From Pseudeuparius sepicola (taxonomy: Eukaryota; Arthropoda; Insecta; Coleoptera; Anthribidae), in assembly GCA_963920635.1 (NCBI GenBank), contig OY987304.1, forward strand, positions 30,752,365-30,816,364: a DNA stretch of 64,000 nt, in the 5' to 3' direction. The notes beneath the pieces are model-generated. The model had not been told where the DNA came from. It did no database searches and was given only the letters and a program-made list of their open reading frames with translations. The position numbers and the translations under genes are program-made. Positions 1 to 64,000 of this stretch are shown here, one piece after another (the stretch's first letter is position 1; every line of letters begins with the position of its first letter).

Positions 1-764
1 GACGTTTTTAGAGTCGTTTTTATAGTCGCTTAGACGCTATAAGCTTTTTTTCTTGGTAGGATAATGGACAGTCAAAAATGAACATTGTTGTATTTTTTAA
101 TTTTCATTATTGAAGAACATGTTGCATGCCCTCATTTTATTCCATATATAGACCGTTTAAGGGTTTTAAACCCTTAATTCCACCTTTTTCCACATGCTAC
201 ACTTATACCTTTGGGTTTTCGAAGTCGGAATAGTATAAAAATCATACGGTGAACATGACATAAGTGAGAATTAGTACCTTTTTTTTTGTTGCTGGGTGGA
301 ATTTTAAACAGGAAACGCGTTGTACAAAATCCGATTTTGCAGCTAGCCTTTCAACTTGATAATCGTGTGACGGGATATTTTTAAAAAACTAGTAAACTTT
401 GCACCTCTTATATTTTAGTCAAGTAATTTAAAACAGGGCCTGGCTTTCTCGGAATTGAAGTCGGGACCTTCTTTAAAATTTACTTACCTAGATGGTTATA
501 AACTGGTTAATTTATGCCCCAAATTTAATGTCCACTTTCCTTTTGAGCAGTCTCTAAATATACGAATATATATTTTTGATACATCCTTAGGTAATGTAGT
601 CAAGAAAATGTATACACTCATATGTATCTCATATCTATTCTTTATTACACTTTTCCTACAAATTTTTTATCGCCAGTACCGATGAGATCAGCGTGCTCGT
701 TTCATAGGCGCTTATTCCGACAAAGAGAAAGTACTTTTTTCCGAGGAATTACATCACGTACATA
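1..764. other. AT-rich, nothing recognised
   Basis: No ORF with family features, repeat or splice pattern seen. Confidence 0.5.
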
Positions 765-789
765 TTGCAAGCTGGTATTTTTTCTATAG

Positions 790-990
790 GTGTTAGGTTT
801 TTATTAGTTGCGAGTCTCGACATGTCTCGGCGTCGCGGACGCAAAAATACGCAGGCAGAGGTGGTAGCAAAAATCCATGCATGGCCGCGGCTAAAGGTCG
901 ACAGGGGGACGTCATGGCTTAATTATGATTTAGGGTTTTTATTAGTTGCGAGTCGTGACATGTCGCGGCTGGAGCGAAGGTCAACGGTCG
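790..990 (+). repeat. short direct repeat, 138 bp apart
   Basis: The words TTATTAGTTGCGAGTC and GACATGTC followed by CGGC recur at about 801 and 939 in a GC-rich block just before the B-box repeat. The 91-codon ORF over it is an accident of composition. Confidence 0.5.
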
Positions 991-1084
991 GAGGGATAAT
1001 GACGAAAGCCGGGCACCTTCGGCAGGGTTGGGAGCGGTAGCGGATGTGAGTCATCCACCTTGCACCCGGCTGCGATGCATTCGC

Positions 1085-1757
1085 AGAAATACTACTGTCG
1101 GCTGTTTGGCGTTGGAATGATGGTTATTGTTCGAATCCGGGTAAGGTATTTTATTGTTAATAGTAATTTTTTAATTTAGTCGGGGCCTGCGGTACACATC
1201 GTTAAAGGGACCTGCTGAGTCTACAGAGACCGGCGAGGCCTGCGGGAGCCAGTGGAGCCCTGCTACAACAGCGCGTCGAGATTATTGCCCCACTGCCAAG
1301 CATTTCCTAGAATTTTACTTACATGTAGAGTGTTTGGCTTTGGAATGTGGGCTAAGGTTCGAATCCTGGTAAGATATTTTATGTTTAATAGTAATTTTTA
1401 ATTTAGCTGGGGCCTGCGGTGAAAGTCGTTAAAAGGGGCCTCGGGGTCTGCTAAGTCTGTAGGGACTGGTGGGACCTGCGGGAGCCAGCGGAACCCTGCT
1501 AAAAACAGCGCGTCGAGATTATTACCCCACTGCCATGCATTTCCTAGAATTTTACTTACATGCCGAGTGTTTGGCTTTGGAATGCGGGCTAAGGTTCGAA
1601 TCCTGGTAAGATATTTTATTTTTTAATAATAATTTTTAATTTAGCTGGAGCCTGCGGTGAAAGTCGTTAAAGAGGCCTGCGGGGCCTGCTAAGTCTGTGG
1701 GGACCGGTGGGGCCTGCGGGAGCCAGCGCAACCCTGCTAAAACAGCGCGTCGAGATT
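1085..1757 (+). repeat. tandem repeat (three ~230-bp units) with Pol III B-box
   Basis: Three units, 228 and 237 bp apart, each with the core GTTCGAATCC (near 1129, 1356 and 1593; the last two in full GGTTCGAATCC, a perfect tRNA B box), an AT-rich linker, and a GC-rich half with GGGCCTGCGGG-like words. The last unit stops at 1757. Probably a tRNA-derived SINE amplified in tandem. Confidence 0.7.
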
Positions 1758-4380
1758 GGCCGCGACTTCGTCGCGCGTATTAGTACCTACTGCATAGTTG
1801 GGTGAAAAAGTGAGGTTATGGTACGATTTCGGCGCAAAAATCTCTTATGGGCGATTAACATGGGAATCGTGAGGCCGAACTCTCATAGCTTATCTACTAA
1901 ACAATATCTACGTATTATTTACATTATCTTTGTTTACTTGTTACATCACAAATAAACGTGAATGTCTCTTAAATTGAAGTCCTTCATTTGAGTTGAGGGC
2001 AAAATATCCATCACTATTGAACCCCATTTTTACCTCTAAACTTGTAAGATATGCTTACCTAACACTTTGATTAAACCTGATGTTTATTATTTTCCTTAAG
2101 ATATTTTTAACTTACCAATATTTTATACTAATTGGTTATGTAAACTAAACTATAGGTGATTAAGGTATTCATCCAGGTACTTATTACTCATAGAAAAAAT
2201 TACAATTTATTTCGAGAACTACACACAGGCAAACAGAAACAGGCCAGTGGATAACAAGAAAAGAAAGATCAAATTTAGGTAGAATAAATAGGTACTTAAT
2301 TAAGATATGCCTAACACTTTTACAAAAATGTTCTGTTTACTAGTAATAATTATGAAGTGAAGATGGTTTGGGGTTGATATAGGTATAGAGCAAGAGCTAA
2401 AGCAAAACCCAAATTTTTCAGAAAATAGAAACCCGCCCCGAACCACCGGGTTTTACCAGAGATCTTTACAATTCATTTCCAGTAATCCAACGATTTACTG
2501 GCACACTTTCCACCCGACCATATCACAATTCGTAAACGTTGCCTTCAAATTTGCACTGGATAACATAGGTAATTCATTCTTAGCATATTGGTAATATAAC
2601 CAGAAAACCAAAACGAAAATGTCATTCGCGTTCGGATCATTTGCACCTAAAATAATACACCTGGGCCCCTCAAATTGAAAAAAAAAACATACCTACATGA
2701 AGGTGAAACTATCACAAAGTTTTATTTCTTAGTAATTAAAAACAAAAAAGTTTTTAAATCAAAAATATATCTGCAGACTGTCCAACTGTAAAACTCAACA
2801 AATTCGTAAAATCTTCATTCTTGAAGATAATCGCCTGAACTTCTTTTTGTTCGAAAGGCATTCAAAGGCCGCTTCTTTTGACCTCTTTACCATTTTTAAA
2901 ACGCAAACCCAGGGCGGCGGGCTGCTCGAAAATTTGATCACACAGCCTGCTTAATCAAAACAGCCCGAAACCCCTATATATACTAAATTTAACAAAAAAC
3001 AGACAGGTAAGTAGTTCCATTCTAAAGGGTGTTTAAGAAAAATAATAATTTTAAAGGCATATCTGCCAAGTCAAAAGTGTGCCATGGAATCCCCTCAAAA
3101 CAGTCGAATGGTCAACAGGACCACTCAAAGTTTTGGTGTGCAAAGGTCCAATACAAAATATACAGGGTACCTCAAAGTACCTACTGAATTTTTGGAACTT
3201 TTATATGGGTAAAAAATCGAGTATATCAAAACTGCCCCAGACACTATAAACGAACTAAGTAAAAAAATATACAGAAGCCTGCCAATATATGCATCGTCTT
3301 AGACAGTGACTTTGTTGAGAAAGGTCCAATAATTTAAATTGTTTTTATTTGTTGGTTGGCTTTTTGTTCAGCAATAAATTTAAATTACTTTTGAATTTAC
3401 TAATATTTTTTCAATGGCCCAGCACTCATGACCTGTGTATGAAGGTTCATAAAAATTTTCAGTATTTTGACGCAGGCGTTTTTAAACAACCTCCTCGGCC
3501 AAAAAAGTGGACTTATACGCATCTTACAATGTAAATAACTATTTTGCTAGTATAGATAGGTATATAATTAAGTAATAGGTAGGTGTAGGTATTTCTCAAA
3601 TTTGTTTAAAAAATCTGTACAAAGTCATACCAAGACTTTTATAATTTTCTGTTTCAGTTAAACTATTTTAATTTGGAGGGAATTTCGATGTAATTTTATA
3701 ATTTTCTGTTTCAGTTAAACTATTTTAATTTGAGGGGAATTCCCCCCAAATTTCTAAAAAATTTCGCCTCCGGTGTATTTTAATAAACAACCACATCCTG
3801 TTAATAACTGCTTTTAAAAATCGATAAGCTTATTATGGTAACATCAGGCATCATATTCTATAGACATAATGTAGCTTTTCGATTTCGATTGGACATGATA
3901 ATTTAAGGATGTGGCAAAAAATTTGTAAGCATTTCTAGGTACCTTTTCTACTAACTTAGGTACTTATAGGTCAAGAATGTTAAATCTGGTTTAACGTTCT
4001 TGCTTATAGGTACCTATTTTTACTTCCATTTCACTCAAGGAGCATTCTGATGAGTGTGTCTGCCTGTCTTTTCTGTAAAAGAAAAAAATGACCTACATAT
4101 TTCTTATAGTTATTGCATATTTAAATCATGGTTTCCACAGTAGTTGTAGAGCATATATACTTTCAAAAACCATTATAAATCCACATTTTGTACTTTTTAA
4201 GATAAGTATCGATTTTGACTAATTTGGGGTAGCTCCATCTTTGGATCTAGCAGTCTAGCACACAGAAAATCTAGCGTATATTTTCTGTGGTCTAGCACAT
4301 CAGATACAAGTAAAAACAGATAAATACTATTTAAAATGGTACCTATGTGGATTATTCAAGCAAGTATGGTTTAAATAAGT
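1758..4380. other. intergenic, one small duplication
   Basis: AT-rich with scattered TAGGTA/TACCTA words. Only the 57-bp duplication at 3638-3750 stands out. Confidence 0.5.
3638..3750. repeat. 57-bp tandem duplication containing a splice-acceptor-like tract
   Basis: ATAATTTTCTGTTTCAGTTA occurs at 3641 and 3698, each followed by AACTATTTTAATTTG. The word TTTTCTGTTTCAG would be a good 3' splice site. Confidence 0.75.
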
Positions 4381-4427
4381 TACTTGGAACAGTATAAAAA
4401 CCTTTGAATTTTATACGGGTGATTTCT

Positions 4428-4700
4428 ATGCTGATAAGTCTGGTATTTATACCATTAGCAGAGCATGGTAAATGCTATGAAATAGATCGCGCCCCGTATA
4501 TCACTGTGTTCCAAGTGAGTTCATTTATATTTTACCAGGGTAGCTCGAGAACAGGCGCCTCGGCAATAAAATACGAGACAAAAAACTTTTTTACACATCA
4601 TATTAGACCGCACCTGGTATTAGCAGGAAAAACAGATGAAGGAGACAGAGACGATAGATATTGTAGTAAAAACAAGTGCTTACATGCTCGCCTAATATAA
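4428..4700 (+). CDS. hypothetical small protein, 90 residues
   Basis: ATG at 4428, with a TATAAAA word at 4392-4398. It begins MLISLVFIPLAEHGKC, weakly signal-like. A possible intron inside (CAA|GTGAGT ... TTACCAG) would remove 11 codons and keep the frame. No family recognised; it may be chance. Confidence 0.22.
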   Translation: MLISLVFIPLAEHGKCYEIDRAPYITVFQVSSFIFYQGSSRTGASAIKYETKNFFTHHIRPHLVLAGKTDEGDRDDRYCSKNKCLHARLI

Positions 4701-5382
4701 TATCTTCAATACTTGCTTGGGTTATTACACTGTTCGACGGCTGGCCACTTTGTGCAGCGAAATGCGGTGAATAGGCGTGCCCGTTCAGATCGGTACCTAC
4801 TTGCGCAAATAGTTATAATCGATATGGCTTGGCTTTTTAGAGACCTTTTGACAATATTGTCAAAATTTTTACATAGTGAGTATGTGTGGTAGTAGAGTAT
4901 GGTTGGTCTTCTCATTGTATCATGGTTAATATAAGGTTATAAGCATGCATTTTAAACTTTTAGTTTGTTTTTATACGCTCATGTATATAGTGATGTAGTT
5001 TTTATAATGGAATGATTAAAGAACAGTGTTCTAGAAACAAGTGTAGGAAGTAGGAAAAAACAGAAAAATCGGAGAAACGACAGATTTCATGCAAAAACCG
5101 ATAAGTAGTTTATTCCAATAGTCAGATTTTTTAAAAAGTGTTGGAATTTCACTCTACAAGTTTTCCCCCCATCGACAAAGTCTATCTACGTCTATCTATC
5201 TGCTTCACCTACTAAATATTATGCAGCAATCAAAAAATGCTTGAGGATATATATTTCCAGAATGTTAAAATGCACGAAGTTATCGAAGAGAGTAAATGGA
5301 TACAGATTTTGTAAATTTTGTATAAATTAGATATTTCTTTAATAAAAAAGCAATACAAAAACATACATAATATAATAGATTA

Positions 5383-5939
5383 TCACTGTATTGAAGACTT
5401 GAGAACTTCATTGCAATACTGTTTCTCCACTGCCCCGAATTTGCAGAAAATCACAACAGAAGCTTGTAAAACTTGCTTAACACTTTTGTGCAATCCTGGT
5501 GATCTCAGGTTATTTAAAACCTCTCCGAAAAATGCGTGGCAAGGGGTTTTGCTAATTATCCTAAATCCTTCTTCATCCGACAGTACTATGCCAAAGGGTA
5601 GTTTCTGTATGTTCAGTTTCTCCATTTTTATAAAGTTTTGTAGTTTGATTCTATCTCTGTTCTCCCTTTCTGCCAACGAAAAGCTCGAATTTGACGATTT
5701 ACCGTTCAAACTGAAACTGACCCCACCATATTGCCATAGTTGCAAAACTCTGAGGGCGAAGATTCTCAAGTCATCGTCCAAATATCGCCACATCAGTCGT
5801 AAAGGAGAACTAGAGAATGCCTGGGAATACGTTGTATTTTCCAGAATAATTTGGGGGTAACTTCGAATGATTTGCTCGATTGTTTTTGGTTTCTCAGTTG
5901 TTAAGATTGGTTCTTCCAACTTTGAGATGTATAGAATAC
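5383..5939 (-). CDS. galactosyltransferase-like gene, exon 4 (catalytic-like domain)
   Basis: Acceptor TTTGTAG, then 557 bp to TGA. It holds all the family-like motifs named in the gene entry. An overlapping plus-strand ORF (5318-5860) is a shadow. Just upstream (5940-6010), another frame reads GKCSISGLAFAYLPNLTN, which can be aligned to the family's CSVESAA region with a one-base shift. That leaves a frameshifted pseudogene as an alternative to splicing. Confidence 0.55.
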
Positions 5940-8900
5940 CTACAAAAATTTGTCAAATTAGGCAAATATGCAAAGGCGAGCCCGGAAATGCTGCATTTCC
6001 CAAAGAATTGTTTGAAATCACAAAGATATCGGTCCTAGCTCAGGCTCAGACCAAGCTGGGTTTTGGAATTCGTTCTGTTTATAAATTCAAATGGCCTTGT
6101 CGTTTGCTTTTTGACGTTCCGTTGGGCATACAGAAAGCTACACAGAAAGCTATACAAAACTTGAGGCGGTCAGGTATATTAGGTAGGGCGATAGGGCACA
6201 ATACACAGGGTGTTCCTTAATGACATGTCAATATTTAAGTGGGTAATTCTTGGACCCATTTTAGGAAAAAACTTCATATGAACGTATGTCGTAAACGTCC
6301 TAACTTTTAAGATTCAGGGTGGTAAAGTTTTCAGAAAAAAATCTTTTTTATAATAACTGTGACACTATTGTAGATATGTTTATGAAATTTGGTACACGTC
6401 TTCTATGCATCAAGACGCATTTTCTGATGTACAAACAATTTTATTATTTTTACCAGTGGCGTCCGTGAGGAATGTGGATTGAATATTTTTGAAGAAAAAA
6501 TGGTAAGCCAATGATACTTATCTTAAAATAATTTTTTTTTAGATTTCCCATTCATTTCTGAGCAAATTTGATCTCTTGATTTTGTTTCATCCGACGCATA
6601 GTTTCACTTAAAAAAATAAAAATCCTTTTACTTCAGGGTCAAGTCGCTAAAAGTCTGATGCGGTGACTGTTGTGTGGAAATAGTATTTTTCTTTCTTTTT
6701 TCATGCTATTGAATTCGTTTAATATTAAATGTTAATTAATTTAGTAATAAGCAACTGATTTTACTTCAGAAAAAAGTAAAAAAAACTTTCAATTACCCAA
6801 TAAATACCACATTAGAAAATTTTATCACCCTGTATCTCAAAAGTTAGGACGTTTACGACATACGTTCATATGAAGTTTTTTTCTTAAAATGGTTCCAAGA
6901 ATCACCCCCCGAAATATTGACATGCCATTAAGGAACACCCTGTATGTAGGTATTTTATTTTTTCAGATGGATAAAATATTCCTAGTACCTACATTTTCTG
7001 ATGACGAATGCTGTTGTCAAATATTGACATTTGGCATTAGAATTAAAAAAGTACGGGCACTGGTTAGTTAGTCTATAACTCGTTAAACAATATACTCGTG
7101 CATTTGAAAGCACTGCAATATGCCTCATGGCGTAACTTGCTGCACAATATACTCGTCCCTATGTTATTTGCCGCCTTAGTGCAAACCAAATTTTGCCGCC
7201 TACAGCCAAAGAAATTTAATTGGTACAAAAATTACCAGTTTTTTTTAATAAATATTTATGAGAACCGTACCAACGGTATGAAGCGCCTGTGGCAAGTGTC
7301 CAACTTGCGTCTCACCCAATAATGACAAAAAAATTAACATGTTAAATTTTTCTAATTGCTTATACAATAATGTAAGTAAGATTATAGAATAAGATGATAT
7401 GTAAAATGTAGAGATATTTCTTTACTTAAAGCGAGTAGGTTGCCTCAGATAATATGGGCCCGATCATGGTTATTTAATAAAGAAGTTGTGGTTAATTTTT
7501 AATTTTAATAGGTACATACAACCCGTCCCACGAACATATATTATTATTTACTATTTTTTTGGCAAAAGTCTTTTGACAAATTTGAAAAGTGCCGTTCTAA
7601 AAATCAAAGGAGGTGGTAAATTTCTTAATTGGGTCTTGCACCTCACCTTTAGCTTTAAAAATTCCGACCCCGGAGCCCCGAGCCGAAATAACTTATAGCT
7701 GTAGCTCGGCGAAAAAGGGCAATTTCTGACAGTTTTCGGACTTTGGCTTTTAGGTAACGGGAAATGCCCACCAATCATGTAAAAAATATGCGCCCCACCT
7801 GCGTTGGTCGTTTTTTTCGCCAAAAATCCTTAATTATAGCTGGAAAGGGGAAAAAGTTTCGCTAAATATGTCGACCCGTTCTTCGGCCATCTCGCCATAC
7901 CGTCAGATCTCTCGAAAAACGAGTTTGAAATTTTTTTGTACTTGGCATCAAACGGTATATGGCACTGGCTGTATACCGGGACTTCGCACACAACTCGCAT
8001 CCCCGAGGTCCAGATTTGCCCCCGTCTTTCGCGCCGTATTTAACAACAGAGGATTTTCCAGGCCCCGGAAATACGCCTATCGGATTTATAAAGGACCAAT
8101 AATAGGGACCCTTTTTTTTATTGTTGCTTTATGGGCCTTATTTCCTATTTTGTATAATCATATGAGAGTAGATTTGCCTAAAAATTAACCACCACTTCTT
8201 TAAATAACAATGATCAGTCTACATTTTACATAACATATCTTATTCTATAATCTTATGAGAGTTGAAATCATGCGGCCGGCTCTCATGAAGAACATTTTTA
8301 TTCATATTAAATGACGTTGTGATTGGCTGAGCTTTTCGCCTTATGTGAACGCGGGCTAGGATAGGAGTGTAAGAAAGAGAGGGAGTGAGATGGGTGCGAA
8401 ATAATAGGTGTCTGCCTAATGGGGAACTTGCACAAAAATTAAATTTGAAAAATATTACTTTCAAACGTAATTTATTGCCATTAAATGAACCACAGTTCAC
8501 AAAAAAACTCATTTTTTTATTTTTATGTAATAAATATAAGCAATTAAAAACTGCATAATTCAAATCATTCTTGTAACGCGCCCTCCTTGGTTGTGATGTC
8601 AAGTAGCTTGAGGCCAAGGCCTACTATAAAGACAGGCCCTGGCGCACAAAAATCACGTGACCATCTTAGTCAGACGTTACATGTCATTTGTCACATAACT
8701 GAAAGCGACAGCTTGGGTTTTGAGAAGTTTTCAATGTTTAAAGTGTTTTTAAACGTCTTAGTTTATATTTTAGAAACAAGTTTGCGTCTAGTGCGCGTGT
8801 GTCCTGGCGGAGGGGAACCGCCCAGGTGTTATTATGGCCTCTGGGTGTCTGGGTGGGAGTCGTGCCGTCCAAGAGTATTGGTGCCGCTCGCACCGACGCG

Positions 8901-11900
8901 ACGCGACGCGTGAGCGCTGTAAGGGGAATTCTCGCCCGAACCACAGAATAAGGAACCCGGAATGGACTTTTATGGACATGGGACAGTATTAGTATTGGAC
9001 AGTGGAGCCTGAGACACAGAGGGGTGAACTGCTTACGGGAGATCCGCGAGTAATTCAGACGGACGGTCCGGGTGGCTGGAAGCCGTTCCCGTTGACCACG
9101 TTCGGGTTTGTGTATTTTGTATTTACCATTCACCTTGTGCGAAATAAATCAGTGTTGTAACGTACTCGAGGATTTTCGTTGTCGACCCACGCCCTGATAT
9201 GGTTTCTATTCGGTCTTTCACGCTGCCGATCAACTGAGACCTCGTCAATATTTACAGTATACCTACTGAGGTTAGTTTTCATTTCTATTTCGTAAAAAAT
9301 AACCTAAATACCAAATATTGGGTCTGTTTATATTATATTTATACATATTACAAAAGCCAGGAAGAAAGTGTCGCCATAACAAACATTTGTTTTGCCTCGG
9401 GATGAAAATTTCCTCCAAAAATATATTCGTCAAATCCCAACTGAGATTTAATTTCTAAAAAACCCTTAAGTATGTGTGGCTAACACATTTTCAAGAAAGT
9501 GAAACAATAATTAAAGCGGACAAATGTATTGTGGGAGGAAAATACCTATACAGAACATCACCTAAGCTAAAGGAAGGTGATGTCCCAACAATTTTTGAGA
9601 ATGTGCCAAAATATTGTGAGTGCAATGCCGTTTAACTCTCAGCCTAAAACAGCTGAGGCAGGTTGAAAATTTTGAAAAAACAATTAGAGAAAGCTTGGAT
9701 GCACAAAACCAATAATGTAATAGATGAAAGAAAACTTGCCAAATTGTTACGAAATTTGTTTTTTCTACTTATCTCCAAAAATGCCTTTCATTATATAGAA
9801 CTAAGTTGGTCACGTGACTACGCGATTATGCGTTAGCGTCGTGGCCTGTCTTTATCGTTGGCCTCGACTTGAGGCGCCACCACCATGTATAGACTAATAT
9901 GGGTGGCACATGTAAACAAACTACAGCACCACGCAAGCTTTGTTTAGAAAGACCAAACGAGAACGTCCTATCCTTGTCTGTCCGTCTTGATATTGTTGAT
10001 AACGTTTGAAAAGTGTGTGCTGAATTAAATAGTTATTTACATTGCGAGATGCCTAAACGTACTAATTTTTTGTCCTGAGCAGCAAGTGTCACGTTTCTGA
10101 CAGCAAATGAAATCCCACGTACCGAGACCTACATCAGAGCCCTCTGTAAATGGGTCGCCAAACTGTTTATTTTAACGTTCAATTTTCATTCTTATCTTCT
10201 CTAATTCTGTGTAGCTGTCATTCCTGTCACTGCCTTTTGATCGATCGAGCTATTTGACGTCACGATCATTCCCGCGCTTTTCATATCGTTTCAAATGAAT
10301 AGCTCGCGGTCACAACTTTAATTATTTATTGCAAATTAAATATTGCGATTTGAGGGCTAATATTTGGTATGTGCTCTTTCTATAGATAGGCAAATATATT
10401 AAAGAACTAAAAAAAATTGTTCAAGTTCCCCATTGTCAGGAGACGAAAAACGGCCAGTGACAATCGGTGTTGATTCATGTATTTACGTAGAGAACCTACC
10501 TAAAAGGCGATCGAGTTGCGGCCGTGGAGGGCGCCTTTTTCTATACGCCCTCGTTTACGTTTACGCGTTGAGTGAGGAATAATCACTCAACGGTTTACGG
10601 CACTGGTATTTATGCTCAAACATTAAATTATCAAACCTGTTAATAAAAAATAACGTTCTGAAAAACGAACATCACTAAAAACCGCATAGAATTCTTAAAT
10701 AAAAAAAAAACAAAATTCCAAACAAACATCTTTCTCGCCTTTATGTGCCCGTCACTAAACGCAAGTGAAACATAAACACAAGTTGTTGCATGGCTAGAGC
10801 GTGATACGCACGTGATCGGTTTGCTATTGGCTAGCCGGCAATAAAATCTGACCCGGCGGGCGAGTGCAGCGAATCGGTGCTTCTTACAGAGGTGTATTGA
10901 GTTGCAAGTGGACCTTTATTTTTTCCGATATAATTCTTTCGCTGTTTATTAATTGTTGGAGCTGCGATTTGTGTTAATAGTAGAAATTTGCAAGTAAGTG
11001 AATGACTAGATGTGCCATAAAAGTTTGTTTTTAAAGTTCTTAATACTGGGGCATATTATTTTAATTTTTTATATTATAAAATTCATAGAGATCGTCCTTA
11101 ATGCGGCCCTGCCTCTCATTAGCCCTCAGAATTGTCCACGTGCTTCCATCGTGTAAATGTTAACGCGCCACTTGCACCTAGTTTGAATAGAGTGTAGGCA
11201 CGAACATTATATTATCCAAGGTGAAGTGCACTTGAAGGCACTTGCACGGTATAGGCTTTGCATCGTGCCACAACGTGTGCACTTACATAACATACAATAT
11301 GTCCCATTGCTTAACTTGCTTCACAGAATATCTATATATATCTATCTTTACTATTCCGGAGGCCCACTTGGTTGTAAAATATATGATTTATCATACATTT
11401 TCGTTTGGACTTTTTTAAAGGACATATAAAATGCCTATACTTACCAGTTTCATTTTCTGGGGATAATATATTATTATTATTTGCTCTACTGTGCAACAAA
11501 ATATCCAGTAAATTCCTTATTCCCATATTAAATCCAATTTTATTATCTTCGATCTTTCGTTTGCTCCTTCTTTCGATAAATTTGTATTTTCTAAGTAAAG
11601 GGTGCGTTGTAGAATGATTTGTTGTGTTCTCTTTAATTTTTTTTAAAGTCACGTTTTTTTCGGATACAATTTTCTGCGTTGGTGCCAGATGTCCATGAAT
11701 AGATTTATCGTCATTAGGTTGGTAAATATGATTGTGTATTATAATCAAATGTGTTTTGTAGTTGGGATATGTCTGTAAAATTTTTTCTAAAACCTAAAAT
11801 AATAGTTAACTGTTGTATTAAATTGCAAATATGTAGGTATAATCCTTTTTTAGCTGATTAGTACACTTTTTAGTGAAATTGGCCATTGCTATGCCCTAGT

Positions 11901-14900
11901 CTTCCCTTATTCCGTAACTAAATACTTAAAAAACATACAATTAGGGTAAATAGACTCACCTCAAGTTCACCAGATCTCCATTCTTCAGATGAATGCACCA
12001 AATGGATCGTCTCATTGTCTAACATGAAATTTTCTTTAGAAGGACATCGGGGTATTCTGTGATGCCTACTTGTATTAATTGAGGAAATCAGTAGTAGCAT
12101 AGTCATGAAAAGTACTAGACATGACACCAAGAACGTTAACCAGCATGTGTTGATGTAAGCTAAAATGTGGGTGAAATTAGTTAGGATTGTCAATAAACTC
12201 CTACATAATAATTAAGTATTATACTGGAATACCTAACCCACCAAACAGCAGTGGCCACCTGCAAAAATATATAGTACCGACTACAGCATGGAAGTGTCGA
12301 GTTGTAAAATGTAGACAATTATCGAGGGAATTATGAAAGTAAAAGTTTCAAATTTGTATTTTAAAAAATGGGAATTTTTTATCGTTTCTCATGAAACAAT
12401 TTATACCAACTTCTTCTGCAAGTGGCCATCAATTGCATTGTAAAGTTAAGGGGTTGCATCTTCGATGAATATCCCTGTACCGGACATATTATCACAGAAT
12501 ATATACCTAGCCTACGTCAGCACTATTTATTCTGTGATATTATGCAGATTGTTTTTGGGGCTAGCTCTCTCGCCAGCCTATTTTCTCATTCATGCCATTT
12601 CAATGAACTAAACATATTAGGTACTCCAGAAAAAGTCAACTCTTCGTGCCAAATAAATTATAACTTCCTATAATACGAGCAACAAATATTAATTTCAAAA
12701 AACACTTACTTTATCAAAAATTATTATATTTTGTTTTATATTCCTTATCAAATATTTTGATAACCTTTTTAAACGTGACATTTTCTACTATACTAACTCT
12801 TTCTGATAGGCTGTTCGGGCAAAGAAATCACTAGATTATTAGAGAGTCACTGGTGAGTGTAACTTAAAAAAATATTCCCCCTGTTTAAAATTATTGGTAT
12901 ATAATATATCTACTTTAATGCTTTTTAGATCACCATGAATATATTTTTATTCACAACCATTGTTATATCTCTATTGATCAACAACTCCGAATCACTCTGT
13001 CGTACGCAACGAACCCAAAACCAACAAAACGGTACCACTTGCCTTTTAGATCATCTGGATCCTGTAGATCCCCTAAAGCTAAAGATAGAATACCCAGAGT
13101 ATCTTTATCTGTCGATAAAAGGGGGTGAGATACCAAAAAATGCATTCGATAAAGTTCAGCCAGTAAAAGAGCTCTGGTTTATTGGTGGAAATATTACAAA
13201 GATTCAAGAAGGAGCTTTTGACAATTTGGAGAACCTCCAGAGTATTTCGATCACCAATACTACCATCAAGAAATTGGAGAAAGGGACATTTACGGGGTTA
13301 AATAATTTGCACACGCTGGCACTTAGTGGTAAGTAATAATAATTATTCTGTTATACTTGGCTGTTTTTATTCTCGACTTTTTAACATGCCTGTCAATAAA
13401 AAAGACATGAAAATTATGGGAAAATATGTAGGTATATGGCATCTTTACACTAAATTTCAAGAAACGATCGCCCAAAAGTAACCAAAATTATACGCCGTGT
13501 TTAAATTACAGCTAACTTTGAATTCGATTTAAATAAATGCGAAGTGGTGATCTACTACTGTATTTTCTGCGAAGGATTCAAAGATGCAACCGCCAAATAG
13601 GGGACACTAGTTAGTTATCTATGTACTTTAAACAATTGTAAGTAGGTACCTAAACTTAACATTAGCAATTGCCTTTATCCAAAACAATTTGTTTTGGTTA
13701 AGTTAATAATAATGATTTATTACGGAGTATAGGTGCGAATCATAAATATCACCCCTATTTTGATTTTGATGGGGCATCATCAATTCGAAGCTCTAAAGAA
13801 GTATACCTACTTAGTATTCATTTCTCGCCCAAAGGACCCATTTATTTTTCGCATAGAGAAGACAGAATACAAATATGTCAAATGGAACCCAACTTTAAGT
13901 GCCAATTAATATACAGCGAGCACGTAAAGGTTGCAATAAACTCGGTAAAACGTTGTACTGTTCGATTAAAAATTAAGCCTGCTTAAAAATGGAACTTTGC
14001 AAAAAATAAGCACTACAATGTAGGTACAGTCGTCTAATAAAGGAATGTCCAAAACTTAATAATTTATGACAAATTTAAAATTTATGAAGGTCAGTAATAG
14101 GAGAAGATAAACTACTAAAATGAAAAAACAAGAAAAGTGCGTTATTTTAAATGACGCTATTAAAAATAGTAGTTGCCATTTAAAAAATATATAGATGACC
14201 TCATAGCTTGGTTAGTAATGACGTCACAAGAACGAAAAATATGTCAAAATTATGTTGGACGTCGAAGCATTTTTTTAATGGCACGGTAAGCAACATTTTA
14301 CCGAATTTATTCCAACCTTTACTGTATTGTAAAGTACAATTCAGGAATGTTGGCGTACACGCCATACGTCATTAATAAAAGTCAATGAATCAAGCAAATC
14401 GAGGCTATAACCTCCAGTCTCGCAGATTTAAAAAGGAAACATTAATTAATAGTTCTATACGCAACCAGATAAACGCAGACTGCCTACCTCGGCGAATTCA
14501 CCCAAATTTTAAATTTATTGCGTACCTATTCTTTTTATATAAATACAAATTTTACTGATAAAGTGATATTCGCATCTATCTATTGAGTGACAACAATGCA
14601 AATATGGAAGGTAGAGAGTGTTATATTCTTTAAAACTTTAAGACTCTGTATTTTTCTTATAAGGCTTTCAAATCGAGAAATTTATACACACCGGCAATAT
14701 TTTTCGCTATTCTACTGATACTGATCCTAGAAGTTTGTGCATTTAATACTGAATCACCCTGTTTACGGCGACACTCTTTAATCGTTGACTGAAATAATCC
14801 TCACCCAACGCTTTAATGTTACCACCTGGGCTACATTGACACGATTTTTCATGATGTTCTCTAAAACGGTCTACTACTCAAAAAAAAAAACACAAAACAC

Positions 14901-17900
14901 TTCTTTATGCTTCTAATACAATGTTTCAACATTTTGTGTAAAGCAAAATTTATTTAAGAAACTTAGCTAGCATGTGCGTTAGAGGTGCCCCCTAGCGGCT
15001 ACGGTAAACCTGACTATACAGGGTGTCCCGTTAATAATGGTCCATAGAGCAACTGCACATATTTGGGGCCAAAATATGACGATTGAGGCTAATATGTCTT
15101 ACAGAAATGTTGTTTGTTTAAGAGATACCGGGCGTTGAAGTTCATTTTTTGAAATTGAATTATAGCCACATCTCCCAAAATAATCAAGCTGCTGAGCTGA
15201 AATTTGGCACTGCTGTATTTTTGGGGATGGAGAATAAGCTGAAAATTACAATTTTTACGTAACTCACAGAGGGCGCCACTTGCGTTGTTTTTGGATCAAG
15301 CTTTTACTCTTAACTTTTTTGAGGTTGTCTTTTTTGTCTTTCAGTGCCATCACTTTAGAGCATCTTTTCATTCTGTAACAAAAAGGTACTCTTGTTTCAT
15401 AACGATAAAATCAACCGTTTGCGTTGAAATTTGCAAAATGTACCCCAAAACACCTGTTAACACCCATATTCAAAACATAAAAGTTTCAGCTACCACTTTC
15501 AAATGTTACAAATCGACTGTACATTTAAAAGGAAGAAAAAAATGCCAGATGGGCATCGGTCGAAACACCATTCGTTTTCTTGAAATAGAGTGTTCAAATT
15601 TTGCCAAGTTTCAATCCGTTCCATTTTGAAAACAAAACATTTTTGGTACATTGTTCATAGCAATTTTTTTCTCACTTTAAATGGTACAGTGAATCTGTAA
15701 CATTTGAAAGTAGCAGGTAAAAATTTTATTTTTCGAATGTTGGAGTCTATAGGTGTTTCGGGGCACATTTTGCCAATTTCAACGCAAACGGTTGATTTTA
15801 TCGTTATGAAACAAGAGTACCTTTTTGTTACAGAATGAACAGATGCTTTAAAGTAATGGCCCTGAAAGACCAAAAAGATAACCTCAAAAAAGTTAAGAGT
15901 AAAAGCTTGATCCAAAAACAGCGCAAGTGGCGCCCTCTGTGAGTTACGTAAAAATTGTAATTTTCAGATTATTCTCCATCCCCAAAAACACAGCAGTGCC
16001 AAATTTCAGCTCAGCAGCTTGATTATTTTGGGAGATGTGGAGACATATTAGCCTCAATCGTCATATTTTGGCGCCAAATATGTGCAGTTGCTCTATGGAC
16101 CATTATTAACGGGACACCCTGTATAAGGTCATGCATGATGATTTTCCACCAATCCTTGCCAAAGGTGAATGAAGTCGGTCATCAATCCGTTGAAAAGTTA
16201 TGGCAAAAAACTACATTTGGGGTTTCTTTCCAAGGGCACCTGGGGCCCCTAATTTTGAACTTTGAACAAAACAAAAAACACGGGCCTCTTAATTTTTTGC
16301 GCTCATTACGGCTATGTATTTTATAGGGTGGCACTCATTCTGGAACACACTGTATATCCCACTAAATATACATGATTGATATTTAATTAGTCTGCGGCTA
16401 CCTTTGAATAAAGAAAAAGAACCCCCAGGAATAAGGAGCAAATTTGGGCTTAACGCTCGACCGGGACAGTCTCTGCACAGGGCGGGATGCCGTTTCCGTT
16501 TTTACAGTGGCCCGCACCTTTGAGTTGTTTCCATAAACTAATCGAGGCAGAAATCCACGCTTATGTCTTTAAGTTTAAGAATCATTGATAATACAGCAAT
16601 TCTAATTTTAAGTTTCCAATCATGTAGAAGTAACTACCTACACCATCGCCTATGCCGCTTTGGTGCATGGCCTCAAAAGTTAATTTAAATAACAAAATTA
16701 CTTACCGATGGATTATTATCCTCAAACATTTTAGTTTTGGCGGTCAGGGAAGTGCCACAAGCCGCACAGCTAAACATAATATCTCGAAAAAGTATCTAAA
16801 ATACCACATACTGACACCGCGTCAGATATAAAAGCATTGTGTCAAAACTTGGTTACTTTTCAGGGCGATTTTCGTCTCACGTATTTTATAATACACATAG
16901 AGCTTTGACTTCTTCCTGGGATTCTTTATTCAATTCAAAGGCCAAAGGCGCGTACCCTCTTGCTTTCTTTATTTATAGGTAGGTACATTTTAATATTCGT
17001 ATTTCAGATAATCAGATAGAACAGATAGATGTTGGAGCATTCGATGGTTTAGAAAACCTACAGCAACTGATTCTGAACAAAAATCATTTAAAAAAGATAG
17101 AAGAAAATACGTTCCAAGGACTCAAACTTCTAAGAGAACTTCACTTTAAAGATAATGCGGTTGAATATATTCACTTAAATGCATTGAACAATCTTAAGGA
17201 ATTGGCGTTGGTGACAGCTGGTCTTAAAAGGGACAATAACATAGACGAGAAAGCATTACTTTTACCCCATGTATTTCGGTACAGAATTTATTATTATTGC
17301 TAATTTTTAGGATTGTTACTGTTTGTTGCTATTTAATATTATTAATATTCTGATAAAGCTTTAGCTTTAGTATTAAAATGAACTTACCAGTCTTAGGAGT
17401 AATAATTGATTGTTTCATAACAACCAAACACAAGCGCTCGACGTATTAAAAAAATACTGTTCGATTTCGAAAGCATGTACCTAAAGTAGGTACCTATCAG
17501 TGAAACGAGGTATTTCCTATATTTTCGCATAATATATTATAATTTTCATTGTCAAGTTAGCGCATCTGTCTGGTATTAGGTATTAAAATCAAGGTGACAT
17601 AATTTAATTTTCGACGCATAATTATGTCATTACGTCAATTTTTAGTTCCTGAAATCTCGAATACAGTGTGACTACGGATAATGTGGACACTGGGCAGTAT
17701 TAAAACTAGGGAAGAAAACTGAAAACTTTTTCATTTCAGATTTCGAAATAAAATAAGAATTTCAAAAGAAATGGCTTGTGGCATATGGGACAAAATGCTT
17801 TGGTAATTGGCAACACCAAACTAGTTTCCAATATCTAATGGAAATTATGTATGGGTCCTTCGGAGGTGTGCAGACCACGACAGGTACCTGTTTCGGGCTT

Positions 17901-20900
17901 GTTGGCCCTCATCAGGCAGACGTAGCGCACCTCAACCGAAAAGACCCAAACACGTTCGCTAAGTGAAATAGGAACTAGTATAATGCGGTGAGCATTAACC
18001 ATCCAACGCCATCTAGCTGGTACTGCCAAAACCAGAGAAATGTGAGTGTGTATATATCGACCGGTCGATCGACATATAAAAAGAACTCGGCAAAGCGGCG
18101 CGGCGCGGTGGAAAAAAACAGAAGAAGCATACATACGGGGGCCAAGAAATCGTTTGATTCATCACCGAGTATCTTCTAATATATAGAAATCAACAAGGAT
18201 CGAATCGTGAGTTTCAATCCTCGTGTGCTTACGTCTATAGCCAAACGATGATTAAACAAAATGAATATTTAGCGTCCCCATTATAATTTTAAAAGAAATG
18301 GCTTGTGGCATATGGGACAAAATGCTTTGGTAATTGGCAACACCAAACTAGTTTCCAATATCTAATGGAAATTATGTATGGGTCCTTGGGAGGTGTGCAG
18401 ACCACGACAGGTACCTGTTTCGGGCTTGTTGGCTCTCATCAGGCAGACGTAGCGCACCTCAACCGAAAAGACCCAAACACGTTCGCTAAGTGAAATAGGA
18501 ACTAGTATAATGCGGTGAGCATTAACCATCCAACGCCATCTAGCTGGTACTGCCAAAACCAAAGCAATGTGAGTGTGTATATATCGACCGGTCGATCGAC
18601 ATATAAAAAGAACTCGGCAAAGCGGCGCGGCGCGGTGGAAAAAACCAGAAGAAGCATACATACGGGGGCCAAGAAATTCATCACCGAGTATCTTCTAATA
18701 TATAGAAATAAACAAGGATCGAATCGTGAGTTTCAATCCTCGTGTGCTTACGTCTATAGCCAAACGATGATTAAACAAAATGAATATTTAGTGTCCCCAT
18801 TATAATTTTAAAAGAAATGGCTTGTGGCATATGGGACAAAATGCTTTGGTAATTGGCAACACCAAACTAGTTTCCAATATCTAATGGAAATTATGTATGG
18901 GTCCTTCGGAGCTGTGCAGACCACGACAGGTACCCGCTGTGCGCTACGTCTGCCTGATGAGGGCCAACAAGCCCGAAACAGGTACCTGTCGTGGTCTGCA
19001 CACCTCCGAAGGACCCATACATAATTTCCATTAGATATTGGAAACTAGTTTGGTGTTGCCAATTACCAAAGCATTTTGTCCCATATGCCACAAGCCATTT
19101 CTTTTAAAATTATAATGGGGACACTAAATATTCATTTTGTTTAATCATCGTTTGGCTATAGACGTAAGCACACGAGGATTGAAACTCACGATTCGATCCT
19201 TGTTGATTTCTATATATTAGAAGATACTCGGTGATGAATCAAACGAGTTTCTTGGCCCCCGTATGTATGCTTCTTCTGGTTTTTTCAAAGAAAATGGTAC
19301 TACGCAGTACCATTTTCTTTGTTTTTTTCCACCGCGCCGCGCGGCTTTGCCGAGTTCTTTTTATATGTCGATATACAGGGTGAGTCACATCTAAAGGCAG
19401 AGCCGAAAACACAAGGTAGAATTCGCTAAAATAAGCACATATGCTTAATAAACATTAGCTCAAAAACGCTTGGTTCTCCATATACAGAGTGTTGAAACTT
19501 TTCCAAATATTTTTAATTTTTTTCTAGCTCGTTTAGGAATTATTTTATACATATTATGGGTTGTCATTTTGTGCAATAAATTGGCCCTGTTCAGATGAGC
19601 AGCGGCGTAGATACAAATAATGTTATTTTAAATGCCAGCATAATCACCTTGACACTAGTTTAAAAAATCCGAAATTACGAAGAAGCTGTACCAGAAATAA
19701 AAAAAAATACCAAGAGGCACTTTTTGTTCCAAATTAAATGGGCTATCCAAAAAAGGCAAAATTTTTGGTTTTGCACAGGGCCGTACTACTTTTTTTCTAC
19801 AATTATTTACAGTAACTATTTGTACCTACGCCGATGGTGATCGGAACGGGGTCAAATTATTCCACAAAATGGCAACCGTCCAGTGTATAATGTGTACCAA
19901 ATTTGGTTGGAATTCCTAAGTGGGATCGAAAGAAATTGAAAAAATATGTTATTTTTGGAAAATTTTCAACGCGCTGTATATGGAGAACCAAGCTTTTTTG
20001 GGCTAATGTTTATTAAGCATATGTGCTTATTTTTGCGAGTTCTACCTTGTGTTTTCGGCTCTGCCTTTAGATGTGACTCACCCTGTATACACACTCACAT
20101 TGCTTTGGTTTTGGCAGTATCAGCTAGATGGCGTTGGATGGTTAATGCTCACCGCATTATACTAGTTCCTATTTCACTTAGCGAACGTGTTTGGGTCTTT
20201 TCGGTTGAGGTGCGCTACGTCTGCCTGATGAGGGCGAACAAGCCCGAAACAGGTACCTGTCGTGGTCTGCACACCTCCGAAGGACCCATACATAATTTCC
20301 ATTAGATATTGGAAACTAGTTTGGTGTTGCCAATTATCAAAGCATTTTGTCCCATATGCCAGAAGCCATTTCTTTTAAAATTATAATGGGGACACTAAAT
20401 ATTCATTTTGTATAAGAATTTCAGAAAAATCTTAAAAACGTCTAACATTTTCTTATGTTGTTCTCTTGATTAGGTATAATAAATATTTTTTTATTATTGC
20501 ATCGATTATCGCTCTGTCACGAGATTGACAAACTCAAAGTTGAATAAAAGTAAGTATAATATTTAAAAAACGAAACAAAGATAATGATTTAAAATTTTAT
20601 ATCATTTTATTCATCGCGACGAGCAGATTTCAAAAATCTCTAAAAATATCTCCAAAATATATTAAGTCGTCCATTTGTGCCGTTGTATAAATTTTGGTAT
20701 CGTCAAAAATCTGGAACTTTTATAGGATTTGTTCCCACCTCGAAAAATAAGAAAGGCAATTTTCGGTTGGACACCGGATATGTACAGGGTGAGCGAAACT
20801 CCCAGGCCTACTGCGGGAACACAAAAATCAAAATAAAATTTCGAAAAGGGGTTCTTAAAAGGGACACACTAAGGTCCAATTATGGCCGAAAATTATGACG

Positions 20901-23900
20901 GGAAAATTGTCGCTGTGACGTCATCGATATTATTTTTCCAGAAACATAAAAAAAATTCCCTCTACATCGAAAGTCCTTATCATTCTCAACAACTTTTGTA
21001 GACAAATATTGTCTGTATCTTTTATTGTTCAAAATGTACAGGGTCAAATATATAAAAAACATGGATTTTTTCTAATCATTTTCCGAAATCTAGCTAGCCA
21101 TGGAAACAATTGACTTGACTTTGCCACGGGACTAAAGGTTTGATTGTAATCTTCTCATTTCACTTGCGAGTACTCTTTAATAAACAACCTTGCTTTGAAC
21201 TTTTCTACTGAACCATCTGGATTAGTCTTCACTTTAAATACCCACTTGCAAGGGAGAGCTTTCTTCTGCTGGGCAGTTCTTTTAGAATCCACGCTTTGTT
21301 CTCGTGAAGTGATTTTATTTCATTCTGCACTACAACTAGCCAATCTTCCCTAAGGGCACTCTGAAGAACTTCTTTAAAATTTTGAGGTTCTTCGATATTC
21401 ATTAACTTGGTGGCTATGGTCATGACAAATTCTTCGAATTTTTGGAGTTTCTTGATATCTGCTAGACTTCGGAGAATCATTTCTTCTTGCCCTAACTCTT
21501 TAATCTCTTCAATCTCGTTGCTTATTGCCTCCTCTTCATCTTCATGTTCTTCTGGTAAGACCATTTCTTCTTTTTCTTCCATTTCCCTAGATCCATCTGG
21601 ACTCTGGACATTCTCCATCTTTATCATTTATGTTGAACGAGGATGTCCATATAATGTTAAAAGGGGCTTCTCATCGAAAACTACATCGCGTGGTTAGACT
21701 CTCGACACCATATACGGTAGCCATCTTCATTGTCATATCCAATGAGAATACCTTTTATGTCTTTCTTCTAGATTTTTCTTCTTCGCTGCTTTGGAATTGT
21801 TCCTATAACCCTCATATGCTTGAGATTTGGTTTTCTGTTATATCAGACCTCATATGGGGACTTGTCGACAATGCTTGATACTCCTGACCTATTTAAAATG
21901 TAGGTGGCCGTATTTACCATTTCTGCCCACAAACTCTGAGGTATATTATCTCTTGAGTGCATAATTGCCTTATCAGTTTCAACAATGGTACGATTGTCTC
22001 TCTCTGCATAACCATTTTGTTGAGGTATATATGGCATGTCAAGTCTTTGTCTTATTCCGTATTCTTGAAGTGTATTTCTTGCTTTTTTATTGTCAAACTC
22101 TCCACCATTATCTCTTAAAAACTTCGGCGGGTACTTCAGCCTTTTCTTTTATGAAGAATGTAAATCTAAATCGGCTGAAATCATCTTTGAACAAAACGAA
22201 ATAGCGATAACTACTCTTTGATTTGCTGAAAGGTCCACATACATCGGAATGTATTATCTCACCCGGTGCATTATTTGTTCGTTCCTTTGTTCCAAATTTT
22301 AGTCTGTGAGCTTTACCATATACACAACCTTCCCATAATTCACTGTGTAAAGTTACGTTAATGCCAAGTTCTCTGGATAAGACAGCTTTAATGCGTTTCT
22401 GGTTTTGATGACCCAGTCTCTCATGGTAAAGTTAAAGTAAGTTACTACTTGACTCAGCTTGATTTACTTGACGAACTTCTCCACGTCTAGTATTTCGTAA
22501 AGCAAGCTGAAATAGCCCTCCATGACGACATCTTCTACCATGCAGCTTATTCTGACCATCAATAATTTTAAAGAAATATTGTTCAGCTATAGATACAAAT
22601 TCGCTTTGAGGACTTCTATCGTGTGCTGTCAATACAGAAAATAGGTTTTTCTTTATTTACTACGTATAACTAATAGCGTTGACGTATTTATTCTCACGGA
22701 TATAGCTTTATGTCCTGGAAAACAGATGGCTCTGATGGCTAACAATGTATTCTGCATTGTATTTTATCTCCGGAAAGCGCATGGTGAGCCAAAAATGTAT
22801 CAGACATGACAGCCGTGAGCAGTCTTTATTAATATATCAGACAACGCTAATAGGTTTTTCTTTATTTAATAAGTATAACTGTTCATACTGACCATTTTTT
22901 AAGGCTTCAACAGTTATGGTACCTTCCCTAAAGTTTTCATTGTATCACCATTCGCTGTGGTAACAGAGTATTATTACTCTCAGTAAAATAATGAAAATCT
23001 TCAAATAAATCTTTTCCATGGGAAATATGATTCGTGGCACCATTGTCAACATACCAATGTTCTGGATCATTTCATATTTGTTTAAAGAGTTACTAATTGT
23101 AGATATTGTTAAAGAATAGGGTAATTTCAACAGAATTTTTTTCATGGCTACCTCGATTTTCTCACAAGTGCTACTTTTTTGTCTTTAGAGATACAAGACT
23201 CGGGTTTCTTTTGTTTGGTTGCCAGGATAGAATCACTGGGAAATGCAAAGAAAAAATTCAATGGCATACTCGATTTCGCCGGAACACAGTTTTTTATGAT
23301 AGATAGAAAGACGGGACAAAGTGCGTTAGGTGCAGAAGATGAAATGACGCTGCGCCGAACAATTTTTTTCCACAGCCTACCCTGATCCTTCCTAGGTGAA
23401 TAACTTTCTCATTAGTAGAGATAGCCACTTACGGTTCTTTGTATCGACCCCAAATGCCAAGGGGAAAATTATCGAGTAATTATTTTTTCCATGGCATGCT
23501 CAGTTTTCCCAGAACAGATACAACTTTTTTGGTTGACGAGATAAAATTTCGTTTCTGCTGCGATGGAATGTGTACGGGAAAGGAAGGAAACCGATGGGAA
23601 AAAAATTTCCCTCGCCTTCAAGGGACAGTGGCATCGCAAAAAAACTCGTAGGTAGGCGTTTATAAGCCAGCCGCGGTTTCAGCGCGGCGACAACTTAATT
23701 GGCACCCCACAAGTTGGTGGCGTTCCGCGATCGGTACTTGTTCACTTCAAATGCTCTATTAACTTGTAAACGGAGGGATGCCGGCAGTCCAACGATTTCT
23801 GAAAAGCGTTGTGCCAATAATTCACTGGAGGCGTGGCCCACGCCTCCAGTGAATTATTTGTTCTGGGTAAATCATTATATGTCTGGCTGTACATGTTCCA

Positions 23901-26529
23901 GGTATTAACGGGAAACCGCGGTGATTGTCCCAAAATTCGTGGCCCAAGGTAAGAAATTTCCCAATATGAGGAAATCAGTCGCATCTCTTCTTCAAAGTCT
24001 TCAGCAATGAGTTCAAAGGCAAACTGAGCGACTCTTTTAGGTACCTACAAATGCTAAACCTAGCAACATTTTGCAATGAAGACGTAAATTTTGGTTTGCT
24101 TTGTATAGGTAGGCTAGTTTTAATTTTTGTATTTTGCCCCATATGTTTTGACTGAGGTGAAAAAAGCAGCCCGCCACTTGACAATCCTGCAATGTAGTTT
24201 TTAGTGCTGTCATCGACATGATCGGCTTTGGCGATAAACTGAGTTCGATCTCTAATAACATTGACATGGTGGTTTTGTACGTATTTTTCGTCTTGGTAAG
24301 AGGCAACATATCAGCGACAATATACTCTGCCGTCTATAAATATGTGTAGGTCTATGTAGGTATATAGTTTAATTGTGATCTTCATTACATTTTTCACTAT
24401 TTGATAATTAACCTGTGGATTTTGTCAACGAATACGATTTAGTAACAGTAATAATAGTAATTAAATGAACAGGAGGAGCTTTTCAAATAACGCGCCATTT
24501 GTGCCCTTGTATCACGGACCAACTTTAGTACATACATATATAGAGTCCCGCGATCTGAAGTTTGTTACGCCTATGGAATCTATCCCAAATTATTTTTCAT
24601 CCACAAAATTCATGCGACTTTGGAAAAACTATTTTTTCTGTTAAAAAGTGACATTATTTTCCTAAATCTCCCAATGCAGGAACTCTAACATAATCAACAC
24701 CCTCCTATACCTACCCTTTAATCCCCTTCAGTAGGAACCACCTACATCTCACATCTCACTGCTACTAACACTATCACATGTATGATTCGTAGAAACAATG
24801 ATAGATATGAATCCCGCATTATCCTAAAGGTAGCCTTAGTTTGTTTTTAAAAAATTTCCCATGGCCCTTGTACCTATGAGTCCCGGGTTCGAGTCCCGGC
24901 TCCGGTGAATTTTGTTCAAAGTATTATCCTGTTTTGCGTGATATGTCGCTAGGTAATAGCAAAGTTTACAGAATAAAATAGTATTGTGTAAACTTTGCTA
25001 ATAGTACGAGAGCCGGCCGCATGATTTCAACTCTCATAAGATTATAGAATAAGATGTTATGTAAGATGTAGATATAGATATATATTTCTTTACTTGAAGC
25101 GAGTAGGTTGCCTCAATTAATATGGGCTCGATTATTGTAATTTAAAGAAGTGGTAGTTAATTTTTAGGCAAATCTTCTAATATGATTATAAAACAAAATA
25201 GGAAAGAAGGCCCATGGAGCAATAATAAAAAAAGGGTCCCTTGGTCCTTATAAATCCGATAGGCGTATTTTCGGGGCCCAGAAAATCCTCCGCTGTTAAA
25301 TACGGCGCGAAAGACGGGGACAAGTGTGGACCGCGGGGAAGCGAGTTGTGTGCGAAATCCCCGCTATACAGCCAGTGCCATATAGGTACCGTTTGGTGCC
25401 AAGGAAAAAAAAATTTCCAAACGCGTTTTTCGGGAGATCTGACGGTACGGTGAGATGGCCGGAGAACGGGTCAACAAATTTAAGGAAACTTTTTCACCTG
25501 AAAAAGTTATTTACCGTTTTCGAGTTATTAAGGATTTTTGGCGAAAAAAAACTACCAACGCAGGTGGGACGCATCTTTTTTACGTGATTGGTCTGCATTT
25601 CCCGTCACCTAAAAGCCAAAGTCAGAAATTGCCCTTTTTCGCCGAGCCACAGCTAAGTTATTTCGCCTCGGGTGGGAATTTTTTGAAGCCTTCAGGTGAG
25701 GTGAAAATGCTTTCGATGCCCCCGAAAAATCAAAAAATGAGAAAAACACGCAATTTCTAAGAGCGGTTTCTCAGGATCTCTCGTCTATTTCGCTAATTCT
25801 ACAGCCGTCCCGTTTCTCGAAACTTGAAAATCGGGAGTCGGGAAATTTGGTTAAATATGGGATTTTCGAGGTTTCTTTCGGTACTGGAGGAAAGTACAAG
25901 GCCCAATTAAGAAATTTACCACCTCTTTCGATTTTTAGAACGGCACTTTTCGAATTAATCAAAAGACTTTTGTGAAAAAGTAGTAATATGTTCGTGGGAC
26001 AGGTTGTACCTAATACCTAAAATATTAAAAATTAACCACAACTTCTTTAAATAACAATGATCGGACCCATATTATCTGAGGCACCTACTCGTTTCAAGTA
26101 AAGAAATATACTCTCTACATTTTACATAACATCTTATTCTATAATCTTATGAGAGTTGAAATCATGAGGCCAGCTCTTGGACTATAAACATTCCCCATTA
26201 AATTTAAAGCTCTATTTCATCAAAACTAAATGTTAAGAATGAGAATGTCGAACCTATTTAGGTATCTATGCTTTGTAGCTGGCGCTAGTGTTACAAAATA
26301 AGCTTATTATTTTATGGAAACTAAAATGATACCTAATAAGAATTACAAATACGAAGCCCCTATAAAAAACTGTCTACTTACTTGGAAATTTTGTTATAAC
26401 GGCTGTAGCTCCAGATGTAATTCCGTGAACTCTATATTTGTTGCAGTTCTGTTTCGGTAAATTGTCTTCATTATTATCTATGTAAAGCAACAGCGGCGAT
26501 TTTTCTTCCGAAGGATGCGTTGGATCCAT
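5383..26529 (-). CDS. divergent alpha-1,4-galactosyltransferase-like protein, DXD lost
   Basis: A model I assembled: exons 26529-26382, 12159-11960, 11772-11445 and 5939-5383, each with GT-AG ends. Phases (1, 0, 1) join to one 410-residue frame (1233 bp). It predicts a ~50-residue cytosolic tail, a membrane helix near residues 54-75, a stem with several N-glycosylation sites, then a domain like Gly_transf_sug/A4GALT: SYPQIILENT, SSSPLRL, DLRIFALRVLQLWQYGG (LWQYGG at 293-298) and a late SPGLHKSVKQVL segment. Human A4GALT has LMWKFGGIYLDTD here; this protein has GGVSFSLN, so the metal-binding aspartates are missing. It is also shorter at the C-terminus. It could be an inactive paralogue or a pseudogene. 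The exon linkage over 14 kb is inferred, not proven; the fold assignment is moderate. Confidence 0.5.
6206..6942. mobile_element. MITE, ends CAGGGTGTTCC, 737 bp
   Basis: Inverted ends of about 115 bp: CAGGGTGTTCCTTAATG on the left, CATTAAGGAACACCCTG on the right, each continuing into ATATGAACGTATGTCGTAAA. Interior without coding. Lies in the long intron between exons 3 and 4 of the galactosyltransferase-like gene. Confidence 0.8.
7376..8284. mobile_element. TIR DNA element, family A, copy 1
   Basis: The right end has TCTTATGAGAGTTGAAATCA then GCGGCCGGCTCTC; the left end shares TAAGATTATAGAATAAGAT but lacks the outermost ~30 bp. It matches 25010-26177 in inverted orientation. No transposase seen. 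Confidence 0.75.
8615..9867. mobile_element. hAT-like DNA element, family B, long copy
   Basis: Left end CAAGGCCTACTATAAAGACA, right end TGTCTTTATCGTTGGCCTCG. Flanked by an 8-bp direct repeat CTTGAGGC (8607-8614 and 9868-9875), the size hAT elements make. It has ~310 bp in the middle (about 8928-9240) that copy 2 lacks. No transposase found. Confidence 0.8.
9876..10789. other. intronic, no gene seen
   Basis: Mixed composition. A hairpin-prone stretch GAGTGAGGAATAATCACTC near 10569. Nothing else supported. Confidence 0.4.
10790..10993 (+). promoter_or_regulatory. possible promoter and non-coding first exon of the LRR gene
   Basis: A locally GC- and CpG-richer block in an AT-rich background, ending TGCAA|GTAAGTG, a strong donor. 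The LRR start codon exon has an acceptor 6 bp before ATG, so an untranslated exon must lie upstream and this is the best candidate seen. Inference only. Confidence 0.3.
11445..11772 (-). CDS. galactosyltransferase-like gene, exon 3 (stem)
   Basis: 328 bp from TTACAG to ACTG|GTAAGT. It is Asn/Lys-rich with NVT, NTT, NHS and NET sites. If not spliced at the GTAAGT, the frame would run on to a stop at 11332. Confidence 0.5.
11960..12159 (-). CDS. galactosyltransferase-like gene, exon 2 (membrane helix)
   Basis: Acceptor ATTTTAG and donor GAG|GTGAGT bound 200 bp. It encodes YINTCWLTFLVSCLVLFMTM, a clear membrane helix, then a charged lumenal stretch. An upstream in-frame TTG is not a credible start. 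The phase accepts exon 1. Confidence 0.55.
12929..17354 (+). CDS. secreted/membrane leucine-rich-repeat protein, 2 coding exons
   Basis: ATG at 12935 follows an acceptor TTTTTAG at 12928. Exon 1 ends at 13328 (AGTG|GTAAGT) and exon 2 runs 17008-17354 (ATTTCAG|AT...TGA); the split codon gives Asp and 246 residues. Residues 1-20 are a signal peptide. From about residue 50, five or six LRRs follow, such as GAFDNLENLQSISITN, GTFTGLNNLHTLALSG and GAFDGLENLQQLILNKN. The intron falls at a repeat boundary, common in LRR genes. The protein ends with a hydrophobic stretch (LLLLLIF...CCYLILLIF), so it may be membrane- or GPI-attached. It lies on the opposite strand within the first intron of the galactosyltransferase-like gene. 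Family member unknown; likely a binding or adhesion protein. Confidence 0.8.
12935..13328 (+). CDS. LRR gene exon 1 (signal peptide, first LRRs)
   Basis: 131 codons plus one base. Hydrophobic start (IFLFTTIVISLLI), two early cysteines, then LRRs from ELWFIGGNITKIQEGAF. Confidence 0.82.
13329..15018. other. LRR intron, first part
   Basis: AT-rich; nothing recognised. Confidence 0.4.
15019..16121. mobile_element. long-TIR (foldback) element in the LRR intron
   Basis: TA-flanked; ends CAGGGTGTCCCGTTAATAAT and complement. The arms are about 450-520 bp, so most of the 1.1 kb is one imperfect palindrome; the left arm has ~70 bp extra. Mirror-image ORFs on both strands (FLDQAFTLNFFEV and DQAFTLNFFEV) are a by-product. 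Confidence 0.85.
17008..17354 (+). CDS. LRR gene exon 2 (LRRs and hydrophobic tail)
   Basis: Opens DNQIEQIDVGAFDGLENLQQ, continues through two or three more repeats, then a hydrophobic C-terminus and TGA. Confidence 0.8.
17863..17933 (-). ncRNA. hammerhead ribozyme, type I, copy 1
   Basis: On the minus strand: CUGAUGA (17909-17915), stem II GGGC/GCCC with loop CAACAA, GAAA (17891-17894), stem III ACAGG/CCUGU with a UA loop, and cleavage triplet GUC (predicted cut 3' of 17879). Stem I pairs CUGC with GUGG next to the core, then a 5x3 internal loop, then GC/GC and GAGGUG/CACCUC. All core bases are present. The two-base loop of stem III suggests activity as a dimer, through the palindrome AGGUACCU. 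Confidence 0.9.
18390..18460 (-). ncRNA. hammerhead ribozyme, copy 2 with weakened stem II
   Basis: Same core as copy 1, but stem II reads GAGC/GCCC, giving an A-C mismatch. It lies 527 bp from copy 1. Confidence 0.85.
18937..19006 (+). ncRNA. hammerhead ribozyme, inverted copy beside the inversion joint
   Basis: Plus strand: CUGAUGA at 18954-18960, intact stem II, GAAA, stem III and GUC (cut after 18990). The outer part of stem I is altered (CUGUG replaces GAGGUG) because the inversion joint lies right beside it. Confidence 0.85.
19286..19321. repeat. perfect 36-bp hairpin inserted in the array
   Basis: Arms CAAAGAAAATGGTACT and its complement around ACGC; absent from the other monomers at this place. 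Confidence 0.7.
19376..20085. mobile_element. TA-flanked MITE nested in the ribozyme array
   Basis: 710 bp with ends CAGGGTGAGTCACATCTAAA and its complement, terminal repeats of roughly 130-150 bp, flanked by TA. Array sequence resumes on both sides. No coding potential. Confidence 0.8.
20207..20277 (+). ncRNA. hammerhead ribozyme, last copy
   Basis: Plus strand, complete: GAGGUG...CUGAUGA, stem II GGGC/GCCC with loop GAACAA, GAAA, stem III ACAGG/CCUGU, GUC (cut after 20261), CACCUC. The only change from copy 1 is in the loop of stem II. Confidence 0.9.
20423..21180. other. non-coding, possible element end
   Basis: TACAGGGTGAGCGAAACTCC at 20781 looks like one end of another CAGGGTG element; I did not find its partner. 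Confidence 0.3.
21180..23100 (-). mobile_element. copia (Ty1) retrotransposon relic
   Basis: Minus strand, in several broken frames. Protease-like WYVDNGATNHISHG near 23030-23070. GAG-pre-integrase with LGHQNQKR near 22400. Integrase core with DNGGEF near 22100, then YIPQQNGYAERDNRTIVE and LWAEMVNTATYILNR (21843-22037). Start of the reverse transcriptase near 21260 (VQNEIKSLHENKAWIL). No LTRs, RNase H or intact RT; it is truncated at both ends. Confidence 0.85.
21843..22260 (-). pseudogene. copia integrase core fragment
   Basis: Contains the D of DNGGEF and the E of GYAERDNR, spaced as in the DDE catalytic set; a frame break separates it from the upstream part (HSDVCGPFSKSK). Confidence 0.8.
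23819..23856. repeat. near-perfect 37-bp palindrome
   Basis: Arms AATTCACTGGAGGCGTGG and its complement with a one-base centre. Confidence 0.8.
24870..24912 (+). repeat. tRNA-like 3' half (SINE or tRNA relic)
   Basis: T-arm stem CCGGG/CCCGG around TTCGAGT, with B box GGTTCGAGTCC at 24886-24896. No matching D-arm, anticodon arm or acceptor 5' strand upstream, so it is not a working tRNA. Confidence 0.45.
24957..25000. repeat. hairpin next to TIR element A
   Basis: AGCAAAGTTTACA and its complement TGTAAACTTTGCT, 16 bp apart. Confidence 0.6.
25010..26177. mobile_element. TIR DNA element, family A, copy 2
   Basis: Ends GAGCCGGCCGCATGATTTCA and its near-complement (ATCATGAGGCCAGCTC) with ~100-150 bp imperfect terminal repeats. 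The ~100-codon ORFs here are not conserved between copies. Confidence 0.75.
26382..26529 (-). CDS. galactosyltransferase-like gene, exon 1 with ATG
   Basis: 49 codons plus one base from ATG, then donor CCAA|GTAAGT. It is polar, starting MDPTHPSEEKSPLLLYIDNN, with no signal peptide, which suits the cytosolic tail of a type II protein. It lies 2.2 kb after the RECK stop on the same strand. Confidence 0.45.
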
Positions 26530-27111
26530 CTTTGTAAATTTACCAATTTGAATAAGCGCCTTTCTCAAATTTCATTCTGTAGAAAATTTACCGGTGAAGT
26601 TTACCTTAAAATGTAGGAACTAAACTTACAGCAGTTGTTCGTTTATGTTGTAAAGTAACTGATAAAATATTTGTATAATTATTCACTTGACACAAGCACT
26701 TCGTTTTGACACATAATAAGTTTATAAAATTTTTGAAGCGTGTTCTACAATTAATTTTATGCGAGACATGCCGTGGAATTGAGAATTTGCATTGCACTGT
26801 TAAATTTAATTCAGTTTTGTTAATGTGGAAATAAGATATCCGAGGAAGTCCTTAATTAAATATTTACCTTCTTTAAGAATAACTTGTTCTCACGTTTTAT
26901 TTCCACTCAACAGCACTGTATGCCATTTGATTATTTTAAAAGATAATTTCATTTTGTAAAATAAAATCAATAAACCATTCTTGCATATAAACAAGTTAGA
27001 CCGTTTACACACTGCACGTGAGTTATTTAATATAAGTATTAATAACATAAAAAGTACCTACTACGAACATTTAAACAGATAATGTTCATAATTCTTTTTA
27101 GAGGTCGGCCA

Positions 27112-27164
27112 TTGAGTAAAAGAATATATATTAAATAGTAAAACATAAATATTCTTTTACTCAA
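27112..27164. repeat. hairpin of 17-18 bp arms
   Basis: CATTGAGTAAAAGAATAT and its complement around an AT-rich loop. Confidence 0.65.
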
Positions 27165-27940
27165 TGGGTCGGCATAATAATGTTCTGAAGTGTTGCAAAT
27201 TTTAAGCAGAATATACGAAATGTATTTGTTTGGTATTTTAGGTAGCTTCATAATAGTAGGGTAAAACAACGAATAAGTAGTAAGTTATAACAGGTCTTTA
27301 TTCTCTTATGATATCTGAAGACTAGTAGAGGTAAAAACAGACTATGAAAATTTAAAGCAAACATAGTTCAGTATACGGGTTGGTCACTTTTACGACGCCC
27401 ACCGGAAGGACACATACTAAACGGAAATTTGGGCATCTAGTTGGTTCAGAAAGCAGAAAATGTTTGGCCCTTTCATTAGAAAGCCCAGATCGAAATATAA
27501 TATGCCTAGTTCCATAATATTTCCGTTAAAATAAAAACGGTATAATAGGGAAAAAGAAAACGCACTAGTTATTTTTCGGCGAAAAACCAGAAACTTTCTT
27601 GTTCAGTAGATCCCAAAGTTGAGCCCAATAAAAGTGACCGCTCTGTATAAAAGGAAAAATATATTATGAACACAAAACAAAAATTTACAAACAAATCTAT
27701 GCAACTTAATGTTATATGAACAATAAACAAAACAAAATAAAAAATCTTTGGCGATATTTTCGCAGATTCTAAATATTAAGGCACATAAGTATAGAGGTCA
27801 GAGTACAAATAAAATATTATTTACAAAATTTTTGTTACAACTAACAACTTCTTACTCCTAATTAATTTACATGTTTATCACAGATCAAAAATAAGTATAT
27901 TAATACTTATTATATAACACACCTCTGTTAACATATTATA

Positions 27941-28543
27941 CAGGGTGATTCAGGAGGAAATGTCAATATTTTAGGTACGTATTCGGGGACCCAAAATAAA
28001 CATAAAAGTTCCTATAAACATGGGTCCTATTCCCGGCCGTTACCGAAATACAGGGGTAAACAACATTCAATTTAAGGTTTTTATTACATTATTTATAACA
28101 GGTAGGCTAGGTTTTGGGTGATTCAGGCGGAAATTCCTGTTGCTTAGCAATAGTAGATCTTAATCCTCTGGATTATTGTCTTTGGGGGTGGTTTAAATCA
28201 TTGGTATATTCAAGTAAAGTAAACACTAGAGATGCATTACTCGATCGAATAATAAATGCAGCAGCAACTATAAGAAACAGGCCCGTATCCATTCATAGAG
28301 CGACCCGAGCTATTCACCAGAGAGCTGACTTATGTTTAGAAGTAAACGGTGGCATTTTTGAAAACTATAAAACCTAGCCTACCTGTTATAAATAATGTAA
28401 TAAAAACCTTAAATTGAATGTTGTTTACCCCTGTATTTCGGTAACGGCCGGGAATAGGACCCATGTTTATAGGAACTTTTATGTTTATTTTGGGTCCCCG
28501 AATACGTACCTAAAATATTGACATTTCCTCCTGAATCACCCTG
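27941..28543 (+). mobile_element. mariner-like element, internal deletion, 175-bp TIRs
   Basis: Left TIR 27941-28115 and right TIR 28369-28543, equal in length and nearly identical, ends CAGGGTGATTCAGGAGGAAA, flanked by TA. The 253-bp interior still encodes the transposase C-terminus. Confidence 0.9.
28116..28377 (+). pseudogene. mariner-family transposase C-terminal fragment
   Basis: Encodes VDLNPLDYCLWGWFKSLVY and later RATRAIHQRADLC then NGGIFE, typical of the end of mariner-family transposases including the last catalytic acidic residue (NPLD). The N-terminal two catalytic positions are gone. Confidence 0.85.
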
Positions 28544-28738
28544 TATATCCTTAGAAAAAAAATGCATCAAAGTTGAACAATTTGATATTCTTATTTTGGC
28601 ACAAATTCACATTTATGTAATCAGTTCTCTGATATTACGCATTACTAGATAACTCAACAGTCTTCAGTGGCTTTGGCGACAACACTAAACAAAAATTTAC
28701 TTTGGTAACATTAACATTATTGTCTCTTCAAAGTTTAT

Positions 28739-28958
28739 TTATTGATCAATAAAATTTTGAATTAGGGCTAAACAGACTAAAACCAATAAAACACAACCTT
28801 TTGCGCTACTACCACTCGATCTTGTATGCACAGGCCGAGCGGAAACCAAAGAACTCAAACTCAACTCACTGACAATTCTCGAACTTTTTGTGTTCACCAA
28901 AGAAGCCAACTTCTCAGCTTCTCTCACACAAGCTTCAAGTTGCAAGGCCGACGGATAC
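28739..28958 (-). CDS. RECK: RECK last coding exon with GPI-type tail
   Basis: 220 bp from ATTTCAG to a TAA stop. It begins YPSALQLEACVREAEKLASL (family HYPKALQIEACNKEAEKIESL) and ends with a small-residue stretch then VLLVLVCLALIQNF, as expected for GPI attachment. The stop codon overlaps two AATAAA hexamers. Confidence 0.92.
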
Positions 28959-31900
28959 CTGAAATAATCAAAACAATGAAAATATACTCAAAATTAAATA
29001 AACACCTAAATGATTACCTCTCAGTGCTTTCTACTGCTATGAAAATATCCAGTTCAATCGTTAGAAATCCTTTTACAGTACACTGCGACACCTGGAATAA
29101 CAGAAAATATAATATTGAAAAAGTTCCTTAAATCCTTGAAGAGCTAACCTGAACCTGTCTTTCCAATGCTTGTAACATGGATTTTAAGTTCAATGCTTCT
29201 GTGCTTTGATTCTGAAGGGCGTAACGTGCTCTATCTATCTGCTTCCTAGAATATAGCACACGCAAAGCACCGCCGCACATCGGACAGCACGCACCAGGAG
29301 GGGTGACACCTAAGAAAATTCTGAATTAGCTAAATGAATTTAATTAATTCATCGTCAAAATCATAAGTCTAACTATTGAAAGATTGAGGAACTAAGAATT
29401 GATAGCACATAGGAGGTTCCAGGGCCATAAAATGATCGTAAACCATAGGCGGCGTTATTTTCTTTTATTTTCAATGTGTAAAATAGAAAAAGCATCTTTA
29501 AAAATATTTATTAGATATGCCCTTTTTGAGGAAATTATTTACCTATAATATTTACGATCTAAGTAGGTAATTATCTTAATTCCAGGCAATTTTAATATAG
29601 CCAATTATTACATTTATTAGGTACTTTTGTATTAATTATGAGACTTAAAATTGTCGGTAGTTACACCTATTTGGAAACGACGGCCGATGTATTTGAAGAA
29701 TATTTTCAGCAAATGATAGAGCGGATTCCAAATAATTCCATAATAATTGATAATCCAAGTTATCATTTTAGACTAGAGGGGAAGCTTTCAACGAGTTCCT
29801 GGAGAAAAGCGAATATTATTGAATGGCTAAACAATAAGGGGCTGCAATTTGAAGAAGGAATGGTCAAAAAAGAACTTTTAAAAATAGCCAGGCAACATAG
29901 GTCAGGATTTAAGAAGTATGTAGTCGACGAAATGGCAAAAGAACGTGGCATAATTGTGCAACGCCTGCCGCCATACCATTGTGGGCTCGATTGTGAGTTT
30001 AACCCAATAGAGCTTATATGGGCCCAAATGAAAAAACATTTTGCAAGACATAACACTACTTAAAAGCTTAAGGATCTAGGGCAGCTGATGATCAATTCAC
30101 TGGACATGATTACTGCAGAAAGTTGGCGAAATGCGATACAACATGTTATTGCGGAAGAAAATAAAATGTGGAATTTTGATGAATTGATTGACGTCACTCT
30201 GGAAATTGAGACTCTTGGAATTGTAATATTATTTTAATAAATAAAATTCTCTATGTGAAATTGTATTTCCATTATATTATAAATATCAAATAGTTTGTTT
30301 TATTAGTGTCTTAAAATTTAATATTTTTGCAAAATGCTTCTGTTGGTTTTAGGAACAGGTAAAAACGATAATAAATGAATAACTTTTCATTTCCTTACCT
30401 GTCCCTTAATCCAAACAAACCATTTTGCAACCGACCCTCCGCCTATGGCTTATAATTTCCTTTATTAGCATTTTATTGCCTATTATTACTTGAAGATTGC
30501 GGGGTGCGCCCAAGGAAGAACGCAGATAAATACAATGAATAAATGGCAAAGCTTTTTGTCGGACCCAGATAGTCTCTTGAATTTATAATTAGGGCGGCCT
30601 GCTATCAATTCTATTTGAACAGAGTTTAATCATATCAGCAAAAATACAGTAAGCCAGTTTAATAGACAAAACTATAAAACTCGAAAAAATATTACAAATT
30701 CGACATTACTCCAAGAACCCAACATATCTAAGCCGCCGCTGAAAGTTTGAAGCCCATTTTTCCTGTGTGGTAGCTTTTATAGCCACTCTTAGAGACAACA
30801 TTTCAGTATAAAACCTACACACGTACAAAATTATTTTCTCTTCTCTAATCTAAGTCACTAGACATATTGAAATGAACATGTAGAAGTATAAGTATAAGTA
30901 TAAGAAGTCCAATTAAGGGCTTTTGCATCAAATTTGGGGAAAAAAGCGATGAAAAATTCCTATGATACCGGGATGGCTTACCACCCTTTTAAAATCTTTA
31001 TTTGTTGACCGATTTTGATAAAAAAAATTTGTTAGGCAAAGGCCCTTTCAACAAAGTGGGTAATTACTATTAGGGCTTTTTTTAGAAAAAAAGTTACTAC
31101 AGATTATTATTTGGGACTACTCTAAACCTATCTACACCCGTTTTTATTGTTCTAGACCAGACTAAATGCATTATTATTGGACTTTTAGAAATATTAATTA
31201 AGTGAAATTATTAAGATTAAACTTTATTTTTATCATTTTATAAAAAATGTAAGTATTGGTCAAGAAACCTTTGTTTTAATGTTAAAAAATAATATAATAA
31301 ACATCTAAAATTAAAAAATATAATATATACTTATTCTGCATTTTAGAAAAAAAAAATGGTACAGATTTTAAGTGATTCTAAACAAGAATGTGCAGTCAGT
31401 TTCTTTTGTAAAAAGAAAACCCTTAAGAGTGCTTTCTTAAATTCGAGCCAATCACGATTACAACCAAAGTTACCCTCATTGAATGCGCATTTTGAATACA
31501 GACCCAACAAATAAAGATTTTAAAAGTTCTTAACATGGAATAACACTGTATATAATGTAAATTCCTTGAACTTTGGAATGCGGGTTACACGAAAATGAGC
31601 AATGATTCTCAGTTATTTTCTAAAATTTATTTGTGGCGCAAACAGATCCATTTAATTTTTAATTGGGTTTTTCGCCACCAAACTGATTGAAAGACAACTT
31701 TTTCAAGTTGCCTGGAAAATTCATAAATTCTTAACACTGAATGAACGAAACTTTAAACGTGTACCTCAAAAAATAACTTCAACAAATTTGTTTTCTGAGC
31801 TTTCGGAGAATAAATCTTCCTCCTTTCTCAAAGATCATGTCACGTCAAAGTGAAGTGGCAGATTAATAAATTTCAGGTTAAAATGTCATGACAACAGAAA

Positions 31901-34900
31901 CAATAGCCTAGCCACCTGCCTGATATTGTACCCTGTGTTCTATCTAATTGTCTATACTAACTTCTCTTTGAATAAGTGGCAATAATATTTTACCGAATTC
32001 CACTGAACATTCAGCAACACAGTGGCCCGTATTTCCTAGAATAAATGCAGAATTTTTCGTCTATTTCCTACTTCTTCTTTTAGAATTGGTTTGGAACTAT
32101 CCCACAATATCCTATGATTGTTATTAAAGGAATGTTCACATATTTTTGACTTTTTGGTTAAAAAATAAAAATACATTAAGATCGATGCTAGTTAAAAAAA
32201 ACCATTTAATGAGTTACAAAGTTCAAAAAATTTAATTTATAAAATTCCTTGTGAATGTGGAAAGTTCTATGTTGGGGAGACTTTTAGGCCATTTAACGTT
32301 CGTTTAAAAGAATATAAAAATTATATCAGGCAAAATCAAATTTCGAAGTCAAAAATATGTGAACATTCCTTTAATAACAATCATAGGATATTATGGGATA
32401 GTTCCAAACCAATTCTAAAAGAAGAAGTAGGAAATAGACGAAAAATTAAAGAATCTGCATTTATTCTAGGAAATACGGGCAACTGTGTTGCTGAATGTTC
32501 AGTGGAATTCAGTAAAATATTATTGCCACTTATTCAAAGAGAAGTTAGTATAGATAATTAGATAGAACACAGGGTACAATATCAGGCAGGTGGCTAGGCT
32601 ATTGTTTCTGTTGTCATGACATTTTAACCTGAAATTTATTAATCTGTCACTTCACTTTGACGTGACATGATCTTTGAAAAAGGAGGAAGATTTATTCTCC
32701 GAAAGCTCAGAAAACAAATTTGTTGAAGTTATTTTTTGAGTTACACGTTTAAAGTTTCGTTCATTCAGTGTTAAGAATTTATGAATTTTCGAGGCAACTT
32801 GACAAAGTTGTCTTTCAATCAGTTTGTTGGCGAAAAACCCAATTAAAAATTAAATGGAAATGATTATCAGTTTTTCGTATATAATAGGTTCTCTCACCTA
32901 AACAATCTTTGTCCGGTAATCTGCTACATTCAACCCTTCCACAACGGTTTGCTTTTCCATCTCCAACCATTCCCACGGTAACGCAGCCTCCGTCATAATC
33001 CACGCTAACCATATCAGCATTGGCGGTACATTCCGATTCGTAACTCCTCCCATTGAAACCACAGACACGCCCGTTAGAGCGACATCGTCTTCGACACGCC
33101 CCTCGGTAGGCCAGGCGCGCGGAATCATGTGCCAAATGACACGGGGTGGGAAACTGGCGTCCTTCAATATCGCACACGGGTTCTGAGGGATAGGTCGAGC
33201 AATCTATTGCCCCGTCCACTGAAAAATTACGATGTTACATTACAGGGTTTACAATTAATTGGTTTAGTTACCGCATTCAAATTGCTTGCAAGGTTTATGC
33301 AGTAAAGAGAGACAGACTTGGGGGTTTGGCACGCATTTTTGCCCCCGAGAGCAGGAGTTTTGTTTGCAGGGTTTTTCGCATGGAAATAGTTCGATATCGG
33401 CGTCGTTCAAACCAGCACACCTAAAATTAAATTTTGTTGAGTGTTGAAATACGAAGGACCGCCTCTTGTAGACTCTGGAAATGTACATATAGATAAGATG
33501 AATATAGGAGTCCACTGAAAATTTGGCCTTGAAAAAATAGACGAAAGTTCCGCCCTAGAGTTATCCTTGTTTGTCAGCGCCGCAAAAGTAATAATATTTA
33601 GGTATGTTGGCATTGAATATTTCACTATTTAGTGTCACCATAATTTGTTGGTTTGTGGTACCATAGCAATATAAAGAGGAAATTTTCTGCGATCAGTCGC
33701 GATCTGTTTTCTGATCGAGATTCAATGGAAAGTAGTTTCGATGTTCTAAATCCGATTGTTGCCACAATACATTTTATCATCAATGTTTTGTTGCGAATAT
33801 AGCTGCACAATGACCATGCACACATATTTATAAAATTATCATAGTAAATCGTTGATAGGGAAAAAGTAGGACTGATGATATTACCATCGTTGGCAAGTTT
33901 TATGAAATTGGTGGGAATAAATAGATAGTTATTCAATGCAAATGTAAATAGTATTTTGGGTACACTGATAAGGCGCTAGGCGGAACTTTCATCTCTTTTT
34001 ATTCAAGGTCAAATATATTCAGTTTACTCGTCTACTAACCCTACGATTACGTTTCCAGAGTCAGTTTAGGATCATTTCTATTTGAAAGTTATAACAAAGT
34101 ACCTATTTAATTGCAAATACGGAGGAGCTATCCAAAACCATTTAAATTAACACTGCTTGTCGAGAATTTCTAAAGCATCTTATAAATTAAAGGAAAATGT
34201 AACGGGAGTAATTTATATAGGTATGCCAAAACTTCTGAAAACTGAGTAGAACATTTTCAAAACCGAGGCCTACTTTGATTTTTTCTGCTAAAAAACTTAA
34301 AACGCATAAAGGTCGAAGTAGGCTTAGGCTTTCGAAATTTTTCCTTAATAGCATTTGAGGTGAAAGATACAGAAAGGGCACTTTTCTAAAAAAAAAATAG
34401 AAAATGGTCAAAAAATCAAAGTAGGCCAAGACTTTTGAAATTTTGCAAACATAATCACTTTTTCATTTTAATTATTTGTGAAAAATTAGTTTTTTCAAAA
34501 TTTCCAAGGCATACATGCTTTTTTGAAAGTAAAATTATGTCACAAATTAATTAGTTTCAAACGAAGCAGGGCTGAACCCCAAAAGGTCAAATTTGAACTC
34601 GAAATTTACAAACAAACCGGGGATATAATGTAAATTTATTGAAATTAAGCGGCCAGTTAACTAACAGGCGTTTTTAAAGCTTTTACTTTTTAGCTTCAGA
34701 ATTGACATAAACATAAACATCCCGAAAAGTTAAGGCCAAGAAACTATTTTTTCAAAAAATAAAAAATATTATTTGTTTGCATTTTTTATATCAGGGGCCA
34801 ACAATTTTTAAATCTAACCGGTGCGGTTTGAAGACAGGCATTGTTTTTAAGTCGCTATTCTGTGATAATACTAAGTATGTCATTCAAATTTTTAAAAAAC

Positions 34901-37900
34901 ATGTCGTTTTGTAGCAGGGATGTTGTTGACAATGATCCTAACTGAACAAATTCACCACTGAACGAATTGTTTGGTCGAAAACTTGAAAACTACCTCTCTC
35001 CACTCCCCACCTCCCAAGAGAATGGTTTTTAATCGGATTAACGCATTATTTAAAAGGGCATTCTCTATATTACCAAGTTGAAAATCCCTGGCTGAAAAAA
35101 AAATTGCCAGAAAAAACGCCCATCACCAGTCACTACACCCCGACGCTCCCGAGAGAATTGCGTTCGGTCCGATTTTCGCCGTTTTTTTGAGAGGACGTTC
35201 ATTATATCCCCTGTTTCATGAATGCATAGTTGTAAAAAATTCTGGCAAAAATTACCCCTCACTCCCGAGAGAATTGTTTTTGGTCCGATTCTCGTCGTTT
35301 TTTGAGAAGACGTTCATTATTACCCGTTTCACGACGAATGAATAGTTGAAAACAAAAATTTGGCAAAAATTATTACTCCTCACTCCTCCCGCAGAATTAT
35401 TTCTGGTCCGATTCTCGCCGTTCTTGAGAGGACGTTCATTATACCCCGTTTCACGAATCATCCGTAGTTGAAAAAAAAAAAAATCTGGCAAAAATTACCC
35501 CTTACTCCCGATATAATTGTCTTTGCTCCGATTCTCGCCGTTTTTTGAGAGGGCGTTCATTATACACCGTTTAACGAATCCGCAATGTAAAAAATCTGGC
35601 ATAAAGTAGGTACCCCTCGCCATTCGCTAGAGAATTGTTTTTGGTCCTATTCTCGCTTCATAATCTAAACGAATTAATTTCCTTAACAAATTAATGAAAA
35701 CAACAAAATAAGTTTTACCAAAAAAATTGAGTCAAACAAAAATTATTAGAAGAAAATATGGGAGCTTATTAACGATATCGTGGGTAATAAAATCAAACTT
35801 AAAATGTATGATAATTTCTGAAAAGGCAGTAGGCTAACCTTAGTTGATATATTATGTGTGGTAACCCTGATGGGACCTGTATTGGTAGTCTTGCTAACCG
35901 TAAGTTGTTGGTCAATGTTCTGTACAATGTTAGTCATCGTATGGGCTTGTATATAAAAAAGAACAGTAAATGAAATATTATTTTCAACAAGTTATCTACA
36001 GTAACTCCTATTTTTAAAACAGATTCCCGAACATAGCTCTTGATCAACAATTGCGCAAAGATTTTCGAACACTCAAAAACAGAATAATCAGTTTCTATAG
36101 TACACACAAAGTAATAAATAAAATTCAGCATGGGTTCCTTAAAAAATGCAAGAGTGAAAAAACTGCCTCAAACCTTGTCAATTCGGTGCTAGTCTCCGTG
36201 GAGGGATTTGGGAGGTGCCTTACCATATTGCTGGATCTTGCTAAGGCGTTCGACACCGTCTCCCATGAGATGCTGCAGCTGCAGAATTATGGAACTATAG
36301 GGGCCCATGCCTTGACCTTCTAAGAAACTATTTATAGCAGAGAGTTCAAATAGTAGAAGTACGAAACATATCTTAAGTGATCCCGTTCTATGTATTATAA
36401 AGAACCGCCACCGTCCGTCCACCGACGACATTTTAGTAGACCCTCCACTAACCGTGTGGTTAATTTGTTTTACATCATTTACATCATGACTGAATCACCC
36501 TGTGTACTGATATACTAATATCACAGACCTATATAGCTTAGCGAAGCTATATAGGTCTGTACTAATATGCTATAATATGGTTAGTCCAATAAAGATGTGC
36601 TCGGCGCATAGGGGTCGCAGAAAAAATCCCAAACAGGCTGATTTTTTCAGGTTTATTTTTAAATATCTATATGTTACATGTCGGGGTAAAAGGTCTTGCT
36701 TAACAGTCAAACATACAACAAGCTTGACGCGTGCGCGCTAGACCCGGTCTTGCGGCCCTAGACCACCCCTCCGTTGCTGTCAGGTCAGGTCTGTGGCCCC
36801 GTCCAATGGACCTTATCCCACTCAACTAGTATCTGGCGCCAGAGAATGTATGCTTCTTTTTCACTTGGTTTTGTTTTGGACGTTATTAGAGCATTGACAG
36901 AGAAACAATGAGTGTTTTTTTTTCAGGGTTGCTTGGGGACTGCCTCCTGAGTGTTGAACCAAAAGATCACACTCGAACTCCTGGTAAGAACTGAGCTATA
37001 GCTCACCCTATAGGGTGGTTTCCTGAATAATACGGGTGGTTTCCTAATGCCTGTTTTACATTGACAATTTCTTCATGAATTAATTCATGAAGTCACTTCA
37101 AGGACAAATTATTATAAAAAGTCGTGTATTACACTGGCAATTTCTTCATGAATTAATTCATGAATTTCTCAAGTTTTGCGTGAACTTCAGGAGTACTAAC
37201 ATTGAAAATTTGAATATAAGGACGGTTATATTTTGATACTGATTTTGTTTGAGGCATTAGACGAGGAAGAGGAGAGTACATAGTTTTAAAGATAATATAC
37301 TTAGATAAAAAGTGTGTGAAATGTTACAATATGTTTTATTTATGTGCCGCGGTGGCGTCGCTCGTACCGGCGCTGACTTTTTAGGCTGCATGTTTTTCTG
37401 CCTTCGATCGACCTTGGTTCGAGGCAGGCGCATGCATATGTGTTTAAAGAAAAACACCGCTATGGCCAAGAGCGCTGGACAAATGTGGGTTCACGGTGTT
37501 GCTCCTAAATAGCTTTATCCGTGTGCTTTACTAATTGTCCTACACTCACTGGGATTACTACGGTTTTCTAGGGGTTTCCGTAGTACTTGAGCGAATGCTA
37601 TCCTAGTTCTATCGGGAAAAAAGTCGGCCCTAGCCGCAAATGGCAACGAAGACAAAATAAAAGTAATTGCCCCTCTCCCCCGCGCAAGCATGTGGTTGCT
37701 TCTGGGGTACTCCTAGTTTGGAGTATTGTGAGGATGCGAATTATAATAATTATTATTATTATTCCGCTGCCAAGGCACAGCTCCCTCATTCACGAAATAA
37801 TCACAAATCTCTTCTTGGGCATCAACGCAAGCATGTCTTGGTCAGCATGTTTGGTAAGAAAGTCCAAATTGAAATCTATAGTCTTTATCAAGCTCTTCTA

Positions 37901-40900
37901 GGATGGAAGTAGGACATTCGGGTCTCAAAAAGTATGTAATGTGCACAATGTTATGGTATACACTTTTTCCACATTCAAAGTAATTGTAGTCAAAAAACTC
38001 TAAATCGTTTGGCTAAAATGCCAAATGTATTTTCAACTACTCTTCTAGCTAGACTTAATCTGTAGTTAAAGATGCTTTGGATGAAAATGGATATGGTTAG
38101 AAAATATGTTCTGATAGGGGAAATGCAGCACAAAAAAATTATTTTGTTATTTATTCTCTTGTGTTGGTATCAATGACGTCAAAACCTATAGACGTGGTGC
38201 CCCATTGTTAAAATGCCCTTTATTTTGACTCCAAGATTAAATATATCCGTACTACTCTAAAAACATGCTACAAAAAAAGACAGAAAGTCAACCATCAACC
38301 AACTATACACCCGGTGATTCCCGGTTATAGTTCCTCCAGAATCACACTTAGATATCGCATGTTTTTTCTTGTTTGGGGGCGCCGGAAGCATCGGAACCTC
38401 ACCTGAAGACTCGGGGGATGGTCTAACGACGCCAGCCTCCGAGCCCAGAGTCGAAATAAGTTCGCTACGGCTCGACAAAAAGGGGCAATTTCTGACAATC
38501 TCGCGACATTTTCGGAATAATTTAATGGAGCGCTTAGATTGTGATTAGTTCTGGGCGTCAAGCGTTTATCAAAACAAACCTGTCTATAGGTTCTGACGTC
38601 ATTGGTTGGTATTCTCTAGAATCTGACATAAGGTGACAAAAAAATTCATCAATTTCTTCATCAGTGTAAAATAGAACTTGTCGTGAATTAATTCATGAAT
38701 TTATTCATAAACTTATACATGAATTAATTCATGAAGAAATTGTCAATGTAAAACAGGCTTAAGCATTTTTCAGAGCAAAATGACCTTAGTAAAAGTTGTA
38801 GGGGATTAAAGTATGAACAATTTTTCCTCATACCATTTTTTTGTACTCGAATACATAACGAGTTACAGAGGCATTACTATTTATATGACTAATATTCCGC
38901 ACGCAGCAGGGGTGTACCTACTTGTGAACATTTTTTTTTACAAAAAAATGACCTTAATAAAGGTTTTAGAGCACGAACTTCTGGTCAATTTTTTCTTATA
39001 AACTTTTTTTGTGTCTCCAATACTGGATGATTTACAGGGAATTATATTTTTTTAAGTAAGTTTTGTCATATAATGCCCTGTAAATCATTACGTATTAGAG
39101 ACACAAAAAAAATTATAAGAAAAAGTTGATCAGAAGGGCATCCTTGAAAACTTTTGTACAGGTAATTTTTTGTAAAAAAATGTTTACAAGACCACCTATG
39201 CAGCGTGAGGAATTTTTATCATATAAGTAGTGGGCTGTAACTCCTTATGTATTAGAGATACAAAAAAGACTTACAAGGAAAAGTTGTTCATACTTTGATC
39301 CCCTACAACTTTTATTCGGGTCATTTTGCTCTAAAAAATGTTTAGGAAACCACCCTATAGCTAAATTCGTACCAGGAGTTCGAGTGTGATCTTTTGGTTG
39401 GACACTCAGGAGGAGTCCCCAAGCAACAATGAAAAAATCATCCTGTTTGGATTTTTTTTGCAAAACTATCGGACTAGGTCGAAATCAAACAGTAGCTGGA
39501 GAACGTAGGCACAGCACCATGCAATCTGATGTACCGAGCGTTCATTTGAATTCGACCTCAAGTTAGCGTTGGAAATTCAAATATACTCGTATTGGACCGG
39601 GAGATAGTGACAGATTTTTGGACGTGATTTTACTCAGTATGCCTTGCAAAGTATTCCGAAGTTAATGATATTTTGACATGTTATGTGTGGGTAGTCTGCC
39701 GAGTAAAATCTGAGTTTTCGACCTCGAGGACCCTGTGCTAATTTGGGGATGACCGAAAAACCTCGACATGTTCGGACTCGTTTCGGTTTTTCGCTTATAA
39801 CTTGTAAACCATACGTTTTTAGCAGAATACACCAATGTACAAAGTTGAAGATCATTAAATTTCCTTTAAAAATCACTGTTCAGAAGTACTATTTGATTCA
39901 GTATTCACCGAGATATAAGGATTCAAAGTTACAAAAAATTTCTCAAATTATAAAAAATTGTTTCCGGCCCGTCTACAAATCAAACCATGCATGAGATAAC
40001 GATCTTTTATCTTTGTCTCTTTCACGCCTTCCATGTCAAACTCATATCTTTCTCTGATAGTGTTACCATAATAGGAGAAGACATCGATCTTTTGGTTTTG
40101 CTGACAGCCTTAGGTTCTTCTAAAATGAACATTTATTTTCTGAAGAGTGGGAGAGGAAACACCCCTGCTGTTTTGTATTCTTCCCAGGTAATACAAGTAT
40201 ACGAGAAAAACCCTCGGCTCTCAATGACTGACGCATCACCAAACCAAATTCTTGAAGCTGGAGAGAAGTTCCTAGTGAAATTGTACGGTGGTTCCCTTGA
40301 AACAGGATCCCCATAACCACGACAATGGATGATGCTCCAAACCATGTTCGAAAAATAATTCGATGTAAATGTACTACAGGGGGCCTGTAGCTGCAATAAA
40401 ACAGGACTTCGGTGCTCTTCCATGTGCACGAATTGCTATGGTACCGTTAGGGTGGGTCCAAAGGGCGATTATTGCCACGTGATCTTGTATTTTAATAATT
40501 AATTTTTCCGCGTTTCTGAACAGGCTGCCAATGAGAAGTATGCAAGTTCTTTTTATGAAAATGCTGAAAAAAGGATGGCACACCTTTCGCGCATGTCCAA
40601 GTACACTTTACATCGAATAACTCGTTTAAATGATTTAATAACATTCAATTTAAACAGTACTTAGACATGCGCGAAAGGTATGCCATCCTTTTTTCAGCAT
40701 TTTCATAAGAACTTGCATACTTCTCATTGGCAGCCTGTTTTTCGAATAATTGAAAACTCAGTTTTTCACATGAAGAACCCAGGATGACCTTATTATTGTG
40801 AGAATATGTGCCACATAATGCCCTTTGCAAGGCATACCGAGTAAAATCACGTCCAAAAATCTGTCACTATCTCCCGGTCTATATTGTCTGATGATAAGTT

Positions 40901-43900
40901 TCGATGATTTGCGATTTAACCTTTTGACAACTGTCAAAAATCAAAAAGTGTTATTTCCGTTTTTGAATTTGACCAAATAAGGTCGACGCGTTTGCGCCCT
41001 GTTCCTCGAATAATAATAATAATTAATAATAATTCTCACCCTCACAATACTCCAAACTAGGAGTACCCCAGAAGCGACCACATGCTTGTGCGGGGGAGGG
41101 GGGCAATTACTATTATTTTGTCTTCGTTGCCATTTGCGGCTAGGGCCGACTTTTTTCCCGATAGAACTAGGATAGCATTCGCTCAAGTACTACGAAAAAC
41201 CCTAGAAAACCGTAGTAATCCCAGTGAGTGTACGACAATTAGTAAATCACACGGATAAAGCCTATTTAGGAGCAATACCGTGAACCCACATTTGTCCAGC
41301 GCTTTTGGCCATAGCGGTGTTTTTCTTTAAAGACATATATGCATGCGCTTGCCTCGAACCAAGGTCGATCGAAGGCAGAAAAACATGCAGTCTGAAAAGT
41401 CAGCGCGGTACGAGCGACCCCACCGCGGCCCCAATAATTATTAACAATAAATAAAAAACATAGGCGGACGGTATTTGGAGGGATGAGTACCTCCTAAACA
41501 GAATCTTTTTGCGTGTGCTTTCTATATAATAATTAAAAGATTAAAATTATTTAATACAAAATATTAAATATGTATTTTAAATTTTGTTCTACATCATTGA
41601 CAGTCGTCGTTGAGGTCAATGAAATGCCTTGGTCTTCTATGTAGTAGTCTGTAGTCTAACTGGACGTGCAGACGTCTGTCAAAAGTTGATTAGGATGGTT
41701 TGGTATTGTTATGTCATAAATTTTCTGTGCGTGTGTCCTGATGAACTCTCTTACAGTCGGTATGTTATGGTCATGGTGTATTGTCCGGCTCTAAACATAC
41801 CATTCCGCCCGAGCCGCCATACGAAGACATTTATTTTGAATAACCCAAAAAAAGCAAAAGAGCAATGACCAATTTGTTTCCTTTGTTGTTAGCTAAATAA
41901 TCTAAATTAAACGTCCAAAGCAAGGTTTTAATTTACAAACAGGTAATAAGACCCTCCCTATATACGCCTGCGCCACATGGTGTTTTGTTGCAAAAACCCA
42001 TTCAAACAAAAAGTGTTGTGAAATTCACGTGCGTATTTCGTTCTTTGGAATATTCCGCGTTAAAATAATGTTTACACAAGAACAAAAAGCATGTATTATT
42101 TTAGAAACGGTCGGAAAGTTAACGGACTGTGGACGTATTCTGTGTAAGACTGCTATCAGGAATTTCAAGAACAGTTTCGTGGGACCCACAACAACGTTTG
42201 ATACTACACGTTAAAAAGGGTTCTCTTCGCACTATCGTGCAGCTTTTATCGAGAAACGGAGAGTGTGGAACGAAAGAAGGAAAATGGCCGACCGACAGTG
42301 CGAACAGAGGAGCTTAAGGAAAATGTCCGGCAAGTTATGGAGGAGGCCCCAGACTGTGTGTGCGAGTTTTGGCGCAGCTAGCTGGAGTAACTGATGGTAC
42401 CTGGCATAGTGTTCTAAAAAATGTTACTCTGCGTCCCTACCGCTTAACTTGCTATCCAGAAATTCGTAATGTTAACTATCGGCGTAGAGCAGAGTTTTGC
42501 CATTGGGTCAACAACCAGGACATGATTTTCTGCCCCAATGAAGCCGGTTTTCATCAAATCGGCTATGTTTATTCCCTAAACATGCGAATCATCCCCAGAA
42601 AGTTGGTTTTTAATATATGCTGTTCGCAGAAGAATAATAGTCGGTCCAATTTTCTTTAATGTGTTACTAACTGCTCAAAAGTATAGAGGTTGAGAAGAAA
42701 TTATTACACCTTTTAGGTATAAATCCGCTTGCCCATGAAGAAATTGGTAGAGTTTATTTTCAACAAGATGGTGTTAGAGTACACGCTGCAGGTGAATCGA
42801 TGATGTTACGCAACATTTTTCAAAATCGCTTGGTGTGCCTAAACTCGGAACACGAATTTCCTCAGAGATCTTGCAACATACCACCTTGCGATCTCTTTTT
42901 GTGGAGAACGCTATTTTCCAAGTTTGTATGAACAACTTAGATCAACTACAGGAGTCGATTTCGGGAGAAAAATGTTTTTAATTCTGTTCAAAAAAGGTGG
43001 TAGAAATGTTTGGAATAAGGTGGGAGTCATTTACAACAATTTTTGTAATGTTTCTTAAAAGTTTTTTTTGGTTTATTAAAATGTGTTTATTGGATGTCCG
43101 TTTTTATTTATCATTATTGTTCACAAAAAAATGAGAAACGGTTGGGGTTTGAACCCGGGCCATCAGATTGAGAAGAATGAACGCTCGATATTTTGGATAG
43201 CTCCTTGCACCTAATACAAAACACAACTTTACTTTGCTAGACACGTAGATGGATATGTAACGCCATTCCGCCCGCACACTGGCACATAATGTGGGGGACA
43301 ATTGCATGGCAAAGTCGTATAGGCCGAACTACCGTCACTTTCGCATTGCTTTTTTGAACAAATGACCTCCCCTGCATAGCACGCACACTGGTTGCATTCT
43401 ACACGCCATGAAGAACCGTGTGGATGTTGGGTAACTCCGACAAGACATGACGTAGGAGGAACACACGGAAGGGGTTGGCATGCGCCGATTCGTCGTCCTT
43501 CGCAACGGCAGATTTTTAGGCATCCCTTGCCACTACTTGGAATCCGCACCAGGGAATTTGCAGGCACCTAAAAATGGCAATATAAAGAGTTAATAAAATA
43601 TCGATAAGTGAACGCGAAAACTCAACATTATCTTTGTGTAATAATATAATACTTAAGTATATACTGCGAGTCAAAATCACTCGGAATTAATCAAAGACAC
43701 CAACCATACAAGCAAGAAATACTTTTTGCCTTTTGCATTGCAGAGATCTTAAGAGAGGAAATGAAATCACCAGGGCTTCAAACATTTGGATGCCATATTT
43801 TAAAACATATTACTTAATTATTTAGAGAAAGTAACAATTTTTTAAATATTTATATAATTTCCTTTGAGTTTAAAAAATAACGACATAGGCGAGGGGTTCA

Positions 43901-46900
43901 ACCCCAACCGTGCTTAAAATTTTTGAACGGGTCAAAGACTCCTGTACCTTGTATATCGTTCTTGAAAATAGTAGAATAAGAATGCCTGTGTATAGTAAGT
44001 TTTGTTATTTGTCTAAAAGAATGTTCTCCATTACTGGTCAGAATGGAGTCTATTCTTTGTGAAAAGGGAGGTGTAATGTAAACAACCAAACCTGTATGTA
44101 CTCGAACAATAACAATAATTGCTTAGGTAAGGTAGAACAGTAATTCAAGTCAGTACGTAAGACTCAATATTATAATCCACAAGTTGTATTCAAACCACTG
44201 ACGAATACATTGTGTAATCAAGCCGAACGAGAATATCATTTCTTCATCCCTACTATCCCCTATCACGACAGTTGGGCAGTTACCACCTTTTACATATGTG
44301 ATTCATTTGTCAAGCAACACTTTTTGTTCCGTTGTTTTTGTAATGCACAATATAAAGTGGTAAAAAGAACATAATGTCCAATTAAAATTTATAGGAACTC
44401 CAGTTTCACATAGTTGACGTTTCCTATACATCGATCAATTTATGTCGTACTCACCATATAGGGCGAAACCTCACCCATATTACATCCAGGACTACAATCA
44501 TAACTTTTGCATTCTGCTCCATGTACACAATCTCTATTTAGGAGGCAAATTTCTCCCGCACCAACTTTGCAAGTGTTGCCTCTACAAGGGCTAGATACAT
44601 GCCCTGCGATTCCAGGATATTCGATCTTGGAAGGCCGGGCGTAATCCTGTAACCGAATGCAGGATCCTTCTTGGTCGTCCGAAGACAGAGTCTGGCAGAT
44701 GGATTCTGGGGTATACATGCTTGAGGCTCTGGACCAGTCCACGCATTGAGTTAGGACTTCCAGACAGGAAGAGAGACATATTTGGGTAGTATGAGTATCT
44801 CTGGTAATAGAAAATTATTATTAGGAACTGCACAACAAAAATATACATTGTTTGTATACCTGGAGCAAGGTTTGATTTGCATTGTACACGCTATGGTTTT
44901 CCCCAGCTCTGGATCGCACTTTTCAGGTCCATGTAGAGGCAAAGTTATACCTAGAAAAGCAGCTATCATAAAGTGTTCATCATTTTAAACATATTCTTTT
45001 TACCTAACACAGTAATATTTCTTCTTTGTTTCCAAGCCTCGGCGTCACCTCTAGCCGCGTCATCGGCATCTGTTGTGCAAGAACGGAACAATTCTGTTGG
45101 TCTAGCATTAAAGTTGATGCAAAACGAAAGACCGTCACAACCTAGCTCACATGGTTCATCAACTGTAATATAAAAATAGACATAGCATAAGCAGTATGAA
45201 GGAGAATCTGCTCTTGCCTTCATCTAAACAACTCCTCAAAGCCTCTTCCGCGGGCTGCGCTAAACAGCGGTTGGCAAGATCGTTCCAATCGTCAGCGAAC
45301 GATCTTGTAAACGTTCGTGCGCAAAGGTTCGCGCACTGAGTGGTACGCGCACGTGCGCAACAGTGCCATTTTGCGCTATCGATTCCCACCCTTTCAATTT
45401 TTGATGTTCCAGAAAGCGGGGCTGGTACAGAAGGTGCCGACGAGTCTGCTTGTAGGAAGCATTGCCAGAAATAATCCTAAGGAAAAAATATTTTAAAGTA
45501 TAAAGTGTCATGTTGCCAAGTAGATTGTACAGATAAGGAGACAACTCAATCTTAGTTTGGAGGTATTATTTACTAACCTGCGGCAAGGGAGGTCCACAGC
45601 CACCCATCTCAAACCCGTCAATAATTTCCTGAAACGTTCCAGACGTTGCTAATACCTTTTTGCAGGTTTCCCTGCACCTCATGTTGTTTGACTTGTAACA
45701 ACAATGCATATCTTAAAATATAATTTGTCGGGATTTATGAGCTTAGACAGTTTCAAAATAACTTACGTTTGTGAGTACCCTTCACTGGAGTCACTTTGAT
45801 AACAGATCTAACACATTCAAGTACCTTGGGACTTACTTCATCACATTCATCTCGAAGTCTTTGTCTTTGGTCTTTTGTGGGTGAAAGATGTGACTTAAAT
45901 ATGTCTCTAAAACAAAATTTAATACTTAAAACTCCCCCTGTTTCATATTAGCAACTGTATACGTCCATTTTGTGATTTTACGGCTTTCTTCTATTTTCTA
46001 AGCCTGTATTATGGAATTATGGCGTAAAGAGTCAAAACAAATTAAAACGATCTTGATTAAGAAGATACGAAAGAAATCTCAATACCTATGTGTTACACTT
46101 TGTGTAATACAAGATAGTAAATTTCGGTCTGGTTGTGAGAATTATAAAAACAGTGTCTTTTTAAACATAGTTTTTAGAGCTTTTTTAAATTATAATTTAA
46201 AGTAAGAGGCGAACAAACCATGTTATTCATATTTATATAAAAAAATCTACATCAAATGTGGTGAAATAACATTAAGTGAGCGTTTCATTTTTGTAATTTA
46301 ATTCTTACAGCAACAAACTCCCTCACAGCAACTTCTGCACAAAGTGTGCCAAGGATGTTGATCAAAACAAGTGTCAACAGGGACGATAACAACGGACTAC
46401 CTAAATCTGGCGTCACAAGTGGGCGGAGCTTCACGAATCGTCCACATGTTAAATCATTGGATTTTTATTGACAATGATCAGAGCGTGTTTTGGGCATAAT
46501 TAAATAAGCCATTCCATAGTAATTTTTATAATCTTTTTTTTTTTATTTTTTTCTCCTTTACTTATTTTCGCCTAGTGGTAAAAGGTGGGTTGTTATTAGG
46601 TAATAGTTGTGGGCGTTTACAGTAGTGTGAGGTTATATTTTTAATGGTTAGGTTTAACTTTCATGTCTACAATTTTGATCATGATTCTGTAAGCACTTAG
46701 AACACTGAAAACTTTTTTGTTGTTTCAGATTTTACACTTTTTTGTTTTTGATTGTAAACACTAAAGACCTACAGCGCTAATACTATAATATTAATACACC
46801 ATCAGTGCGCACAAGCGTCTCGAATATATTTTGTACAAACCTCATGGCACGACAGAACAAGAACACCGAACACTACGTTTGTGAAGCTTTGCCCAGTTGT

Positions 46901-48594
46901 GATGTCACATATTAGGTACTTTATTTAGTATCTACCCTATTTAGTTATAACCGAATAATTGCCTGTCTATTTCGCTATGTAAACATTAATGAAGGAGAAA
47001 TAACAAGGAAAAAAATTAGCATATCAGAAGCTATACTAAAATCAAGTAATTCCAACGATATATAGGTATAGATACCTACATTACCAAAGGCAACTTGTTT
47101 TGTTTCATGATTTTAAAAAGATGTTATTGTTTTTTTTTTATTTATTGAAGATTTCCAGTTTTTTGACACGATTTAGGTTATTTTCTATATATAAGTATCT
47201 CAAAGTATATATACGACATAAAAATCTATCAAAAAAACTATTTATTATGCATTACAAAATAGGAAAGACTGAATTTAAGAAATGCCAATGTAAACAAATT
47301 ACCTCGTCTTCTTCCCCCCGACCCGCTAATGTTGAAGCAAAACAAAGCCGTATTATTTGAATTACCGTGAGTCATCTATCCTTATAGTATGTCGTTGAGT
47401 AACTCTTACGCCTGGCGTAAATAAAAGCACGTGATCGATGACGTTCCGCGAAATAAGACGATTGGTCAATAGGCCATAAAATATCAGCGCGTCTGGCAAC
47501 AGGGATGTACTCAATCGCAAAAGCGTATTTATGCGGTTTTATCTTGTTGTTTTCAGCTATATAGACAATGACACAAATAATTTTATCGATGTTTTGACTC
47601 ATTTTAATTAAGCCAATAAAATTTTTTCCGAAATATTTTGACGTAGACAATTGTAAAAGTAAATAAAGGTCGTGCCTCAATGCGGCTCTGGCGAAAATCC
47701 CAACGCACACGTTTTTGTTCACATCAGGCGTAAGAGTTATTAAATTTGATTTTAGTATAGGTATTGTATAAGTATTACCACAGCTTACCTTAACATAGTA
47801 CCTATTACTATTAGTGGAAGTAGGCACAAAGGGGGTTCGGGTAGAGTCCGAAAAACTTAGGAAAGGGATAATGGTTGCCCCAGTTTTGCGGCGGGCAGAA
47901 GTCTGTTTACAGGCGTCGCGTCGCCTAGAAAATACAACTGAAACTGACTGAATATGCAACAGAATGTAGTGAGAACTGTATCTTTAATTAATAAGGATTA
48001 TTTTTACAGATCTTAGTACCTAGTGCGGAGAGAGACATTTCAATTTCGTACAGATCGTTTCGGTGCAAAAAGCTATTCTATCCTAGAAACGTTGGAAGGT
48101 GACGCATCTCAATGCGTGGTCAATTTGGGCCAAGTTTTGTCAGAGCTAAACTCTGTTTAACGAATATTCATACCTACGTCACAACTCCCGTCCTTGTCTG
48201 ACTCGTGAATATACGATCGATATCCATGAATAAAACAGGGACGGGAGTTGTGACGTAGGTATGAACATTTGTTGAACAGAGTGTAGTTAAGCCTGTTAAG
48301 TTCCACCAAGCACTGACTCTCGACTCTCCCCATTGACCTCGTTATTACTTCCAACTTAAAGTACGCATGCCTACCTGCACGCCTCTCTGCAGTAGTCGTT
48401 CTGAGTTTTGCTGCAGCATTCCTCCCCCCTTTCCAGTCGTTCCAAACAATTGAAGAACGCAAGTTCGTCACTTCGCCGACAACCCCGCAGCAGGTCGGTG
48501 TTTGAGGACGCTGTGACGCAGGCACGTCGACAGGCCGCACCAAGGGGGAGGGGGCAACACTGACGCCCCGCCCAACCATCTCCACGGGACATAT
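28739..48594 (-). CDS. RECK: RECK orthologue, 13 exons, N-terminus missing
   Basis: RECK is a GPI-anchored, cysteine-rich surface glycoprotein; in vertebrates it restrains matrix metalloproteases and ADAM10 and acts with Gpr124 in Wnt7 signalling. Exons in transcript order: 48594-48375, 45906-45767, 45711-45578, 45476-45218, 45162-45004, 44950-44860, 44800-44455, 43567-43233, 33420-33272, 33218-32898, 29309-29149, 29091-29018, 28958-28739. All joins keep phase and give about 868 residues against 971 in human RECK. Visible in order: CC-containing cysteine-knot repeats, a segment like the family's RPTELFRSC, a QIKPC motif, EGF-like cysteines, three Kazal-type motifs, PPGACCP, and a C-terminal hydrophobic tail typical of a GPI signal. 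The first ~100 residues (signal peptide, first knot) were not found upstream and may lie past the window. Introns of 9.8 and 3.6 kb are packed with transposons; the small ones are 50-110 bp. Identity very confident; the donor at 29149 has an alternative 6 bp upstream. Confidence 0.93.
29018..29091 (-). CDS. RECK: RECK exon, 74 bp
   Basis: Bounded by TTCCAG and AGAG|GTAATC. It encodes VSQCTVKGFLTIELDIFIAV then ESTER, aligned with VPQCDVFGYFSIESEIVILI of human RECK. Confidence 0.85.
29149..29309 (-). CDS. RECK: RECK exon
   Basis: 161 bp. It encodes VTPPGACCPMCGGALRVLYS followed by a helical stretch ending LERQVQ; vertebrate RECK has IIPPGACCPLCAGMLRVLF. Too short an open stretch to notice without the family match. 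Confidence 0.9.
29441..30450 (+). mobile_element. IS630/Tc1-mariner element with short TIRs
   Basis: Ends AACCATAGGCGG and CCGCCTATGGCT (11 of 12 matching), flanked by TA. Lies in the 3.6-kb RECK intron. Confidence 0.75.
29638..30237 (+). pseudogene. IS630-type DDE transposase, N-terminus lost, one stop
   Basis: The frame encodes IIIDNPSYHF (second catalytic Asp) and later VQRLPPYHCGLDCEFNPIEL then IWAQ (third acidic). A TAA at 30061-30063 interrupts, but the same frame goes on sensibly to TAA at 30235-30237. The DNA-binding half and first Asp are missing. The Asp-Glu spacing of about 80-90 residues is longer than in mariner. Confidence 0.85.
30451..31646. other. RECK intron, nothing recognised
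   Basis: AT-rich, with a short TATAAG repeat near 30888-30905. Confidence 0.4.
31647..32856. mobile_element. Penelope-like element, two 3' copies in inverted array
   Basis: Arms 31647-32153 and 32350-32856 (about 507 bp each) are inverted copies. The 200-bp centre plus the right arm encodes a GIY-YIG domain (see next entry); the left arm is the same 3' end on the other strand. Inverted, truncated copies are typical of Penelope-like elements. Confidence 0.85.
32205..32561 (+). pseudogene. GIY-YIG endonuclease domain of a Penelope-like element
   Basis: Translation reads NLIYKIPCECGKFYVGETFR then RPFNVRLKEYKNYI, ending QREVSIDN and stop. IYKI and FYVG are the two halves of the GIY-YIG signature; the CEC cysteines are usual in Penelope proteins. 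No RT upstream here. Confidence 0.85.
32898..33218 (-). CDS. RECK: RECK exon: second and third Kazal motifs
   Basis: 321 bp from TTTCAG to TTAG|GTGAGA. One Kazal-like unit runs from CSTYPSEPVCDIEGR to AYRGAC. A second runs from CRSNGRVCGFNGRSYESEC to SVDYDGGC. It ends VECSRLPDKDCLG. Reading continues across the 3.6 kb intron into VTPPGACCPMC. Confidence 0.94.
33272..33420 (-). CDS. RECK: RECK exon
   Basis: 149 bp from ATTTTAG to TGCG|GTAACT. It encodes CAGLNDADIELFPCEKPC and RGQKCVPNPQVCLSLLHKPC, equal to family CNPNPCQKNQRCIPKPQVCL. Confidence 0.93.
33421..34950. other. RECK intron, nothing recognised
   Basis: AT-rich; ORFs of 70-100 codons have no family features. Confidence 0.4.
34960..35660. 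repeat. minisatellite, 5-6 units of about 115-130 bp
   Basis: Units share GGTCCGATTCTCGCCGTTTT, GAGAGGACGTTCATTATA, CCCGTTTCACGAAT and CTGGCAAAAATTACCCCT. The first unit (34960-35070) is the most diverged. Confidence 0.85.
36000..36330 (+). pseudogene. LINE reverse-transcriptase fragment
   Basis: Encodes KIQHGFLKKCKSEKTASNLV and LTILLDLAKAFDTVSHEML, the QxGF and LDLxKAFDTVxH (motif A) signatures of non-LTR reverse transcriptases; upstream bases read AKIFEHSKTE in another frame. Broken, no endonuclease. Confidence 0.85.
36523..36560. repeat. perfect 38-bp hairpin
   Basis: 17-bp arms ACAGACCTATATAGCTT and complement around AGCG. Confidence 0.8.
37346..37764 (+). mobile_element. tRNA-derived SINE with (ATT)n tail, copy 1
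   Basis: Starts GCCGCGGTGGCGTCGCTCGT (A-box-like), B box TTGGTTCGAGGC near 37414, ~280 bp body, tail of ATT repeats. A second copy at 41010 agrees along the whole length. Confidence 0.75.
38360..38520. mobile_element. fragment of TIR element family A
   Basis: Shares AAAAAGGGGCAATTTCTGAC-like sequence and the cccccgaa/tttcttg block with the interiors of copies 1 and 2. Sits inside another element. Confidence 0.5.
39595..40879. mobile_element. DNA element with GACCGGGAGATAGTGACAG ends, carrying gene fragment
   Basis: TIRs about 55 bp (39595-39650 and 40825-40879). Interior: a gene fragment on the plus strand, then a hairpin formed by ~80-bp arms (about 40520-40600 and 40660-40740). Confidence 0.75.
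39990..40440 (+). pseudogene. fragment of a multicopy arthropod ORF family
   Basis: Encodes SDSVTIIGEDIDLLVLLTAL, KMNIYFLKSGRG, ILEAGEKFLVKLYGGS and, after a frame break, LQGACSCNKTGLRCSSMC. The order 'GxDxDLLVLL - AGExFLxxLYGG - CxCxKxGLxCSxxC' is one I know from repeated uncharacterised arthropod proteins, probably transposon-borne. The acidic GEDIDLL motif hints at a PIN-like nuclease fold, unproven. Confidence 0.6.
41010..41430 (-). mobile_element. tRNA-derived SINE with (ATT)n tail, copy 2
   Basis: Minus-strand copy of the 37346 SINE, same head and AT-trinucleotide tail (41009-41035). The 81-104-codon ORFs (MSECYPSSIGKKVGPSRKW...) found in both are by-products. Confidence 0.75.
42000..43015 (+). 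pseudogene. mariner-family transposase, full length but broken
   Basis: From N- to C-terminus across shifting frames: FTQEQKACIILETVGK (HTH start), RRRAEFCHWVNNQDMIFCPN (first Asp region, changed), GRVYFQQDGVRVHAAGES (second Asp), SCNIPPCDLFLW (third Asp). Many frameshifts and stops. Sits in the 9.8-kb RECK intron. Confidence 0.85.
43105..43215 (-). mobile_element. tRNA-like SINE fragment
   Basis: Minus strand: CCCGGGTTCAAACCCC with B box GGTTCAAACCC (about 43144-43160), preceded by anticodon-arm-like bases. Only 20 bp from the RECK Kazal exon. Confidence 0.45.
43233..43567 (-). CDS. RECK: RECK exon: first Kazal motif
   Basis: 335 bp from TTTTAG to GCAAA|GTAAAG. It encodes LVRIPSSGKGCLKICRCEG, SWRVECNQCACYAGEVIC and the Kazal core LPCNCPPHYVPVCGRNGVTY. 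The split codon joins CLAK to CAGLND in the next exon, 9.8 kb away, as in vertebrate RECK (CIARCVGLQD). Confidence 0.94.
43568..44454. other. RECK intron, nothing recognised
   Basis: AT-rich; no repeats seen. Confidence 0.4.
44455..44800 (-). CDS. RECK: RECK exon: CRD end and EGF-like part
   Basis: 346 bp from TACCAG to ATG|GTGAGT. It encodes ICLSSCLEVLTQCVDW, TPESICQTLSSDD, DYARPSKIEYPG and the cysteine-dense stretch SSPCRGNTCKVGAGEIC...YDCSPGCNMGE, matching the EGF-like region of RECK. Confidence 0.92.
44860..44950 (-). CDS. RECK: RECK exon
   Basis: 91 bp from TTCTAG to CCAG|GTATAC. It encodes ITLPLHGPEKCDPELGKT then IACTMQIKPCSR; vertebrate RECK has KKCQPEMWKAIACSLQIKPC here. Confidence 0.92.
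45004..45162 (-). CDS. RECK: RECK exon: Frizzled-like start
   Basis: 159 bp from ATTACAG to TTAG|GTAAAA. It encodes VDEPCELGCDGLSFCINF and ARPTELFRSC, nearly the same as vertebrate RECK REPCQLGC...RPTELFRSC. Confidence 0.93.
45218..45476 (-). CDS. RECK: RECK exon with a GC donor site
   Basis: 259 bp. It encodes DYFWQCFLQADSS, a proline-rich linker, WHCCARARTTQCANLC and ALRSCLDE. The only donor that keeps the reading frame into the next exon is AAG|GCAAGA, a GC-AG intron with otherwise consensus bases. Confidence 0.88.
45578..45711 (-). CDS. RECK: RECK exon
   Basis: 134 bp, acceptor TTTAAG, donor CAG|GTTAGT. It encodes MHCCYKSNNMRCRETCKK through GGCGPPLPQ, equal to the family's CCDRAEDHACQNACKR...TQPLPQ segment. 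Confidence 0.9.
45767..45906 (-). CDS. RECK: RECK exon
   Basis: 140 bp between TTTTAG and AAAC|GTAAGT. It encodes the end of knot 2 and the start of knot 3 (DIFKSHLSPT, then DECDEVSPKVLECV). The phase joins 48375 (REAC-R-DIFKS) and 45711 (HKH-MHCC). Confidence 0.88.
45907..47399. other. RECK intron, nothing recognised
   Basis: AT-rich. No exon, transposon protein or clear repeat found. Confidence 0.4.
47400..47739. mobile_element. MITE, about 340 bp
   Basis: 15-bp inverted ends TAACTCTTACGCCTG / CAGGCGTAAGAGTTA. A long open minus-strand frame over it (47372-47959) shows no family features. Confidence 0.55.
48146..48288. repeat. short foldback element
   Basis: Arms of about 50 bp holding CATACCTACGTCACAACTCC around a ~40-bp centre, in the RECK intron 87 bp from an exon. 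Confidence 0.7.
48375..48594 (-). CDS. RECK: RECK exon: second cysteine-knot repeat
   Basis: Acceptor CTTCAG and donor AG|GTAGGC bound 220 bp. The translation has DGWAGRQCC, RRACVTASS and ECCSKTQNDYCREAC, matching the second knot of vertebrate RECK (DGWVGLGCC, CRQAC, CCS). It begins with two bases of a split codon, so at least one more exon lies upstream. Confidence 0.9.
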
Positions 48595-49640
48595 CTGAAG
48601 ATTTGATATGAGGTTCTATTTCTATAGTATATTATGATAGGTATTGTAGAATTATGGGAACAAACTTAACCAAAAAAATTACCACCAGTCGATTTACGTA
48701 ATATTTTATGCCCATATTAGGTTACTTCGTTGAAAATTTGAAAAAAATTCAGATGCGGCGCAATTTTTAACCACATAATGTTTGTGAGCCCTCCTCGTCA
48801 AAGTCTAACTAGGATCCACATACCTATATAGTACATATACGGCGCAAAAGAGACGACCGACCGGGGTAACTTTTCAATCAAGGACGGCGGCCATTTGTAC
48901 CCTTATTTAAGGCGGGAATTTTAAAACGCTTAAAATTAAATCGTTATAGGTATATTTTTTTAAACCCTTAACGACAAACAATGGTCGTAGATAGAAACCG
49001 AGCCTAAGCATTTCATTGCTCCAATAAATATGAAAGTATTATGCTTGGTTTATATTTTACTTTTTTGAATAACACAAAATGACGCGGTCTTATATTTTAT
49101 TCACAGAAGAAAGCAAAACGTAAAAAAAGGCAGCTGTATAAACTATACAACTTCAAGGTAGAATTATTTTTATTAAAAAAACGCAATAGGTACTCTGTAA
49201 AATCTAATGCAGCAAAAATACCTAAGTACCTAGATATTACTTTGTACAGAAGTAATAACTTAAACAGAAGTAATAACTTAAATTTAATAGAACTTTCAGG
49301 AGGCACCAGTCTTTTGAGATTTTTACAATGCTTCACAAAGCAAGCCATTGTTCTCGTCTAGTCGTAATAATCACAGCAAAACACTTTCTTGTATGTAAGC
49401 ACTACACTGTCACTAAAAAACGGTTAGTAACAGGCTATTTTCGAAATACCTAGATAACAAAAACTTGTGGGAAAACCGAAAACGAGCAGGGAAAACGAAT
49501 AAACACAAAACAGCTGTTCCGATAAATGTCAATATAAGGGTACAAATGGCGGCATCATGCATCCTTTACTATGACCCGCGCACTAGCGTGCGCAGACGGT
49601 TAAAAATCGGTATATGTATTATATAGGTATGTGCTAGGAT
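48595..49640. other. expected place of RECK 5' end, not found
   Basis: I looked on the minus strand for a CC...MCRxxC knot exon and saw none. A short frame MACFVKHCKNLKRLVPPES (49348 downward) is Cys-containing but not RECK-like. Confidence 0.4.
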
Positions 49641-49769
49641 CCCGCGGCCAGTGCGGCCGTGTCAATCAATGCAAAGGATCTTATTTTTAATAATGATTAC
49701 GATCCTAATTTTCCTGATCCACCATTACTTTTTGCCCCCTCCGAATTTAAAAGCCTGCACACGTCTATG

Positions 49770-50770
49770 GCCTTGTCTAGTGTTTCACAAGACAAGATTT
49801 CTTGTCTTGGTAGGCCTATTCTTGTCTTGTCTTGCAAAGCAAGACAAGAAATTAAATTTATTCGTGTTTTGCCCGACTCTTGCTGGAAAAATCTTGTCTT
49901 GCAAGCAAAACTTCTTGCAACTTCTTGTTCTTGCATTTTTTGTTTAGTGACGTCATCGCAGCAAGAGTACCTATTGCTACCAAAACTCTTGTTAGCAAAA
50001 CTCTTACATTATTTTTTAATTATTGACCTAAGTAGTTATTTTTTTGTTATTATTTGTATTTCTTTTTTGTATTTTAATAACAATTTTGTTTTAATGTTTT
50101 TATGATTTTCAATTCGAAAAAGACTGTCCTTTCTATTAAATTTATTTTGATATCTGTATGGCTTTCGGTATGTGTATGGACCAAAACCGCGAAATCCACT
50201 CTCCCAAAATGACACACATAGCGTTAGGAAGTCAAATAGACCCGAGAAACAGCTAGTCTAGGTAGTTCTTTAAGTAAAGCAAACTTATAAAAAAAAACTA
50301 ATACACTCTAGTAGCTTAATTAAACAGTACATACCTATTAATTTGTTGAATTTATAAGAATTAAAATTAGAATTAGATTTTGTTTGTCGGGTGTCGGAAA
50401 GTACGCTTTTCCTGTAGTGAAAGCGGCGTAATACGTTAATACCTGCTGTAATATACGGAAACATGGATTTGTTTCACTTAGGTACTAGGAATATTGTAAA
50501 TGAATTATATTACTTGATAATATACTAGTATATAGATACAGTAATTACTGTTAAATATCCGTTTATATTTATGATCATTGTTTAAAAATCACCTACGTTA
50601 ATTATTTCACGTAATAAAGTTTTACAGAAATTTTAATTGCAGATACCTAGTGATTTTTGCAACATTTCTTGCAAAATTGCAAGTCTTTCAGAATGATTTC
50701 TTGTCTTGTCTTGCAAGACAAGACAAGAAATTTAAGAGAGTCTTGTCTTGTTCTTGCAGCGTAGAAGAAC
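49770..50770. repeat. CTTGTCTTG-rich blocks
   Basis: Two blocks (49770-49960 and 50640-50770) full of TCTTGTCTTGCAAGACAAGA-type palindromes, in inverted arrangement; maybe the terminal regions of one ~1-kb DNA element. Confidence 0.45.
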
Positions 50771-50944
50771 CTCAGCTGCTTTCCCAGTAACATTTCTTCA
50801 ATGCTTTTCTCTATTAATATACTTGCATTGTTCTCAAATTAGGGTACTTTTATTACATCTTCATACTTCTGATGAAGTTGCCGGTTTGAATTGAATAAAC
50901 TCGCCGTCGCCGTCGCCCCACTTACTCACGCCCATTTGTAACTA

Positions 50945-51015
50945 TAACCACAGAAAATATACTACATATTTTCTGTGCTATAACCACAGAAAATGTAGTA
51001 TATTTTCTGTGCTAT
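50945..51015. repeat. duplicated palindromic repeat
   Basis: TAACCACAGAAAAT...ATTTTCTGTGC twice in a row (~36 bp each). The same ACAGAAAAT/ATTTTCTGT pairing appears at 4262-4292. Confidence 0.65.
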
Positions 51016-52243
51016 AACCCAAAAAAAAATCCAACTTGAGCAGCGTTTTCCTACATATGGAGGAAGATTTTTGCCAGTAAAGCGGGTACTACATGGAAAA
51101 TAAAGTAAAGAACAAATAATACAATAAATTAATAGTGATACACATCTATTCGTAACTGCTCAAAATCGGCGAATAATGACTCTAATAACTTTTCTCGGGT
51201 CGACTGTTTTCTATAGTTATACAGGTACTCTTCTAGTTGCTACAATGATAACTTATCAGCATATTTTACCTTAACAGCCACAAATTGCACATTATTAACA
51301 CATAGCATACAATGCAGGGGCCGCATTCCATCAGATGCATTTTCTATAATTCATGTAGGAAACTTCCGGTTACGATAGGTACACATTTAGGAAGAACATA
51401 CTCAGTGCTTTGATGTAGTAAAGCTCTTTCATTAAGGATCATACATTTCTTTCCAAGGCAAAAAAATGTAATAAAATTTAAATATCCCGCCTTATCTTGG
51501 ATCAATGAGAGTAACGTACCTACAAAGTTGTGTTATAATTATTATTTTCCATTATATTAAAGTCATTTTTGTTTGTCGCTCATTCAAAATTCAAAAGGTG
51601 AAAATCAGATAAAATTGCAAAACGTTAACAACAACGCTAAAATCTAGTCAATCAGCAAACTACAGTTTTAGGGGCATGACGCCAGGCCTCACGTTCCTAG
51701 AAAATTTGATATTAATATCTAATTTTAGCGCATTATCGGTGGCAAAAAAACGGAGAAAAGTATATTTGAGCTTTATTTTCAACATAGTCCATGATGCATG
51801 TATAAAAAGTGTGCAAAAGGCCCATTGTAGTTAAATTGGTTTCGAGTGTGCAAGACTCTAATGAATAACCTAATAACTGTCTCGTTATAGCCATTAGTTT
51901 CTCCAACTAATAAACATAATGCATAATTATTGTAAAATGGTAGGTACGTGGGCTTGTGACAATTTGTTGAGACGGGCCTATCCCACCAGTGACAAGCAGG
52001 TTACATAAAACAACAGTGCCTCATTTGCAACTCTTATTTAGTAGACGAGATAAAATATACCTAGATAACGAAACAAGAACCAATTGATGAATTCGAACAT
52101 GAAATTAACCTGCTCACCCACACATATTATACAAAATATAGGTACATTATACAGGGTGTAAATAGAGTAAGGAAGAAATTCATTTTCTCGAAAAGGAAAA
52201 GTTTTCTGATAAATCCTCGCAAACGTGAATTTGTGACTTCCTC
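51016..52243. other. nothing recognised
   Basis: AT-rich, with TATACAGGGTG at about 52150 as a possible lone element end. Confidence 0.4.
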
Positions 52244-52251
52244 ACTGTTCC

Positions 52252-53142
52252 ACGAGGCCAACGATAAAGACAGGCCACGGCGCTAACGCATAATCGCGTA
52301 GTCACGTAACCAACTTAGTTCTATATAATGAAAAGCATTTTTGGAGATAAGTAGAAAAAACAAATTTCGTAACAATTTGGCAAGTTTTCTTTCATCTATT
52401 ACATTATTGGTTTTGTGCGTCCAGGCATGGTCTAACTGTTTTTTCAAAATTTTCAACCTGCCTCAGCTGTTTGGGACATCACCTTCCTTTAGCTTGCTTA
52501 GGTGATATTCTCTATAGGTATTTTCCTCCCACAACACATTTGTCCACTTTAATTATTGTTTCACTTTCTAGAAAATGTGTTAGCCACACATACTTAAGGG
52601 TTTTTTAGAAATTAAATCTCAGTTGGGATTTGACGAATCCATTTTTGGCGGAAATTTTCATCCCGAGGCAAAACAAATGTTTGTTATGGCGACGCTTTCT
52701 TCCTGGCTTTTGTAATATGTATAAAAATAATATGAACAGACCCAATATTTGGTATTTAGGTTATTTTTTACGAAATAAAAATGAAAACTAACCTCAGGCA
52801 TACTGTAAATATTGACGAGGGGGGAGAATTCCCCTTACAGCGCTCACGCGTCGCGTCGCGTCGGTGCGAGCGGCACCAATACTCTTGGACGGCACGACTC
52901 CCACCCAGACACCCAGAGGCCATAATAACACCTGGGCGGTTCCCCTCCGCCAGGACACACGCGCACTAGACACAAACTTGTTTCTAAAATATAAACTAAG
53001 ACGTTTAAAAACACTTTAAACATTGAAAACTTCTCAAAACCCAAGCTGCCGCTTTCAGTTATGTGACAAATTACATGTAACGTCTGACTAAGATGGTCAC
53101 GTGATTTTTGTGCGCCAGGGCCTATCTTTATAGTAGGCCTTG
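52252..53142. mobile_element. hAT-like DNA element, family B, short copy
   Basis: Inverted relative to the copy at 8615. Flanked by the perfect 8-bp direct repeat ACTGTTCC (52244-52251 and 53143-53150). 891 bp; lacks the middle block of the long copy. Confidence 0.85.
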
Positions 53143-53150
53143 ACTGTTCC

Positions 53151-54329
53151 AGATATGACGTCATCGGCAATTTTTTCAAATGCCCACCTATATTTTTAAG
53201 TGTGCCATTTGATATCGGTAGAACATAGGTATTTGTCTACATGCAGCACGTTAAAATTTGTATCAAAATTTTTTGAGAAAACAACTGTAAATCCAAAAAC
53301 CATGGAAATTTGCTATTTTCGTTGGGGATATTAAAAAAAAATGTTGAGAATTGAAAGGTAGGTCTACACAATTTTAGGGTAATCGTCCTATACTTTGTTT
53401 TCCTCATTTTTGTTCATTTCTGAAATATTAGGCCGGTTGATTTCAATTTTGGAACACTACGTAATTTTCAATTGTTAAGCATGGATCTCTGAAAAGTTTA
53501 TCGAAAATTCAGCTTCACTGCACCAACTCTCCTAATTCAGGAACCTTAGACTGTATAAACATGCAATTTTTAGGAAATCTGATTAATTTTCAGCAATATT
53601 GTTTGCAGTTCGCCACAGATAAATTTGGTCTTCTGTTTTATCTGTGACTGTTCCATTAAATTTAATAATTCCTATTTTATTGCTTCATTTATTTTTGATA
53701 ATTTCAGAAATAATAGAAATAGCAGATTACTTAATATGCGACAATAATAATTGAAGGAACGCTCATCTCATCGGGCAATGTAGGAAGTAGGACGTTCATA
53801 ATTAAGTGAGAGTTTGCTTTCGTCATATTTACTATTCGTTCATAGGGACATTTTGCAATGTTCATTAAATATTTACAGCTGGAATGTTCCTCCCTATTAA
53901 CGAATCGATATATAAGAAATTAACCACTTTTTAATTTTTAGCGGGCATGTCCCCTGAAAATAGTTGATTGGGGAAGCAAAAATGGGAAGCTGTAGTTCAA
54001 CTACCTGCCAGGTGTAGTTAAGATTCACCCGGCCAGGGTGAACAACCATCCTCCTACGATTCGCTAATTTAATTAAAAGCAGATCGGATGTAGCTGGTCA
54101 AGCGGGACATTATCTACCTTACAGATGTGATGTATGCATTGCCCCTACACTTGCTTTATCCGCTCTTTCTTTACGAAAACCAAAACGAAGAAGAGAGTAA
54201 CGTACACCAGAGCTAATGAGATAAGGGACACACCGTTTTCAGCAATTAACTGAGCTGGAGATGAAGATATCCAGCCAGGGCTCTTTTCTATTCGAAAATA
54301 TCGAGAGGGAATAAGACTACGTGTGCCTA
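53151..54329. other. nothing recognised
   Basis: No ORF or repeat worth naming. Confidence 0.4.
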
Positions 54330-54364
54330 CGAAAGCGTAGAAGGGCCACAGCCGAGAAATTTTT

Positions 54365-54580
54365 ATAATTTCGTACTTTTCTACGAAATTATGTATAATT
54401 TCGTACTTTTATACGAAATTATGGATAATTTAGTACTTTTCTACGAAATTAAGTATATCTAATTTCGTACTTCTTTACGAAATTATGAATAATTTCGTAC
54501 TTTTCTACGAAATTATGTATAATTTCGTCCTTTTTTACGAATTTATGGATAATTTTGTACTTTTCTGCGAAATTATACAG
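54365..54580. repeat. left hairpin-repeat array
   Basis: Units AATTTCGTACTTTTCTACGA then AATTATGTAT, 30-36 bp, with point changes. Confidence 0.9.
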
Positions 54581-55997
54581 TATGTTCCCGGACGAATAGG
54601 TGTAAATGACAAAAAAATACAGTAACTTCCGTTTGGTCCCTACACGAGATGCTATGAGAAGGCGTTAGTTTAAAAAGATCAACACGAGTAAACAACCTAT
54701 GTTTTGGCAGATATGAAAACCTGATTTACAGTGTGTTCCATCTTAAGAGTGAACACCCTCATAAAATTTTTGTTTTGAGATATTCAATTGTTTCTTTTTT
54801 TGAGAAGTTCCTCTCTTCGAGCATTTTACATCCCAAAACTGTTTCAAACAGGGCCTACTACGATCATGTTTAAGTATACGTAAACATGCAAACATATTAG
54901 AGATTTTTTATTGACTGTCTGACACCGCCATCTGATTTAGTATCCATGAAAATGGTTGCGAAGGTACCAATTTTCATCAAAAGATATTCAGATATATACA
55001 AGAGGGTCAATTTTACAAATATCTACAACGTTTTGAAAATGTTTGATAATAAAGTCGAGAAAATATGAAACAAATGACATGCATGACATTGCAGATGATG
55101 TGTGAATTTTTATGGAACTTTGAAATTATTGAAAAAAATATTAATAAACACAAAAGTAATTTATATTTTACAAAATGCCAACCAACAAATAAAAAAAGAA
55201 TTTAAATTATCGGATCTTTGAATAAGCAACCTCAGGAAAGTGCATATTTGGGTTTAACTTTTTTCGAGATAATTCGACATACAATGTGTTCTATCTTAAA
55301 AGCGTGATCACCCTCTTAAAATTGTTGCTCCTGAGATAATAGAGTGCCTCTTTTTTCGAGATAATTCGAGATAGAAGAACCCCAGGAAGGAGTCAAAGCT
55401 CTATGGGCATTATAAAATAAGTGAGACGAAAATCGCCGTGTGCAGGAAACAACATTTGACACAATATTTTGATATATTATATGTTGATAGATGCCAGTAC
55501 CTATGTGGTGCTTGGATATTTTTCGAGTTATTATGCTTAGCTGTGCGGCGTGTGGCTCTTCCCTGACTGCCCAAACTAAATGTATAATTTAAATTATTTT
55601 TGAGTCATGGAGGTACCAAAGTGGCATAAGCGTTTGTGTAGGTACCTACCTCTTCATAACTGAAAATTCCATATTTGAACAGCTATATTATCAAGGATTC
55701 CTAAACTTAAAGACATAAAGGTGCCTTATAATTTTTTGCCTGTATTGTATAGGTACTAATTTCACTAAAAATAATGATTTCCGCCTTGATTAATTTGTTG
55801 AAACAACTGAAAGGTGCACGCAACTGTGAAACCGAGAACAGCATCCCGCCATGTGCACGCACCATCCCCAAATTTACTAATTCTGATAGCATATCAGTCT
55901 GAGGTCAAGCGGGAGTTATTTCCATTAAATCACGAGCCAACTCTCTTTTTTGTCATTTACGCTTATCCTGAATCTTATCCGGGGATATATTGTATAA

Positions 55998-56262
55998 TTC
56001 CGGAGAAAAGTACGAAATTATCCATAATTTCGTAAAAAGAACGAAATTATACATATTTTCCTAGAAAAGTACGAATTTATACATAATTTCGAAGAAAAGG
56101 ACGAAATTATCCATAATTTCGTAGAAAAGGACGAAATTATACATAATTTCGTAGAAAAGTACGGAATTATAATAATTTAGTAGAAAAGTACGAAATTATA
56201 CATAATTCCGTGGAAAAGTACGAAATTATACATAATTTCCTAGAAAAGTACGAAATTATAAA
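55998..56262. repeat. right hairpin-repeat array
   Basis: Reverse complement of the left array: TAATTTCGTAGAAAAGTACG then AAATTATACA. Confidence 0.9.
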
Positions 56263-56322
56263 ATTTTCTCTGCTGTGGCCCTTCTACGCTTTCGCATGTG
56301 CCCACCACATTCTCTTATCAAA

Positions 56323-56363
56323 TAGCGAAATACGAAATAGCGAAATACGAAATAGCGAAATGT
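56323..56363. repeat. 15-bp tandem repeat
   Basis: AGCGAAATACGAAAT repeated about 2.7 times. Confidence 0.7.
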
Positions 56364-56611
56364 TCATGCATCAGTACAACATAATGTATAATATTAATAG
56401 TAAAGTTATTATACTCACGATAGACTTACCCACGGTATGTCAGTAACGAATCCGAAAACAAGGCAAATCTGCGCATCTACGTCAGTTGCGAGTCGCGAAT
56501 TGAAAATGCGGTTGTGTTTTACGATTTTTTATAGTTTACAGTTTAATGTGTCAAGAAAAAAGTGTAAACAACTGCCAGTCCAGCTCGACAGTGCTTTAAA
56601 ATAGGCCAGAA

Positions 56612-56809
56612 ATGCCGGGATGTGCAGTCAGCGTTTGTCCAAATAATAACAGAAAGAGTAAGGGAACGGAAATTAAGTACTATAGATTTCCCAAGGACAA
56701 TAATCTTGCCAAAAAATCGATTGCTGCATGCCGCAGACAAGACATATGGAGCAATTTAAATTCTGACTCGCAACTGACGCCTCACAAGATGCGCAATGAC
56801 ATACCGTGG
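56612..56809 (+). CDS. THAP-like first exon, zinc-binding half lost
   Basis: ATG then MPGCAVSVCPNNNRKSKG, YYRFPKDNNLAKKSIAACRR, ending PW|GTAAGTTT, a good donor; 66 codons, phase 0. THAP is a DNA-binding C2CH zinc domain found in host factors and P-element transposases. The first C-x4-C and the RFPKD are present, but the later C-x2-H reads IWSNLN: Cys and His are replaced. Probably a relic or a broken gene start. No downstream exon identified. Confidence 0.5.
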
Positions 56810-57059
56810 GTAAGTTTATCGTGATTATACTTTGCATAGATATTTATTTTAAAGTCCTGACAGAGCGCTTTCGGTTAAATAACCATCATCAGTGTCATCT
56901 ATAATACGTAGATATAGTTATGTCATAAATCACAAGATCAATTAAACTGATAAACTTACTTGTCGAATTCTTTGTCAAGGTTTATGTTTTGCATGGTTGA
57001 TTCAGGAACTCACAAAGTTTTCTCCTAAGTTTGGCATACGGAATAACTGAGCTTAACAT

Positions 57060-57350
57060 AACCACTCCTTATATTTTAGTTTCCTTTGACGTCAGGAGTT
57101 TGTTCACGTCTAAAAGTGTCAAGTTTGTGGGAGATCTACGCGTCAATAAGGTTAATGATTATACTGTCAACCTCCGATCAAATCATATTTGATCGGAGCT
57201 GTCAACACACTTTACTCAATTTTTGCCTTTCTCAAGTTTTTTTCTTTTAATAATGAATTTTACTCACAGCCCGATGGCTTAGCCATGGGTAGTAGTCTCT
57301 CTCCACTTTTGGCTGAGATTTTTATAAATAATTTGAAAAACACTGCTATT
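57060..57350 (+). pseudogene. Penelope-like reverse-transcriptase fragment
   Basis: VSFDVRSLFTSKSV (motif A region) in one frame, then FSFNNEFYSQPDGLAMGSSL and SPLLAEIFINNL in another, the Penelope-type FxFN...Y.Q..GLAMGxxLSP signature. Between them, CTCCGATCAAAT and its complement form a hairpin (57172-57198) at the frame break. Confidence 0.85.
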
Positions 57351-57649
57351 ATAACGCTTAATAATACAGAAATCCTTCATCAATATTTACTTATTTACCG
57401 TTTCCTTGTACATAGTTTGGGGGGGGGGTCTAATAAATGGGGTAATTTGGTGTGAACTGCTAGTTTGATTTCACCCCCCTGCAAACTTCCCTGGCTCGAC
57501 AAATTCTGGACCGCACCACTCCTGGCGCCTGAGCAGAAGACGATAAAAAGAGGCTAAATAACATCTTAGGCCCAAAACCTCTCTACAACACTCTAGATAT
57601 TTTTGAGGTTTTTAGACCTCATTTTCTCCCAATTCCAACTTAGATACAT

Positions 57650-57812
57650 ATACAATGAAAGGGGCAAAAAACGTACAGTCAGAATTTTCTATAATGTTGA
57701 AGAAGATGACCCCCTAGGAGGGTTGAAACATATAAGCATGTACAGTTGATGATTAAAAAAAAGCTGTGTTTGTGGAGCTGAGACTGTAAGTTTTTGCCCC
57801 TTTCGTTGTATT
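57650..57812. repeat. short inverted-repeat element
   Basis: TACAATGAAAGGGGCAAAAA at the left and the complement (TTTTTGCCCCTTTCGTTGTA) at the right, 160 bp in all. Confidence 0.65.
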
Positions 57813-59673
57813 CTCCTGCTTCACTTCAAGACATGGACTATTTCCTCAGTTTAGATATACATATAGTTTTATATAGTTGTCTTTGATATTTTTTTTAGCG
57901 TTCCATAATATATATCATATATTTAAGGAAATATGCCTAAAAATGAAAATTCCTTGCTCGGTTAATTTTCGAGATAACTACACAAAACTTTATATCGTCG
58001 CAATCAATCATTAGTAATATTTTGTGTTAAAATTCAACTCCAAAATTTTAAACAAAGCACCTATATATTTTGATATTACCTACTATTTAATATCTGCCTG
58101 AATATTAACTTTGATTTATATTCGTATTCCCCGAGAAATTCTACATACCTATGGTCAGTTTTTGAGTTTTTTCTGGTACAAAAATAGCAAAAATAATGTA
58201 AATTGGGACAACCTTCCAAAAAAAATAATTGCAAGCCACTACAAACATATATTTTGTTGATTTTTTACGCAGATCTAAAAAATATTTAACTTGAGATTTC
58301 GTCAAAAATAAAAAATATGTTATATAATATAAACATTTGGCAATTTTGCTTCCAAGGAAGGCAGACCACGCAAACAGGAATAATTGGACACTCTGTTTGA
58401 ATATAATCGTTGACTAAAATATTTAATTCAATCAACGACATCATGTAAAAACATCCTGTATTGTTCTGGATTTTGTTGTCAAGGAACACCTGCAAAAACG
58501 AATAACTGTTCCTATCATGAAAACTTATCGTCACCAACTTTATTATTTTTGTAATAAAAATATCATCTGTTGAAGATTATAACAGAACTTATAAGCGATT
58601 TTGCGAGAAATGTTAGCATTTGATGAAAAATTAACCAGTACCTACTTAATATTGATAAAATAAAAGAAAAAAGTGTTGTTGGTCTTAAGACCAACCAAGA
58701 CTATTCCTGCTGGCTGAAGTACCTAGTTACACTAACAGTTTTTGAAATAAAAATCTAACATTTTCAATTACTGATTACCGCGGAAGTACCTACCTCCATT
58801 ATAGTCCAATTACACCCTCTAAACTACTTCCGGTTTACCTATAACCATATAGATTAAAGGAGCCATAGATAGGAAAAGGCATTGTTGAAACCGTCCGCAA
58901 AAATTCCTGCTGCACCAATTTTTAAACTTTAATTTTGGAACGACAACATAAATTGTAATTTCATACAATTCTTAGGACTGGATACTAAGTTTTCATTTGG
59001 TTATTAGTTTTAATATAAAATTGTGTGCAAAATAATTAATTGGTGTAGCGGGCGGAAATTTCAACAAGTGCAATTTAACTCTCTTGTAGATTCCCACTGC
59101 ACAATATTTGAAATCTCCTCAAAATATTCTTTCTCATGACATATCACACATATTAGCATCAATTTGTTTGAAAATGGGATACATTTTTATTAATTTTCTA
59201 AGTTGGCCCATGAAAGAGCCAAAACAAGACAAGCCAGCAGGGTCCGTACTTTTGTGGGATTTCACAATTTTTTCAATTAAAAAACTATTTCTTATTATTA
59301 CCATTGAATTTTAAATTGTACGATAAATTTACTCTTTATTTATTTACAAGTTTAAAATGTCAGAAATTAAGGAAATATTATCACCTAAAAAAACAAAAAT
59401 ATTATTTATTGGCTTTTAGATTTTAAGTGTTGAAGCCTTGGTAGTCGTAAAATAGGTATATATTGTTCTTATAATTATAATTGCTGTTAAAAATTCATAG
59501 GCAATAGTGTACCGAAAGTGGCAAAACTACATAAATATTCATTACGTCTTGTTACATAGAAGGAAACAAGTTCCCAGAAAATTTTGATCGGCTTGGCCAG
59601 CCTGAAATGGATTGTAAAAATAATACGAAGACAAATCAAAACACCCCACACATTTATGTTTGAATTAATAACC
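57813..59673. other. nothing recognised
   Basis: AT-rich, ORFs under 85 codons without family features. Confidence 0.4.
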
Positions 59674-59681
59674 ATTATGAA

Positions 59682-60753
59682 CATAGACGTAACTAGGGGG
59701 GGGGGCTGGGGGGGGCTTAGCCCCCCCTACATTTCTATTAGCCCTCCCTAAAATGTAAAGGATGTGCGAAGATATGCTTCTCGTAAACAGAATAGATCTA
59801 ACATTCTGACAACGCAATGTTACGCAACACGGCGAACACCGCACGCGCCTTTTTAAATTCACCAATTTCGACGAATCGCTTGCTCTTGCGGAATCTTGCG
59901 CCTTGTGCCCCCACAAAATCCGACTGAAATTTAAACGCGCAAGCGAGAGCGAACACACCGTGCCTGCTGCCGAGAGAAAGAGAGACGAGACGGGCGTCGG
60001 AGAATGTACCTACTTTTGCTGTGCCAGACTCCAGACTTTTATTTTGTTATTTATCGAGTGTATTGTTGTTTCGTTATAATATGTACTATGTAAATAATCT
60101 TGCATCACAGAATAGTAGACATTCTCAACATTTTTTCTCTGGTTTCTACTCGGAAACCTCTACTTTTTCATAATGTTTTTTCTTAAATGAATTAAATATG
60201 ATTCAAAATTACCAGTAGATAGACCTATACATTAATTTTTGAAGCCTTAAAATAACGTTTTTGGGTGTGGCACCTCAAGGTACAGGGTGATCCAATCAGT
60301 AACGTATTTAGAAGGGCGAGACCGAATCCATTTCGGAATTTGAAAATATTCGCTCCAGCTTGCAAATTTGAAGATATTGGGATTTCCCAAGACCAATTTT
60401 ATGTAATTTTTCTTCAAATTTTTAAAAAATTTCGCTTGCCGAGTAATTTTTAGAATTATTTTAAACGCCCTTGTTTAAAAAAAGACACAAAAATTGTCCC
60501 TCCACCACTCGAAATTAATTCCTATATACGTCATACGTCACGGAAAAGTGATCTCGTAGCCTCGGCCTACCATTTTACAGAATGACATGTAAAAATACAT
60601 ATACCTTTGTAAGTAGCGTACCGACTTTCAAAAATTTATTCTTAATGGATTAAATAATTCCTTGTCAGGGCCCCGCATTTTCATGCGGCCCCGCAAAATC
60701 TTGAGCCGGTCCTGATCAGCCCCCCCTAAAAATATGACCTAGTTACGTCTATG
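59682..60753. mobile_element. hAT MITE, 1072 bp, perfect 8-bp TSD
   Basis: 16-bp perfect TIRs CATAGACGTAACTAGG; flanked by ATTATGAA on both sides (59674-59681 and 60754-60761). G/C runs (GGGGGGGCTTAGCCCCCCC) lie just inside the left end and CAGCCCCCCCT inside the right. No transposase. Confidence 0.92.
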
Positions 60754-60770
60754 ATTATGAATATTTTAAT

Positions 60771-61202
60771 ATGCACTTTCAAAGTCACTTGACTAGCCAA
60801 GGAAGTTATACTGGACGTATAAATTCAAGGACAAGACAAGAAAATCCTAACGACTTGGAGACGAAACAATATTTTGTTAACGCTGGAAGAGAAAATATAT
60901 CTAAACCTACATGGTTTTTGCATAAGGACTATAAACACAAGGAACGTCTTAATTTAAATTATACAGATTGTTACCAACCGAAGACATTTTTGAAAATTGT
61001 CCTTATTCTTACCTTTGAATGTGGCGTTGAGGCAATCCCAAAAGGCAGTCTGAAACAGAAAAGAGATGAAAATGAGAGAAAACAAAAAAGAAGTGTTACG
61101 GGTTTACTTCTGGCGGGAAAGAAGAAAAATGCGATACGAAAATATGGAGATACAGATAAAAATCTCTATAATTTAGTTGACACTCGCTCGCATACACTGT
61201 GA
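60771..61202 (+). CDS. hypothetical ORF, 143 codons
   Basis: Begins MHFQSHLTSQGSYTGRINSR just after the hAT element; polar, lysine-rich later (KQKRDENERKQKRS). No family recognised. It is longer than its neighbours but may still be chance. Confidence 0.25.
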   Translation: MHFQSHLTSQGSYTGRINSRTRQENPNDLETKQYFVNAGRENISKPTWFLHKDYKHKERLNLNYTDCYQPKTFLKIVLILTFECGVEAIPKGSLKQKRDENERKQKRSVTGLLLAGKKKNAIRKYGDTDKNLYNLVDTRSHTL

Positions 61203-64000
61203 TGTTAAATTAATATTTGTGAACAGTGGCGGTGCGGCCAGTGTCCAAATTTCAATTTAACACTATACATGCAGTGATCTGCTCAAAAATAGTAATTTAC
61301 GTAAGCAGGGTTTTGCAAGCTGGAAAGAGCTGTAAAACACTTTTTTTACCACTAACCTGAGAAATCACCATTATTTACCTTATTCCTCTAACGAGAAGTA
61401 ATATTTCTCTCCCTAGGTAAATAGTAAATAATAATGATAATAAAAATACCTAGGTAAATAATGAAAAATTTTCTATGTGACATTTAAAAATTAGTTTCAT
61501 TTTATCAGCTTGACAACTGAACTCCTAGGCTACTTGATATTTCGAAGTATTTGAAAAAAGCCAGAAATGACTAAGATATCAAAATCTAATCAAATATGTA
61601 AAATATGGCAATATTTCAATGTTAGTAGTAAAAAAAATTCTTATACACTTCGGCTGAGAAGGCCATTATTTACCTCGCATATTATATCCTTCGGCGCTAC
61701 GCGCCTCGGGATATAAAAATGCTCGATAAATAATGACTCACTTCTCAACCTAGGTGTATAATATCATATTCTGTAATGTAACGTACAATATATTTCCATG
61801 ACCTACACTATGGATTCTAACTAAATTTAATAAATTTACCAACAAATAGGTGCTGGGATACAAACAAAAATAATTATTACTAACTACAAGTAATAGATGA
61901 TATTTTGCAATATTTATGTTAAATGTATAACAATTGTGAACATTAAATAATTGAATCTCTGAAATGCTGGGGGTTTGTTCACACTTTTTGTGGTGGCATT
62001 AACAAAACTGGTTTGACATGACACTCATTTACTCTGGAGCATCCTGCTTGGATTTTATTTACTAGGTATATCAACTTTGTTTTGAATAGAATCTTTCTGG
62101 TTGCCTTCCGCTTACAAAGTATGGCTTCCTTCCCCTTGTCCTAAGTCCTCTATTTGTTAGTAGAATCGCTGAGCTTCGACGAAAGTAGAAGCGTTGACTG
62201 AAGAGTGAATCACCCAACGGTAGAAGCCTGTGAATTCAGAGAATGTACGCTTGGTATAAAAACCTAAAAACCGAATAAAGGCTTTGAACGAACATTGGTC
62301 TGATTGCCCTGGTAAACCAAGACATAAATTGTGATACCACACTTTTAGGTTTTTTATCTGTGCCACCACAAATACAGGTGCGCATGGCGAGTGTAGGTTA
62401 TCATTGCCACCCCAAGCAGCATTTTTAGTGTCCGTTACGTTCCGGCGACTTTTGTTTGCAACTTTAAAGTTGTGATTACTACTGATAGGAACGTAATTAC
62501 TACGTTCCTATTACGTCCCTGCGACCAAAATGGGGAACATTTTGAGGGTGATAGATACGTAACGGCGACCACCTAGCAACTTACACCGCCACGACGCGCT
62601 TACGTTCCGGCAACGTGGTGGAGACGTAGCAGCGTGGTCACCGCTACTTTGTTGGATTTGTTTGCTTCCTTACATTCGCGTCCTCGCTTTGTCTTTGTCT
62701 AAATAACTAAAAAGTAGTCTAGCCCAGCATCTTCCGTCATTTTTCAATAACCGTGGAAAATGGAAGTACCTAATATTTATTTTTAACTTATGTCTATGAA
62801 TAATGGTAGGTTTAAGAAAGGTATTAATTTGCTGATTTTTCTCGTTGCTAGATTCAAGAAACTAAAACGATTGAAAATTTTCTGTCAAATATGACGTTGA
62901 TAGATTGAAAAGTAACAACGCGCCCTCTCAAAATGCATGTTTTAACACTTTTTTATCGGGAGGATAAATTACGAAAATGTGCGAAATTACCTAAAAATGC
63001 TGAAAAATGCTTTTTTAATATTTCTATAAGTTATACGAGTTCATTTTTGCTCATTTTTCTCTTTTTTGGGACAATTTTGAAGAAATAACTATTTCAGTAC
63101 CAAAGGAAATTGACATTTGATATTAATGGCGTCTATCATTTTATAAGAAAATATGGCGTAGATTTCAGTAGGTAATTACTTCTAAGTATTATTTACCTTA
63201 AAATGGGTGTTTGAAGGCTTTGGTAGTAACGGCAACTAGACTTTTTTCACTTTAAGGTAATTCCTACCTTTAAGACGAAAATTAGTTTTAGATATTTTAA
63301 ACTCTAAAGTCCCAATTACTACAAGAGAACTTCAAAGTTCCAGAAGCCTCGTTTAAGTTCCGAATGCTACTACTAGGTCTCATTTGGAACTTTAACCTAT
63401 AATTTTTATATGAGAGTGTTATTTTCAGCCGGTATGTTTTGTGCTATATTTCGAAATGTTGATATTTAAAATTGTAGCCACTCAAGGGAAGCGTTTTGTA
63501 ATTTTGTATTGAAGACAAGTGCTTGTGTTTCTATTCGTTTCATCCAACTGCTGCTTTAATTTTCTATAAAATGTGAATGTGTCTCTATAATTTTTCTTCT
63601 TTCTAATGGCTGACATTTTCATCACTTCGCAAAAACGACCCAATCCTTCAAACGATTGTAAGGAACTAAATGTAGTTTCCATTTTGGTCCCTATAGAAGT
63701 GACAGTTACTTTAAAGTATTTTTTGTAGTCATTGGAACTTTCTAGTAATTTTAAAATGGAGTGGGAAGTAAAACTTACCATACAGTAATTTTCTCGAGTA
63801 GCGGGAAAGTTAATTTTTACTTTAAATATGACTATATAGTTCCGTAACTTTGGAGGTATTTCTAAAGTCGCTAAGATGTAGAAGTTACTTTCACCGTTAC
63901 CATAAAGTAATGAAAACTTTAAAGTGATAAACAAGTAACACGACAAAGTAATTGTGACCATTGAATATAACTTTAGAGTTAACGTGACTTTAACGTAATT
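61203..64000. other. repeat-like, no gene
   Basis: 61300-61770 has repeated ATTATTTACC words and TATCCTTCGGCGCTACGCGC; 62420-62660 has repeated ACGTTCC and GCGAC words; 63200-64000 has many ACTTTAAAG-type words. These look like old transposon pieces that I cannot delimit. Confidence 0.4.

Follow-up and report, generated by a model that had tools for sequence, protein, structure and literature searches.

The window analyzed here, a 64,000-nucleotide stretch of DNA, hosts a 2.65-kb insert that contains four hammerhead cores in monomers of ~527 bp, turns from one strand to the other, and is flanked by a repeat of 11-12 bp. How did an array with two opposite orientations come to lie within a single target duplication?

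Architecture of the insert and its hammerhead motifs

The repeat ATAAGAATTTC (11 bp, or 12 bp with the A that follows it) occurs exactly twice in the window, as an exact target-site duplication to the left (17753..17764) and right (20412..20423) of the array. Since it flanks the entire inverted array, we conclude that a single insertion event took place. Unit and end mapping placed the left arm, with ~2.2 monomers, on the minus strand (17764..18934) and the right arm on the plus strand (18939..20411). Alignment of the arms left 4 nt outside both of them at the inner head-to-head junction (18935..18938), where 10 nt are all that is left of a truncated third ribozyme on the minus strand. The 527-bp reference monomer (17879..18405, minus strand) begins with the base that follows a cleavage site and ends at the next such site. 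The outer (3') end of the left arm lies ~119 nt past the cleavage site, at what we call site S, and that of the right arm at site L, ~33 nt beyond S; the stretch from S to L forms a tail, which this insert carries at its right end only (20381..20411, plus strand).

Monomers in the insert are spaced at 527 and 519 bp, and across the family to which it belongs they measure 519-537 bp. The right arm also hosts two nested inserts, namely a 36-bp palindrome with a 4-nt center (19286..19321) and a MITE-like element (19372..20089), which has terminal inverted repeats of 151 bp, is bounded by TA/TATA on each side, and occurs in further copies at another locus of the family, L040. Because both sit between them, the plus-strand cleavage sites are 1271 nt apart. 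The first-pass annotation had proposed that either strand could yield unit-length RNA, which holds for the minus strand (527 nt, predicted) and fails for the plus strand (1271 nt). It was right about the four complete hammerhead cores and their places, the monomers of ~520-527 bp, the turn from direct to inverted repeats, the 11-bp direct repeat around the whole, and the arrival of the array in one piece, a point demonstrated directly for the other locus, L040 (see below).

The GC content of the element is 43.3%, within the low range (<45-50%) characteristic of retrozymes. Four frames of at least 90 amino acids in the element gave no Pfam match above the cut-off (best, TraE; E = 0.027), and no frame combining a Penelope-like element (PLE) reverse transcriptase with a GIY-YIG endonuclease was found in the element, such a frame being present elsewhere in the genome. 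The insert had been assigned to an intron of a host gene, a claim that is not established: two leucine-rich-repeat frames (12929-13336 and 16983-17303) lie upstream, and a strict motif scan, which also missed both of these, found none downstream.

Motif searches and Rfam located hammerhead motifs 1 (17879..17915) and 2 (18406..18442) on the minus strand and motifs 3 (18954..18990) and 4 (20225..20261) on the plus strand, all with intact catalytic letters and motif 2 with one change in stem II. CTGATGA, GAAA, and GTC, which we take to be the standard catalytic core letters of hammerheads, are present in 4/4 motifs, giving a type I core that is predicted to self-cleave; the motif pattern occurred 0 times in 100 shuffles. 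Hammerhead_HH9 (RF02275) was the best Rfam match for all four over the full model length, at 24-29 bits (E = 1.5e-4 to 5.6e-3) against a gathering score of 52, and no family reached its gathering score within the window. MIR533 and other weak Rfam matches were taken as inverted-repeat effects, a hammerhead-like pattern at 56859-56892 (minus strand) was set aside as no stem III is visible on reading, and no exact match to the 26-nt core pattern was found in viral_contigs and genome_contigs.

The retrozyme-like nature of the insert was recognized correctly, but not the predicted stem III, described as 5 bp closed by two bases. Since a hairpin cannot be closed by two bases, a 4-bp stem capped by a GUAC loop is the better drawing. 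For a 71-nt piece, the energy minimum is -29.7 and the drawn hammerhead -16.9; with a gap of 12.8 kcal/mol, misfolding is therefore expected to compete. Over 39 loci of the family, all catalytic letters are kept in 150 of 167 motifs, and 37 loci contain at least two intact motifs. The whole hammerhead motif is changed at 24/1170 locus-positions versus 675/18837 elsewhere in the monomer, and GAAA at 1/156. Selection on the ribozyme core is nevertheless not claimed, since CTGATGA (10/273 locus-positions, 3.7%) changes as often as the remaining monomer (3.6%) and is no better kept.

Family copies and their inner junctions

At least 39 loci of this animal (probably insect) genome make up the repeated family of small, protein-free elements of which the insert is a member. 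Our sample comes from one assembly and favors long arrays, the first 38 loci fetched being the best-scoring (39 of 3202 candidates were scored). Head-to-head arms are present in 28 of the 39 loci and a single arm in 11, with 112 full-length units in total, arranged head to tail as dimers to multimers. An exact flanking repeat of at least 10 bp was found in 27/39 loci, as compared with 24 of 1482 mismatched left/right pairs, and 20 of the 27 measure 12-13 bp. Further copies with target duplications had been anticipated, though at 8-12 bp. The duplications are 88% AT versus 70% in the flanks (23 loci, leaving out L010, L015, L022, L027, and L038).

L040 interrupts a MITE, and its two flanks, when connected through a single 13-bp repeat, align gap-free across the site with uninterrupted copies of that MITE. 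This provides an empty site, and therefore the whole head-to-head array at that locus arrived in one event. Inner junctions are all distinct in the 28 head-to-head loci, so the inversion was made anew at each insertion and was not carried by a mobile unit, contrary to the first-pass annotation, which held the inverted array itself to be the inserted unit. We infer that the inversion is a product of integration. These observations bear directly on an origin at the DNA level, whereby recombination flipped part of an already inserted satellite or tandem array, or two separate insertions occurred in opposite directions. Some amplification may indeed occur: among 249 private variants, 197 are found in one unit, 16 in all units of a locus, and 36 in some units (23 without L013 and L034, which contribute 13), the last class being suited to multimeric templates or later DNA duplication. 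Nonetheless, the duplications spanning whole head-to-head inserts, the single event at L040, the 28/28 distinct junctions, and the variants common to both arms of a locus make a DNA-level origin highly improbable. Such shared variants number 29 versus a permuted mean of 3.2 (0/5000 permutations; 28 loci, variants occurring in at most five loci). With the rarest variants (at most two loci) the signal is weaker (10 versus a mean of 1.12, reached by 173/5000 shuffles). In addition, in 20 of 27 loci the left arm resembles the right arm of the same locus more closely than it resembles the average of the others.

The junctions themselves also speak to snap-back self-priming, in which second-strand synthesis starts from the folded-back end of a single cDNA and yields an inverted repeat. 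This has been put forward for head-to-head PLEs on an antisense template, based on palindromes at the inverted junction, in the portion of PMC3846280 available to us, and the present monomer likewise contains the palindromes ACAGGTACCTGT and ATCGACCGGTCGAT. Folding back would join the arms near one element coordinate, whereas the spacing of the observed inner ends is what random placement would give: they lie within 50 nt of each other in element coordinates in 6/28 loci versus 5.4 expected, and their positions are unrelated. The makeup of the 28 junctions counts against it as well, with 11 showing an overlap of 1-7 bp, 15 a filler of 1-127 nt, and 1 a blunt join; the remaining junction, L021, has a 57-nt overlap taken as an alignment effect. 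In 9 of the 11 the overlap reaches at least 2 bp, an extent that 16% of random blunt joins would show. Self-priming, moreover, leaves unexplained the second outer end at a defined second start site beside the same duplication. It is already disfavored, and we consider it decidedly unlikely.

With 49 of 56 arms exceeding 165 nt and hence copied through the cleavage site, the template was circular or uncleaved. An accumulation of 5' ends near the cleavage site, as run-off on cleaved RNA would suggest, was considered and dropped (8/56 within 10 nt versus 2.2 expected, p = 0.0016; p = 0.18 in a scan of all positions).

Paired outer ends and the probable copying machinery

Outer ends combine S with L in 25 of the 27 head-to-head loci having both ends (L038, whose right 3' end is lost, was excluded). 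A strict script called 19 of these, and six (L010, L012, L017, L021, L024, and L032) were assigned by reading. The 11 one-armed loci end at S in six cases and at L in five by reading, so both sites are used almost equally and equal use is a fair baseline, under which the probability of at least 25/26 S+L loci with independent site use is 4e-7. The exceptions are L015, with S at both ends, and L022, with one end elsewhere; L017 counts as L only behind an internal deletion, the repeat at L010 does not adjoin its S end, and L027 is without a clean duplication. Among seven further head-to-head loci, the four that could be resolved with a 12-13 bp duplication were 4/4 S+L, two could not be resolved, and L069/L070 has neither end at S or L and lacks a duplication. 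For six of these seven loci an L end was visible from the outset, and therefore only their other end was tested. At L073/L074, the non-L end falls ~10 nt short of S. The family thus displays two traits of PLEs, i.e., two adjacent 3' ends with a 30-40 nt tail between them and head-to-head copies within one target duplication.

Indeed, the same pairing is seen in an autonomous PLE of this genome, for which 7 of 8 chosen head-to-head pairs were resolvable and all 7 were S+L, with flanking repeats of 9-16 bp. The window itself contains a truncated head-to-head PLE (31622..32858, edges by eye) with a tailed left end, an untailed right end, and an imperfect flanking repeat (two mismatches, read by eye). 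For the full-length PLE, S coincides with the ORF start codon and the tail comprises the first codons of the ORF. We used L064 as this reference because the 1054-amino-acid frame of L063 reads by eye as a LINE-like reverse transcriptase joined to a 5'-truncated PLE. A start-site hairpin common to retrozyme and PLE was rejected: a stem can be drawn in both, with z scores against shuffles of 0.01 and -1.88, respectively, and that of the retrozyme does not stand out from shuffled sequence.

That retrozyme and PLE share paired end points suggests PLE machinery as the mover. BLAST found no sequence similarity between the monomer and the examined PLE (best E = 0.34, outside the element), nor did Rfam find a hammerhead in that PLE, and the true helper may hence be another family. 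With no sequence tying the element to the examined PLE, LINE-type machinery might be invoked instead, the likeness to PLE ends being a coincidence. A LINE-like reverse transcriptase frame does exist in the genome (L063, by eye), and LINEs are named as alternative candidates in the available text of PMC7229834. Against this stand the two internal start positions, fixed at a spacing of ~33 nt and paired one per end, that the family has in common with this genome's PLE (7/7), as well as an end pairing that matches the tail called unique to PLEs in the accessible part of PMC11167929, and a LINE-type mover is accordingly very improbable.

Alternatively, priming may occur on one side of the target only, with the reverse transcriptase jumping to another RNA molecule and repair capturing the remaining DNA end. 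The 11/39 one-armed loci would agree with this, and so would the junction filler of L017 (128 nt), whose 98% identity to a stretch beside the LINE-like frame in L063 suggests template switching. However, a jump by a single reverse transcriptase gives direct rather than inverted arms and would not set the far end complementary (S versus L) to the near end in 25/27 loci. We regard this route as unlikely.

Collectively, the insert is best explained as an animal-type retrozyme that was likely placed by PLE machinery, which would use both strands of a staggered break to start copying the element's RNA. Transcripts of tandem monomers would self-cleave at the predicted ribozymes and be closed into ~527-nt circles, although an uncleaved multimer could serve as the template instead. 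The two strands of an AT-rich target would be cut ~12-13 bp apart by a PLE protein, which may act as a dimer, the form predicted for the anole PLE. Reverse transcription would then be primed within the RNA by each cut end, at S for one of them and at L for its partner; the end positions are observed, and we infer the division of labor between the two cut ends. Running around a circle or along a multimer would produce arms of <1 to ~12 units, the two first-strand cDNAs would be joined head to head, with filler or a short stretch of homology at the seam, and filling of the gaps would leave the target duplication.

We also lean, by a narrow preference, toward a broader proposal: animal retrozymes may be satellites of PLEs, with one ribozyme-made RNA circle reverse-transcribed simultaneously from both ends of the break and each half of the enzyme committed to S or L, which would bring two rolling cDNAs together head to head. 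This would also explain inverted PLE copies and the tail without antisense self-priming. In the anole PLE, unprocessed RNA is the main substrate and ribozyme mutants insert normally (PMC11167929, available portion), which speaks against a need for circles.

Comparison with known retrozymes and PLEs

The sources compared here are cited from their available portions. Insects are among the invertebrates from which retrozyme-like repeats have been reported (Cervera and de la Pena 2020, PMC7229834). Like the insert, animal non-LTR retrozymes have a type I core, tandem protein-free repeats as dimers to multimers, and low GC. The monomers are longer here (519-537 bp versus ~170-400 nt in expressed animal retrozymes), though that discussion allows circles of 150 to >1000 nt. 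What the available portion of that paper does not describe is the head-to-head array found here, with its PLE-type ends and 12-13 bp duplications. The first-pass annotation knew of no description of this arrangement in a host-gene intron, which is right only in part: inverted, tailed PLEs are in print (PMC3846280), but in the available text of the literature searched we found no report of a paired inverted, tailed arrangement in a retrozyme. PLEs were named as only a strong candidate helper in the original retrozyme paper (PMC7229834), and a 2020 review states that animal retrozymes have no conserved motif from which a helper could be deduced (PMC7761336, in the part available). The paired S/L signature is a mark of this kind, searchable in any animal genome.

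Plant LTR retrozymes also consist of hammerhead repeats, are non-autonomous, and have proposed RNA circles; they carry type III hammerheads, LTRs, a tRNA primer site, and 4-bp duplications (PMC7761336). The insert, by contrast, has a type I core, 12-13 bp duplications, and no LTR structure that we could see.

As regards PLEs, copies with an inverted pseudo-LTR and a target duplication are reported, in which one of the inverted repeats may carry a tail (PMC3846280), the tail being 31 bp in A. vaga and 30-40 bp in general (PMC3846280, PMC11167929). In biochemical work, PLE copying starts at two neighboring internal sites, both strands are cleaved and extended, and the targets are AT-rich (PMC11167929); PLEs are also reported to mobilize a foreign gene in trans (PMC3846280, PMC11167929). 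The insert resembles them in its head-to-head arms, one tailed inverted end, target duplication, and AT-rich site, and differs in having a hammerhead with a hairpin stem III and neither a reverse transcriptase nor an endonuclease frame. Finally, the tail described as optional in the available PLE texts (PMC3846280, PMC11167929) marks one end and not the other in almost every head-to-head copy of the present family, and this near-perfect S/L pairing, one site per DNA end, offers a specific and testable rule of PLE integration that the self-priming model does not predict.

The array in the window and its hammerheads

The insert at 17764-20411 contains four hammerhead cores, two on each strand, in repeats whose units measure 527 and 519 bp, and its strand changes at 18935-18938. 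The direct repeat that the first-pass annotation had placed around the entire insert was confirmed as ATAAGAATTTC, or 12 bp if the next A is counted. The ribozymes are spaced 1271 nt apart in the right arm versus 527 nt in the left, because two features sit in the right arm: a 36-bp palindrome with perfect arms, CAAAGAAAATGGTACT ACGC AGTACCATTTTCTTTG (19286-19321, inside one monomer), and a nested MITE-like element (19372-20089) whose terminal inverted repeats are 151 bp long.

No Rfam family reached its gathering score in the window, and all four motifs matched Hammerhead_HH9 at 24-29 bits. An ordinary fold of the 71-nt motif favors a different pairing than the hammerhead, and the CTGATGA core is conserved across loci no better than the remaining sequence. 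Judged from their letters, self-cleavage of the predicted hammerheads is plausible. Elsewhere in the window, a hammerhead-like core that shows no clear stem III (56859-56892, minus strand) lies near a Penelope-like element (PLE)-like reverse transcriptase fragment that was read by eye and has no Pfam match (57159-57455, plus strand); the core is possibly a minimal PLE hammerhead. The proposed location of the insert within a host-gene intron could not be established, as the downstream scan yielded no leucine-rich-repeat exon at a strictness that also missed both known frames.

Genomic copies, target duplications, and paired outer ends

A search of the genome (769 Mb in 16 contigs, including the window) gave at least 455 matches (39 scored of 3202 first-look candidates), and additional loci were seen in a monomer-only search (39 of 1222 first-look candidates scored). 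Our family set comprises 39 loci, i.e., the window insert and 38 others among the matches listed, each mapped onto the ~527-bp monomer, whose position 1 is the base that follows the cleavage site. These loci contain 112 full-length units and 167 hammerhead motifs, of which 150 have all catalytic letters, and at least two intact motifs occur in 37 of the 39. None of the four element frames of at least 90 aa had a Pfam match above the cut-off. Two loci (L013 and L034) are long arrays, each with roughly 12 units or more, where certain variants are confined to part of the units; later DNA-level amplification is possible there.

Exact flanking repeats of at least 10 bp occur in 27 of 39 loci (12-13 bp in 20 of the 27) versus 24 of 1482 mismatched left/right controls. 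The target duplication is real. In the 23 loci with clear duplications, AT content is 88% in the duplications versus 70% in the flanks. One insertion (L040) sits within a MITE copy, and its flanks, joined through one 13-bp repeat, give a gap-free alignment over 181-182 bp at ~95% with empty-site partners, namely three uninterrupted MITE copies in the same locus and a MITE copy in the window. On the left side of the repeat, this alignment extends for no more than 18-19 bp, since further out the host copy is without ~220 bp present in the others, and the repeat itself has two mismatches. The three MITE copies lie in tandem, 1147 bp apart, and the retrozyme is inserted in a neighboring copy.

At their outer (3') ends, the arrays stop at one of two monomer positions: S follows GCCATTTCTTTT (~119), and L follows AAATATTCATTCTGTTT (~152). 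Two arms in opposite orientation, with both 3' ends outward (head-to-head), were found in 28 of the 39 loci; the other 11 are one-armed, and their ends were called by reading as 6 S and 5 L. With one head-to-head locus (L038) left out because its right 3' end is lost, 25 of the remaining 27 pair an S end with an L end; the exceptions are L015 (S and S) and L022 (L and another position). A strict script gave this result outright in 19 of the 25, and the other six (L010, L012, L017, L021, L024, and L032) were called by reading, mostly because letters common to the end and the duplication broke the script's motif rule; the call for L017 requires an internal deletion, the repeat of L010 does not adjoin its S end, and L027 is without a clean duplication. 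Under equal and independent use of S and L, the chance of at least 25 mixed pairs in 26 is 4e-7.

The S-plus-L rule had been noted before seven further head-to-head loci were picked from the monomer-only search, and as six of them had their L end visible in that listing, only the other end was tested in these. In four of the seven, both ends are present together with a 12-13 bp duplication; all four are S plus L, although in one of them (L073/L074) the short end lies ~10 nt before S. In a fifth (L069/L070) both ends are elsewhere and there is no duplication, and in the last two (L067/L068 and L077/L078) the left end is not resolvable. The S/L pairing is a constraint within a single insertion that is not tied to a fixed strand, since S is found on either side.

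Inner junctions and the origin of the inversion

All 28 inner junctions of the head-to-head loci are distinct, the nearest two differing by 10 nt in one coordinate. Eleven have 1-7 bp of overlap, 1 is blunt, 15 carry 1-127 nt of filler, and L021 has a 57-nt overlap, which we take as an alignment effect. Over 128 nt, the filler of L017 has 98% identity with positions 3696-3823 of L063, a PLE-bearing locus, where the matching segment lies upstream of a LINE-like frame; this suggests a template switch onto the RNA of another element during integration. The inner ends of the two arms are unrelated in position (50 nt or less apart in 6 of the 28 loci versus 5.4 expected), a pattern inconsistent with the fold-back of a single strand.

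The arms of a locus resemble each other in their variants: among variants present in at most five loci, 29 are shared between the arms versus a permuted mean of 3.2 (0 of 5000 permutations), and among the rarest, 10 versus 1.12 (173 of 5000). Of the locus-private variants with at least three units covering them, 197 occur in one unit, 16 in all units, and 36 in some, with L013 and L034 accounting for 13 of the latter. In addition, 49 of the 56 arms exceed 165 nt and were thus copied across at least one cleavage site, which calls for a template other than the cleaved linear monomer. These junction, variant, and arm-length data fit two cDNAs that were primed from a single break, one at each end, on RNA of the same kind, and a circle and an uncleaved multimer are equally compatible with them as template. 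For the anole PLE, PMC11167929 reports that insertion persisted with ribozyme mutants and that the main substrate was unprocessed RNA, which supports multimers no less than circles.

PLEs of the same genome and comparison with known systems

A truncated, head-to-head PLE in which one end is tailed and the other untailed was read by eye at 31622-32858. Close to it lies a frame with a Kazal domain (32815-33234, minus strand), part of a RECK-like gene whose frames span 32815-45476 (minus strand); the two frames tested have Kazal domains, and one also has RECK's fibronectin-type-I module. The endonuclease-region frame at 32196-32561 has at least 150 genome matches (150 scored of 8971 first-look candidates) and corresponds to the C-terminal portion of a protein of 809 aa encoded at 909-3338 of L064, also a PLE-bearing locus. 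This protein matches a Pfam reverse transcriptase profile (E 1.4e-10), and its endonuclease part is without a Pfam score in the profile search. A protein search revealed 2075 relatives among 7993 scored candidates; several of the best-matching named ones are from beetles, which suggests an insect source, probably a beetle, and the 120 listed include one from Anolis carolinensis (36% identical across 98% of the query length), one carrying a GIY-YIG domain (P0066; PF01541), and one named by its source as a predicted GIY-YIG endonuclease (P0030). L063 contains a 1054-aa open frame (354-3518, minus strand), by eye a LINE-like reverse transcriptase fused in frame to the PLE C-terminal part.

Among the matches listed, nine pairs of PLE copies lie within ~4 kb, eight outward and one tandem. 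For the eight outward pairs, small pieces covering the ends were read, and all seven resolvable pairs (i.e., without L057/L058) combine a short end (...AAAAATTAAATGG) with a long one (...GCGCCACAAATAAATTTTAGAAAATA), although a few letters are missing from the short end in some and the long end is altered in L047 and L062. The repeats at these seven pairs are 9-16 bp. By eye, the truncated PLE of the window has the same combination of ends. Between the retrozyme monomer and the PLE examined here there is no sequence similarity.

According to PMC7229834 and PMC7761336, PLEs are a strong candidate helper of animal retrozymes, yet no motif shows the helper. Our search of the open-access literature turned up no retrozyme described with ends of the PLE type. 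For A. vaga, PMC3846280 describes an optional tail on one inverted pseudo-LTR and proposes self-priming on an antisense template. In L064, S falls at the start codon of the ORF and the tail consists of its first codons, a placement in accord with those published pseudo-LTRs. For the anole PLE, PMC11167929 reports that start sites in vitro did not differ between the top and bottom strands; the pairing observed here holds within one insertion.
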